DNA of 64,000 nucleotides from positions 24,226,352 to 24,290,351 of the forward strand of contig OZ025257.1 of NCBI GenBank assembly GCA_964019135.1. The letters run 5' to 3'. Source of the stretch: Arenicola marina. Its lineage: Eukaryota > Annelida > Polychaeta > Arenicolidae. The notes below the pieces were generated by a model. The model worked only from the letters and a program-made list of their open reading frames with translations, made no database searches and had not been told where the DNA came from. This document shows, piece by piece, positions 1-64,000 of the stretch. How positions within the stretch are numbered: position 1 is the stretch's first letter; the number at the start of each line of letters is the position of its first letter. Both the position numbers and the translations under genes were made by a program.

Positions 1-250
1 TCCTTCACCTGCCTATATTTATACTGGTTGACAATTAAACCGGAACCTACATCTATGTGACTTCGCGCGAAAAGCTTTGATCGTTTAGAGTTGATGCCCG
101 AGTTTGTTCAGATTTCTTTTAGTCTTGATATTCGTAAACATATGAGAGGGCATTCTCAACCAAGTGAAATGCGCTCTATAAGATAACAATATCACCGAAC
201 CAGAACAGTTTATTGTACCGTATGGCTTCGGGTCTATAGTACATTGAAAA

Positions 251-304
251 AGCGAGAGGCTTTCTCTGATTGGCCGAGCGAGAGGCTTCCTCTGATTGGC
301 CGAG
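251..304. repeat. Tandem duplication of about 28 bp
   Basis: Two adjacent copies of a unit reading GCGAGAGGCTTYCTCTGATT followed by GGCCGA are seen directly. Confidence 0.8.
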
Positions 305-499
305 CGGGATGCTTTCCTCCGAAGTTATATATTTAATAAAACGGAAGCAATCATATATTATTAAAATGGCGCGGGGTGAGGGTTAATGGTTAAGAGCTGC
401 AATTTAAGGAAAGACAGAACTTTTAGATCCTAGAAAAGATTTAAAACAGCCGCAAAATGTCATTTAAGCGGCACATATTTGCATACCTAACCATATATA

Positions 500-620
500 G
501 CCTAGTGACCGCTCCCACACATAAGGGCTAAATTGGGCGAAGGAACGACGATGACGAATAAACGAAAGGCCGGGCCGGAATCGAACCCAGGATCTATTGA
601 TCTGCGGTCTAGTGCACAAA
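500..620 (-). mobile_element. tRNA-derived SINE, minus strand
   Basis: The reverse complement contains a tRNA-like head (CTAGACCGCAGATC, then GGGTTCGATTCC resembling a polymerase III B box) followed by the family core GCCCAATTTAGCCCTTATGTG. The same head-plus-core arrangement recurs at 10258-10415 and 11125-11302. Confidence 0.65.
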
Positions 621-800
621 CTACAAAAAAAAAGATTGGGTGTTCCTGACCCCCGCCCCCCCCCCCTCCCTCCCCCGCACACACTAGACGCCAGTGTATT
701 CATTTGTACCGACATGTTCTTCAGATATATATGAAATAATTAGATCATATATAATAAATATATAAAATGAACTCCATGAAAAAGCAGCGGAGTTATTTAC

Positions 801-1092
801 TGGCACCAAATATGATTGCCCCTCAAATACAATTTATAAATATCTAATGCTGGTACACCAATTCCGCCACACAGGTTCGCAGTTATTGTTTATTGTCTCC
901 ATTGAGGCTTGCGGGTCCAGACAATACACCCAGGGCGGGAGGGACGCCTTACAACTCCATGCCGTTACCCCCTCAACATGGCCAAATGGCACCAAATATG
1001 ATTGCCCATCAAATACAAGTTATAAATATCTAATGCTGCTACAACCATTTCCGCCAGACTGTATGCCGTTACCCCCTCAACAGATCAATGGG
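801..1092. repeat. Interrupted direct repeat, about 60-bp units
   Basis: The segment 801-860 (GGCACCAAATATGATTGCCC onward) recurs at 988-1046. A second pair (ATGCCGTTACCCCCTCAACA) occurs at about 958 and 1062. The layout suggests a local duplication. The open frame crossing it is not recognisable as a gene. Confidence 0.7.
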
Positions 1093-2195
1093 TTTCTACA
1101 TTGCTCGGGACCTTCTCTTATGTGGGCGTGTGGTATGTTTGAATACCACGGGACCGAAGCTAGTTTGATGAGGGAAAGAATTACATAATTCGAATTAGGA
1201 AATGCCAAGAAAACGTTTATTATCAAAGGTGGGGTTCATAAAGCCACGCACAGCGTAGTGGCGAGCCAAACGGTAAAGAATAAGGTGCACATCAACAAGC
1301 AGATTTCATGGACGAATAGTAAATATATCATCGCCATTACAGAGATGGCGGGTGGGAAGTAGAGAAACACTGATTTTCACGGATTGAAAGGAAACAGGAA
1401 AATAAAAGCGTCCTTGTTCTGACTGACCGGAAACGGAAAGAGCTAGTAACCTATTAGTTGATATATATAGGCTTACAATGTAAGACTAAAAACCGTGAAA
1501 CATATAGTAACTAACCCCCATAAATCCACAAATACGTGTTAACGTTGCAAAAACTCCTTAGGCCTATATACCTCCGGGATATGCCTCTGAAACTTCAAAG
1601 TGAGTCATGCTACATCTTCAAATGGAATGAATGGCAGATACCGGAGGTTGACAATGCATAATTCAATGGTGCGGAACTGGGGAAACCTGGTAAAGGGGTA
1701 GTCTATTCGCTGGCACTGCCGACCACCCCCACTCCTTTCCCCTTCACCTCCACACAACCCTCCCCTCTCTCCTCTTGTCATATGACCGGCTTTGGTGTCG
1801 TGAAAAACAAGATCGAGCGGCCATGAAAGAACCCTTCGTCTCTACCCTGGTTACCCAACCATACCCAACAGGCAAACATGGAATGCCACACGACCAACTG
1901 CTGCGGCTTGCTTTTCGCATGTTTTTGTGCATAGGACAGGGCTGGGAGGTGCGGGTGGAGGGAGAGTGAGAAGGGGGTGGGGGAAGTGGAGGGCGAGTGG
2001 GGGTGAGGAGAGTGGGAAGGTGGGGGGGGGGGAGGGGGTGGAGCGCGGTATATGGGTTTCAGCCTGCCTGTTGTATTGGGTAGACAGACATAGCTCACAG
2101 CGCGACCAACCTCCACCCCCCCCCCCCCCCGCCCCCCGCCCACCACACCTTCCAAAAGCCATTGATTGGCGGCGCTCTATGCGTCACCGTCGGTC

Positions 2196-2280
2196 GGTGC
2201 CTGTCCTGCCTGCTGGTCTACCTGCCGGCCAACCTGACGGCCAACCTGCTGGTTTACCTGCCGGTCTACCTGCCCCGGCC
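2196..2280. repeat. Degenerate 12-bp minisatellite
   Basis: Repeats of the type ACCTGCCGGTCT with variants follow one another for about 80 bp. Confidence 0.7.
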
Positions 2281-2420
2281 ATGAGCCATGCCCATTGTCG
2301 CCACCTGACAACCGAATGTTCCACCAACCAACCAGCGCGCAAGCAATGAACCATGAACGCGTTGTCTCCCCGACCTGCCCAGAAAACCGTGACGTCACGG
2401 ATTTGGGGTTGCCTAGAAAT

Positions 2421-2445
2421 CTACATACACACACACACACACACA
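2421..2445. repeat. (AC)n microsatellite
   Basis: An uninterrupted ACACAC tract of about 24 bases. Confidence 0.9.
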
Positions 2446-2746
2446 TATTTGAGCCGTCGCTGGTTCACGCCACTGCGAGCCACCAGTCAATGGACCGTGA
2501 CGCTTTGCCCTGAAGACGTCCTGACCAACGGCCCATATGATCCGATCGCCTTCTCGTTAACACCAGGCGGTTCACGCTCTGCATATACATACTAACACCC
2601 CAATGATGGCAATTACACATGGAATATAACCTGAAGAGTACTCGACATGTTTTAAAGCAGCGTTTTCGTCGCACGAAGAGTTGTTCTATTTGGATTTAAC
2701 GTCCCGATATCATTCCGAGGATCGTCCGCGGTGAAGTACCTGCACC

Positions 2747-2760
2747 ATGCCGGACGAATC
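2747..2760 (+). CDS. KIF28: Kinesin exon 1 (initiator, 14 coding bases)
   Basis: ATG CCG GAC GAA TC followed by the donor GTAAGT. It codes MPDE and two bases of the serine codon completed by exon 2. The coding part is very short, but the phase fits and the next exon begins the motor beta-1 strand. Confidence 0.8.
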
Positions 2761-5700
2761 GTAAGTCAAACTGTCAACAACCAATTGCGATTAATGTCTT
2801 TTTAACTCGCCAATTAATGTTGAGTGCACTTGATGTTTTCAATCACCGGCACTCGATTTATGGCCGGGATGGATGTCCTGGGGCCGGTGTGCCTATACGT
2901 TATATATAACACTATATACTGTTCTACATGGCATATACACAGTAGCCTCAGGACGTCTATCCCATGTATCGATTGCCCGTGTTTTCAATGAGCGTGTTTT
3001 TTAGTGAGTGCTATACTTAACGGTCATCGTTCGTTTTTTATTTGTATTCCAGGGTCAAAGTGGCGGTGAGGGTTCGGCCCTTCAACCAGAGGTAAGTGGC
3101 AGTCGATCTATAGGTCTGTCAATAATTATGCCTGCGGCTGTGTGATGCATCTCAATCGATAAGTTCTAAGAGGGGATAGAGACTCTGTCAAGCTCTGTCA
3201 AGAGCGTTTTCGTGGGTAACAACCAAAAAACGTGCACATCGCAACAAGCAACAAGATGGTGGATCTATTATGTATAGCTGAATGCACAAGAAGCGTTTGG
3301 TAATGATATGCCAGACGTCCTAGGTGTGCAGGGGCGGGCGTGTGCAGGACTTCTTGAAAAGGGGGGGGGGGGGCACAATAATTTGTTCCACAAAGCATGA
3401 AAAAATGCTGATAAAAGCCTGACACGTAGGTGACCGTGGTGCACGTTACGTACTATTTGCACCCTTTATAATCGTTGGTAAAATAAAGAAAAGGCACATA
3501 AACTACGAAGCTAATTCCATTGTAATATATAAGGAAAAGCCAGGGGGTATGACATATGAAATGGGGGGGAGGGGGTGAGCACAGGTACACCTAAGGGTCT
3601 GAAAGGGGGGCACAGGGGGCACGTCACCCCCCCCCCCCCCACCCTCCCCGGGACACGCCCATGATATAGCCCCGATTTATGTCGTTAATGGTAACGACAG
3701 ACAGATAGACCGTCCATACGGCATACCAATATCAGCTATTATACAATAGATCAATAGAAAATCCGTAACAAGCCATCTAATGGGGCCATTCTTAATGGTG
3801 CCCGTTATTCTCTCAGGCTGTTATGCTCCTTGGCCGAGATCTAAGCAATGAGTGAGATATCACCAGTCGCACTAATATATAAGTAGAACATGCCGTATTT
3901 TGTAAAGCAAGAATGCATTATGCGGAGTTTGCCCCCAGTTATATCCTGGGTCTAACACCGTGCGTAATAACGCGACTGTCCCTTCGGTGTGCACAATAAG
4001 AGCCATTACACGGTTCGCCCCTGGCTTCGCCGCGTACCACAACGTTGATTAGTCCTGCACAATGGTTGAACCAGGTTAAAGTTGCATGTCGAGCTCTTTC
4101 CCGCCAGACTAAAGAGGTCAAAATACAAATAAGAATCCGTCCTTGAATCATTCAAGACTTCTTTTGTCTATACTCCACCCTTGCCAGACTGCCAAATAGT
4201 GTCTCCTAGCCTTGCCCGTTATATCAATTTACCACAAGTTTTCATTTTAGGGGTAAACGTCATCAGTTTGTGTGCTTCGCGATGCTTTGTTATAAGTAGC
4301 AGTACCGCGACCGAGTTCTGTGGTGTCCCGGGATAGACACGTTTGCCACACCATAGCCGAAACGGCGATGTTTATCAGGTTTTTGAATTTATAGCATAAA
4401 ACAATCGAGTTTTCTGCAAATTTTGATATAAATTTCGCCTAGGCTTAGTTTTGGCGGGAAAGAACTCGACATGCAACTTTAATAATCCCAGACATCGAGA
4501 CCACATGCCTACCAACTCAGGACCGCTGCATAGGCTAATCGAGTCGGTACTTCACACGTGCGACATGATTGTGCAAAACGCAAAGCAAATTGCGTGACAA
4601 ATTGCAAGCACGTCAAGGCATATATTGCAACACGGCATACAATCGCTGTATAATATTTACTTGCGTGTTTCTTATCCCACCTTCGCAGATGTCTGTGTAG
4701 AATAAAGATCTCATATCTTTCTTCGCAATGAGTTGGTTACTGCCGGAGACATCGCTACTTTGTATATTGACCCTTGCCACAGTCGCGTTATGACCAACAG
4801 TTGTCAAAGCGTCCCGCTGTTTGAAGCCACCTGACCTGGTACTTCCGGTCATAGAGTCACATTCGATTGGTTTTATTTTGGCCTGACTTACATCAGCTCA
4901 TATGCTTCTCAGCTCACTATCGATAATTACGATAGATGCAAGTGCCTTGGTATCTCTTTAATGCTATATGTCATCGCATATGAAAGCATTCCTTTCAAAG
5001 CATGGGGCTTCCCACTCTGCCGGAAGAGGGAGCTCGTTCCTCACATCATCTCTGCGTAACTCTACGTAACCATCAACCTCACATTTGACTTCAACGGTGC
5101 TGGGCCCACGACTGTTTTAAGAGAGTAGGCAGACATGCAGACGTTCCGTTGTATCGCGATGACAATGGAAGAGTTAGGCGAAATGATATTTCAAAATAAG
5201 ACGGGGTCAAAGCGCCTCACGCCTTTGACGCTTCACGCCTTTGACCTCAGTCGAATTAAAAAAACATAGTTCGAAAGTAGCATCGCTTCTAATTAATCAA
5301 AATGAATGCCTTCGTCTGGTTCGGTACCAGAAAAGATAGTGAATAATATATACCATCCTTGTTACCAGTAGCAAAGGCTAAACAGTGGTGTTTTTGACGT
5401 CAAACTGCGAATATATCTTGGATCAGACTAAGTTGTAAATTTCCGCGTACGAAGGATAATTCTGATGGTTAAATTTAACGCGGGGCAGAGGGACTATAAC
5501 GTAAGCGGAAGGTCCTCTGCCGGGAGATCGGGGGCTTCCCTAACTTAGTTGATAAGCGGGCTGTGCAGAAGATGAACAGGTCGTGGGTTCGCGCCCTGAT
5601 ATTCATGCATAAGAGGCACGTTTTATGCAACTCAACTTCATTGTACAAGGAGCTGGGTTCTTTGGCCCAGTTTAGCTTCTACATGCACAAGAGTGGACGA

Positions 5701-8700
5701 GCACCAGGACTATTGACAAATCTGGAGCGGGGGGTTCCGCGGGTACGTTGATGCCTGAGGGAGTGGACGAAAAGATAACCCTATGGAGTGGATTGTAATG
5801 ACGAAAAGATACAATTATAGAGCGGATATTTACAAATTTGCGGCCGGGGGATGGGGGGAGGGGGTATGAAAATGTGAGACGGTTGCCGCAAGAAAATACC
5901 TCTTCCGAGCCGATTTTGCGGCCTCGTGTATTACAAACGGGTTTAAAGCAAAAAAAATTCATTTCATCTAAAGCCACCTGAAACAAACCCAAAGAAATCC
6001 GTTCGTCATTTATTAAATGTTCTTGAATGATTCCCTGTTACAACTGGATGTGGCCATAGGATTTATAGCAGACATAATTGCTGGGCCTTTGCTTATTTGT
6101 GTAGGACACGCAATAGATGTGACAAAAATCGCACCCCGTGAAATATTAATGCAAGCATCGACTTTTCTGGGACTGTGAACATTTTAGAATAAATGACACT
6201 GAACAAATCGTTGGGCAACATATTAAGCCTCTGTCCAGTTTTATCACCTCTGCCAATTTGCATGGAATGGCATAAAGTTTACACATATATACATATACAT
6301 ATTACACTAATTTAAATCGTGGGAATTGCTGCATTCTATTAAGTATAGAAAATTAGATATCAATATGCTGTTATTTACTACTTATGTTCTCTCGCTGTTC
6401 ATTGTCAATTAGTGCTGTATTGTTGTTACTGCGACTGGCAATAACCCGGGTCAATAAAGATTAACATTATTAGAAATGTCGACAATCTGTGATTCTCAAT
6501 GTCTTCAGGGAGAAGGACCGCAAAGCCAAGCTGATCATTAACATGAAAGGCCAACAAACGACCATCAGGAACCCGGATCAACCAAGTAAGATATCCGATA
6601 TCCTATCAATCGTGTGATGGGTATCTGTCAATTGTGTGGTAATTACTCGATATTGGTGTGCGTACCATTGAATCCTGTATTCTATTGTCATCCTGAGAAT
6701 CATGTATTCTATTATCATCATGAGAATCATGTATTCTATTATCATCAAGAGAATCATGTATTCTATTATCATCAAGAGAATCGTGTATTCTATTATCATC
6801 ATGAGAATCGTGTATTCTATTATCATCAAGAGAATCGTGTATTCTATTATCATCATGAGAATCATGTATTCTATTATCATCATGAGAATCATGTATTCTA
6901 TTACCATCATGAGAATCATGTGTTCTATTATCATCATGAGAATCATGTATTCTATTATCATCATGAGAATCATGTGTTCTATTATCATCATGAGAATCAT
7001 GTATTCTATTATCACCATGAGAATCATGTATTCTATTATCATCATGAGAATCATGTGTTCTATTATCATCATGAGAATCGTGTATTCTATTACCATCATG
7101 AGAATCGTGTATTCTATTATCATCATGAGAATCGTGTATTCTATTATCATCATGAGAATCGTGTATTTTATTATCATCATGAGAATCGTGTATTCTATTA
7201 TCATCATGAGAATCGTGTATTCTATTATCATCATGAGAATCGTGTATTCTATTATCATCATGAGAATCGTGTATTCTGTTATCATCATGAGAATCGTGTA
7301 TTCTATTATCATCATGAGAATCGTGTATTCTATCATCATCATGAGAATCGTGTATTCTATTATCATCATGAGAATCGTGTATTCTATTATCATCATGAGA
7401 ATCGTGTATTCTATTATCGTCATGAGAATCATGTGTTCTATTATCATCATGAGAATCATGTATTCTATTATCGTCATGAGAATCGTGTATTCTATTATCA
7501 TCATGAGTTATGAATCCATTTTATCGCCCTCACTTGAGTGCGGTCTATTGTTTCAAACCCATTCCGCGCTCAGCGACTGGGCATCGATCCACGTGCCGTT
7601 AGGCTCTCATGTGGCCAGAGCACTCAATGCGAGCGCTCTAACCCACTGAGCTACCGGGCCGGCCCCCCCAAGGCCATGCCCATATCGTGTTGCACATGCG
7701 GACGGCTGCAAATCAAACCAATCAACGGATGAATCCCACGGACTCTCGGCTTATCTATGAGGGGGTATGGGCGGGGGGGGGGGGGGCGTTGGACACGGTA
7801 GTTCGCAGTTTACTGAACCAGTAAAAGTCAAGATGGCTGGACAGTAAATGGGTCTCTAATCCTTGATGACGAATGTGACTGAACGAGTTTTCTAAATTGT
7901 GACTTATAATTATGACGCCATAACATGTAGCCCGCTAATCCATAGAGGATTATATCTAAGTTACACCCAATCCCGTGCACTTTATGTGTATGTGCTTTAC
8001 ACGTGTCCCATACAGCCAGGGTTCATTCACTCAGTCAGTGTGTCTGCGGGGCTTATACACCGTTGTCAGTACACCCACTATGCTATTGTATGTAGCGTTA
8101 GAGTCCCTCAAGTAGTGATGCCCGTATACTGCCGTATTAATGGCTTTGCATTGCTTCGGTCACTGGGGGTTCCGAAGCAAGCGCTGCTAAGGATATTACT
8201 GCTTATATACATAACATAATGTGGAAGTATGGGTACATGGCAAAGGTAATCCGTCCCTACTATTGGCGGTCCGGGTAGGTGATGTGTTATACGTTAATAC
8301 ACCGTGTGGTTAAGCCGCTGAGACCGCGGGCTGTTGATGTATCGGCGTTAAGCGCTTTAATCCATGGCCATGCGGTATAACCGGCTCTGACGGTGGCGCC
8401 CCTAGCGGCCCGGCACTGCGACAGATCTGGTCGGGGGGGGGGGGGGTGGGGTCAGCCCCCCTCAATCGCCGCAGACTCTGGTTTCGCCCCACGTTCCCAA
8501 TACGAGCCGTCCCTTCCCCCTCTCGAAATGTCACTCGCCATTAACAACTCCGATAAATAAATACATGTCTAGACTTCACTGTCTGCTAAATTGGTTTAAT
8601 TTATTGGGTTTTGTTTATATTTCAGACGAAGAACCGAAACGGGTAAGTTCTGCTTCCGCCAAGTATGGCGGTTAATTAATTCAGTTGATGATAAACCTAT

Positions 8701-11700
8701 ACAAATATGTTCTAAACTGCTATGAAGACAAGCTGAATGCGATAATAATGACAGATGTAAAATGTAAATTGTTTTATCTTTAGCATTCCCTGTGATTTTG
8801 GTTATAGCGCTTCTCCTTCTTGGTGTGGCATCAGCATACTCCTAGATTAGATAGTTAAAGAGTTCGTGTCACTAGTGTAGTGTCAGACTGAACTTTGTTC
8901 TCGACAATTAGACATATCATATCCAGGCAACATCAGTAAATGCACAAACAAAGTTCTCCATCAGGTAGAGTTGATTTGGCGTGGCCCCAACTAATTATCG
9001 TGCATTAATGCCTTAATATGCGTTAATAAAGCCTTAATCTGTATTAATTATCTATTATTATGCCGATGACGTTGTTACTTTTAGGGTCAAAATTAGTGGT
9101 TACTATGTGATTTAACCTCTCTCATTTCTCTCTCCCTATTCGTGCTGCATCCCTTACTACGGGTTACACAGTTTACCTTTGACTATTCTTACTGGTAAGT
9201 ACAATGTACATTACCATTGGTGTATGTATGTTCAGACCGCATTCGTAACAGATTTTTAGTACTATGATTTTCTCGTTCGTTAAAAGTGTGTCCGGGGAAG
9301 TATAACTGATGGCGCTGATGATGGCTTCATTCATTAAGTAGCACTCATATCGTCGCACTCTTTAAATGGCACTCATTACGTATCACTCATTAAGTATCCC
9401 GCATTAAGTATCACTCACATTATGACCTTCCTGATGGCTCATAACTCACATTACAATCTACAGCATTGCCCTGTAATGGTGTTCCACTTGTGCAAACTAT
9501 ACCCGAAAAGACCAAACAAGATGTTACAAAAACGGAGGAATGTTTTTATACTCCAAATATTGTCCAGTAACCACCAGAGATCATGCAGGTAGATTTGTTG
9601 TTTTGTGCAAGAAAAAGATGCATCCCCTTCGCAGACCCCGCGGGCGTAGCTCCGCGCCCCTTCTAGCTCGATACGACCTTCTACACACTTAAAATGGCCC
9701 TTCCCGCGGGTCAATATGGTCAAGGGGTAGCGAACGTACTCGACTGCAGACCAAGGTTAAAATCCAACCTGTGCCTTGGGGCCCTTTTCACTCGTTTATA
9801 TATATATCATGATCCCTGTGGGGTTCTTTGGGCCATTCAGCCCATGGGTGCAAAAAGGTGGCCCAGAACGCCAATCCATCACCCATGCATGGCCCTTCCC
9901 ACGCAGCCATTCAAACCCTGCGACGAGGCGCCTCGGAGACCTGTAATCCGTGATCAGTCGTCCTTGGCGACGCGATGCGGAAACGAGAACACATTTACCA
10001 CGGGGATTAGTTTCCGAGGTCCATTGGATGCATCGATCGGCTCTTTGGTCTGTTGTGTCTGAGGCTGATCCAGGGTGATCCTGCTACAACCCCCCCCCCC
10101 CCCATCCAGGTGTGGGAGCAGCTCCCGGGTTGATCTCATCTCCTACGTGGTCTATACCCTGACGACAAACATAGGCCGTGAAAGTTTTTCATTATCGCCC
10201 AAGCAATATACATCATGCATGTAACACTGAATTGCGTTCATACTTAAATTCTCGGTCTCCCTGGTGTTGTGGTTAGCGCACTAGACCGCAGATCAATAGG
10301 CCCCGGGCACCAATTCTGCGACATGTTCATCCCTTCATCCTTCATCTTCCCGGGAGGATCCTTGGCCCAGTTTAGCAATTATGTGCCCAAACGCGGCCTA
10401 AAAACACCGACATTTTGTCTATACTTCGCACGCGTTCCTCTGTGACACCCTGCATCAACTCCTTTCGTGGCCAAATCTACAGTACGTGGTGTTTTGCACA
10501 GCCATAGCCATAGCCTATATTGGCAGGCCTCCTGACCTTCCACCCTTTGTGGAGAGCCGCCGTGGCTCAGTTGGTCATGGGGGCGAACCCTGGCACATTC
10601 GCCTGAGATATATTGATGTCATTCCACCCAGTTTTTTATTGCCACGGGAGGGTTCATGGCTCAATTTAGCCTTCATGTGAGCCAAATCTGCCTAAACAAT
10701 TATCGTTTTATATCTTTACATATATACCCCCCCACCCTCCCACACACACACACACACACTCGTCCGTCCCGTCTCCCTCCTTTGTCTTGTCATGCTACCG
10801 TCTGTCCAAAAGTTTTGTACGAGACAGAAGGGGACTCCCGTAAGGAGTTGTGAGACTTATGGACGGTACACTACATTGTCGCCAGAGTAGTCCCGCAGTG
10901 GCGAGAGTCCCACAGTGACGAAAGTCGCGTGTCGCCATTTACTCCTTCCAGACCCCTATGGGTTTCACGGTCGACGGCACTGTCATGAGCGTGACGAGCT
11001 AACAAGGAACTGATTGACAGCGGTCATGGGCACAATGGGATGGGAGACTGACCCTGAGGCCGCAGGGGAGAGAGAGCGAGTGACAGACAGAAAGAGAGAG
11101 AAGGAGGGAGAGGAAGGAATGGAATGTTGGTGTTTTAGGCCACTTTTGTGCACATACAGGCTAAATTGGGCCAAGGAACCTCCCGAGACGATGAAGGATG
11201 AAGGAATGAAACATGCCCCAGATTAGGTGCCCGAGCCCGGATTCGAACCCAGGACCTAGTGATCTGCGGTCTAGTGCGCTAACCACTACACCAGGGAGGC
11301 CCCCGAAGGAGGGAGAGAGAATGACAGACACAGACAGAGAGAGACCGGGAGAGAGACCTTGGGAACATGAGCTTACATTGTAAAAGTCAAGCTTTCCGAC
11401 GAAATACATCGCAAAGTGATATTTTGTACATGTAGTGGCGGATCCAAGGTAGGGGGTGGGGGGGGGGGGTGGTTAAAGTCCACCCCCCTTAAGCACGGGA
11501 TTGTTAAGGATTGTCAACGAAGTTTCAATGACCTTTATTGAGGAAGAATGCCGTATTTCCCCGCGAACTCAAGGCCATCTGAGGAAAGAAACCCCCCTCC
11601 GTCCCCGGTTGTGAAAAAAGAAGAAGATATATACCATAAGAAAAAGGGAAAAAAAGAAATAAGCAGGGCAGAACTGATTCGGAAGAGACCACACACGGAG

Positions 11701-14700
11701 GAGGGAAAGGGTAACAAGATATGGGGAGGAGAAAAAGACAGACACAAGTAGCGGAGAGAAGGTAAAAGAACCAAAAGTGTCACGGGTTGGAGATTGAAGA
11801 AAAGCAAACGAAAGTAAAGAAAATGTACAGAAATGGCAGAGGAATTACGAAGCGCAGACTGCATTGTGATGTCACCAGAACAGTCCCGCAGTGACGACCT
11901 TCGACGGCAATCAATGGCTGCGTGTAAAACTGAGTAAACCGTTCATTGGACGTCTGGGCAAGCCGCTCCGTCTAGTCTCGGGTTACGACTAGACGGTCTC
12001 TCGTCGGAGTTTACACTCCCATATTTCTCTTGTTCTCATCACTCCCGATTGTCCGATACGACGCCTTTCAGACCCTCGCCACCCGCCGCTCACCCATGCG
12101 CCCTCTTTAATACATTATTCACTCCCTAAAGAGTGGCTCGATGAGTGAGTGAGTGAGATCGGTGCGGGTGGGGGTGGGGTTATGGATGTGGTGTGAGGGT
12201 GTGGGTGGGTGTGGGCGCGGTTATGGGTGCGGTGTGGGAGTGGGGGTGGTTACAGATGTTGTGTGAAGGTGGGGATTAATGCTGTCGACGGGTGGGGGGC
12301 TGGTTGTGGTGGGGAGGGGGGAGGGGGGGGGGGGAGGGGGAGGAGGGTGGAGGGGGAGGAGGGCAATCTGAAGGCGTGTCTTCAACAAAAAGTCAGGCGA
12401 CATAGATCGTCACTCATTGCGACTGAGGTGGTCGACCATTATTACCTCGTGCTTGACTACGAAGAAATATTTGTGCTCCCTTGACAATCGCCTTGCAACC
12501 TTCTGCTTCCCGCCGACCGCCCGGTGTTTGCAATCCATGAAGCTCCATCACAAGTCGATAAAATCCACTTTATAAGTCGCATTACGCCTTCTATTTGAAT
12601 AATTCGAGATCAGTAAATATCGACAGAAGTACTGATAATATCGTTTTTTGTATCCTCTTAGTCTCACTATTTGCTTTCGATTAAAATTATGTGTCCTTTG
12701 TTTTTAGCCATAATTTATACTAATTGTTATTTTGGGTTCATGGTTCATTTCCTTACTGCTGTAGATGGCATTAACAATGTTTAACTTTGATGCGAAATAA
12801 TGAATATATGTTTTTGGAATCATCATGTTGAGGTTCGCGTGTTCAGACTGATCCTGAACCTTGGTCCTGGTTTAGCCCATGCCGCCAGACAATGTGGCTG
12901 CAAATGCGAATCCATCATTGACGATCCATCCTTGTGACACTCCTGTCCATTCATCCCTCGTCGTCCCGTGAGGATCAGGGCCCTTGGATTTTCATCCCAT
13001 GTGTGCCCAAGAGTTCATGTCAATTTTGTACACTTGGTCTGCAGGTCTCATGATGGGTTTGACACCAATAAGGATGGCATTATGGAGGCCAAGGGAGGCT
13101 CTCACTATGCCGGTCAGAGGAACGTCTTCAACGACTTGGGCAAGGGAGTCCTCAACAACGCCTTCGAAGGTAAGCAACAGGAGCAGAACTTCTCCATGAA
13201 AATCTCTACATCTCCAACTGCATCTACATCTCTATGTAGGCCACTAATCTACTCTGCTGCAGCAAACATCTCCATGTAGGCCACTAATCTACCCTGCTGC
13301 AGCAAACATCTCCATGTAGGCCACTAATCTACCCTGCTGCAGCAAACATCTCCATGTAGACCACTAATCTACCCTGCTGCAGCAAACATCTCTATGTAGA
13401 CCACTAATCTACCCTTCTGCAGCAAACATCTCCATGTAGGCCACTAGTCTACCATTCTGCAGCAAACGTCTCCATACAGGCCACTATTCTACCCTTCTGC
13501 AGCAAACACCCCCATACAGGCCACTATTCTACCCTTCTGCAGCAAACACCTCCATACAGGCCACCAGTCTACCCTTCTGCAGCAAACATCTCCATGTAGG
13601 CCACTAATCTACCCTTCTGCAGCAAACATCTCCATATAGGCCACTAATCTACCCTTCTGCAGCAAACATCTCCATACAGGCCACCAGTCTACCCTTCTGC
13701 AGGAAACACCTCCATGCAGGCCACTATTCTACCCTTCTGCAGCAACCATCTCTATATAGGCCACTAGTCTACCCTTCTGCAGCAAACATCCCATGTATGC
13801 CACCAGTCTACCCTTCTGCAGCAAACACCTCCGTGCAGGCCACTATTCTACCCTTTTGCAGCAAACAACTCCATACAGGCCACTACTCTACCCTTCTGTA
13901 GCAAACACCTCCATATAGGCCAGTAATCTACCCTTCTGCAGCAAACACCTCCATACAGGCCACTATTCTACCCGTCTGCAGCAAACACCTCCATACAGGC
14001 CACTATTCTACCCTTCTGCAGCAAACACCTCCATACAGGCCACTATTCTACCTTCTGCAGCAAACCCCTCCATACAGGCCACTAATCTACCCTTATGCAG
14101 CAAACACCTCCATACAGGCCACTATTCTTCCCTTCTGCACCGAAACACCTCCCATACAGGCCACTAGTCTACCCTTCTGCACCAAACACCTCCATACAGG
14201 CCACTATTCTACCCTTCTGCAGCTTATGTTGTTTAACACGTATTCGAATTCAAGGACGATTCAAGACGGCAGCTTCTGTGCATCATGCAATGAAAGTGCA
14301 ATCCTTATGTAGTTCCGACCTAATTTATTGATCAGTCTAAAACTGTGTTATATGCTATTGGTTCATGGCAACTAGTAGCGTTAGTCATTATCAAGGCCGT
14401 TTGGACATTATACGTCCTACAGTGTCTTCGTTCTCCTATTGAGCTAAAGGCTAATGTAAATAGTACAATATACGATAAAAAATCTCTTTACAATAATGCA
14501 GCAAGAAACATGGATGCTACGACATGAAGTACTTATATTTACTAAGGTACCATCCTTCTTTGGAATAATAAATGAAGGTAGCTAAATAAATATAATATTG
14601 ATATTTATTAATTTAAAATACCCAATAACATTACTAAAACATAAATGAATCATGCGATGTGCGACAGGTTTATGCCAAGCCCCTGAGAGGTGCAGGCCCA

Positions 14701-17700
14701 GTGGCGTTGGATCATTTTATTGACGTTGTGAAGATATTTACATGCGCCAGTTGTTCCCTGGCCATGTTTATCACGGTCTGCCATGGCATTGGCGCGTGGA
14801 TGGCATGCGTCTCCATTACAACCAGCGCCCCCTCGGCATGCGTCTACAATACAACCAGCGCCCCCTCGGCATGCGTCTACAATACAACCAGCGCCCCCTC
14901 GGCATGCGTCTACAATACAAACAGCGCCCCCTCGTCGCAATGCGAGAGTTTACTACATCCACCGATCTCCTTATACTGCCGCCAACGACCTTGCTATAAC
15001 CGTCGGATTGTAAAAAATTACATGTATCAAGCTTGTAATGGCAAGTCATGTTTATTGCGATAATAAAGAATAGAGTCGGTCCGTGTAGGAGGTTGGATGG
15101 AGTCGGGGGGGGGGAGAAGCCCTGGGGGGGAGGGGGTGGGGTCGACGAATGCAAGGGAGAATGCAGTTTTGTGTTAAGGTAGATTGGGGTGGGTGCGAAT
15201 CCGCCCTATTGTAAACAAACTTGCAAAGGTGCAATTGGAGTCCGTATTATTTGGAAAGGCTTCTATTGATGCCGCTGTCTACCTTCCGTTCACACCGTTG
15301 CAATATCGTTACCAAAGGGCTCACAAGATGGACGTACACTTCATGACTACTAAATAACCCACTAGAGGGCGGCAGTATTTGGTACAGTTTGCAACACCTT
15401 CAGCGTGGTGTCTAGGGTCGTTTAGAGCAGTTGAGACCCCCGCCCCACCTCCTTTCTAAAAGTGTCCTACAACCTAGCCTCGGGAGACCCACTCGGTTCC
15501 GCCGTTGGGTCTCGGTTCCAGCCTGTGTTCGCACGGGGACATTTAAACAGAAGAGGCGCATTTGGAAATTCTCAATTATCTGGAGGCACACTGGGGCTAA
15601 CACATTTTGTATAGATTCATCTTTTAGCTATCAAATTCTTCAAACAATCAAAAGATTGATCACCTCTATCTGTGCTTGCAAGACGTTTCACGGAGCACCA
15701 ACGTCCGAACAGGGCGCCATATTTGTTTTTTGGCACATGCTGGTACCTGGTGAATGCAACTTGGTTCCCAGCATAGGACGCTTCGCTAGATGGCGCTGTC
15801 AGACGGGCACTTTGCAGTTAAGGACAATAGCAGCGCCCTCTGTCACAGAGAATTCAAAGTTTGGGAACCAGGCTACATTCACAGGCACCAGCACACGCCA
15901 AAAAAAAATATGGCGCCCTGTTCGGACGTTGGTGCTTCGTAAATCATCTTGCAGACACAGATACAGGTGATCAATCTTTTTAATTGTGTGGAAGAATTTG
16001 ATAATCAGAATTTCCAAATGCGCCTATTTTGTTTAAAAGTCCCCGTGCGAAACCCAGGCTGGAACCAAGACCCAACGGCGGAACAGAGTGGGTCTCTCGA
16101 GGCTACCTGCAACCTTGCTTATGTTCGGGTACCATAACGAAGGGTGATGAGGGTAGGGGGGGGGGCGTGGAATTTCGATTGGGCAGACTACGTCATCCAA
16201 ATTCTGGCACCGCCGCAGTGTCTTGCCTTATTTAAGTATGATAATGTATTTGTTTCGACTTGCACATGCAAACAGTCTAAACGTGCGTCAATTAAAAGAC
16301 AATCATAATGCCGTTGAAAAATTGCTGTATCAGCCAATATTAATCGGAGGGGGTCTTGGTCTCGCCTGTACTTCGTGGGCTAGTCCGACGCGTCCGGGTC
16401 CGCCGCAGGGCTAACCAACAGCAACGCAATGTACATGAAGAGTCTTTTTTTCGTCGCTTTGGAAACCGTTCCCCCCCCCCTCCTCACGCCCCCCCCCACC
16501 CCTCACCCAACCCGTGGGTGTTGACACACTTCACTGGCAGAAAACATGCGCAAATTAGTTTCCATCCTGGCTTGACATGCAAACCGCCTGCCGCGACCGG
16601 CACTGTGGGACCACTGGATCCCCAGGACGGCACTCGAGGCGGGCTATTGATTAAGCTCCCTGTAAATTGGTCCCAGTCAATCTGGGTAGATTGACGGGTA
16701 TCTATCCACCTTCCCTGCCGCGACGCCATTAGCATTCAAACCTATGGGGGTGTTGTCCTTGTCTTGAAATGGCAGGAGGGGGTTGTGGGGGGGGGGGGGC
16801 GGGCGGCTGTGAGGCGGTGGTGGGGAGGACGCAGTCAAGCCGTCTTGACCACGTCACGTGACTCTCGACGTGGGACAATTTTTGCAACTAGGCCAATTTC
16901 TTGAACCCATAGCTCTTGCTATCCGTTTTTAATATGAATAATCAGTTAACGCCCTGCCCTTGAATTGTGTCCTTTGCTAATCACCAACCCGTGATGTATT
17001 TTTTTATTCCCCAACCCGTGAGTTATATAATTATTTAATCCTCAACCCGTAATCTGTTTAATTACTTAATCCCCAACCGTAATTTGTGTAATTACTTAAT
17101 CCCCAAGCCGTGAAAAATGCAAGTTAACTGCGAATCACGAAAAGAAGTTTTGATTTCAGGGCCTGTGATTAGAGCCCATTTATTAACTGTCCCCCGGTCA
17201 TACGAAAAAGTTAGTGATCCTCCCCAGGGGCGGATCTAGGAATTTGCCAAGGGGGGGGGGGGGGTGCTCTCTGAAAACTTGCGACCGGGCGGGGGGGGGG
17301 CGGGGTGCTCTCTGAAAAACTTGTGACCGGGGGTGGGGGTGCTCGGAGAAGGCCGACTTTAGCAGTGTATGTTCAGGTTTCCAAGGGGGGAGGGGGGTTG
17401 CAACCCCCGTAACCCCCCTGGATCCGCCCTGGACTCTCCCCTCGCGACGTGCACAGTTCCTTAACCACCCCCCACGCCGCGGCCGCCCTCACCCCCTCCC
17501 AACCCCAACCATGCAGAGTGTTGTCTTGGCTACTGTTGTTTGAACAAACTTTATTTATTTCTCGGTGACTCATGTTCATTTTGGGCCTGCCCTACACCCC
17601 CCCACCCCACCACCACAACCAAATATAGTGGAATATTTTCATCCCCTCCCAATCCCCCCCCCCCAACCCTCGCCCCTGGAGTAGGTAACTTTATACTGTT

Positions 17701-20700
17701 TATAGAGAGTTACATCCACCGGATCCCGTTCTCTTGTCGCCCAGGGCAGATATCCCGGCGGTAAATCGAAGAATTGTGATTGTTTTGTTAATGATAAAAC
17801 TTGAAAGACATTCTACATCCTTCTAGACATTTTTGCGTTACTTTTTCCGTGGATTCCGCTGACCCTATTCCAGCCTGAAGCAGCTCAAGCAGAGATGTGC
17901 GTGTTCCCAACAAAGCAGAAAATGCTAATATTAAGACATCGATCGTTCGATGTTTTTGTTGAGTTTTTAAAGATCGCTTCAGTCATTAAGTTTTATGTTT
18001 TGATTGATATATTTGCAGGATACAACTGTTCATTATTTGCCTACGGACAGACTGGCTCCGCAAGTCATACTCCATGGTTGGTTATGGCCCAAACAAGTGA
18101 GTATGCAAACCCGTCAAATTTGTGATGTATGTAACACCTCATCTTAGATAAGATTTATCGTTTTAACGTTTTATCTCTCGAAACTCCCCCCCCTCCCCCC
18201 CCCCCCCCCCCCACCACTATCCAGCATATCAAGATCCGACCCTGTACTTCACTGAATGTTGGCCGTAAGCCGTTGTAACGCGGGGCATGCATATTTTAAC
18301 ACTTAGTTCTTTTTCCTTTAAATTATGCATGTCATGTACTAGGTAACTTGCCTCAATCTTGTTGATACTTATTCGGACTGAAACGTCTGTACGTCTATAG
18401 CGCGCAATCGTTCAACATAGAGCAAAGGTCTATACTGTTCTCTTCCGCGTGGCTACAACAATGTGGCCTGAGCAATCGATCCGTATAATTATTCTGGATA
18501 GAGAGAGAGAAGGAGGAAATATGGTTGTGACTTGTATATTTTATTCATTGCCGATTGTTTACCTGGGTTGTACACGGCCGACGTTTTCAATTTTTTCAAG
18601 TGTGTGTGGTGTTATTTTTTTTTTTTTTTTGGGGGGGGGGGGGGCAGCCTATAGGCATAAAAAAAATAGATACACATGTGTATTGTGTAAGATTCGAATC
18701 TATAATGTGACATACCGTAACTTGCACGTCCCGTATAGCGTCAAGCAGCCCGGTATCCCCCCCCCCCCGCCCCGCGTGACTCTCAAGTGCCCCTCACCAC
18801 CCACTCCGCCTTCGCCCCCCGCCTTCTGCCCGCCCGATACTATGCAGGACCTTAGGGGGATGTAAAGCGCGATGTAGGCNNNNNNNNNNNNNNNNNNNNN
18901 NNNNNNNNNNNNNNNNNNNNNNNNNNNNNNNNNNNNNNNNNNNNNNNNNNNNNNNNNNNNNNNNNNNNNNNNNNNNNNNNNNNNNNNNNNNNNNNNNNNN
19001 NNNNNNNNNNNNNNNNNNNNNNNNNNNNNNNNNNNNNNNNNNNNNNNNNNNNNNNNNNNNNNNNNNNNNNNNNNNNNNNAAGCCTGTATGGATCCGCGTC
19101 TGTCCCGGTGTGTGCCCGGCGGTCAGTCCCTAGCCGTGTCTCCCCTGGGGTGGCGTGTATGACGGTCTGATGTATCGATCTGTGACAGACTCACTGGTCG
19201 ATACAGGCGCCTCCCCCCGACACTGGAATTCATCCACTACACGGCGCGCACTCCCCGTCTTTACTACCCCACCGCTTGAGGACCATACCTTCCCCCAGCC
19301 ACCCACGTACCTACCACCCCCACGCGCGCCACGCCACCACCACCTCATCGGCGACATTACCATCACTACCTACCCACTCCCATGCACCCCCCCCCACCGC
19401 CATCACACATATGGCCACCCCTCGCAATCCACACCCCCCCCCCTGTCCGCCACAGCCCACATCACCACCTCCTCCCACCTATATCACTCACACTACCACC
19501 ACCCCCCAATACCACCTCCGACATTGCCATTCCCTCACTATCCCCTTCCCCGCTACTACCAGCTTCCCACCCCCGCCACCCCCACACCGCCATCATCCCT
19601 TGCCCCACCCACCCCATACCGCCATCACCCCTTGCCCCACCCACCCCGCCAACATGACCACCCACCTCACCCCTGTCTCCCCTTCCCGTTTACTCTCACC
19701 GCCATGTTAATGTCACGTCGTCGGCAGCATTCAGTGTCCCTCTCATCGATATCCGACAAAACAAAAACCTCTTCAGAGTAATACTTTACCCTCCTTTTAC
19801 CCTATTTCTTTTGCCATCATTGGTAAACACAAAAGAGAGGCATGCGCGTGTCTTTATTTTTTCTTTGTTACTGAACGCAATTCCCACTGTTCTGTTTCGG
19901 GGAGGCTTTCTGGCCCGCTATCCATCAGCCTACACATATCTACATTTTAGCTTTAGCATGTGGCCCATGAAACCGACTATACTATACGAAGTACTGTTCT
20001 GAAATATCGGGATAAACTTTTGGACACGTTTGATGTTTGAATTAAATCGCAATTTAAAGGCATGTCATTTTTACTTTTATGCACCCATAATCTCAAACAA
20101 TATTTCTGCTTTGCACCTGGACAATTGAACATTTACAGAAATCTCTAAAGATTCCAATTAAATACATAGGCTTGGCGCATTTATAACAAGCGTTTAAGTA
20201 ACATTGATCTATAATTACTCCATGGAAGAATGTTGCATAGCTTTGGTTGCTTTTGTTTTTTTAGGTAAACCGTTGAAACTATTTTCTGACATTGATTTAT
20301 GTTTTCGTTCGGTTTTAAGCAATATGTCCTGTGATTTCTATATTACCAATCTCTTCTCCATGTCAAATAAGTACATTCTGTCTTGAATTTAAATCTGAAA
20401 GCCTGTGGGCTATCCGGAGAGAAGCAAATTTGTTCACCGGAGTAGAAGTTGGTGGCCGATTTTATATCCCAGCGCCTGTTCGCTGTTCGGTATTCTGTGT
20501 GATGTCGACCGCGGCTCGCTAGGACATCCGCGCACGATGAAATAGTACGCGCAGTTATGTTGAAACTGTTGTTTTACAGACTCAGCGAGATATAAAACAT
20601 ATGTGCATCATAATTTTTAGATACTTTTAGTCTTGATTCTAAAATGTAAAAAACTAAGATTGCGCATGTAAGTAGGCAATGAATCTGGCGTTTTCTTCCT

Positions 20701-23700
20701 TTTGTACGTTGCTCCCAAAATAGAAAATATTCCCACGACATTGCATTGTGTTGTGGCTCGTGAATGCTCGTCTTTGATTGGTTCAGCCTGGTTGACTGGG
20801 GGACTCTTTTTATTGTTGCAGGGGAATTGTTCCCATCACATGTGATGAATTATTTAAGACAATTCAGAGCAACAAAGGCAGTGAAAAGGTTAGTAGTGGT
20901 TGTTCAACTTTTTTTTATTTCCTTCAGCAATGAGAGATACAGAACAATGTAACCTCACGTGATACTAATATGCAAGTTTATATTATATAGATAATTTCTT
21001 CACCTTGTTAAAGTTAAAAAATTTAATTTAGCTGGGCAGCGCAATTTAAAAATTGGCGACCAATGTAAGAAAGAATGGTTACTCCGAGGGTCGCCTTTAA
21101 AACAGGTAGGCTGTATTCTGTTAATAGAATAATGTGTATAAGTTGATGACCTAATTAATTTGTGCGTTGTCTGATGCCTGCTTAGCATGCATAGAACCAT
21201 GCAATAAACAGGTGGACCACACAAATTGTTGACGTAGTAAACCACTCTTTCAAAAGAGCTTCATCGAGCCCCATTTCAATGTCATTCGGAAGTGTTTTGG
21301 CCCAATGTAGTCTTCATGTGCACAAAAGCGGTTTAAAATATTTCATCTTTTGAAAAGAGGAGTGGGTGTCCCTGGAGACATGGCTCCTTTGATCTCCAAA
21401 GTCTCTCCAAACGGTGTACCTTCTAAATCAACCATGCAGGCCAACATGCCCCATACACACATACACGAGGTCACCCTGACACGGCGACATACAGGGCCGC
21501 CCCGATAGCTCAGTGGGTTAGAGCGCTCGCATTGAGCGCTCTTTCCACATGAGAGCGTCATGAATATACAACCAACCGCGACATACTGACCACTGCTGGG
21601 CCCTGCGTTTTCAGCGGTACGAAGTGACGTTCTCCATGTTGCTTTCAGCGGTACGAAGTGACGTTCTCCATGTTGGAGATCTACAACGAGCAGGTACGCG
21701 ACTTGTTGTCTAAGGACAATCCGAAGGGCGGGCTCCAGGTCCGCCAGAATCCCAAGCTGGGACTCTTCTACGTCCAGGATCTGAAGGCCATCCCGGTGGG
21801 CAGCTACCAGGAGATCGAGAAGCGAATGGAGCAAGGTGCGTCCATCAGGATCGGGATTGGTGTATTGTGTACATATATTTTGTGTTTTAGTATCATTCTA
21901 AAGTCAAGGCCAAATATGCTCGTCCTTTAACCTTCATCAAATGAATCTACTCGGTTGTACAATATGTTGGCTTCCTTGGTTTAGTAAATACTACTCCTGA
22001 GTATTATGTGAGCTACACCAAGGCCGATATTTTTTGTGTTGACATGAAATAATGATTCAGTAGACGGTCGTGTCCAAGGCCAGCTCGTTCCTTCCTTCCT
22101 CCTCCCCCTCCTTCTCATATGACCTCTACCATGAGCGTCTACAAGAACCCATAACTAGTCCAATAGTCTATGCAGGCATGTGTATGCTTGGTCGGGTTAA
22201 CGCAAAACTAACTTAACTTAGTCAATCATGGCGCCCGGCACGTGCCCATGCAGCAGTCCGTAATATAATACCGGAAGCGCTACTCTGACTGCATGACAAC
22301 GCATTTCGCAACTCCACATTGATTCTCGTCACTAAGTAAAACTCATCGCTCGAATTCGATTCCTGTTGTTATATTACACAGCCTACCTACTGCAAATCCG
22401 CCCGTGACGCTAGTGCAGGCTAAAGTACATGTTGCAACGCGGAATCGTTCATTAGGAGACTCATCCCCGTTCATTGGAATAAGCCATTACAATGCGTAAT
22501 GCCATGCAAAACTCGCGCTATTACTATTATTACGATTTGGATTTTAATTCAGGTTTACTTCACATATGTGCGGAGAGTTAACATGTTCCTTGCTTCTTTC
22601 GTTAAACTTTCGCATACAGCGTACGAAGTAAAATATTTAGCGCTTACAAGTCGCCTTCTTCCGACCCAAACCGCCTTGCTGCCCTTCAATCTACAATTGT
22701 TGCCATAGTGACATTGCATTGAACAATGAAACATGACGTCACGCCAAATGTTTTTATTATAGATTCAAATGGCCCGCCTATCTATCTAGTTGCATGTGCC
22801 ACGTTTCTTGCTTGATATTATTGCATTCTTTTGGACGTGACGTCATGTTTTATTGTTCTACGCAATGTCACTATGGCAACGATTGACTACTGAAGGGGCC
22901 GTAGGGCGGTTTGGGTCAGATTATACGATTTTAGCCGCCTTCAGATTTAATGCTATATTGTAATAATTAACACGACCATCAACTCAACATAATATGAATT
23001 TGTCTGCGTCTCCCAGGCACGGCCAGTCGGACGGTCGCCTCGACAAACATGAACGCCACGAGCAGCAGGGCCCATACCGTCGTCACCATCACCTTCATCC
23101 AGGTCATCAAAACTGGGTCAGGGGAGACGCAGAAGAAGAGCGTCATGAACCTCGTCGACTTGGCGGGTTAGTTCAAGGATACGGACAATTCCTAGATATC
23201 ATTCATGTACAATTTATTTTTAGTTTTATTCTCAAGTATTGTGCTTGGAGCAACCATTTATTCGTTTGAAATCAAAATGTGTGTTCGTTGTGATATGATT
23301 ACTACTGTACCCATTCTATGGCCTGAGACTACATCCACGTTTCATTGACCCTGTGTACCTAAAGCATGTTTGTGTCGGATATGACGTTGCTTGTCTTAAC
23401 CTTTCTGTCCGTTTATACATAGTTGCATAAACGACTTCGCAATTATACGCCATCTTGGAAAAATCGAGACTGGCGCAAAGAGTTATGGGACATATTTTGG
23501 TGTTATCTTGACTTTTTCTATGAAGATAAATACCATATTTCCACGTTATTGGCAAGGCATGTATAAAATTAATGAGCATGTCCATATTACATTCAGATTA
23601 CATAACTTTTCCGTTACGTAGATGACACTATTTCATGTTTAAATGTCTACAAAATACGTTGTCAGGCGATGACGACATATTGACATCTCGCAAAGACCAA

Positions 23701-26700
23701 AATAATACCCAGAATGCATTGCACATGCAGTGGCGCCTCACGGTGGCAAAATTGGAACTACGATTAGCGAAGTGGTCTATATCTTTATATTTGTGTGTAG
23801 GTTCTGAGCGGGCAGACAGTACTGGGGCCACCGGAGATCGGCTGAAGGAAGGCGCCAACATTAACAAGTCGCTGTCGGCGCTAGGCAACGTCATATCTGT
23901 AAGTGACATCGGCAACTCAGACACGACTTCAAAGTCAAACACGTACTTCATGTTCACTATCTGCCAAGAGATGCAGATTATGTTGAATGTAAATCTATCA
24001 CCAGCTTGTATTTAGAAAGCAACGGGGTATATATAGCCCAGTATTTGCCGGAACGTGTCCCGCATGGCTCAAGACAACGACCCAAGACCCAAGACACTGT
24101 TGGCATAACATTTTTTCTTCGCAAGTAGCCATATTATATTTAACGCAAATTTCGAAAGTCACGGCTGATTGTTGTAGTATGTTAAGAAGGAATGACTTGT
24201 ATATGAGCGTTCTCGACGCTTGCTCGTAGGCCTTGGCAGACCTGTCAACCGGCAAGAAGAAGGTCATAGTCCCCTACAGGGACTCCGTTCTCACCAAACT
24301 CCTGGCTAATGCCTTGGGTGGAAACAGGTATGTTGGATCATAAATCTCTCTTTATTTATATGTGTTTTGCTTCTTGCTGTGCCTCTCCTGTGTCGTTTTA
24401 ATACCGTAAAATGCAAGTAACCGCAATTGATCCAACATGGTTTCAATTCTTGCAAGGGTCAGTATTCTTCAACCAGAGTTGAATTGTTTATAGTAGGACC
24501 ATTATGGCTAAGTTGGAGTGTGCCAGTCCCGCCGCAAGATGGCGTTACGGCATTCATACCCCGCTGATCGGCCGTTTTCTCCATGTTGGTGCGAACCATT
24601 GCAGCTTCAGCATAGCTCACGGATTACTCACGCCGAAAATTTACTCCAATAATCGATTTTGCGAAAAATGCAAAATGGACCCATTCAACGATGTCTTCCG
24701 GTTTCAATACGTAACGTGTTCCCATTGGCTCTTCCTTTTGGCTTATATCATTGGCTCAATTATGAGGATAAAAAAGTATGCAACGCTGACAAGCCACCCC
24801 ATGACGCTGTTTGCAGTAAGACCATCATGATTGCCGCCCTCTCCCCGGCCGACATTAATTACGATGAGACCTTGGGCACCCTGAGGTACGCCGACCGGGC
24901 CAAGCGAATCAAGAACAAGGCGGTCATCAACGAAAATCCCATGGAGAAAATGATCCGGGAACTGAAGGTACTCGTTGGCTTCATTTTTACGCATCATTTA
25001 TTTTATGCAATTGAAATTAAGGAGGTTATTAATCAACGATGGCAATGGGTAGCAACGGGTTTTGCTGTAGAACTAATTCGATGGCATCTCTGCATCGATA
25101 GCTGAGCTGTTCGATGTGTTCATTGTCACAGTCTTTGTCGTATAAATCCGTATTATATTTTCCCGAGAGTGTTGACCCTTTTTGTGCAATGTTTACGTCA
25201 TCACCTTCGACATAATTAAGGCTAGCAAGTTGTAGAAAATGTGACATTTGCAAATTAAAAAAAACTGTCACAACATGAAACCTACGTCATTGCCCAGTCC
25301 TGTGGGCTAGAAAGCTAAGCCTTCCTCAAGCTGACCGCAAGGCGTATTTTCGTAGTAAGTCTCGAACAGCGCCGACATGTAAAGCACAATCTGAGTCAGA
25401 CATTGTAGCCACGTCTCTGTATAACTATTTTACGATCACATAGCTGGAAAATGACCGTTTGAAGAAATTAATGGAAGGAGGCGGAGTGCCTTCCGAAATA
25501 CAACAGGGCATGACAACAGAAGGTGCGTGTACATTTGTATTGCTCATGTTTCGATAGAAATTGGCACGTATATCTTCTGCTTTCACAATACATCATCGGC
25601 CAATTAATAGTTGTAAAACTACTAAGTTATTATTCAGTCAATAAATAACGTTACATATGTTTGCACTGTTGGGTTTACTCTTCGCTATTTAGTTTAGTTT
25701 AGTTTAACTGTGGATAATAATGTTTTACTTGATTGAAGAACATTATATTATATGTTTAAAAGTATTTATACATATATATGGACGATGTGTGAATATGAGT
25801 GATAGTAAACTGGTTCTTGATGTAACTGTTGTGCTCACAACGGATTGTGGCTATATATCCAATCAAACACAATGCCTAAGATAAAATCCAGGCTGTGCAA
25901 TGAATGAATAGGCATCATATATAAGTTATTGAAGCTAAGGTTGTAAATGTTATTACTGCGTTCAAGTCTCCATTGATAATGGGGTTGATTGCAGACATTG
26001 ACAACATGCGACGAGAGTTGGAGGAGGAGATCCGATCCCAATTGGCTGCCAACCAGGACATGTTGGCTGCCACAGAGGGGACGTCGTGGGAGGAACGGGT
26101 AAGGAGGGGACATCGGGAGCTCGGGGGGGGGAGGGCGTGGGAGGAACGGGTAAGGAGGGGGCATCGGGGGCTCGGGGAGGGGGGGGGTGCGTGGGAGGGA
26201 ACAAGTTAGGAGGAGGATTCGGGGTGGGGGCGTGAGAGGAACGGGTAAGGAGCGGGCATCTGGGGCTCGGAGGGGGGGGGGGGTGTGGGAGGAACGGGTA
26301 AGGAGGGGGCATCGGGAGCTCGGGGGGGGAGGGCGTGGGAGGAACGGGTAAGGAGGGGGCATCGGGAGCTCGGGGGGGGGGGTGCGTGGGAGGAACGGGT
26401 AAGGAGGGGGCATCGGTGGGGGTCGGGGCATGAGCGAGTAGATAAGAGGGGGCGTGGGAGGAAAGAGTTTAAATTTTATGGGAATGGTATAAAAGTACGA
26501 GAAAACAGCGGGAGAAGGAATAGGGCAAGATATGATCTAGAGTCATAATGTAGAAATTTTTGTTTTTGTTTATTTCACCATAACAAAGTCACACATCAAA
26601 AGAAACCATCATATCACATAAAAGGGTGCCACTGCGATATAAAAGATGATCTGTTTTCACTATCGCTGATGCACTGTTCTATCTTAAAGTAATACAAAAT

Positions 26701-29700
26701 ACTGTTCTGGACCCCCTGAAGATTAGGGATTTCATTAAGCCATTTACATCTATACACATATCTCTTCGTAATTAAACAAATATGATTAATAAGTCGCTCA
26801 TGCGATGAGTGTTCTAACCCTGATAAACAGGATTGACGCGTTGGAGTCAGAGATGTCAAGCATAGTTTATTTAACCAATCAAATACCCTGAACCATAAAC
26901 TCCTAACATAAGTACAATTATTCCTTCATTGAAAACGCATTTTCGGCTGATGAAGCCGCATCCCGATCGTCATTATACCAGTAACATTATTCAGTTCAAA
27001 CGTAACATATCTTGTACAGCTTCGCGAGGCGCGAGAAGAGACGCAGGGCATGCCCGGTAGTGACAGCGGCCGCCGCAAGAAGGAGCCACATCTCGTGAAC
27101 CTGAACGAGGATCCCATGTTGTCTGGCGTCGTCTTTCACCATCTCGGCATGGCGGGCGAGACGACCATCGGGCGAAAAGACGCCAGCAAACTGCCCACAA
27201 TCTGCCTCAGTGGTCTCAGGTAGGTCGGCCTCGAAGGCATACAGATGAAGAAAGTCAAATAGGTTTCGTGTTAACATCCTCCGAATTTGCTCGATATGAA
27301 CATTGATCCCACGATATTTGGTGCATTATTCTACTCGATGATTACACATACACGCGATAACCCTGGAAGGGAGGAGACTTCCTTGTCTATTTTTTTGTGT
27401 GAAATTGTTGTTGCACCATGCACATTGATATTACTGCAATTGGCTTACTATTACCAATAAAACACATTATAACCCTATACTGTTACAAATTATACTGCTT
27501 CATCAATTATTGCGTTTATATGCATTATAAATATTGAACTGACGTATCATTAAAAAGTACCATGACTTCTAGAATTACGATTATTACGACATATCAGTAG
27601 TGCTAATAACTTCTAGCGTGATGAAATTATTATAGGTTTCACCTGAGGCTTCCATCTGTTTGAACATGAAGCTGACGTGAGTTTGACTCTTGCAGTATTA
27701 TGAAGGAACACGCCATCATTCGCGTGGACAAAGGGGACGTAGAGATCCGGCCGGCCGTCCAGGGTGCCAAAACCAAGGTCAACGGACAGCCCCTGACCGG
27801 CGCCAGAGTCCTTGCTCACCAGGACAGGATTCTTTTCGGTATTTAGCCCAAGCCTGCCCGGCGCTGTCATTAGGTGACGAAATCATGTGTCTTTCTACCT
27901 ACCTTAAATGTTTAGTTCATCTGTCGGCATTTCTTGATATTTAACAATGTAACAAAAAATGTACCTATGAAATTAGGTAATTTATCATGGTTTGGGGGCC
28001 CATGGTCTCGCGTGTGACCCTAATGTAGGCGCTCTACTGGGTCGTTGTTCCATGATAGTGCGCCCTTATGGTTTACTATAGCTCACATATGACTCACGAC
28101 TAATATTTACTACAATACTAGACGTCATGGAAGATGGAACCGCCACCAATCTAAGCATCATCTAATCATCCAGTTAAACAGGCAGCTAGGTAATCAGAAG
28201 TGGGGACTCCCATGTTTTATTCAAAGCACTAGACCGCAGATTAAGGTCTTGTTCCCAAATTCATGCCCAAGCACCTAATATGTTGTATGTAATTGCATAT
28301 AATCATTGCTGGGTTGCTTGCTCTCTCCCACAGGATCCAATCACCTGTATGTGTATCACAACCCGCTAAAGGCCGAAAAACAGCCTGATGTCCCGGAGGA
28401 GGTCACGTGGGAGTTTGCGCAGAAGGAGATTGCGCAAGCCAAGGGTTTCGCCACTGCTTCCGGAGGACTGACGAAAGGTAAGTTTTCGTGTTATAGGCGG
28501 CGCCGGCGCGAGGCAGGGAAAGATAAGCCGGAATCATGGCTGCGTAGTGGAGCTTAGATATTAGTATTATGCAATTTTCGTAAAGATACATTATTTCTGT
28601 CGTTAATATGTTTTTCTATTGGTTTTGGCCCTTTGAGATGCTGCTGCCTTAGAAGCGTGATGGCCTCAGCCGTTTTTCACTTGTGACCAACATCTGTGAT
28701 TTTTTTCTTACAGACCAGCAGGTAGCTCAGGAGCAGGTATTGGAGATTCTACCCATGGTATCCGAAGCCAATGCCATTTCAGAAGAATTGAACAAGCATC
28801 GAACATTTGAGGTGGTTTTGATATCGGCTGCGGCCCAGGAAGACAACTACGGCAGTCAAAAAGGAACCAAGTAAGCTTACAGAGCCCATACCAACCGCAC
28901 ATCATGTTTTAGTGTTCAATATAGGGCATTATGTATATAGCCTGAGCCGTTGGTGTTAATGAAGGAAATGGTATGTGTATTATACTGCGTGTCTCAAACG
29001 CTGGGACAGTAGTTCAGCATGTATATCTATAAAGACTAAAACTATGTAGTTGCCCTTTTGACCTTCTCAGTGTGTGGTTTCCGCGATAATATGCTCATTT
29101 GCTCATCGAGAATGGTGGCAACGCACATCATTACAAAAGATCCCATTCAGATTTAGGAGCTAAGGTGAGACTTTTGAGCGGATTTTGATTCCGGTATTTT
29201 TCACACCATGTCTCCTTAACTTAGAAGAGAGGGGTCACCGTCAACAAGGTAAATGTTTACTCGGTATGTTCACTTACCGATCACAATCTGATACTTTCCG
29301 GCAATGCATTTTCTCGGTATTATTTGCGTGAATTCGAACGCAGTCAACGGTAAAGACCGTATATTTCGAAAATATGATTCTTCTTCGCAATAATTGATTG
29401 AAGCAATTTTGCGGAAATGGACTGACTTCATATTGATATAGATAAAACCATGGGTTGGAATATCTCTCTGAGCAACACAGCCTATTTGGTCTGAGTGACT
29501 TGCCTTTCTCTTCACATTCACACATTGCACCCGCGTTATTTCTGTACATGAGCGGTTGATATGTAAGCGACCTTCAAATGGCATTTCATAGCTTAGTTAC
29601 GGTTCATCCAGCACTTGACCACCGGATTTTCCAATATTCCTGCGGATATTTATGAAGATATCGTTGGATTGTTCTGGGGTCTGCAATGGCTCGTCAAGGT

Positions 29701-32700
29701 AGTGTCTATGCAGAGAGGGACGACCCCCCCCCCATCACCCCCAAATCACACCCTCTCTTTCATTCGGAGGCCGGTATTTACTACACTTGTGACTGCAGAG
29801 TGGAACCTGTCCATGTGACTCAATCATTGCCGGCGATTGTCGCTTTGAATTAATAACCTTGTACGCCAAGATGAGGTATTTCCATGCAGATGTACCGGTC
29901 CGAAAACAAAAATGCAGCAGGCTGCTTGAATTATACCGGCACTGTCCATCTTGTTTTAATATCACTAGTACACGAACATATAAAAACGAGGCTGGTCTGA
30001 CGCTGGCTTGATCACGTGATCATCAACCCTTGACCCTCGTCGACACAGACCACATACTAGTATTATAGAACATAGCAGAACAGTATATTGTATCGTATGG
30101 CCTCATGCATAGTTCATTGAAAATTCGGTAACTTTACGAGAAACAATTTTCTATATAGCATAGCTTGATTCCCACATCAAATTAGTTTTATTATGTCAGG
30201 GTTTTTGATTTGCATTAGCTGCAAAAAGTAGTAGCTGATATTAGTATTGGAACAGGGTGGTAAATCCTGAGTTCTAAGATTATATAAGCAGCAGGTATGT
30301 AAGATATCGTCTTCTATAATATTTAAATTAAGTGTTTTGCAGATGATACATGATCTTTCCAGTACCGGAGTGTTGTCTCTTCTCCCTCTTTCAATGCATA
30401 AATCATGATTGGAACATCTAAATTTCGTTAGAGCTATTATATATTTTCTAATATTTATGACACCTTTCAGGTTGTAGAAGACTCTTGAAATTTGAATAAG
30501 TTCTTAACTTAAGGTTTTCTGCAAACATCGCTATTCCACGTTTGCTTGGCACAGTCTCTTACTGTCACTAGTATTACAGCTTCGTTTGCGAAGCAAATGA
30601 AATTGTATTTTTATTACATCATTATAAGATCTACTATCGGTATCATTACTCTTACCGAGTGATCTTCAGTCCTTGATCAACGGATTTCCCTTTAACACTA
30701 TTTTATCCTCAGCTGCCTCTACGAACGTCGTCATGAGAGTGGACAGATTAAAAGTCTCATCATGTACTCATAATAAGTTGATAACTGGGAGTTCGTGCAA
30801 ATATTTGTTTTTCGTAGAAAAAGGGGTGTCAATAGTATAATTGTAGATTCTTTCGCGACTCAGGGATAAAATCGAGGATATAGCGGTACGATATATGTTT
30901 GTATATTAGTAAGGGCATGATTTGTGTTCGTTACTGCAATTAAGATTATCTTTTGCAAATAAGGCTTTATATATGCGAATGAACAGTTCATTGCGTAATA
31001 TAGTTGGTTGTGAACTATTCAATTTTCACTATTAATGTGTTAATTTAGGCTATTTTTATAATTAATTTATAAAAGTAAGATATATACAAAAACGTATGCA
31101 TTATACATTTCAGCACAGCATTGCCTACTATTACGTGACAATGTGAATGACTGTATTGCATATTACAACTACCGGAATAATAGTGGACAAACATCGTGGG
31201 TGGGCAATAAAATAAGTTATAGGTTAAGGTAAGTAATACAAATATAGCTATAATTCTAATACGAAAACATGTATCAAGATACTGCGGAATAACCACAGTG
31301 ATATTATATCCACGTCTCTTCATCTACAGAGTGATGGTGAAGATGAAGAACCTACTGAACGGGAACACGTGGCTCTGGGAGAGAGGGAAGTTTATGAACA
31401 GAAGGTACCTCATGCAGGTGAGTCTATGAAATACATGACACAGAGCTTCACAAATGAGATGCTGTGAGAGCCGAAGTATTCCCCTACAGGGTTCTCTCCG
31501 AACTCCCGACTCTCATCTGCGTTCGACGCGACGTCGGTTTAGAGAGATTGAACTTTATTTCGCGACCGATATATCAATAGAAATCGTGTTAACGTCGTAC
31601 AAATAAGTCATCTAGACGATATAGAGGCCATACAAGAAATAGTTTATGTCCTCATCAAATACTAGCATTAATTATGTCCCACTTTCGATTAGTATCTATA
31701 ATTATAATAGCCCGTTTCCTTCTATTAATTTCTGCATCGCCAAAACAAATAGCTACAGATTAACAGGTCCAGGCCCCATATTGCATACAATCTCATTTCA
31801 TTGTACCCAGTGGTTTCTTGGCCTTCAATCTTCATATACACAAATGTAACACAAAATATTCCGTTTCAAATCATTACCAACTCAAAAAGAAAAGCCAAAA
31901 GAACAATTCCCCGTTTATCGCCCATCAACAGGACATGTACCAGAGATGGCTGGACGGAGACGAGGACGTGTCGTCCATCAGCAAGGAGCAGGACCCCTTC
32001 TGGGAGCCGGCGGAGGACGTGTTGATCGGCACGTGTAACGTCTTCCTCCAGTCCCTGGCCTACGCCCTGGACTTCGACGACCGCCTGGCCATCACGGACT
32101 ACAAGGGGCAGGAGGAGGGTTTCCTCTACGTCAACGTGACGCCCTGCATGGCCAACGGCAAGCCCATGGACGAGGACTACTTCGTGGACAACCCGGCAGA
32201 CCTCCTCGGCAGACCTTTTTATTTCAAGGTTGGCGCGAGTTCCCTGTGTTTAATATGTAAGTTACAAGATTGACTGAAGACACCCGCCAACGCTTCGGTG
32301 CTATAATAATTAGCATGCGTATCCGAGTTGGCGAGCGAGGTGCCAGACGTATTCCTTTATTTAATGCTTCAGTTATCATACAATTTACGCCCGCGATAAG
32401 AAAACTGACTGGAGACTCCCATTAACAATTTCTACTATCCAATATTTACTATCCGCTCTCCCCCCCCCCTCCCCCTCCTCATACTCCCACCCTCCAACCA
32501 TCAGGTGACGGTGCGCAGTGCCGAGGTGAACAAGGCGCGCTTCTCCAAGGGCATTCAGGTCAAGTACCGCTGCTACAAGGACAAGACCCACACGGAGACG
32601 CAGATGATGAAAGGGTCGCTGTCGCCAGAGTTCAACCACACCAAGGTTTTTTCCTTCCCGTCCGTCGATCAGGAGCTGCTCGACTTCTTCGAGTCCGGCT

Positions 32701-35700
32701 GCGTGACGTTCCTGGTGCACGGTGTCCAGGAGGACCAGACGGCTGACCCCAGGCTGGCCAGAATGACCACCAAGGTGGGTGTGGGTTGCCACGCAGATAA
32801 ACACGTAGGGGAAATAAGGATTTGCAATGGCGGATCCAGAATGAATGAAAGAGCGGCGGGAATTGGAACAGCACTTTAACGCAATCCCTTGGTCGCGACC
32901 CATTACATTGTGACACCAGGTCCGGAATAAACCCATGTGAATCTTTCCGACTGGATACTTTCAAAAACTTTCGATTTGTCATCTCTCAAATCTCTGACAT
33001 TGCTTCGTGTGCTAGATTAGCACATATCTCCTATCTTATATTCGCCTAATGGCTCGGACATGCAGGATGTAGACGACTTGAGCGGAGATAAAGTCATCTC
33101 GCTCTCGAACCAATGCCATATGCATATCTTCTCCATCGAGAATTGCTAGGTTAGCGTTTATGTTTAAATATAACAAAACCATTAATTGACACGTACATTG
33201 ATTAATAATGGAACAATCGATTATTCTTGCACTAGAAGACCATGCTATCAGAAAAGTAGATCATTCTTGCATCAGAAGAACTAATAATGGAATAATAAAT
33301 TATCATAATCATAATACGAATTTTATAATCATCCGTTCGGCCCTTGATTTGCAGGAGTTGCGGCAGATGGAGAATATTACAAAGCCGGGGCTGGAGAGAC
33401 AACAAACCACCTTCGCCTTAGACAGCTCCGCCAACAGTCAGCTCAAGTCAGAGCTACTTCTACTACAGCGCAAGTTTGAGCGGCTAGAGTGCAAAGAGAA
33501 GCGAATGCAGGTACAGCAGTGAAGAACATGTAAAACCTGAATCGGAAGCAGTTTATGTTAGTTGGACTAATATCTGGATGTGGGAGCATCCGTAGTTATA
33601 TGGTAAACAGGCTGAGGTGCAGATCAACAGGTCGAGGGTTCGAACCGTGATATCTGCACCTCAGGCCAGTTGAATCCCAGGATCCCATTTCCTTGGTTTC
33701 TTGGCCCGATATTTGCCTTCATGTGCACAAAAGGGGCCAAAAACTTCAACAATTCATTTAATATCTGGATGTATCGCATCTTTCATGACATATGCGCAAG
33801 TAGACTACTAAGCTGTGCATTTCGTTTTATGTACCCACGAAATAACGTCATACAACGCAAAATGTGTGATGGGTGTCATATTGCATTTGATCTATGTTGC
33901 ACCCCATCCTTTGTCGATGACAACATAGTGACTGCCCTTCAATCTATTTCATTGTGTCAATCTTAGTGATTGTGTAGGGGCTTATATATTATGTTATTAG
34001 TTGCTTCGCTGTGATTTATTTCGTACGACATTTCTCAAATACCTCATGCCATGCTGACAGGAACTGTGCAAAGAATGGGGAGAGAAACCGGACGGACAGA
34101 AAAAGTTTGATCCGTTCTACAGATCCGTTTCCGCTGTGGCCAACAGCTCGGGAACGCGACTGAGAACCAAAGTACAGGTCCTCAACAAGGTAGGGACTAT
34201 TTCGTAGCCAAGGTGGGCAATTATTGGGCAACAATTATAGAGCCCCACAAGTTGATTTAATACATATATATCCTTGAAATTAAATACAAAAGATAGATGC
34301 ATGTAGTCACTTAGTCCAACATAGAAATTAACAATGAAGTAATATAGACAGCGTTTTAATCTATTCGTTTGTTTAACAACAGCTTGCATCGACTTTTCGT
34401 CTAACCCCGGATGCATAAGATGCCGATGTTTGTTCTTAGATTCTAAATCTCCGTTAAATATTAATGATGTTTATCATCCGGGGAAATTTAAAGGAACTGC
34501 TAAATCTTATTTTATGTGTCTATACTGCCTCTTGATTGACGATGAGGTTCTACAATATTGACCGTTTTTTTCTCGTAAATGTCGTTTATGTGAATCTTTC
34601 ACAAAAGGTTTGTTACTGTGTTCATAAGATCAACAAAATCATATGCCATATTGTCCATATATATGTTTATATTGAGTGTAATGGTGTTGGAAACCCAGTG
34701 GTATGCCGTATCACGGGCTCCGGAATCCCAAACCCTCGTCTTCATGTGTTTACCGTTCAGGACATATCACTGAAGCTCATGGAACATCTCGACTTTTTGT
34801 TTATCGGATTATTGTATTTTTGTTTACGACCGCCTTCAGTCCAATTGGGTGCTTCCAATATATTCATACGATGTCTCGTGTTGATTCAAGCAATTACGTG
34901 TGTATAGCTAAATATAAGCCAACGAGGGCAATTATACCGTCCAGTATCATTGGACTTTGCTGCTTAAAGTGTCTGAAGGCCCCACTCCCTGCATATCCTT
35001 ATATATAGGTTCTAGCAGGCTACAAGTTCATCAAAGAGATACGCCACGCAGATCCCAATGGCAATGATGAAGACGTAAGAAGGCCAAGGGCCGGCACCAG
35101 AGCACTTAAGATTTAATGACAAGTGTTTTTTCTTACTCGCTGTATAAGACGCATGGGTGAAACCACTGTCCAATCATGGGCCATTTCACTGCTTTCAAGC
35201 TGCTGTATATATACTAAAAATATACCGCATATCACCCTAGAAACATCAACGTGGGAACGATTATTAACCGGCTTTCAGTTCACTGACATCCTACGGCCCC
35301 TGAGTAATTATTTGCCAGCCAAACCTCAAACTTCTTTTGAAGCTATTTCCGCCTCATATATTGATTAGGATTCTCGCAATATTTTCCCGCTTGTAGTAAT
35401 TTGCCGGTAGTCACTTCACCAGCTAATATCTTGTAGACCTTTTTTAGGAGTTAATTGCAACCGTGCAGTGCATGCGATTTGCCACTGAGGGTGTGGCGTG
35501 GTGGTGATATCGACGTGGCCTTATATCTATAGGACAGTTAATAACAGCTTCACTCCTGATGAGAATTGTTAATATTGTTATTACAATCCTGCTGCATGTG
35601 TAGACGGCACTAATACAGACCTTGACGCATTTATACTTCATACACACTGGTGGCAAAGTTACTTCATTACGTTAAGAGCAAATTTTACTTGCTTATTTCT

Positions 35701-38700
35701 AGTCACGGATATTAGGGACGTTTTACATTTTTCACGCCTCTTCCGGCCTTGTTAAACTGGCTGCAACCATTGACTTCACTTAACATATGTCGTAACATAA
35801 CAAGTTATATTTAATCTTATTACTAACTTATTAATTTACAATACTCATTGTCATAATACAACTCACTTACAAACGATCAAGTAACTCATTAAGTTAATGA
35901 GCTGGTGCAAATATAATTGGAAGAGTATATAACATTCATGCATTTAATGATTTAGTGGTAATGAAAGAATGGCGGATTTAGAAGAGGTTGGCAAATGGCT
36001 TCTTTGTATGCTGCGTTGCAACGGTTCAAACGCAATGGGTTCTCCCCGAAGTAGCAGCAGATTCACATACTCACTGTTGTTCGGGACTATACATGACGTC
36101 ATTTCCTGCAACATTTGTCCACAGCTGTCGTGGCAGTCTTGACTATGTTGACAGTAGACATTAAGCGTTTGCCCTATTCTGACAGGTTCTTGCTGGTCAC
36201 CGCATGCTGCAAGCGTCTTGCAACAGCAACAATAATCATTCACCCAGCGACACAGAGCAGGAAGTACGACCAGAGATCTAGATACCTTCATGGCAGGATG
36301 TACAATTGCGTGTACTTTTTATACCGTTGGGGGCAGATCCTTCACTAAAAATAAGACGCCACTCATTTTGATACATCATTGATTTGCAATATATTGAATA
36401 TCTCGAATATTTTATATTTCAAATATTATGCTTCGAATATTTAATACTTCGAATATTTTATATTTCAATATTTTGAATTCGGCTGAGAGAATATATGTTT
36501 TGATATATACTGGTATTAGTAACCAGCCAAAAATATTCTAATATACATCCAAGGATCTGGCCCCTGATATCAATATCTTTCTATCTTTGTTGGAGCTTAT
36601 TTATATATATGTGTGTATCGATGTTAATGCAATCTGTTTAAGGAACTAGATTCTGAGTGCATCTTTCCTAAAACAGCTGCATTGTATTTTAAACCATTTT
36701 CCTGGGGTGCATATATATACATGTTTAGGTCAAACAGGCCAATGCGTTTGCTGCATTTTGGACCTGTTCGGTGTCGTGATATGTGTCTTGCTATGTTTCC
36801 GGTGTGAAATATATGAACCGCACGCCAGCTTGGCAAGGTTCTCATCAGTTAAGGACTTGAGCGAGTGTGTATGATTCATGAGTAAGAAAGGTGTAGGTTA
36901 TTAATCATGAGAGGAGGCTGGACCGATCGGTTATGCGCGCTATGACTACCCGATCCGCCGCTAGTGGTGCCGTCTAACCTGTCTCCAGTCTGCCCAACGA
37001 ACTCATCGCACCGAGCAGATACCGGCTATAGCCTTACAGACTAAAAGAGCCGCCAAGCCCCAATCAAATCAAACCGAGGAGATACGCAGGGCTGCGGTGG
37101 CGCCGCGCAGCGGAAGTCTGCAGAAGATATCGATAACTAATTAGTGAAATCAGAATGGGGAGTAACGGGTGAAATTAGTGAAATCAGTAAGTTACTAAGT
37201 AAGACATATCTTCAAATAGATTTGTGTCCTATCCAGAAGGAACGTGGTGGATATATCTTATAAATCCTCTGTCATTGGAGGTTAACCTCGCTGCTGTCAC
37301 TGTCACTCGAAATTTGGTGCTCGCTTTGTGAGCCAACATGGGGGGAGATTTGACTACGTTATAATGCAGGGGCGGGGATAGTGTGGGCCTGTATAAGGCT
37401 TTTCTATTAAGTGTAAACCAAAGAGATGCTTTGGATCACATTATGAAGCTTATTGAGATATATGGAGATGATATGATGGTATGACATTATTGCGAGAACG
37501 GTATTTCTTGTTTTAGTAGAAGACATATGTAACTCATTCCTGGTATATTTACCTATGCGGTCGATTTTGGGGAGCCATGGTGTAAAAAGAAACTGCTTAC
37601 TTCATGACGACTAGGTTATATTTGTTATGTCTCTTTATATTCCTGACTTCGATGTCGTTTTTATGATTTGGTGTGTGTATTTTATGACGTCCACTGTCCT
37701 TTGTACTGAATCCGCATCGATTTAAAGTCGTCGAAGGGTCTTTTCTTAATTAAGTAGAGAATTGTCCTAGCTGTGTGGATTTCAATCTCGCCAGACGGCA
37801 GCACTAGTATTGTTGGGTTTGATCCTCACTATGTAGTTCCATCCAGTCACTCTCTCGAGCTCAGTCTATATCCCCCTATACTTCGTGTTTTTTGTGTCTG
37901 TATGCGTTGCTATTTCCGTCTATTGTGTACTGTGCCGCCTTCTTGCCTTTGCCGCCGACAACAGAGTCTTTATCTCCGCAAATCTCACAGATATATCAAT
38001 GCCAGATACAATGGAGCCAAATACGCCAGGGATGACCACGAACTAACGGTCAGCCAACCCTAGTGCGATGTCCCTCAATTGCTCATTCATTCAGTTGAAA
38101 GGCGTGCCTGGCGACCCTGATGGAAGTGTGAATTAGGGCTCATTGATATCAGGAACAAGCGAGAAATCAAACTATATTCAGACATCAGCATCTGGGCAAG
38201 GCTGTATCGTTTAGAATGGGGATGGTCCGGAAGTGATGTTTCTGGGAGAGTTGTCATGATCACACGAAGTGGATGTCGCGCAATAAGCTGAATAGCAAAG
38301 CAAAGAGATCAAGTTTATTATTTGTCCACTCCGTCAAAGCCTCATGCAAAACGTTGTAACTATACCTAGTTTTAGCTGTTGGAGGAAGCACCTGTGCTGA
38401 AACAATATTGCTTGCTAGAAACGCCCATATTAGTTGATAACTGATAGTCAGATGGTATGTCATCCATGACTTCTGTTTGTTTCTTTCTTGTAGACATGCG
38501 CCTAAGTGAAGGAAGCGATATGAAGTGATTCAGCCTGAAAACTAAACATTGCATTTTATTATCTCCAACAGCATGCTTGTGTCACCTCTATACCATAATT
38601 GTCATGATTTAACTCATAATTTATTTGCATCGTTTCAGTTGGATTGCGAAATTACGACGCGCATGCATATGCATATATACTTCCGCTTTCTATCCAGCTA

Positions 38701-41700
38701 GCGCTTAATTAATTTCTGCAACTTGATTGCATGCACTGCTACAGGCCGCGACGCATAAGACAACTATATTTGTACATACTTGCCACGTGGCTTCATGTAT
38801 GTGAGGGTGTTAATGATCAAGATATGGCGGCGTGATTTTACAGCAGTCACGAGTGAGGCCCAAGACTGGGACGAGACGGCGGCCTTCCGCAGACGACGAT
38901 ACAATAAGTCTATTCGTCTTTGGCGAGGACGAATCGTTCCTCGAGAAAGAAGCACAGGCCAACAACGGCTACCTCGATTACCAACATGTCCGAAAGCATT
39001 ACGGCGAGCGCCGAATGTCCGTTATCGATGTAAGGGGGTATAGTTGTATGCCCACCTAAAGGTGCTCTTTTTGTCTGTCCGCTATGTCACAGTATAGCTC
39101 CATACCATCTCTTTCTCCTCTCTCTCTCTCTCTCTTGGTGGATTTGTGTTGCCTACAGTCACCGTCACCGTGTTCCGTCGATGTTCCAGTGGTTTGATTA
39201 GTTGGCCTATTTATTGGTTTAATTTAATTGCCCCCGCGTACTAAATCCTTCCTTAGATATTTGAAATAGAAATTTATCCGTAAAGATCTGATTTATGGTT
39301 TATACGAAAGCTTTCCGTTTGATGAAATGTCTCATTATTTAGCGCATATATCTGTTCTGGGTCCCTACAACGTGCATGTGCGGCATTGTGCCTGCATGAT
39401 TTAGTTGCTTAGGAATTGGTTAGCTTGAAAGGCATCTTAAGGGGTAAATTACATGGGTAAAGTACATTACATGGGTAAATTATGGTCACGTCAGCGATAT
39501 TTGATGCCCTAATTCACATCACGTGCAAATATGTTACTGCGGCAAATTCAAATAACAGTGATCGGAGCAACGTTGGTACTTTGCATGCATGTTCTTAAAA
39601 TCTTGCTCTAATTAAGATCCATGTGAAAGATACAAACACAAATATCAGGTATGTAATTTTGTGGTATTTGAAAGTTTACTGAAAGGGAACAGCTGCTGGT
39701 TTGCCAAACGTTACTCTGAAACCGTTACACCGTTCTACAATCACGTGACTATATTTACAGATTATTCACCCAATCACGCATGTTGATGTCGTCACTTCCA
39801 CCACGCCCTGTCAATCATTCGCTTATAATGGTTGATATCTTCACTTCCACAACACCCTCTTCATCTTTATTTTCTAACGATTAATGTACTAACTTCCGCG
39901 ATACCCTGCCGACACCCCTGCCCGTCATTCCCTTATAACGATTAATGTTATTAATATTTTGGCCCGTTATTCACTCAATGATCAATACCCTGTCCTTTTT
40001 TTGGCTCCATGATTAATAGTTACTTTCACGACGCCCTGTCTAGATTAAAAAAATCTTCAGTTGCAAGATGCCCTGCCCACCATTTCATAATAAAACGATT
40101 GATGTCTTTACTTCTGCGACGTCCTGCCCGTCATTCACTTTATGATTAAGGTCCCGCCCGTTATTTACTTCAAGATACATTTCATAGTCGACAATTACTG
40201 TCCTGCCCGTTATGTACTTCAGGATACATTTCATAGTCGACGTATAATGCCCCCCCCCCCGTTATCTACTTCAAGATACATTTCATAGTCGACGATTAAT
40301 GTCCTGCCCGCTATCTACTTCAAGATACATTTCATAGTCGACAATTAGTGTTCTGCCCGTTATCTACTTCAAGATCAATTTCATAGTCGACGAAAAATGT
40401 CCTGTCCGTTATCTACTTCAAGATACATTTCATAGTCGACAATTAATGTCCTGCCCGTTATGTACTTCAAGATCAATTTCATAGTCGACGAAAAATGTCC
40501 TGTCCGTTATCAACTTCAAGATACATTTTATAGTCGACAATTAATGTCCTGCCCGTTATCTACTTCAAGATAAATTTCATAGTCGACCATTAAAGTCCTG
40601 CCCGTTATCTAATTCAAGATAATTTCGTATTCGACGATTAAAGTCCGGCCCGTTATTGACATGATTATTGTCTTTACTTCCACGACGGCCTGCCCGCCAT
40701 TCTGTTCACTCAATAATTGATGTCCTCGCCTTCGCGACGCTTGCTGTAATTCACTTGATGATTAATGCACGGTTTGTACTTGCTTTTCTCCTTCGGTTTT
40801 TGGTCACGCAGAGAGATTGCATCGGTGCCGATATTGGAGCCTTTGGGAGTCACAGATTCACTTGATATGAAGATGGAAGACGCTTAACCAAGACTGATCT
40901 GGTACAGATCATTTCTTTCAGGAAATCCACGATATTAGAATGATTGTTAGCGGCTTAATTGCTGTCACGACATCACGTTATTACTCTTCACATATATGTG
41001 GCTTTACATTATTGGGAAGGATATATGTTTTATTTTAATTTCAGGCTTAAATCAGACTGATGACCAATGTTCCCATGTACATATATAACAACTGTAAATA
41101 GCATGTAGATGCTGCACCAACTCGGATCTTGTCATTTACTAACCAAAATTCGTTGCGGCAAAAACTGTGTAGTTTTTGCTGCGTGCATGCAGCATGATGT
41201 CTAAAAATGTTCATCACCTATAATGATTGAAAAGAAGTTGAACATTAACTTGTTTTGATATTCTGACCATAGTGTCTCTTACCTCCTGAGTGTCTGTGCG
41301 TCGTCCGCTATGTTTTATGTTACGTTAAGGCCGTGACTATCATACCAAATATAGAAACTACCTGACACTAAGCCTTATAGTCCCCAAATTAGTGCATATC
41401 TTTATTAGTCTGTTACCGATATAGCATATATATTGTAGCTTCGCTATTTCAATGCGTCTAGAACAATAAGCAATTGGCAGATTTTAGTTCCTTTTGCCTG
41501 CTATGCTGTGTAGATATATATAAATTTGTTATTATTACATTAATTATTACATATGTTAGTTTAAATGTAACTTCAATTATATAATTTAACATTAACATAT
41601 TAACTGTAATATGTCTTTTTGTTTATGAAAGCCTATTAAAACTATAGCTTACAAGTGCGTGCAGTTTGTCTCAACAAATATTCTATAAGTTTGAGATTTA

Positions 41701-42014
41701 ATCATCATGCAGTAGTGTAGAGTTGAATGGCTACCTTTAGCATATTATCAATGTAATTAAGATGGCTCATAACGATTTCTTCCATATTTGCCTATCATGC
41801 CAAGAAGATTAACATATCTGACTTACATTTCCCTTTTGATTCTTAGCATGCAAAAAGCTATAGCGGAGAGAATTAACATATCTATCTTACACTTCCTTTT
41901 TAGATTCTTAGCATGCAAAAAGCTATAGCGGAGAGGAACGGGATCACAGAATCGGACAGCCCCGGGTCCCCCTCGGGTAGCGCCAAGGGCAGCAAGGCCT
42001 GCGTCGTACAGTGA
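2747..42014 (+). CDS. KIF28: Kinesin-3 family motor protein, KIF28-like, 27 coding exons (with one frameshift)
   Basis: A plus-end-type microtubule motor, placed by resemblance to KIF28/KIF1 proteins known to the annotator; no search was run. The exons are listed separately below. They join at GT-AG junctions with matching phases and encode about 1084 residues. The motor spans residues 1-375: [13 protein letters not shown] start, FTFDYSYW, a P-loop GQTGS- (109-115), [14 protein letters not shown], switch I NATSSRAH, switch II VDLAGSER and neck [14 protein letters not shown] coiled segment follows at 376-436, then an FHA domain at about 455-555, a kinesin-3 middle region with [13 protein letters not shown] (about 681-779), a beta-rich region (780-869), a coiled coil (870-964) and a charged tail. 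The start is the ATG at 2747 because it leads straight into the motor. One base is missing in the P-loop codon, so the gene as written is out of frame from exon 7. A sequencing or assembly error is as likely as real decay, because every other exon is intact. Confidence 0.9.
3053..3091 (+). CDS. KIF28: Kinesin exon 2, motor beta-1 strand
   Basis: The acceptor TTTGTATTCCAG is followed by 39 bases coding [13 protein letters not shown], the classic start of kinesin motor domains ([12 protein letters not shown]). The donor is GTAAGT. Confidence 0.92.
3548..3680 (-). mobile_element. G/C-tract repeat, copy 1
   Basis: In reverse complement it reads CATGGGCGTGTC, a poly-G tract, GGGGCACGTGCCCCC-like sequence and TTTCAGAC, in the same order as the copy at 44568-44680 on the plus strand. 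The two copies define a dispersed family rich in homopolymers. Confidence 0.55.
4080..4478. mobile_element. Non-autonomous DNA transposon (MITE) with TTAA target duplication
   Basis: A 27-base terminal inverted repeat begins AGTTGCATGTCGAGCTC at 4080 and ends GAACTCGACATGCAACT at 4478, nearly perfect. TTAA flanks both sides (4076-4079 and 4479-4482). The internal 345 bp has no coding potential. TTAA duplication is characteristic of the piggyBac superfamily; the family assignment is inference. Confidence 0.75.
5540..5700 (+). mobile_element. tRNA-derived SINE (diverged)
   Basis: A GTGGGTTCGCGCC box-B-like stretch at about 5582 is followed by the family core TTGGCCCAGTTTAGCTTCTA and ATGCACAAGAGTGG at 5662-5697. 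Confidence 0.55.
6509..6585 (+). CDS. KIF28: Kinesin exon 3
   Basis: The acceptor GTCTTCAG is followed by 77 bases coding [20 protein letters not shown] and then NPDQP, the beta-1 loop region of kinesin-3 motors. The donor is GTAAGA and phases match exons 2 and 4. Confidence 0.9.
6670..7508. repeat. 27-bp minisatellite, about 31 copies
   Basis: The unit is CGTGTATTCTATTATCATCA plus TGAGAAT. Units differ mainly at one site (ATCATG against ATCGTG), and the two variants are grouped in blocks. Because 27 is a multiple of three and the unit has no stop in several frames, long open frames of about 300 codons appear on both strands. These are artefacts of periodicity, not genes. The array lies inside intron 3. 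Confidence 0.95.
7555..7665 (-). mobile_element. tRNA-like SINE head, second family
   Basis: The reverse complement reads CCGGTAGCTCAGTGGGTTAG then AGCGCTCGCATTGAG, resembling a tRNA 5' half with an A box. The same segment recurs on the plus strand at 21500-21560. No folded anticodon arm or CCA-proximal half is evident, so it is not called as a tRNA gene. Confidence 0.6.
7666..8625. other. Intron 3 remainder
   Basis: A poly-G tract lies near 7776-7787 and another near 8435-8447. No gene, known repeat or RNA is recognised. Confidence 0.6.
8626..8642 (+). CDS. KIF28: Kinesin exon 4 (17-base microexon)
   Basis: The acceptor TTATATTTCAG and donor GTAAGT enclose 17 bases. They complete an asparagine codon and add EEPKR, ending in phase 0, just ahead of the FTFDYSYW segment in exon 5. 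Confidence 0.8.
9172..9194 (+). CDS. KIF28: Kinesin exon 5 (23-base microexon, FTFDYSYW)
   Basis: The acceptor GGGTTACACAG is followed by TTT ACC TTT GAC TAT TCT TAC TG and the donor GTAAGT. The coded FTFDYSYW is the conserved kinesin-3 strand before SHD. The tryptophan codon is split and completed by the first base of exon 6. Confidence 0.9.
9695..9870 (+). mobile_element. tRNA-derived SINE (diverged)
   Basis: A head-like CTCGACTGCAGACCAAGGTT is followed by GGGGTTCTTTGGGCCATTCA and ATGGGTGCAAAAAGGTGGCC, matching the order of the family core. Confidence 0.5.
10258..10415 (+). mobile_element. tRNA-derived SINE
   Basis: A box-A-like TGTGGTTAGCGCACTAGACC head precedes CTTCATCCTTCATC, then the core CCTTGGCCCAGTTTAGCAAT and CGGCCTAAAAACACC. 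It is the same structure as 11125-11302 on the opposite strand. Confidence 0.75.
10556..10715 (+). mobile_element. tRNA-derived SINE, variant head
   Basis: The head GCCGCCGTGGCTCAGTTGGT and GGGGGCGAACCCTGG resembles tRNA A and B boxes. The tail GGCTCAATTTAGCCTTCATG carries the shared core. Confidence 0.65.
11125..11302 (-). mobile_element. tRNA-derived SINE (best preserved copy)
   Basis: Reverse complement: CCTCCCTGGTGTAGTGGTTA then GCGC (A box), GGGTTCGAATCCGGG (B box), a middle segment, then TTGGCCCAATTTAGCCTGTA and TGTGCACAAAAGTGGCCTAA. Polymerase III-type internal promoter boxes plus a conserved core are hallmarks of SINEs. The partner LINE is not identified. Confidence 0.8.
12838..13040 (+). 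mobile_element. Diverged SINE remnant abutting exon 6
   Basis: TTCATCCCTCGTCGTCCCGT, GGCCCTTGGATTTTCATCCC and ATGTGTGCCCAAGAG follow the order of the SINE core, though much decayed. If correct, the polypyrimidine/acceptor region of exon 6 lies directly downstream of SINE-derived sequence. Confidence 0.4.
13045..13169 (+). CDS. KIF28: Kinesin exon 6
   Basis: The acceptor TTGGTCTGCAG and donor GTAAGC enclose 125 bases coding [18 protein letters not shown], then [20 protein letters not shown] and AFE. The SHDGF start and the acidic DTNKDG insert favour KIF28 over KIF1 or KIF13. Phase 2 in, phase 1 out. Confidence 0.93.
13216..14225. repeat. 40-bp minisatellite, about 25 copies
   Basis: The unit is CTGCAGCAAACATCTCCATG plus TAGGCCACTAATCTACCCTT. 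The array starts within 50 bases of the exon 6 donor and runs through intron 6. Units differ by point changes and occasional single-base indels. Confidence 0.95.
14801..14942. repeat. 33-bp minisatellite, about 4 copies
   Basis: The unit is ATGCGTCTACAATACAACCA plus GCGCCCCCTCGGC. The period of 33 gives an 11-residue periodic open frame on each strand, which is not a gene. Confidence 0.9.
15465..16120. mobile_element. Foldback element (long inverted repeat), about 650 bp
   Basis: Left segments recur in reverse complement on the right: AGCCTCGGGAGACCC (15476) with GGGTCTCTCGAGGCT (16090), and AGGGCGCCAT (15711) with ATGGCGCCCT (about 15910). The arms are imperfect, meet near 15810 and contain small indels. 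No transposase frame is visible. Confidence 0.75.
16984..17112. repeat. Degenerate tandem repeat, about 31-35 bp
   Basis: Four to five units of the form CCAACCCGTAATxTGTxTAA TTACTTAATCC follow one another. Confidence 0.75.
17223..17432. mobile_element. G-rich foldback element with GGCGGATC ends
   Basis: It starts CAGGGGCGGATCTAGGAATT and ends CCCCCTGGATCCGCCCTGG, which is an inverted terminal repeat. The interior is poly-G tracts and a duplicated TGCTCTCTGAAAA segment. Related ends occur at 44884/45105 and 11433. Confidence 0.6.
18019..18096 (+). CDS. KIF28: Kinesin exon 7 carrying the P-loop, with a 1-base deletion
   Basis: The acceptor ATATTTGCAG and donor GTGAGT enclose 78 bases. The frame reads [13 protein letters not shown] and then shifts. 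After base 18060 the continuation is in a different frame, where it reads [12 protein letters not shown], exactly what follows the Walker A glycine in this family. One G appears to be missing from the codon for the glycine of GSGKS. Both flanking exons need 79 bases here for phase. Confidence 0.9.
18880..19079. other. Assembly gap (200 N)
   Basis: A run of exactly 200 N, probably a fixed-size gap, so the true length is unknown. Confidence 0.98.
19260..19700. repeat. C-rich low-complexity block
   Basis: Degenerate repeats of CCACCCC, CACCACC and CCATCACCCCTTGCCCCACC follow the assembly gap. The plus-strand frames encode only Pro/His/Thr-rich sequence. Confidence 0.8.
20340..20675 (+). repeat. 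Dispersed repeat, copy 1
   Basis: About 335 bp here are closely similar, in reverse complement, to 57420-57763. Shared marks include TATTACCAATCTCTTCTCCA, TCTGAAAGCCTGTGGGCTAT and ACTTTTAGTCTTGATTCT. No coding frame, no tRNA-like head and no obvious terminal inverted repeat are seen. The class is unknown. Confidence 0.8.
20822..20888 (+). CDS. KIF28: Kinesin exon 8
   Basis: The acceptor TTATTGTTGCAG and donor GTTAGT enclose 67 bases coding [20 protein letters not shown] plus EK, matching the GIIPRVCEELF segment of kinesin-3 motors. Phases fit only if exon 7 has 79 bases. Confidence 0.92.
21285..21345 (+). mobile_element. SINE tail remnant
   Basis: TTTTGGCCCAATGTAGTCTT and CATGTGCACAAAAGCGG match the SINE core; the tRNA head is absent. 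Confidence 0.5.
21500..21560 (+). mobile_element. tRNA-like SINE head, second family
   Basis: CCGATAGCTCAGTGGGTTAG then AGCGCTCGCATTGAGCGCTC matches the reverse complement of 7610-7665. Confidence 0.6.
21609..21676 (+). repeat. 34-bp tandem duplication across the exon 9 acceptor
   Basis: TTTCAGCGGTACGAAGTGAC and GTTCTCCATGTTG occur twice, with the AG at 21613-21614 and again at 21647-21648. Only the second copy runs on into the rest of the exon. Use of the first acceptor would add 34 bases and shift the frame. Confidence 0.95.
21649..21835 (+). CDS. KIF28: Kinesin exon 9
   Basis: The acceptor GCTTTCAG and donor GTGCGT enclose 187 bases coding [20 protein letters not shown] and on to [20 protein letters not shown](Q/K)VRDLL is a hallmark of kinesin-3 motors (alpha-2/alpha-3 region). 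Phase 0 in, phase 1 out. Confidence 0.95.
21836..23016. other. Intron 9
   Basis: It contains a foldback element at 22655-22925; otherwise no recognised content. Confidence 0.7.
22655..22925. mobile_element. Small foldback element
   Basis: CCGACCCAAACCGCC, GCCATAGTGACATTGC and ATGACGTCACG on the left are mirrored by CGTGACGTCAT, GCAATGTCACTATGGC and GGCGGTTTGGGTCAGA on the right, with the centre near 22790. The arms are about 85 bp and diverged. Confidence 0.75.
23017..23166 (+). CDS. KIF28: Kinesin exon 10, switch I and switch II
   Basis: 150 bases code [19 protein letters not shown] (switch I, NxxSSRxH) and end in [12 protein letters not shown], the switch II DLAG motif. The acceptor is GTCTCCCAG and the donor is GTTAGT, a weaker match to consensus. 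Confidence 0.95.
23801..23898 (+). CDS. KIF28: Kinesin exon 11
   Basis: The acceptor TTGTGTGTAG and donor GTAAGT enclose 98 bases coding [20 protein letters not shown] and [12 protein letters not shown]. It contains the SER of switch II and the alpha-4 [13 protein letters not shown] microtubule-binding segment. Confidence 0.95.
24230..24327 (+). CDS. KIF28: Kinesin exon 12
   Basis: 98 bases code [20 protein letters not shown] and [12 protein letters not shown]; VPYRDSxLTKLL is the conserved alpha-5 region. The acceptor is GCTCGTAG and the donor is GTATGT. Confidence 0.95.
24817..24967 (+). CDS. KIF28: Kinesin exon 13, end of motor and neck
   Basis: 151 bases code [39 protein letters not shown] and [11 protein letters not shown]. 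[23 protein letters not shown] closes the motor domain and leads into the neck coil. The acceptor is CTGTTTGCAG. Confidence 0.95.
25444..25522 (+). CDS. KIF28: Kinesin exon 14
   Basis: 79 bases after ATCACATAG code [20 protein letters not shown] and QGMTTE, a charged helix following the neck as in kinesin-3 proteins. The donor is GTGCGT. Confidence 0.88.
25995..26098 (+). CDS. KIF28: Kinesin exon 15
   Basis: 104 bases code [20 protein letters not shown] and [15 protein letters not shown], a coiled-coil segment ending in the SWEER motif common just before the FHA domain in kinesin-3. The donor GTAAGG is the first of a series of repeated donor-like sequences. Confidence 0.9.
26079..26460 (+). 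repeat. About 55-60-bp minisatellite derived from the exon 15 donor
   Basis: The unit contains GTGGGAGGAACGGGTAAGGA then a GGGGGCATCGGGAGCTC block and a G run. It repeats about seven times from the exon 15/intron 15 junction onward. The first unit includes the true exon end (GGAGGAACGG) and donor (GTAAGG), so the array is a direct amplification of that junction. Confidence 0.92.
26461..27019. other. Intron 15 remainder
   Basis: AT-rich sequence with no recognised gene or repeat. Confidence 0.6.
27020..27219 (+). CDS. KIF28: Kinesin exon 16, start of FHA domain
   Basis: 200 bases code [20 protein letters not shown] then [20 protein letters not shown] and [15 protein letters not shown]. [19 protein letters not shown] and GxTxIGRxDA are the standard opening of kinesin-3 FHA domains, which bind phosphothreonine partners in other proteins. 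Confidence 0.95.
27696..27838 (+). CDS. KIF28: Kinesin exon 17, FHA domain
   Basis: 143 bases code [20 protein letters not shown] and [20 protein letters not shown] then RILF. The EHA, TKVNG and L.H.DRILFG motifs are the FHA beta strands. The donor is GTATTT. Confidence 0.95.
28210..28265 (+). mobile_element. SINE head fragment
   Basis: AAGCACTAGACCGCAGATTA matches the tRNA-like head at 10280; nothing convincing follows. Confidence 0.35.
28334..28477 (+). CDS. KIF28: Kinesin exon 18, end of FHA domain
   Basis: 144 bases code [40 protein letters not shown] and [18 protein letters not shown] ends the FHA fold, and [11 protein letters not shown](Q)A is typical of the kinesin-3 segment that follows. 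Confidence 0.95.
28714..28870 (+). CDS. KIF28: Kinesin exon 19
   Basis: 157 bases code [40 protein letters not shown] and [28 protein letters not shown] matches the kinesin-3 coiled segment after the FHA domain. Confidence 0.93.
28871..31329. other. Intron 19
   Basis: 2.46 kb of AT-rich sequence. A copy of the repeat also seen at 203-250 lies at 30072-30125. No gene or structured element is otherwise recognised. Confidence 0.6.
31330..31417 (+). CDS. KIF28: Kinesin exon 20
   Basis: 88 bases code [20 protein letters not shown] and FMNRRYLMQ, matching the VxVxNxxxxxxWxWxxxKFxxRxYLMQ pattern of the kinesin-3 mid-region. The acceptor is TCATCTACAG and the donor is GTGAGT. Confidence 0.92.
31745..31850 (+). 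mobile_element. SINE tail remnant
   Basis: GTTTCTTGGCCTTCAATCTT and CATATACACAAATG follow the SINE core order, decayed. Confidence 0.4.
31932..32228 (+). CDS. KIF28: Kinesin exon 21, kinesin-3 middle domain
   Basis: 297 bases, phase 0 both ends, code [12 protein letters not shown] and on to [37 protein letters not shown](E/D)PxExxLIG is diagnostic of the KIF1-type middle domain. The exon is clearly more GC-rich than its introns, as are exons 16-18 and 22. Confidence 0.96.
32229..33354. other. Introns 21-22
   Basis: No gene. A GGCGGATCCAG core at 32829 is a short remnant of the G-rich foldback family. Confidence 0.55.
32505..32774 (+). CDS. KIF28: Kinesin exon 22, beta-rich region
   Basis: 270 bases code [60 protein letters not shown] and [17 protein letters not shown]. 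The pattern of strands with [11 protein letters not shown] is C2-like as in kinesin-3 mid regions. The acceptor follows a C-rich tract. Confidence 0.95.
33355..33510 (+). CDS. KIF28: Kinesin exon 23, coiled coil
   Basis: 156 bases code [40 protein letters not shown] and [12 protein letters not shown]. The second half has heptad spacing (L-L-L-F-L). Phase 0 on both sides. Confidence 0.92.
33600..33760 (+). mobile_element. tRNA-derived SINE
   Basis: AGATCAACAGGTCGAGGGTT then CGAACC forms a B-box-like stretch. TTCTTGGCCCGATATTTGCC and TTCATGTGCACAAAAGGGGC form the core. Confidence 0.65.
34061..34189 (+). CDS. KIF28: Kinesin exon 24
   Basis: 129 bases code [40 protein letters not shown] and LNK, phase 0 both ends. 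The acceptor is CATGCTGACAG and the donor is GTAGGG. Confidence 0.9.
34190..35008. other. Intron 24
   Basis: AT-rich, no recognised content apart from a possible SINE tail trace near 34730. Confidence 0.5.
35009..35074 (+). CDS. KIF28: Kinesin exon 25
   Basis: 66 bases code [20 protein letters not shown] and ED, phase 0 both ends. The acceptor ATATATAG is weak. Reading through the donor GTAAGA stays open for 14 more codons to a TAA at about 35117, so a shorter C-terminus from intron retention is possible. Confidence 0.8.
35944..36291 (-). CDS. Unrecognised Cys-rich open frame, possible secreted peptide
   Basis: 115 codons from an ATG, antisense within intron 25. The N-terminus [14 protein letters not shown] is followed by eleven further cysteines, including a CCCC run, spaced through residues 21-88. 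The C-terminal 25 residues look non-coding. No homologue is recognised. It may be a small gene, a decayed exon or chance. Confidence 0.25.
   Translation of the reverse strand: MKVSRSLVVLPALCRWVNDYCCCCKTLAACGDQQEPVRIGQTLNVYCQHSQDCHDSCGQMLQEMTSCIVPNNSEYVNLLLLRGEPIAFEPLQRSIQRSHLPTSSKSAILSLPLNH
36395..36480. repeat. AT-rich repeat with TCGAATATT core
   Basis: CGAATATT(T/A) recurs about every 21-25 bases, four or five times. Confidence 0.6.
38844..39029 (+). CDS. KIF28: Kinesin exon 26
   Basis: 186 bases, phase 0 both ends, code [40 protein letters not shown] and [20 protein letters not shown] then ID. It is charged and helical. The acceptor is TGATTTTACAG and the donor is GTAAGG. Confidence 0.88.
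39030..41903. other. Intron 26
   Basis: It contains a (CT)n tract (39117-39135), a long degenerate repeat array (about 39790-40770) and the acceptor duplication at its 3' end. No gene. Confidence 0.75.
39790..40770. repeat. Degenerate tandem array with a regular 49-bp core at 40145-40650
   Basis: The core unit CCGTTATCTACTTCAAGATA then CATTTCATAGTCGACAATTAATGTCCTGCC (split here for length) repeats about ten times. Flanking units (CACTTCCACGACGCCCTGCC and variants) are older, more diverged relatives. Confidence 0.85.
41808..41935 (+). repeat. About 64-bp tandem duplication across the exon 27 acceptor
   Basis: ATTAACATATCT, a TTACAxTTCC stretch, GATTCTTAGCATGCAAAAAG and CTATAGCGGAGAG occur twice. 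The downstream copy has TTTTTAGATTC, giving the acceptor used here. The upstream copy has TTTTGATTC and lacks it. Confidence 0.93.
41904..42014 (+). CDS. KIF28: Kinesin exon 27, C-terminus and stop
   Basis: The acceptor TTCCTTTTTAG is followed by 111 bases coding [20 protein letters not shown] and [16 protein letters not shown], then TGA. It starts in phase 0 as required by exon 26. The alternative AG nine bases downstream (TTCTTAG, before CATG) would break the frame. Confidence 0.85.
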   Translation: MLSMQKAIAERNGITESDSPGSPSGSAKGSKACVVQ

Positions 42015-42257
42015 CCATGGTAACCCATGTCAGGCGGTCTTACTGTCACCACAGATAGAGTACAACTTCTGCTGTTGCGGCTGTTGCAGGGTATATACAC
42101 TAATATTCAGCACCTGGCTGTCTCAGTCTGTTCCAGAAACACGTGTTTGCAATTTGTCTCTTCATTATGATTGTTGTTTTTGTTACTGTGCTTATCATTA
42201 AGCTAGGGTTATTGCCGGTCAAGAGATTAATTACATTATTGGTACTTTATTATTAAA

Positions 42258-42373
42258 TTGTATATAAAGTTATCCCGTTTACTTGGAGTATATAAAGTTA
42301 TCCCGTTTACTTGGAGTATATAAAGTTATCCCGTTTACTTGGAGTATATAAAGTTATCCCGTTTACTTGGAGT
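42258..42373. repeat. 28-bp tandem repeat, 4 copies
   Basis: The unit TATATAAAGTTATCCCGTTT plus ACTTGGAG is perfectly repeated. Each unit carries a TATATAAA. Confidence 0.95.
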
Positions 42374-44567
42374 AGCTCAAAAGGTTGTGAAATACTCGCC
42401 AGAATGACTCATAATGGTTGATATTGTTTACGAAAAGAAGATATGTAACGCGTTTTCATTTCCATTTTTCATCACTAATTAAATTTATATTATACCATTG
42501 CGAATATGTATTTTGGTGATCCGAAGAAATTATGCGCCACATAATTTAAATGTCACCGGGCATTCTCTAAGAATGCTATAAATATATCATTATGGTAACA
42601 TTTATTGATTATATATATAGTATTTTAATTAGCTTTATTTATGATTACTATTATATTATTACTAGTTTTATTATAATTACGGTATGTGTTTCTACTGATA
42701 CATTTGCAAGCGCTCATGAATGTCAGAAAACAGTTTTTGCTTTCCTTTAGTTGAATTTGCTTCTTGCTCCGTGCATTCACTTCTGTGATATCAAGTGACT
42801 CTGTGATAGTTTTCAATACATAGATTACCCACATGTAATGGCAAATCCTTTCTTTCTGCTAGCCTATATGCCTTAAGTGTGTCAGCGAATTATAATTATG
42901 AAATGTAGAATGTTCGAAATTGCAGAGGCCTTTCTCCTTGCCAGTGTTGTGTGGAGACGAGTCAAGATGTTTACCATTGAGGGTATAATTATATTTCCCT
43001 ATTTATGGATTAATTCGGAGGAATATTTGCAGACTCGTATCTTATAAATGTGTAAAAGCGATATTGTGCAGAAGGATGGCGAACGAAGCGGCTGATATTT
43101 GCACTCCACGCAAAGCCCTGTTCATTGTTTTTAGCCGACGCACCAGGTATGTGTCTGCATTCCTTGTATATATATGGTGTCTTCTCTGCAGACACAATGA
43201 AATGCCTTTCTCGTGAACTGATTCTGTTCCGGTGATATTCTGTGGTGTTTTGTTGTGCAAGCAAGTTCACGTGTGTCATGAATCGTCAAATATAAGAAGA
43301 ATTAAGATATTGCCGCCAAAGTATTCTCTAGGTGTCGCGGTTCTTTATGTCTCGGTTTGTAACAGAATGTGGAGAACATTTGATATTATGTCATTTACAT
43401 CGCTTTTTTAAACCATGTCAGAAACAGAACCTTTAAATGACGGCGCGACGAAAGCTATTTCTGTTTGGTTCTCTTATGTGAGCCCAGACTTATATATTAT
43501 AATTAGTAGTGAAATCACGTATATATGTATGGATATACATGTAGATATTTACATGCTGATATATCTATACGGTATGACAATTCGTTATGGTGTTCATGTA
43601 TATTTAAATAGGAGTCAACAATTCATGCCTTACGTTATTTCTGTTTAAGTTGTCAGATATAATTATTTATTAAATCCACACGTTAATGTGTAAAAGCGTT
43701 CCACATATCGATCTGAATTACCGGCCATTCTTTTGTAAATCTCTTGATTTTTTTTTATAGAACGCCGGTATTAACGGCCTCATCCGATAACACTGTTAAC
43801 ATATCGTACACACATACTTTGCATAATTTTGCATGAATAAAAAACCTGGTGGAAACTGCTTAATGAGATGGTGGCATATATCAGGGCTAATAAGGCTATG
43901 ATGAGGGCCTTTAATTATGTATATAACTATTTGCACGCTATTTGTTTCCAGAGTTGCTATTTCGTTTGCATTACATATATATAAGGCCTATATATATATA
44001 CCAACACGTCTTGTCAGTAAGGTGCAATAAAAGGGTTGTTTCATTTTAAATGGATGAATGTCGTGTTGTACTTTATTGTTTCGTTGCATTTGTAGGACAG
44101 GCAGCTTCCTACGTAGTAGTTGTATGATGAGTGCTTCTGTAACGCCGGTAAGAGTCCTAGAGTCTTTATGCAAATCAACTGACACACACCCGTTGTCTTC
44201 GGACAGACCAGTTTTTGCCGTCATTACCGAGAACAATATAGCGCACAAGAACACTCTTACTTATAAATAACAAAATAACAACTCGATCATACATAAATAC
44301 ATTCATAAAACTTATCAGGCTAGGAGACCCACGCTAAGACATAGTGTCGCTTTCGCGTGGGCCACCCACAAAAATCATAGTATTACTTAAGACAAGACCG
44401 TACATGCGTCAATTAATATACAATATAATGATTATGGCAAGACCGCTTTAAGTGTGTGCTATGGCGTGTATGGCCGAAATGTTGTCATAAAGAATGTTAT
44501 AACAATTTGGTTAAGAGTAGCCGACACGTACAATGGAGTAATCGTTTTCGACATAGTATTTGTACAT

Positions 44568-44680
44568 GCATGGGCGTGTCGAGGGGGGGGGGCTTAGGGG
44601 GCACGTGCCCCCCCCCACCCCATTTCAGACACTATAGTATATCTGTGCCCCACCCCCGGGCGTCAAAAAAATAACTGACC
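44568..44680 (+). mobile_element. G/C-tract repeat, copy 2
   Basis: ATGGGCGTGTCGAGGGGGG, GGGGGCACGTGCCCCCCC and ATTTCAGACACTATAG match the reverse complement of 3548-3680. Confidence 0.55.
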
Positions 44681-44883
44681 TCTTGGTCGCAATTTTGTTG
44701 CCCCCACCCCCCCCCCAAAGCCTGGTCAAACGAATTCATCAGCGTACCACCCCCCTGGTCGCAATAGTTCATGTGTTCCCCCTTTGAAGGATTCCTGCAC
44801 ACGCCTCTGACATGCATGCATGCAAGGCACAAGAGATGAACGGGAATAAACAGACATGAAGCAGCTGGGCCTATCTCACAGGA

Positions 44884-45105
44884 GGGGCGGATCCAGAATT
44901 TAGGGGATGGGGGGCTTGAATTTACAGTGCTTAGGCAGCGGAAGTGGGGGGGGGGGGTTCTGGCCCTTCGTCAGCATCAGGCTGCTGCTCCTGGACATAG
45001 ATAGGCATATTTATTTTCTGGGGCTAAACTTCTGCGGCTTGCCCAGGGGGTGTGTGGGGGGGGGGGGGGGGTTAAGCCGCAGTAGCCCCCCGCTGGATCC
45101 GTTAA
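44884..45105. mobile_element. G-rich foldback element with GGCGGATCC ends
   Basis: GAGGGGCGGATCCAGAATTT at the left and CCCCGCTGGATCCG at the right form an inverted end pair; the interior holds poly-G tracts. It is related to 17223-17432. Confidence 0.55.
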
Positions 45106-45759
45106 TGCACAGTCACGGTCGCACTGAACCTGGAACTTTGGTTTGGAACCCATCAACGGCACACACAGGCGCCACAGATCGACTGACACAGGCCGGGGGG
45201 TGGGGGGTCCGCATATATAGAACTTGTTCTATGTCGGCGGTGCGAGGGTGAAATCACGCGGTGATGAGCAGTACGACGATCCTAATCTTGCCTTAACCAT
45301 CAGACAGAGAAATTACCCTGGACGAACACCTTATGGTAAGGAGAATGCCCATGTAACAGTAAATTCTTGAAAAATGTACAAGGCGCAAGCCGATCGAGTA
45401 CATATGTTTTCAAGAATGGACGGTTATTGCACTGTTACACGGGTATTCTCTGACTTAAAGTACGGTGAGCCTCACCTGTTCCCCGTAGCGTGAATATGAG
45501 TTCATTTAGCATGTACATTGCATCTGTCGCTTCCGAAACCAATAAAATAGCTGACTGAAGTCGGTCTATATTCCATCTGAGTCTATCCACGATACACCCG
45601 CAACCGTGGGGCGAGTGTTCATATGCTACTCAGACGGAATGAAGGCGGTCTACTTGTACCATATAATTTTTTTCTTGTAATACATATACTAATGAGACAG
45701 AAGAGACACTGTCATACTATTATATCAATATTAAGTAACATTTCCATTGGTAAGTAACA

Positions 45760-47000
45760 AAATTGGCGTAACGGTCGTGACGTCTTCCGTCAACAAGTAT
45801 CACAAAGGTCTGATTTCAGGTTTAAGGAATGTCTACATTTACAAGCACTAATCTGAGCAGATATGATAACGTCGATACAATTAGCTTACATAATAGATAG
45901 TATTTTACGGGTGCCACTTTTATTTTTCTCATGGCAAACATTACGATTGAAATCGCGCTTGTTCTCAACAGTTGATGCCCACACGCGCCACGTGCGGGCC
46001 GCGGGCGTTTTTCTGTTACGTTATATGTTCGATGTCGTCACCGTTGTATGCTGTTAAGTCAAGAAAACATGGCCAGGAGACGCACTTCCGTCAGTTCCAC
46101 AAGTTAAATGTCACGACCGTAACAAAATCACGACTGTGCAATGTTGATGCACATAAATAGAGCATCCCTGCGAACTTATTTCTGGAATGCAGTGAGTTTG
46201 TTTAGCTGGTAATCAGGCTACTCCTGATGATGTCTTCTTTAATCTGTCCAAAGTAATCAGCGAATGAATCAAAAGACCAAGTTTGACATGTCACGGTCGT
46301 GATCATGGACCGCCTTCTTGGGAAGTCCATGATCACGACCGTTCACATAACGAGCATGTCAACCGTTACGACCGTTACGAGGTCGCCTGAAAAAACGATA
46401 ATAGGCTTGATAGCAAGCATACCTTCAAGCGGTATCAGAAGGTTATACAGTTTTTGACCTTATCAGGGGCTGGCAAAATTATGCCGAACAGGAGGAAAGA
46501 AACACACCATGGTGAAAAATGCCGTAACGGCTGTGATGCTGGACATGTATTAAGTTGTCCAAAATCACGACCGTGACTGGTTGTCAGAAGAATCATTCCA
46601 AAACATATTTGGAAGTTCCACCCCAGCAAACACGACACGTCTTTATGACGTTGCAGTTTAATTGTGCATTGGTTCCATTCACAACGCTACAGCATAACGT
46701 CTTAATAACGTTATATGAACGTTGTACACTAACCACATGAAGGTATGGTAAGGTTGTAATAAGGTGTTGGTGGAACGTTGTTGGTGTTATGTTGCGGTCA
46801 CAAGGTTCTCGTTACGTAAATTTGTTAGCCGGGACCTAATGAGTTCACGCGAGCGGCTTTATACTACTTAATTAATTTAGACTGTTCACGAAGTACAATA
46901 TTACGAACATTTTCGAAAAGGTAAAAATAAAAAACGGCTGTGATGTTTGACATGTTAATTTTGTCAACCATCACGACGGTGAGGGCTCCAACAGTTTCTT
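45760..47000. repeat. Cluster of CACGACCGT motifs and related stem-loops
   Basis: GTAACGGTCGTGACG (45769), GTCACGACCGTAAC (46110), TCACGGTCGTGATCATGGAC / GTCCATGATCACGACCGT (46292-46342), GTTACGACCGTTACG (46365), ACGGCTGTGAT...ATCACGACCGT (46525-46575) and ACGGCTGTGATG...CATCACGACGGT (46933-46981). Three of these form hairpins of similar layout with different loops. Confidence 0.75.
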
Positions 47001-47413
47001 TATCAAAGTTACTGTTTCGTGTGATGTGTTACCGCAGGTTAGAAGACATTGGGGAATTTAGGATGGTTGATTATTTGCATTGTGGTGCTTTCTAGCGTGG
47101 ACTCGTCAAATTAATTGCCTGGGATGAGCGGGGCAAAACATCTACGAGGGGCAAAACATCTATCTGATTGACCTCGAAGACATTGTGAAAACAATAATCC
47201 CAGCTAATTCGAAGAAAGGCCGATCCACTGGTAGAACTTACCTATAAGTTAGTAAGTTTTTTGTGTCGACGTGAGATGATTTATTATGCGCAATTTGTGT
47301 GTTCCTGTTTTATAGATAGATAGATAGATAGTTTATTGGTAACTTCAGGCATCAGGCCCCTCGTACAAATAGAGAACACAAAAATAACATGCAACCGACT
47401 AGAACAAACTTAG

Positions 47414-48145
47414 TTAATTAGTGAAAATGAGGCTAAATCTGTTTTCATACATCGTGAATGCTTTTTGTATAAACCTTGCTAAGTAGATTAAACATGTTTT
47501 TTCCTCGGAAATCATAATACATAAAAAACTCCTAATATCATATGTCGTTAAATATCTTGTAGGAAAATAATTATTTCGGAGATTGTCATACAATAGGCAT
47601 TTCATTAATATATGGAACTCGTCAAGAGAAGAAACAGTTTCATGTTGTAGGCAATATTTACAGATAGAGTTTTCTCCCCTGCAGTACGAACTTGTCCATA
47701 GCACCCTACATCTGAATCTGGCTAAGATCTGCCGTAGTCTAAAATCCTCGAGAAGACACAAGTATGGTTCGCGTATGAGCAACTTCTTATATTCTTTACA
47801 ATTCGTCAGGTCTGTCTTACTCTGCCAGTTCTGGCAAGCGCACTCAATTACCCTTTTGGAAAATTGTTCAATTAAGGCCTCAGGATCTCCAAGTTGTTGC
47901 TGAAACCAGGCATAGCCGAATCCATAAGAGAAAAGTAAGTGCTTGAGTTTAGAAACCCAGGTCATACGACCAGCTTCTGTCAGCCTAAATAACATATTGC
48001 AAGTACATTTCGTAAGTCTGGTTTCAGGCATTCTTAACAATTTCACCCAGTATTTAACACAACTAATTGTACACCTTACCCTTAAAGGTAATCTACCGCA
48101 CTCACCATAAACCGCTGATTTTGGTGTACTCCATGGTACGCCCAA
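47414..48145 (-). pseudogene. LINE ORF2 C-terminal domain fragment
   Basis: 243 codons, including VPWSTPKSAVYGECGRLPL, YWVKLLRMP and a Cys-rich CKYCLQHETVSSLDEFHIL (CxxC...H...H-like). These are seen after the reverse transcriptase in many invertebrate LINEs. It is separated from the upstream fragment by a stop and frameshift around 48146-48202, so it is inactive. Confidence 0.8.
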
Positions 48146-48202
48146 GACATATTAAAAAAATTTAGTGTCCACACGTTCTATACAATCTTTGACATCGTAA
48201 CC

Positions 48203-48535
48203 CTAAACTTCTGCACCGTATGTAAGAATGGGTACTATCATTTTGTCAAAGAGATCAAAATATCTCTCTACCTCCAAACCACCACAGTTTTTTGAAAATT
48301 CTTCAATAATTGTCACTGTTTTACCCGCTTGGGAGGCGAGAGTTTTTTGAGCCACAGACCACATCAATTTGGAAGAAAATATGATACCTAAATATTTATA
48401 GTAAGACACAACCTGTAGAGGCTTTCCCTTGTAGTACCATTTTTCATTGCTTCTCAAGGGTTCACCATTCCTAAATACAATAATCTTACTTTTATCCACA
48501 TTAGTAGTGAGAGCTGAGCTTTTTGCTACCCCCAT
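48203..48535 (-). pseudogene. LINE reverse transcriptase C-terminal fragment
   Basis: 110 codons with NVDKSKIIVFRNGE, WYYKGKPLQVVSYYKYLGI and IFSSKLMWS, the thumb-proximal 'KT.vvVFR...YLGv.f' block of LINE reverse transcriptases. The catalytic FADD box would lie upstream and is absent (truncated). Confidence 0.85.
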
Positions 48536-48564
48536 GACCCCCTCACCCCTCCCCCCCCCCCTGT

Positions 48565-48931
48565 GGTCGTGCTATAGTGCGACCGAAAATTTTGAAATAT
48601 CGGTTTGAAAATGCCCGCTCACGAGTTAATGAGGTCATTAATTTTTGTCAAAAGTCTTTGTTTCCGTGCTATAGCACGGGGTATAATTAGCATAAATTAG
48701 TATGTAAATAGGTATATTCAACAAGGTTATTAATCATTGTGTGTCTTATGTTCTCGTGCTATAGTACGAGTGAATGAAGAAGACATATTGTTTGAAGTCT
48801 TCAATCTGCGATCAAGTACTATTATGAATAGGTAATAGATGAACAAGTCCTTTTGCTTTGATGAAACAGTAAATCATTTAATCGCTATAGATATCGCCAT
48901 GTAAACTGTATATTCTCGCGTTACAGTACGA
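48565..48931. repeat. Four spaced short palindromes, CGTGCTATAGYACG type
   Basis: GGTCGTGCTATAGTGCGACC (48565-48584), CCGTGCTATAGCACGG (48664-48679, perfect), CTCGTGCTATAGTACGAG (48753-48770) and the weaker TCGCGTTACAGTACGA (48916-48931). They lie between the LINE and the virus-like element. Confidence 0.85.
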
Positions 48932-49196
48932 TTAATCGTCAATGATACGTGTATATAATCAATGTAATCAGGCCATGTGAGATCCTATAAGCTGTGTAAT
49001 ATGTTTGTTTGTTTGTAAAAACCATAGGATATGTTTCGAGTAAACCATATTAACGCAAATACAATCATCCATTTTGCAATTTTTTTATTCCTATATCACT
49101 ACATGAATACCATTACCCGCTACAACATCTATCGTGGTCAAAAACTGAGTATCACAAAAATATACACCTTGATATCATATTATTATACATGACAAT

Positions 49197-49535
49197 TTAG
49201 TCAATGGGTAAAGAGGTCTTGCACGCGGTTTGCATAAAACGCGGGGACTGCCGGCGAGTGATACGCGGAAAGTGAACAGATTGGAAATTATGAATATAGT
49301 TGTCATTGCACATGGTGTGTGGAGACCAATACTCTCGATAGATTCGTGACATGGAGTAATTTCGACATTTGAAATATAAGTAAAATAGACAGTATTCTCC
49401 GCATACATCTGTGCCAAGTGACTGCCACACCGCTCTCATGGGTTGTTGAATAAAATATTCCAAGTGTTTAAGGTTCACATAGGCACGAATTGGTTTTCCT
49501 AGTGAGTCAAACATCTCAATTTTCCCCGATGACAC
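49197..49535 (-). CDS. Adenovirus/Polinton-type cysteine protease, C-terminal part (left arm)
   Basis: Seen: SSGKIEMFDSLGKP near the start and VWQSLGTDVCGEYCLFYLYF in the middle. In adenovirus-type (peptidase family C5-like) proteases the order is His, an acidic or Asn residue, Gln and catalytic Cys. FDSLG is the acidic block, and Q..GTDVCGEYC gives the Gln and Cys. The His-containing N-terminal part is not in this frame. The frame opens just after a TAA with no ATG before residue 8, so the N-terminus is spliced in from elsewhere, frameshifted or lost. Such proteases mature capsid proteins in the viruses and Polintons that carry them. It lies 145 bp downstream of the PC4-like gene in the same orientation. 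Confidence 0.65.
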   Translation of the reverse strand: MSSGKIEMFDSLGKPIRAYVNLKHLEYFIQQPMRAVWQSLGTDVCGEYCLFYLYFKCRNYSMSRIYREYWSPHTMCNDNYIHNFQSVHFPRITRRQSPRFMQTACKTSLPID

Positions 49536-49680
49536 TAAACTTTAAATGTCACACGTACGTATACTAATCACCAATTATATATATATATATATATTCATCT
49601 ACACCAGTGTAACTTTCACCATAATTCAGGATTGGTCATCCATAAATACATCAAATGTAACTTAGTGGATACATAAACAT

Positions 49681-50385
49681 TTAGGATAGATGTATCTTAT
49701 CCAAACCTTTCGGGTAACATTCAACACAGTCAAAGTACCCCTCCTGATTTTGGTGAGATGACATACAATCAACCAACTCGGTGAGTTCCGGAACACACTT
49801 ATCATGGATCGTGTTGAGATGGAACTTAAGTAAATTCCACTGCTTTAAATCGAGAGTAATTCCTTTTCGGGTCGGCACGGGCGTATCTTGTGTATCCGGC
49901 AACCAGTATTTTCGAATATCTAGAAACTGGCCACGGTGCAGGACCTCGGCCATCACCAAACCTCCGAGATGATATTTCCGTGGATTGGTGGTCTGTTGGA
50001 ATTCTCGATCTATGGTGTTTGTCAATGTCTGCAACATCTTCCAGCGGGTTGTGATGAGATTGACACCCACTTTTGTAGGGTAATCACGGCCGTTTTCTTG
50101 ACATACCCACTTTCTAATATCAAAGCGTAAAACGTCTTTGAAATACTGAACAGTTAAATAGACATTTTCTCCGATGCACTCTTGACAGCGTATATCGTGA
50201 GTTTGCTCGGAAGTACACTGCGTATTCTCCCACTTTCTTTTCTTGGCCAGCGGGATGAGTGGTAGCCGATTGGAGGGAGCGAAGCCCGCTGTTGTCTTGT
50301 GGGAAGTCATGTCGTTGTGGTGAAAAGATGGAGACCGCCCGTACATTATATTCACAAAGTCCCTCTCCACCTCCTCGTCATCCAC
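49681..50385 (-). CDS. Protein with two PC4/p15-like DNA-binding repeats (left arm)
   Basis: 234 codons from a GTG, or 221 from the first in-frame ATG at 50346. Two repeats share the PC4 pattern: FDIRKWVCQENGRDYPTKVG then VNLITTRWKMLQ (about residues 88-122), and FLDIRKYWLPDTQDTPVPTR then KGITLDLKQWNLLK (about 155-192). The 'DIR-W/Y ... PT+KGI.L...QW..L' signature is that of the transcription coactivator PC4/SUB1 single-stranded DNA-binding fold. CxxC pairs (RCQEC at 67-71; DCVECYPKG near the end) suggest a small zinc site. The N-terminus holds a basic KKRKW stretch that could act as a nuclear signal. The role is inferred as DNA binding in viral transcription or replication. Confidence 0.65.
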   Translation of the reverse strand: MDDEEVERDFVNIMYGRSPSFHHNDMTSHKTTAGFAPSNRLPLIPLAKKRKWENTQCTSEQTHDIRCQECIGENVYLTVQYFKDVLRFDIRKWVCQENGRDYPTKVGVNLITTRWKMLQTLTNTIDREFQQTTNPRKYHLGGLVMAEVLHRGQFLDIRKYWLPDTQDTPVPTRKGITLDLKQWNLLKFHLNTIHDKCVPELTELVDCMSSHQNQEGYFDCVECYPKGLDKIHLS

Positions 50386-50534
50386 CCACTTGGGACGTGT
50401 CTGAACATGCTTTGGCGAGGTGTAAAAATAGCATCACGACTGACGTCATACATCGGCGTGGCTTTGTCATCTGTTTAAAGATAGACAGAGGGGCGTGGCC
50501 AACAGGCTTTGTACGCACGGGTAATCGCTGTAAA

Positions 50535-50645
50535 TGAGCGATCAATCACTTTTTTAATCCCAACAACTCAAGCCCGCGTTATAATAAGACTGAGTCGCTT
50601 CACTACGTTTTATAATAATTGGTTCATGCACTACTGTGTGTGAAT
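50535..50645 (-). promoter_or_regulatory. Shared upstream module (left arm)
   Basis: It contains paired TTATTATAA(A)CG elements separated by GTGAAGCGACTCAGTC (read on the minus strand), 150-260 bp upstream of the PC4-like frame. It is present again at 62622-62732 and, diverged, at 57022-57130. Its conservation in the old copy suggests a promoter or packaging/replication signal (inference). Confidence 0.45.
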
Positions 50646-50864
50646 TGTGTGATTGATGTTAAAGGTCACAGAAAAGGGCCGTGGATGTTTTAAAACTCAT
50701 CAAAATGCTACCTTTGTGAAAGAGCGGTGACTTTGAGGACTTGTCTGCGAGCGACAGATGTTTCGTGGTCTTTGTCTTGATGTGTAGAGTTGCAGCGACA
50801 CTTATTTATTTTCGGTCGGTTATTTTTTTAAATGCGCGTTTGAATTCACCGGTGGGAGGGCAGT

Positions 50865-50892
50865 TAGCCCGCGGGCGCGCGAGCGCGCTACA
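50865..50892. repeat. GC-rich near-palindrome GCGGGCGCGCGAGCGCGC (left arm)
   Basis: Alternating G/C with self-complementarity, in otherwise AT-rich sequence; mirrored at 62375-62402. Confidence 0.6.
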
Positions 50893-51014
50893 CGATAGGG
50901 GGCGGGGCTTGGACCGAGACAAATATCGATTTTTTTTTTCCAAGCCCCTCAGCACCGCGCTGGCCGTCACGACCTACTGATTTTCAAAAGTTCGGGCGAG
51001 CCAGCGAGCCAGAA

Positions 51015-51209
51015 TCAGCGGAGCGTCATGTGGTTTTTGGCGGGGTATTGGCCGACGGTCTGTGTACGCACAAGTTTGGGAGTGTCGCTGTGATATGAAC
51101 TTTGTGAAATATCGTAAGGAATAATCACCTTAATTTTAGTTTCGGTTGTAACATTATTCAACTGTCGCCGATGTAATAAGGATGCATCTATAAACGTTCG
51201 AACAAACAA
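51015..51209 (-). CDS. Small hypothetical open frame (left arm)
   Basis: 64 codons with a mixed composition (TTETKIKVIIPYDISQSSYH). No homologue recognised. Presence in both arms adds no support because the arms are near-identical. Confidence 0.2.
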   Translation of the reverse strand: MFVRTFIDASLLHRRQLNNVTTETKIKVIIPYDISQSSYHSDTPKLVRTQTVGQYPAKNHMTLR

Positions 51210-52045
51210 GTCGTGGAGACAAGCGCCCGGTTGGCGTCCTTTTGTCGCGAGGGAGAAGAGTTATGACAGTTGTTTGATGAGTCAGTCTATTATTTCGATA
51301 GTAATAAGCGGGCTTTATGCTCTTCACCTCAGGTATTATTTATCTGCAAGCCATTAATACGTCGGCCGGAAAGGTCAATGGGTTAACCTCTTCAACAACC
51401 GCCTGTGGGCATTTAATTATACCTTCCCCTCCTAGATAACTAGGCGTGGCAGCTGATTACTATGTGGTGGCAGTAAAATTCACTGTTGTATATGATACGA
51501 GGCGTCATTGTGTACTGATGGAAACATAAGAAGCTTGTGTTATAGGTCCACCCTTCCCCCTGCCCCCCTTTCTCTCCCCCATCTATTCACTGACGATTCT
51601 GAACTCGTGACTCCCATGCTACACCTGCCCTCTTCGTCAACGATGCAGTTTTAAAATCATAATGGAGTGAATGGTGACGTCATTGACATTTAGTCATCTG
51701 TTTGTTCAGGACCTATATAAAACGGGAGAGATGAGTTAATTGGTTGTTTCTTTATGTTGGCAACCCCTTGACCTCTGTAGCCGACGTTTTGTTTGCTTGC
51801 ATATGCATCCAAAAGAAGGTAGGGAGGGTGAAGGATATAACATCAATCGTCTATGTCATTGCTATACACGTTCTTGGGGAGTGTCTGTGGGTTTTTTATT
51901 GCATTGGAGTCCGACGGCACGTTTAAACGAGTTTGGGGAAAGAGCGACTGGCTCTCTCCATACACCATACACTCACAATATTCCTATTAGGTTATTTTGC
52001 TGTTACTCCGTCAAGTGAAAACTATTATGGTGCATGACCGCTTTT
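51210..52045. other. Left arm, uncharacterised
   Basis: It includes the segment GGTTAACCTCTTCAACA (51379-51395), of which diverged relatives occur in the spacer at about 56710 and 56830. The plus-strand frame at 51740-52018 is not convincing. Confidence 0.5.
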
Positions 52046-52282
52046 CTAGTTCATTAAAAGAAGCAGTTGCATTTGCTTGTGACATCTGCAACCAACGTCG
52101 CATTCATATAACTCATACACCGTTAAAGGAATTATTCTGTAAGTTTGAACATTGTTACTCGTTAAGTCAGTGTAAAGTAACATATATGTTAAAAATGTAT
52201 TGTATTGAACTTTATTTGTTTTTATTGCACTTTTAAAATCAGCTAAAGTAAAAACACATACTAACATAAATTTTACCAACAA
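52046..52282 (-). CDS. Small hypothetical open frame (left arm)
   Basis: 78 codons, with TLADFKSAIKT and TYRIIPLTVYELYECDVGCR. The mirrored frame at 60984-61220 differs by two residues (N/D and Y/N). No homologue recognised. Confidence 0.25.
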   Translation of the reverse strand: MLVKFMLVCVFTLADFKSAIKTNKVQYNTFLTYMLLYTDLTSNNVQTYRIIPLTVYELYECDVGCRCHKQMQLLLLMN

Positions 52283-52654
52283 TAACCGTATCCATCCATG
52301 TCAAGGAACGTAGTCAACAATTAACTTTAGCGTAATTTAAATAACTCACAAATTTCATATGTCACCACGTCACAACTCATTCGTAGGTTTCAACAAGACT
52401 TTAAACCATTTGCAAAAGTGATTATAAAAGTGAATGCATCAACTTTAAAAATGATATTTTGCGTATTGTATGTATGAAATATTCGTTTTCCGTCACGTGT
52501 TTATATATTTTTTAAACTATCAAGTGTTACAGTAACACAATAAGTTATGCATGTATCATATATTTGTGAAACATCCATTTACCTTATTGCAATACGTCTC
52601 GGTTTACACAAACACTTACAACTTTGCAACTAGTCTTGTAGAATGTCATGTTTC

Positions 52655-52716
52655 ATAAAGTTAACAAGTTATTGAATCAACAGATTGACGCGTGTTACGC
52701 GTGCGTGTATCGCGAA
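52655..52716. repeat. 62-bp repeat with ACGCGT core, unit 1 (left arm)
   Basis: ATAAAGTTAACAAGTTATTG, AATCAACAGATTGACGCGTG and TTACGCGTGCGTGTATCGCG. A near-identical unit lies 1269 bp away at 53924-53985. Confidence 0.85.
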
Positions 52717-53923
52717 TGTGAACTGAATTAAAAGTCGTCATCACGTTAACGAATTAGGAAGTGAGTATAAACACTGCCATGTAATTTTTAGTGAGTAGCA
52801 TTTGCGGTAAAAGAACTTCGCTATTGAAATAGCGTTAGCAACAGGCAAGTACTAATTCTACACAATCATGACAAGTTCTTAAATTTTATTTAGTGAACAT
52901 TGCAATTCCGAAAACAACGATATTTGTGGTGACAACATATCTGCAATGAAGTAAGAGAGAAGTAATTAGACATAAAAAATAGCGAAGCCAACGTGATGTA
53001 TGTGCGAATTTAATGAATTGAATTCACCGGTATAATCAGATACATTCTAAACTACGGTGCGTAGAGAAGTATTGAATAGACTCATGACTGAGAAGAGTTT
53101 ATCAAATGAATAACATTTGGAACATAACACAACATATGGATAATATAAACCTAATACTTTTGATTACAATAAAACTCACGCGAGTATTCTGAGAGAACAT
53201 GTTGTAAACGGAATAAATCATCAGTTTGTAACCATACAAAGAAGTGAATGAAACATATCATTTACTTTATCTCGTAACATACATTCTAAACTTAGAAAGA
53301 GGATCGTATTAAGTAGTTGTCATAGCAAACACTAACATAAACATAACGAATGAGTTATCTGTCTTTTTTGGTATATCTTGGTGCAATGTATGACGTATCT
53401 AACTCGTGTTTTCTCTCTGCGTAGAAGGTATGTCAAAACTGGGAGTATGTATCCTCTTTTTTTTTTATACATCAAGAAGTTAAACAGATAGAATAGAATT
53501 CTCATGAGTTGTGATGTCAAGGACAATGAATCAGTATTCAGTTTGGTTTTATTACACATATCCCAAAACAGTTTTCTTACTCGTACTCAACCAGATTATG
53601 TAGGAATGTGTGGTAGTGTAATTTTTAGAACCCTTAACTTCCTACATGAATTGATACTTCTAGTATCTAATTAATCTTACCTTAAGCTATCCTGAAAGAA
53701 ATTTCAGGGTCCACTCGTCTCCTGCGAGAATGTAACAATATGTTTAGTTGATTTATAACATTTAGGTTTTATCTACATGAAACGAATGCTTATTTATTTT
53801 TTATTTTTAAACTATTAACATTTGTACTGAGTTTAACACATTTTACTTACCACTCTCTTTCCTCTGGCGCACAGTAAACCGTTATACACTTACACCTATG
53901 ACTAGTTACAAATGGAAGTATTA

Positions 53924-53985
53924 ATAAAGTTAACAAGTTATTGAATCAACAGATTGACGCGTGTTACGCATGTGTATATCGCGAA
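53924..53985. repeat. 62-bp repeat with ACGCGT core, unit 2 (left arm)
   Basis: Same unit as 52655-52716 with a few substitutions (TTACGCATGTGTATATCGCG). Confidence 0.85.
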
Positions 53986-55301
53986 CATGAAACGTTTGAT
54001 CCGCAAGTGCCATCACGTATGATATGTTAACCGGTTTGGTGGACACATGTGAAACCAAAAGGTAGAATTCTGTCAGTTGCATGCCGTCATCGAGTTTGTT
54101 ACATTCGTGTAATTTGAAAGACAACGAAGAAGAAAGATGTCACTTTTTGTATTCAACATAACATCAAGTTTATACTTAATGTAACATGTGTGAAATAAAT
54201 ATCATGTCACATCTATGTACTCAATAGTCAACCGCAAAAGTAAAAAGCTGTAAGTATTGTGTGTGTATTCACTGTAACATATGTCTGTGGATAGTAATCA
54301 TTTGCATACGATTTTACTTATTGTAGATGACACAACGATGAATAACCTCCGTTGAACGAACGGTGTACGAGAAAATTAAATGACTTGTAAATAATATAGA
54401 TGTGATCCGTACTACACATGTGTCACAATTGACATGATCGTTTGATAGAACAAATATCGGTCTTGTCTTTTTCAAGTGAAGTAAATCGGGTTTGCAGACT
54501 GTTAAGAAAGTAACCGAGTGCGTAATACAATATATATATTTAATGAAGTAATATGTTTGGGAAAAGAGTCGTTATATAGTTTCGCTGTATGTTAACATAC
54601 TTGAACACAAGAAAACGGTAACAAAAGTTAATGAATGATTGAATGCGAATATTTTCTTTGATATGTTTTGGATGAATTAGTTAACATTAATGCTACTGAC
54701 TAACAACAACAACCACGGGAACCACCATAACCATAATATCGCCAACTGTTTGAGTCAAAGGACAAAGTGTGCATGTGAAAACTTGTTTTATAAATGTAAT
54801 GGTAATACCAAAGATCTCTATACATCTCCAATGCGACATGAGTCACGATTAATGTTTTGAAACAGTGTTTTTATATTAAATCGAGTTCACGTAAGCACAG
54901 TCAGCAGTTTTGATTATATGGTTATCAATGTGTTTACATTTGTATATGTATATCGCATCAGTCAGTCGGTAAACAACGTGGACTGTAAAAAATCACACCA
55001 AAAAAGGGTGGATGACAAACTTTCAGGAAAACGATATGTTTGTAAGTTAACTTCTGAAGCGTGGTGAGCTGTATCGGACAATGCGGCAGCCCTCAACAGA
55101 GCACTGAATGTGATAAACCTGCGAAGAACTTACACCCTCACAAAATTTCTGTTGGTTGACTGCTGCATTCGAGCAGAGTATGCGTAAATAAATATAGGTG
55201 TTACGATATTACTGCGTTACGTTAAAGGGGGGGGGGTGAAGAAATACGATGGATTTCAGATTAAATACCGTTTATTAACATCAAGAATATATAGTATAAA
55301 C

Positions 55302-55334
<33 letters not shown>

Positions 55335-55342
55335 TAAAATGA

Positions 55343-56056
55343 TTATATATATGGATCCAGCGGAGTATCCAATTGAATAAGTTGCATTAAAATGTCGTCT
55401 TCAGAGCACAGTGGAGGATATGGTGACGGCGATCTAGGCGCCGCAGTTCCGGGTGCACCTGGGCGATTTCTTATAAAGATCCGTTGTGGTTCGTCCTCTT
55501 CATCCGACGAAATAGTGATTACTTCTTCTCGGCGCAGGACTCGCCCGATCGGTATCTCCAGTTGTGTGTTTTCGCCTCGCCGCAATAAAGTTGGAGATGG
55601 CGTCGGCGAGGGCATCCTAATTTCAATAGGGAGGCGGCGACCTCCCTCGTAGGCCAGACGGATGGCTGCCGGGAACTGGTCTGGAGCTGGCGTCGGCGAG
55701 GGTATGCTACTTTCGATGGGGAGGCGGCGACCTCCCTCGTAGGCCAGACGGATGGCTGCCGGGAACTGGTCTGGAGCTGGCGTCGGCGTGGGTATGCTAC
55801 TTTCGATGGGGAGGCGGCGACCTCCCTCGTAGGCCAGACGGATGGCTGCCGTGAACTGCTCTGGCCGCAGGATGAGGAAGGGCGGCTGGATTTGTGCAAT
55901 TTGCTGTGGTTGTCCAGTTGACAAACCGATTCCGGGGAATTGTTCGAGTGGACACGGCTGGTGATATTGACCGTCTTGGTCATCCATGCCTGTGTATGCA
56001 CCGTTACTGTAGCTAAACATACCGGACCCGGTGAACCAATTGTTGATTGGTGGCAC
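55343..56056 (-). CDS. Spacer protein with 30-residue repeats and acidic SUMO-interaction-like motif
   Basis: 237 codons, first codon GTG, first ATG 13 codons in. Three near-identical 90-bp repeats code QFPAAIRLAYEGGRRLPIES followed by a SIPxPTPAPD stretch (residues about 67-160). Then comes VITISSDEEDEP, a hydrophobic VITI run followed by serines and acids, as in SUMO-interaction motifs, and a Pro-rich tail ending CSEDDILMQLIQLDTPLD. The C-terminal 45 codons lie inside the inverted repeat; the rest lies in the unique spacer. No family recognised. Composition suggests a disordered regulatory or activation protein (inference). Confidence 0.5.
   Translation of the reverse strand: MPPINNWFTGSGMFSYSNGAYTGMDDQDGQYHQPCPLEQFPGIGLSTGQPQQIAQIQPPFLILRPEQFTAAIRLAYEGGRRLPIESSIPTPTPAPDQFPAAIRLAYEGGRRLPIESSIPSPTPAPDQFPAAIRLAYEGGRRLPIEIRMPSPTPSPTLLRRGENTQLEIPIGRVLRREEVITISSDEEDEPQRIFIRNRPGAPGTAAPRSPSPYPPLCSEDDILMQLIQLDTPLDPYI
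55631..55860. repeat. 90-bp tandem repeat, about 2.6 copies
   Basis: GGGAGGCGGCGACCTCCCTC and GTAGGCCAGACGGATGGCTG recur at 90-bp spacing with very few changes. The repeat is in-frame within the spacer protein. Confidence 0.95.
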
Positions 56057-56113
56057 TTCTTGACAGCGAACACGAACTATTTACGTTGTGCTATTTAACC
56101 AATATGACGTGAA

Positions 56114-56320
56114 GTGCCGCACAGAGCTAAAAATCGCACTGACCACTGGTACGATAGTAGTGGTTCTGTTCCCACCACATTTATTTACCCTGGGTCAACG
56201 CTCTTTCTCGCTCTAGAACTGAACACTTACAATGCCAGAGCGCCCATTGAGAGGCACTACTATATGGTTTTTTCGAGCACCGAAATAGATGACCAGACTG
56301 TCTGGCCGGCGTGTTTCTGA
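56114..56320 (+). CDS. Short hypothetical open frame in the spacer
   Basis: 68 codons with protein-like composition (GSTLFLALELNTYNARAPIE, then RHYYMVFSSTEIDDQ). It begins at GTG, just after an in-frame TGA and divergent from the repeat-bearing protein. It could be an exon or a fragment. No homologue recognised. Confidence 0.25.
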   Translation: MPHRAKNRTDHWYDSSGSVPTTFIYPGSTLFLALELNTYNARAPIERHYYMVFSSTEIDDQTVWPACF

Positions 56321-56639
56321 CAATAGCGTTACACCATCGACAATAAAAAATACGGCTCACCTGGATCGATGACGTTTGTTTTCAAACCGTGGCACTTGAT
56401 ACAGAACCAGCTGGATGGCAGCTCTTCCGGTGGTGGGGGTAGATATTGTCGAACAGCGGCGGTACTGTCTGTCATATCTTCTTATTTTCGTTCTTCGTGC
56501 GTTTCGTGTAACTACCGGTATCATCAGACAAATTGTCAAGTTGTCCTGACTCCAAAATCCGGGGGCCCTTATGTACACCCACAACCACCTACGCCCCCCT
56601 GGAAGAGCACACCCAGTAATGGCTTTGTCTCACCTCCCC

Positions 56640-57130
56640 CGGTCTTGTGCAGGGCGTTCTGCCGGGAGAGCGTGAGAGGGGACGACAGACGGGCAGTTTT
56701 TTATGTTGAAGAGGTTAACCAATCCACCTCCCTGTCCGACTTAATAATAACAATGTTGAACGACCGTTTTTGACTTTACCAACCTTCTGCATTGTTCAGG
56801 GCAATCTAGCGGGAGAGGTCGTTTATGTTAAAGAGGTTAACCAATGCACTTTCTGGTCAATAAAATCTTATGCCAAATGTTCATGTGCAATGCAGACAAC
56901 TGTATTACTCTATTTCATAGTTCACCGCACGTTGATCCATAACTTAAAGATAATTGCAGCCATCTGGTCATCATCTCTACAGCTGCTCGAGCTTGTATTG
57001 CACTGTATTGCATGAATCCGCGAACAAGTTATTATAAAACGCAGTGAAGCGACTCAGTCGCATTATAACACGAGCTTGAGGGTTGTCGGGGTTAACAGAG
57101 TAATTGGTCGCAGGCTCATTTACAGTGATT
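56640..57130 (+). repeat. Diverged older copy fragments of the element's upstream region
   Basis: GTTGAAGAGGTTAACCAATC (about 56705) and GTTAAAGAGGTTAACCAATG (about 56828) are relatives of the right arm's GTTGAAGAGGTTAACCCATT (61869). AGTTATTATAAAACGCAGTG and AAGCGACTCAGTCGCATTAT (57026-57065) match the upstream module at 62650. All are on the plus strand, same order as the right arm. Confidence 0.7.
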
Positions 57131-57419
57131 ATCTTCACCTACGGGGCAGATGACAGAGGGGGGGGGGGGGTGAAGATATAGTGAGTATGTGGGAAGGGGA
57201 GAGGGTGAGAGGGAAGGTGGTTCACGATGGACGTGATAGGGGGCGTGGAGTAGGCGTGAGATGCGGTGACCTTGGCGTCACCGAAGCCTAACGGGGGGCC
57301 GCCTACATCCCAACTCAAATTTACGGTTGCCGCCCGTCCACGACCGTCCACTGACACTTTTCAGGCGTTTCGATAGAGGGTGTTAGCCGCCGGGGAATGA
57401 ATTTACAGTTTAAAGCAAT
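57131..57419. other. Spacer segment, nothing recognised
   Basis: A poly-G tract (57158-57170) and GGGAGAGGGTGAGAGGG-type low complexity. The minus-strand frame at 57139-57357 is Pro/His-rich and not convincing. Confidence 0.5.
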
Positions 57420-57763
57420 ATACCTACATGCGCCATCTTAGATTTTTTACATTTCAGAATCAAGACTAAAAGTATCTCAGAATGATGATGCATATATCTT
57501 TCATAGTTCTGAAAGTCTGTAAAACAACAATTTCAACATAAAACTGCACGGTTTATTTATATCGCGCGCGGACGTGATAGCGAGCCGCGAACGACATCAC
57601 ACACAAAATACCGAAGAGCGAACAGGCGCGCAGGGATATAAAGCCGGCCACCAACTTCTGCTCCGGTGACCAAATTGCTTCTCTCCGGATAGCCCACAGG
57701 CTTTCAGGATTTAAATTTAAGACAGAATATACTTATTTGACATGGGGAAGAGGTTGGTAATAC
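57420..57763 (-). repeat. Dispersed repeat, copy 2, at the inner edge of the right arm
   Basis: Reverse complement of the repeat at 20340-20675 in kinesin intron 7. It ends about 30 bp from where the right arm begins (57792). Confidence 0.8.
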
Positions 57764-57791
57764 AAAACATTACGGAATATATTGCTTTAAC

Positions 57792-57932
57792 GGAGAAATC
57801 ACCCAGGTGCACCCGGAACTGCGGCGCCTAGATCGCCGTCACCATATCCTCCACTGTGCTCTGAAGACGATATTTTAATGCAACTTATTCAATTGGATAC
57901 TCCGCTGGATTCATATATATATAATCATTTTA

Positions 57933-57960
<28 letters not shown>
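57792..57960 (+). pseudogene. Truncated C-terminus of the spacer protein (right arm)
   Basis: It codes the last part only (GAPGTAAPRSPSPYPP then LCSEDDILMQLIQLDTPLD), beginning at the arm edge. The downstream stop seen in the left copy is altered in the (TA)n tract. Confidence 0.75.
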
Positions 57961-57965
<5 letters not shown>

Positions 57966-59281
57966 GTTTAAACTATATATTCTTGATGTTAATAAACGGT
58001 ATTTAATCTGAAATCCATCGTATTTCTTCCCCCCCCCTTTAACGTAACGCAGTAATATCGTAACACCTATATTTATTTACGCATACTCTGCTCGAATGCA
58101 GCAGTCAACCAACAGAAATTTTGTGAGGGTGTAAGTTCTTCGCAGGTTTATCACATTCAGTGCTCTGTCGAGGGCTGCCGCATTGTCCGATACAGCTCAC
58201 CACGCTTCAGAAGTTAACTTACAAACATATCGTTTTCCTGAAAGTTTGTCATCCACCCTTTTCTGGTGTGATTTTTTACAGTCCACGTTGTTTACCGACT
58301 GACTGATGCGATATACATATACAAATGTAAACACATTGATAACCATATAATCAAAACTGCTGACTGTGCTTACGTGAACTCGATTTAATATAAAAACACT
58401 GCTTCAAAACATTAATCGTGACTCATGTCGCATTGGAGATGTATAGAGATCTTTGGTATTACCATTATTACATTTATAAAACAAGTTTTCACATGCACAC
58501 TTTGTCCTTTGACTCAAACTGTTGGCGAGATTATGGTTATGGTGGTTCCCGTGGTTGTTGTTGTTAGTCAGTAGCATTAATGTTAACTAATTCATCCAAA
58601 ACATATCAAAGAAAATATTCGCATTCAATCATTCATTAACTTTTGTTACCGTTTTCTTGTGTTCAAGTATGTTAACATACAGCGAAACTATATAACGACT
58701 CTTTTCCCAAACATATTACTTCATTAAATATATATATTGTATTACGCACTCGGTTACTTTCTTAACAGTCTGCAAACCCGATTTACTTCACTTGAAAAAG
58801 ACAAGACCGATATTTGTTCTATCAAACGATCATGTCAATTGTGACACATGTGTAGTACGGATCACATCTATATTATTTACAAGTCATTTAATTTTCTCGT
58901 ACACCGTTCGTTCAACGGAGGTTATTCATCGTTGTGTCATCTACAATAAGTAAAATCGTATGCAAATGATTACTATCCACAGACATATGTTACAGTGAAT
59001 ACACACACAATACTTACAGCTTTTTACTTTTGCGGTTGACTATTGAGTACATAGATGTGACATGATATTTATTTCACACATGTTACATTAAGTATAAACT
59101 TGATGTTATGTTGAATACAAAAAGTGACATCTTTTTTCTTCGTTGTCTTTCAAATTACACGAATGTAACAAACTCGATGACGGCATGCAACTGACAGAAT
59201 TCTACCTTTTGGTTTCACATGTGTCCACCAAACCGGTTAACATATCATACGTGATGGCACTTGCGGATCAAACGTTTCATG

Positions 59282-59343
59282 TTCGCGATATACACATGCG
59301 TAACACGCGTCAATCTGTTGATTCAATAACTTGTTAACTTTAT
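59282..59343. repeat. 62-bp repeat with ACGCGT core, unit 2 (right arm)
   Basis: Mirror of 53924-53985. Confidence 0.85.
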
Positions 59344-60550
59344 TAATACTTCCATTTGTAACTAGTCATAGGTGTAAGTGTATAACGGTTTACTGTGCGC
59401 CAGAGGAAAGAGAGTGGTAAGTAAAATGAGTTAAACTCAGTACAAATGTTAATAGTTTAAAAATAAAAAAAAATAAGCATTCGTTTCATGTAGATAAAAC
59501 CTAAATGTTATAAATCAACTAAACATATTGTTACATTCTCGCAGGAGACGAGTGGACCCTGAAATTTCTTTCAGGATAGCTTAGGGTAAGATTAATTAGA
59601 TACTAGAAGTATCAATTCATGTAGGAAGTTAAGGGTTCTAAAAATTACACTACCACACATTCCTACATAATCTGGTTGAGTACGAGTAAGAAAACTGTTT
59701 TGGGATATGTGTAATAAAACCAAACTGAATACTGATTCATTGTCCTTGACATCACAACTCATGAGAATTCTATTCTATCTGTTTAACTTCTTGATGTATA
59801 AAAAAAAAAGAGGATACATACTCCCAGTTTTGACATACCTTCTACGCAGAGAGAAAACACGAGTTAGATACGTCATACATTGCACCAAGATATACCAAAA
59901 AAGACAGATAACTCATTCGTTATGTTTATGTTAGTGTTTGCTATGACAACTACTTAATACGATCCTCTTTCTAAGTTTAGAATGTATGTTACGAGATAAA
60001 GTAAATGATATGTTTCATTCACTTCTTTGTATGGTTACAAACTGATGATTTATTCCGTTTACAACATGTTCTCTCAGAATACTCGCGTGAGTTTTATTGT
60101 AATCAAAAGTATTAGGTTTATATTATCCATATGTTGTGTTATGTTCCAAATGTTATTCATTTGATAAACTCTTCTCAGTCATGAGTCTATTCAATACTTC
60201 TCTACGCACCGTAGTTTAGAATGTATCTGATTATACCGGTGAATTCAATTCATTAAATTCGCACATACATCACGTTGGCTTCGCTATTTTTTATGTCTAA
60301 TTACTTCTCTCTTACTTCATTGCAGATATGTTGTCACCACAAATATCGCTGTTTTCGGAATTGCAATGTTCACTAAATAAAATTTAAGAACTTGTCATGA
60401 TTGTGTAGAATTAGTACTTGCCTGTTGCTAACGCTATTTCAATAGCGAAGTTCTTTTACCGCAAATGCTACTCACTAAAAATTACATGGCAGTGTTTATA
60501 CTCACTTCCTAATTCGTTAACGTGATGACGACTTTTAATTCAGTTCACAT

Positions 60551-60612
60551 TCGCGATACACGCACGCGTAACACGCGTCAATCTGTTGATTCAATAACTT
60601 GTTAACTTTATG
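60551..60612. repeat. 62-bp repeat with ACGCGT core, unit 1 (right arm)
   Basis: Mirror of 52655-52716. Confidence 0.85.
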
Positions 60613-60983
60613 AAACATGACATTCTACAAGACTAGTTGCAAAGTTGTAAGTGTTTGTGTAAACCGAGACGTATTGCAATAAGGTAAATGGATGTTTCAC
60701 AAATATATGATACATGCATAACTTATTGTGTTACTGTAACACTTGATAGTTTAAAAAATATATAAACACGTGACGGAAAACGAATATTTCATACATACAA
60801 TACGCAAAATATCATTTTTAAAGTTGATGCATTCACTTTTATAATCACTTTTGCAAATGGTTTAAAGTCTTGTTGAAACCTACGAATGAGTTGTGACGTG
60901 GTGACATATGAAATTTGTGAGTTATTTAAATTACGCTAAAGTTAATTGTTGACTACGTTCCTTGACATGGATGGATACGGTTA

Positions 60984-61220
60984 TTGTTGGTAAAATTTAT
61001 GTTAGTATGTGTTTTTACTTTAGCTGATTTTAAAAGTGCAATAAAAACAGATAAAGTTCAATACAATACATTTTTAACAAATATGTTACTTTACACTGAC
61101 TTAACGAGTAACAATGTTCAAACTTACAGAATAATTCCTTTAACGGTGTATGAGTTATATGAATGCGACGTTGGTTGCAGATGTCACAAGCAAATGCAAC
61201 TGCTTCTTTTAATGAACTAG
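60984..61220 (+). CDS. Small hypothetical open frame (right arm)
   Basis: Mirror of 52046-52282, 78 codons, two residue differences. No homologue recognised. Confidence 0.25.
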   Translation: MLVKFMLVCVFTLADFKSAIKTDKVQYNTFLTNMLLYTDLTSNNVQTYRIIPLTVYELYECDVGCRCHKQMQLLLLMN

Positions 61221-62056
61221 AAAAGCGGTCATGCACCATAATAGTTTTCACTTGACGGAGTAACAGCAAAATAACCTAATAGGAATATTGTGAGTGTATG
61301 GTGTATGGAGAGAGCCAGTCGCTCTTTCCCCAAACTCGTTTGAACGTGCCGTCGGACTCCAATGCAATAAAAAACCCACAGACACTCCCCAAGAACGTGT
61401 ATAGCAATGACATAGGCGATTGATGTTATATCCTTCACCCTCCCTACCTTCTTTTGGATGCATATGCAAGCAAACAAAACGTCGGCTACAGAGGTCAAGG
61501 GGTTGCCAACATAAAGAAACAACCAATTAACTCATCTCTCCCGTTTTATATAGGTCCTGAACAAACAGATGACTAAATGTCAATGACGTCACCATTCACT
61601 CCATTATGATTTTAAAACTGCATCGTTGACGAAGAGGGCAGGTGTAGCATGGGAGTCACGAGTTCAGAATCGTCAGTGAATAGATGGGGGAGAGAAAGGG
61701 GGGCAGGGGGAAGGGTGGACCTATAACACAAGCTTCTTATGTTTCCATCAGTACACAATGACGCCTCGTATCATATACAACAGTGAATTTTACTGCCACC
61801 ACATAGTAATCAGCTGCCACGCCTAGTTATCTAGGAGGGGAAGGTATAATTAAATGCCCACAGGCGGTTGTTGAAGAGGTTAACCCATTGACCTTTCCGG
61901 CCGACGTATTAATGGCTTGCAGATAAATAATACCTGAGGTGAAGAGCATAAAGCCCGCTTATTACTATCGAAATAATAGACTGACTCATCAAACAACTGT
62001 CATAACTCTTCTCCCTCGCGACAAAAGGACGCCAACCGGGCGCTTGTCTCCACGAC

Positions 62057-62251
62057 TTGTTTGTTCGAACGTTTATAGATGCATCCTTATTACATCGGCG
62101 ACAGTTGAATAATGTTACAACCGAAACTAAAATTAAGGTGATTATTCCTTACGATATTTCACAAAGTTCATATCACAGCGACACTCCCAAACTTGTGCGT
62201 ACACAGACCGTCGGCCAATACCCCGCCAAAAACCACATGACGCTCCGCTGA
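62057..62251 (+). CDS. Small hypothetical open frame (right arm)
   Basis: Mirror of 51015-51209, 64 codons, identical product. Confidence 0.2.
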   Translation: MFVRTFIDASLLHRRQLNNVTTETKIKVIIPYDISQSSYHSDTPKLVRTQTVGQYPAKNHMTLR

Positions 62252-62374
62252 TTCTGGCTCGCTGGCTCGCCCGAACTTTTGAAAATCAGTAGGTCGTGAC
62301 GGCCAGCGCGGTGCTGAGGGGCTTGGAAAAAAAAAAATCGATATTTGTCTCGGTCGAAGCCCCGCCCCCTATCG

Positions 62375-62402
62375 TGTAGCGCGCTCGCGCGCCCGCGGGC
62401 TA
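62375..62402. repeat. GC-rich near-palindrome (right arm)
   Basis: Mirror of 50865-50892 (GCGCGCTCGCGCGCCCGC). Confidence 0.6.
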
Positions 62403-62621
62403 ACTGCCCTCCCACCGGTGAATTCAAACGCGCATTTAAAAAAATAACCGACCGAAAATAAATAAGTGTCGCTGCAACTCTACACATCAAGACAAAGACC
62501 ACGAAACATCTGTCGCTCGCAGACAAGTCCTCAAAGTCACCGCTCTTTCACAAAGGTAGCATTTTGATGAGTTTTAAAACATCCACGGCCCTTTTCTGTG
62601 ACCTTTAACATCAATCACACA

Positions 62622-62732
62622 ATTCACACACAGTAGTGCATGAACCAATTATTATAAAACGTAGTGAAGCGACTCAGTCTTATTATAACGCGGGCTTGAG
62701 TTGTTGGGATTAAAAAAGTGATTGATCGCTCA
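62622..62732 (+). promoter_or_regulatory. Shared upstream module (right arm)
   Basis: AATTATTATAAAACGTAGTG, AAGCGACTCAGTCTTATTAT and AACGCGGGCTTGAGTTG lie 150-260 bp before the PC4-like frame. The left arm and the spacer carry relatives. Confidence 0.45.
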
Positions 62733-62881
62733 TTTACAGCGATTACCCGTGCGTACAAAGCCTGTTGGCCACGCCCCTCTGTCTATCTTTAAACAGATGA
62801 CAAAGCCACGCCGATGTATGACGTCAGTCGTGATGCTATTTTTACACCTCGCCAAAGCATGTTCAGACACGTCCCAAGTGG

Positions 62882-63586
62882 GTGGATGACGAGGAGGTGG
62901 AGAGGGACTTTGTGAATATAATGTACGGGCGGTCTCCATCTTTTCACCACAACGACATGACTTCCCACAAGACAACAGCGGGCTTCGCTCCCTCCAATCG
63001 GCTACCACTCATCCCGCTGGCCAAGAAAAGAAAATGGGAGAATACGCAGTGTACTTCCGAGCAAACTCACGATATACGCTGTCAAGAGTGCATCGGAGAG
63101 AATGTCTATTTAACTGTTCAGTATTTCAAAGACGTTTTACGCTTTGATATTAGAAAGTGGGTATGTCAAGAAAACGGCCGTGATTACCCTACAAAAGTGG
63201 GTGTCAATCTCATCACAACCCGCTGGAAGATGTTGCAGACATTGACAAACACCATAGATCGAGAATTGCAACAGACCACCAATCCACGGAAATATCATCT
63301 CGGAGGTTTAGTGATGGTCGAGGTCCTGCCCCGTGGCCAGTTTCTAGATATTCGAAAATACTGGTTGCCGGATACACAAGATACGCCCGTGCCGACCCGA
63401 AAAGGAATTACTCTCGATTTAAAGCAGTGGAATTTACTTAAGTTCCATCTCAACACGATCGATGATAAGTGTGTTCCGGAACTCACCGAGTTGGTTGATT
63501 GTATGTCATCTCACCAAAAACAGGAGGGGTACTTTGACTGTGTTGAATGTTACCCGAAAGGTTTGGATAAGATACATCTATCCTAA
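62882..63586 (+). CDS. Protein with two PC4/p15-like DNA-binding repeats (right arm)
   Basis: 234 codons, intact, mirror of 49681-50385. Five residue differences are visible between the arms (near residues 125, 145, 149, 194 and 214), so the arms are separate sequences and not one read copied. The first in-frame ATG is at 62921, 13 codons after the GTG. The two PC4-like repeats and the Cys pairs are preserved in both copies. Confidence 0.65.
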   Translation: MDDEEVERDFVNIMYGRSPSFHHNDMTSHKTTAGFAPSNRLPLIPLAKKRKWENTQCTSEQTHDIRCQECIGENVYLTVQYFKDVLRFDIRKWVCQENGRDYPTKVGVNLITTRWKMLQTLTNTIDRELQQTTNPRKYHLGGLVMVEVLPRGQFLDIRKYWLPDTQDTPVPTRKGITLDLKQWNLLKFHLNTIDDKCVPELTELVDCMSSHQKQEGYFDCVECYPKGLDKIHLS

Positions 63587-63731
63587 ATGTTTATGTATCC
63601 ACTAAGTTACATTCGATGTATTTATGGATGACCAATCCTGAATTATGGTGAAAGTTACACTGGTGTAGATGAATATATATATATATAATTTGTGATTAGT
63701 ATACGTACGTGTGACATTTAAAGTTTAGTGT

Positions 63732-64000
63732 CATCGGGGAAAATTGAGATGTTTGACTCACTAGGAAAACCAATTCGTGCCTATGTGAACCTTAAACACT
63801 TGGAATATTTTATTCAACAACCCATGAGAGCGGTGTGGCAGTCACTTGGCACAGATGTATGCGGAGAATACTGTCTATTTTACTTATATTTCAAATGTCG
63901 AAATTACTCCATGTCACGAATATATCGAGAGTATTGGTCTCCACACACCATGTGCAATGACAACTATATTCATAATTTCCAATCTGTTCACTTTCCGCGT
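63732..64000 (+). CDS. Adenovirus/Polinton-type cysteine protease (right arm), cut by window end
   Basis: Mirror of 49267-49535. GTDVCGEYCLFYL with the presumed catalytic Cys is intact. The frame runs off the window. The N-terminal His-containing part is again missing. Confidence 0.65.

Follow-up and report, generated by a model that had tools for sequence, protein, structure and literature searches.

The window, a stretch of 64,000 nucleotides from the 867-Mb genome of the animal Arenicola marina, ends inside a large palindrome whose features are collected in Table 1. Within the window, positions 49263-55471 and 57794-64000 are reverse complements with 99.3% identity over 6,215 columns (30 mismatches and 6 gap openings), and 55472-57793 is asymmetric, which bears out the preliminary description of two mirrored arms of at least 6.2 kb around a 2.3-kb spacer. 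It had also called for the sequence past 64000: the right arm is still repeat at the window end and continues for a further 735 bp, to G000:C10:24291086 (window-equivalent 64735). The whole element spans window position 48503 to about 64735 (16,233 bp), with arms of about 6.95 kb each and a 2.3-kb centre between them, and about 86% of this copy is taken up by inverted repeats. The outermost 100-130 bp of the arms contain a variable C-rich tract and are of lower similarity. Rfam and tRNA scans of the sequence were both empty.

Table 1. Features of the palindromic element and its left flank (window positions).
Feature	Position	Strand	Remarks
Host flank, LINE reverse-transcriptase gene split by the element	47417..48502	-	Named by eye
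Left arm	48503..55471	+	6,969 bp; AGTAGT outer end directly after CACATT
Part of left arm homologous to Polinton TIR	48503..49534	+	Holds 3' half of protease gene
Outer arm part	48503..51432	+	97.8% match to right end of Polinton copy at G000:C5:9.98 Mb
C-terminal half of Polinton protease	49200..49541	-	114-codon frame; N-terminal half absent
Double-PC4 protein (MOSUB-like), left copy	49681..50385	-	234 aa; Pfam PF02229, E 1.6e-15
Inner arm part	51433..54647	+	AT-rich; no long frame
Central frame	55346..56080	-	245 codons; three 30-residue repeats; starts in centre, ends in left arm
Asymmetric centre	55472..57793	.	2.3 kb, between the arms
MITE-like insert	57418..57789	.	Inverted ends; TTAA site
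Putative template-switch junction	57784..57805	.	15-bp near-match AGAAATC[A/G]CCCAGGT
Right arm, in-window part	57794..64000	-	Remainder outside window, up to window-equivalent 64735
Double-PC4 protein, right copy	62882..63586	+	Differs from left copy at five amino acids
Mirror half-protease frame	63728..64000	+	Frame cut by window end

Each arm had been said to encode a double-PC4 protein and an adenovirus/Polinton-type protease. The first part holds, the PC4 frame being open in both arms and the five reported amino-acid differences being present, but the protease is represented in each arm by its C-terminal half only, and not by a complete adenovirus-like cysteine protease. The predicted structure of the double-PC4 protein contains two PC4-like folds and, when compared with viral sets as had been suggested, found its best viral fold match in MOSUB of a Branchiostoma lancelet adintovirus (E 4.2e-9, 177 columns, 20% identity), so the protein is not new in kind. 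In PHROGs, the only convincing result for PC4 was a phage transcription-regulator family (E 1.5e-8). The named source organisms of the 56 related proteins retrieved include three bivalves, and part of these proteins were aligned with the window protein (44 sequences). Scans of IMG/VR with the PC4 protein, the half protease and P0057 found zero relatives among virus contigs. The PC4 pair probably functions as a single-chain ssDNA-binding protein. The 114-codon frame had zero Pfam matches and was identified through P0057 (34%, E 2.5e-5) and a full-length gene elsewhere in the genome; the protease of complete relatives has 195 codons and includes a GRHW region missing from this frame. The half protease is present in the arms because it is carried within the TIR, and the idea that it was an exon of a spliced gene was abandoned after this explanation emerged. 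Half-genes in Polinton TIRs are easily taken for genes, which is a practical warning for annotation.

Both outer ends of the element read AGTAGT and are flanked on each side by CACATT (left copy at 48497-48502), within a LINE reverse-transcriptase gene, pieces of which had zero Pfam matches; with the element removed in silico, a single reverse-transcriptase frame is continuous over the junction. The motif (AGT)2 is given as the TIR start of Polinton/Maverick elements in PMC8097293, and AGTAGT was found at both outer ends in 7 loci. Exact 6-bp target duplications, as made by Polintons/Mavericks, flank 6/7 palindromes tested, the window copy included, as well as 2/2 complete-type copies tested. 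The remaining palindrome, C3b, is rearranged, without an exact duplication and with its host flank repeated, and may contain a head-to-head assembly error. Palindromes with exact duplications measure 15.7-18.1 kb, and the two complete-type copies 16.4 kb.

Other PC4-bearing copies in the same genome carry integrase, PolB, ATPase-like and full protease frames and are Polintons. Their integrase frames have 361 codons; one PC4-bearing relative has an rve domain (E 9e-13) with a chromodomain and also PolB (PF03175, E 5e-7), and an ATPase-like frame was seen at E 2.5e-4, below Pfam's cut-off. Further frames, which we take to be capsid-like, had zero Pfam matches. The left end is missing from the most fully read Polinton copy, whose PolB is spread over several frames; in the left-incomplete copy on C5, L031 matches neither the window nor L012, L018 or L029 and holds no 100-codon frame. 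A complete-type Polinton at C10, 11.66-11.68 Mb, has both PC4 and protease between its ends, which, with the MOSUB fold match, disposes of the suggestion that this pairing is undescribed. In both arms the outer 2.9 kb represent the right end of a PC4-bearing Polinton, and the inner arm shares only short repeats with the Polinton pieces read. One of the layouts first proposed, two whole elements joined head to head, is ruled out because the duplication takes in only the PC4 end of the Polinton, plus other DNA of about 3.2 kb, and the centre is different. The other layout was upheld: the element is virus-like, related to Polintons, and has long inverted repeats on either side of a short unique region. 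The repeats do far exceed usual Polinton TIRs, which are 1.0-1.2 kb in three complete-type relatives here and 46-1,447 bp in vertebrate Mavericks (PMC8097293).

Far from being a single oddity, the window copy belongs to a set of about 30 such PC4 pairs. A genome search with the double-PC4 frame gave 284 candidates, of which 150 were scored; when all 150 were paired, alongside 89/103 integrase matches (the 14 weakest omitted), at least 34 outward pairs were obtained, 30 of them spaced 10.4-15.2 kb. Among scored matches, 32 unpaired ones are accompanied by an integrase frame, as against these 30 pairs. A search with the inner-arm piece, in which 40 of 180 candidates were scored, gave at least 42 matches. 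The neighbour analysis took in the 40 long matches: 24 make 12 inverted pairs, 16 are unpaired among the matches listed, and no same-strand neighbour lies within 20 kb of any of them, an arrangement that exceeds chance. In a tree of 18 arm segments from 11 loci, the inner arms of one insertion are sisters in 7/7 loci tested. For the outer segment (PC4 and half protease), an arm and its partner are each other's nearest neighbour in only 4/7 loci, and that of the window left arm lies 0.36% from a Polinton copy vs 1.00% from its own right arm (sequences covering <95% of a segment excluded; last three segments, window pair only). Homogenization is therefore incomplete, or ends have been exchanged between elements.

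These data bear on whether the palindrome could be an assembly artefact, produced by a head-to-head join of two alleles or of a fold-back read. An arm identity of 99.3% is possible for alleles too, and the comparison covers a single assembly. However, the outward PC4 layout recurs at 30 places, inner segments are locus-specific in all seven loci, two kinds of centre exist, most palindromes tested have target duplications at both outer ends, and an allelic join would duplicate the host flank as well. An artefact is very improbable and, as far as one assembly can show, the earlier argument against a simple read-through is upheld. It is most improbable that a single-copy Polinton end was made palindromic after insertion by chromosomal inversion and gene conversion: conversion could also produce sister arms, but the target duplications bracket the palindrome as a whole, one at each outer end, and the layout is common to many loci, and the element was therefore inserted as a palindrome. 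Altogether, the palindrome is genuine, recurrent and an insertion.

The central frame lies inside at least 19/34 PC4 pairs (44 of 114 central-frame matches compared). An integrase fragment lies inside at least 6/34 (12 of 103 integrase matches compared); these type-2 centres hold an 87-codon fragment, which on C7 is 99.6% identical to that of a Polinton copy over 225 bp. Among the matches checked, 9/34 pairs have neither kind of centre, including a 28.7-kb pair on C6 with an integrase frame of 361 codons inside it, which probably represents either two elements or a single element with additional genes. Opposite centre orientations were considered as a sign of isomerization and rejected, because a palindrome looks alike inserted either way round. 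The right arm of the window copy retains just the 3' end of the central frame. A second copy of the MITE-like repeat, about 85% alike, occurs at 20314-20674.

The best explanation as a whole, to which we give a probability of about 0.85, is a non-autonomous Polinton/Maverick derivative, a palindrome that inserts as a unit and most likely depends on helpers. The right end of a complete Polinton (AGTAGT, TIR with half protease, double-PC4 gene) sits at both ends in inverted orientation, with about 3.2 kb of extra repeated DNA and a short centre completing an element that inserts as one unit, making 6-bp duplications. Absent from the window element are a protein-primed PolB frame (frames read by eye), an integrase match when the genome was searched with the integrase piece, and any capsid or packaging ATPase frame among the frames read. 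Because intact frames for polymerase, integrase, ATPase, capsid and protease are all missing, helper enzymes are most likely used; replication and integration would occur in trans, and the family has probably spread via enzymes of complete relatives in the same genome, as its anatomy suggests. Protein priming is the presumed mode of Polinton replication, but little direct evidence of it is known from animals. Fold-back template switching in the course of strand-displacement, protein-primed replication most likely gave rise to the palindrome, first by duplicating one end and afterwards by lengthening the arms. Bearing on this origin, one arm boundary has a switch at a short (15-bp) near-match, where the window arms extend 827 bp beyond those of C3a and C3b. 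A young multicopy fold-back family is an expected by-product of strand-displacement replication with template switching and, if so, would be a natural record of it.

A bolder proposal, which we hold only tentatively, is that the element is more than a passive transposon, namely a satellite virus whose helper is an animal Polinton virus and whose palindromic linear DNA is packaged. It is consistent with 132/150 scored PC4 matches without internal stop (some partial), with a 245-codon central frame 97-99% alike in many copies, and with Polinton-type ends and a length near that of complete copies. Against it, the pN/pS of PC4 is 0.58 (28 non-synonymous and 13 synonymous variants in 17 frames; L026 excluded for gaps, L008 and L033 as partial), not clearly below neutral and so no clear sign of selection, and the element is known here from genomic sequence alone, not as extrachromosomal DNA or particles. 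Such a lineage might have a palindromic linear genome with two MOSUB/PC4 copies and one private gene, near helper length, helper-copied, possibly packaged and end-exchanging, and might conceivably behave like defective-interfering or virophage-type parasites. This proposal overlaps with the non-autonomous derivative preferred here, which leaves packaging open. The family would also parasitize a virus-like transposon within an animal genome, in numbers that, among the scored matches, are similar to those of its likely helpers.

Among the titles listed in the literature searches, none was on a palindromic Polinton family, and what is new here is the multicopy non-autonomous family with such extensive inverted repeats. 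With Polintons/Mavericks it shares AGTAGT ends, the 6-bp target duplication, the right end with PC4 and TIR, and an integrase remnant in some centres; it differs from autonomous copies in the frames the window copy lacks and in inverted repeats of about 6.95 kb vs 1.0-1.2 kb in the relatives here. Adintoviruses are complete viral genomes. Their MOSUB resembles the double-PC4 protein by fold match, whereas the palindromic element carries just the PC4 protein twice and the central frame, an incomplete gene set. The Galileo/Foldback-type elements of Drosophila also have long inverted repeats but belong with P elements, according to the abstract of PMC3573991, and the ends and duplications of the palindromic element are of Polinton type. 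Teratorn of fish, of herpesvirus and piggyBac origin and 41-182 kb long, is likewise unlike the palindromic element.

Two inverted arms, as claimed in the preliminary description, are real: positions 49263-55471 and 57794-64000 align at 99.3% identity over 6,215 columns; they differ by 30 mismatches and 6 gap openings and enclose a centre that is asymmetric. In the Arenicola marina assembly (G000; 867 Mb, 762 contigs), the window occupies contig C10 (24226352-24290351) and the element runs beyond it, for a total of 16,233 bp with arms of 6,969 and 6,942 bp (see table). AGTAGT, read inward, is found at both outer ends, each flanked by CACATT, and the outermost 100-130 bp of the arms hold a variable C-rich tract. 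When the element is removed, the joined host flanks give a single frame running on over the junction, which we take by eye to be a reverse transcriptase; a Pfam search of these flanking pieces returned no match. Because this frame has a stop a few codons upstream of the junction and further stops elsewhere, the host LINE is itself decayed. The same end test at six other palindromic loci revealed exact 6-bp duplications at five (CACGGA, CTTACC, CGTGAT, GAAGAC and GCTTTG) and none at the sixth, C3b, so that six of seven palindromes carry them, window copy counted. The window element is an insertion that entered as a palindrome.

Features of the window and of related loci, with their coordinates
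Feature	Coordinates	Strand	Remarks
54-bp tandem repeat array	window 6670-7507		open in several frames
Assembly gap	window 18880-19079		200 N
Kinesin-3 (KIF1-type) gene exons	window 21628-32270	+	Pfam Kinesin and KIF1B; mark the genome as that of an animal
MITE-like repeat, 370 bp	window 57418-57789 and 20314-20674		inverted ends AGCAATATA...TATATTGCT at TTAA site; piggyBac-like MITE by appearance
Element, outer ends	window 48503 and 64735 (G000:C10:24291086)
Central frame, 245 codons	window 55346-56080	-
Three 90-bp tandem repeats	window 55592-55864		within the central frame
Distant relatives of the central frame	G000:C9:40.81-40.84 Mb and C3:21.3-21.6 Mb		243-249-codon open frames, partly clustered; similarity about 64-67% in a stretch of some 45 residues
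C3b palindrome (piece L019)	G000:C3:19874264-19877012		carries, by rearrangement or misassembly, a further partial arm in inverted orientation and its left flank repeated in reverse
C6 palindrome	G000:C6:42752755-42770865		at 18.1 kb the largest of the six that have exact duplications; additional sequence beside the centre
Outward PC4 pair	G000:C7:37479942-37503868		23.9 kb apart, exceeding others of its kind

The relatives of the palindrome family are Polintons. A copy on contig C5, read as two genome pieces (L029 and L030), encodes an integrase (Pfam rve, 9e-13; chromodomain, 3e-7), a PolB spread over more than one frame (PF03175, 5e-7), an ATPase-like frame (2.5e-4, under the Pfam cut-off), a zinc-finger frame and, recognized by eye and with no Pfam match, a small PC4-like frame. 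Other frames, also with no Pfam match, are presumably capsid-like. This copy is without its left end and terminates in double PC4 and then half protease. The ends of three other Polinton copies are inverted repeats of 1,165, 1,021 and 1,192 columns at 99.4, 99.5 and 93.6%, and two of them (on contigs C10 and C6) retain both ends with exact duplications, measuring 16,441 and 16,417 bp. Their left TIR extends into a 195-codon protease gene, and the right TIR therefore holds only the last half of that gene; the 114-codon frame adjoining PC4 is this last half, and is without the GRHW region. The full protease itself gave weak matches only (Peptidase_C5, E 0.0053, under the Pfam cut-off; ASFV S273R, E 0.0092). 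In the window, the part shared with the ordinary Polinton TIR stops at 49534. Between 48503 and 51432 the arm corresponds at 97.8% identity to the C5 Polinton's right end; for 51433-54647, the Polinton pieces read offered only short repeats as further matches.

The double-PC4 protein matches Pfam PC4 (E 1.6e-15), and its predicted structure contains two PC4-like folds (pLDDT at least 90 at 128 of 234 residues) matching PURA repeats and human PC4 in the PDB. PC4 binds single-stranded DNA as a dimer, and two PC4 domains in a single chain may act like that dimer. The best viral match was MOSUB, from a Branchiostoma lancelet adintovirus (E 4.2e-9, 20% identity over 177 columns). A profile search retrieved 56 proteins, with Tegillarca granosa, Pecten maximus and Mizuhopecten yessoensis among the named sources, and an alignment of 44 sequences shows an H, an N and a C close to the C-terminus with almost no variation. 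One double-PC4 protein, P0012, carries a CARD domain fused at its N-terminus (Pfam CARD, 5.6e-15).

All family counts in the genome are lower bounds. A 3-kb arm piece has full-length or near-full-length matches, 96-100% identical, at no fewer than 33 places (39 of 577 candidates scored), many as inverted pairs, and gave partial matches as well. At least 42 matches were found for an inner-arm piece (40 of 180 candidates scored); among 40 long ones, 24 make 12 inverted pairs, and none has a same-strand neighbour within 20 kb. The double-PC4 frame gave at least 150 matches (150 of 284 candidates scored), 18 of the 150 with an internal stop, which form at least 34 outward pairs less than 30 kb apart, 30 of them spaced 10.4-15.2 kb; pairs were called by PC4 position, and the DNA of both arms was read at seven loci. 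Among the matches listed, 19 of the 34 pairs enclose the central frame, six an integrase fragment and nine neither, one of these nine containing a 361-codon integrase frame. Unpaired PC4 matches number 82, and for 37 of these the integrase matches listed include one lying 5-20 kb inward: 25 open frames of 358-367 codons (one with a stop inside the match), seven shorter frames and five of the fragment type. The remaining 45 had none among the 89 integrase matches compared.

Two kinds of centre occur in the palindromes read, the 245-codon frame (window, C3a and C3b) or an integrase fragment (C7, C12, C20 and C6), the fragment of C7 being 99.6% identical to that of the C5 Polinton over 225 bp. 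Most of the 24 closest matches to the central frame are 97-99% alike, and three contain a stop. Relatives at about 87-88% sit at other sites, a number of them 7.6-9.3 kb away from integrase matches; this points to another Polinton subfamily as a likely source of the frame.

A tree built on 1.3 kb of the inner arm groups the arms of each insertion as sisters at seven of seven loci (support 0.755 or more wherever a value was given), with 0-0.69% divergence within insertions versus 0.53-1.83% between loci. For the outer segment (PC4 and half protease), arms are mutually nearest at only four of seven loci, and the window's left arm lies 0.36% from the C5 Polinton versus 1.00% from its own right arm. 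We infer that arms are homogenised by replication or conversion, while element ends seem in addition to be swapped with those of complete Polintons. The window's inner boundary tracks the usual centre as far as AGAAATCACCCAGGT, where C3b and C7 run into a 422-bp segment; past this point the window, which is without that segment, passes into the opposite arm at AGAAATCGCCCAGGT, and the arms here exceed those of C3a and C3b by 827 bp. Such a junction is expected after template switching at a short near-match.

Polinton enzymes are missing from the palindrome, and its ends are those of a Polinton. Integrase and polymerase would be supplied in trans, the palindrome probably arose by fold-back template switching, and the double-PC4 protein probably serves as a single-chain binder of single-stranded DNA. 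Lengths range from 15.7 to 18.1 kb in the six palindromes with exact duplications, five falling at 15.7-16.5 kb, and are 16.4 kb in the two measured complete-type copies; in this small sample, such like lengths would fit a size limit from copying or packaging.

Among the paper titles listed, none describes a palindromic non-autonomous Polinton family. The filter of a Polinton-like virus study admitted TIRs between 100 bp and 8 kb long (PMC12220804), and long TIRs as such were therefore already foreseen. For vertebrate Mavericks, one account reports (AGT)2 as an end motif, 6-bp duplications and TIRs of 46-1,447 bp (PMC8097293), whereas the arms of the window element reach 6,969 and 6,942 bp.
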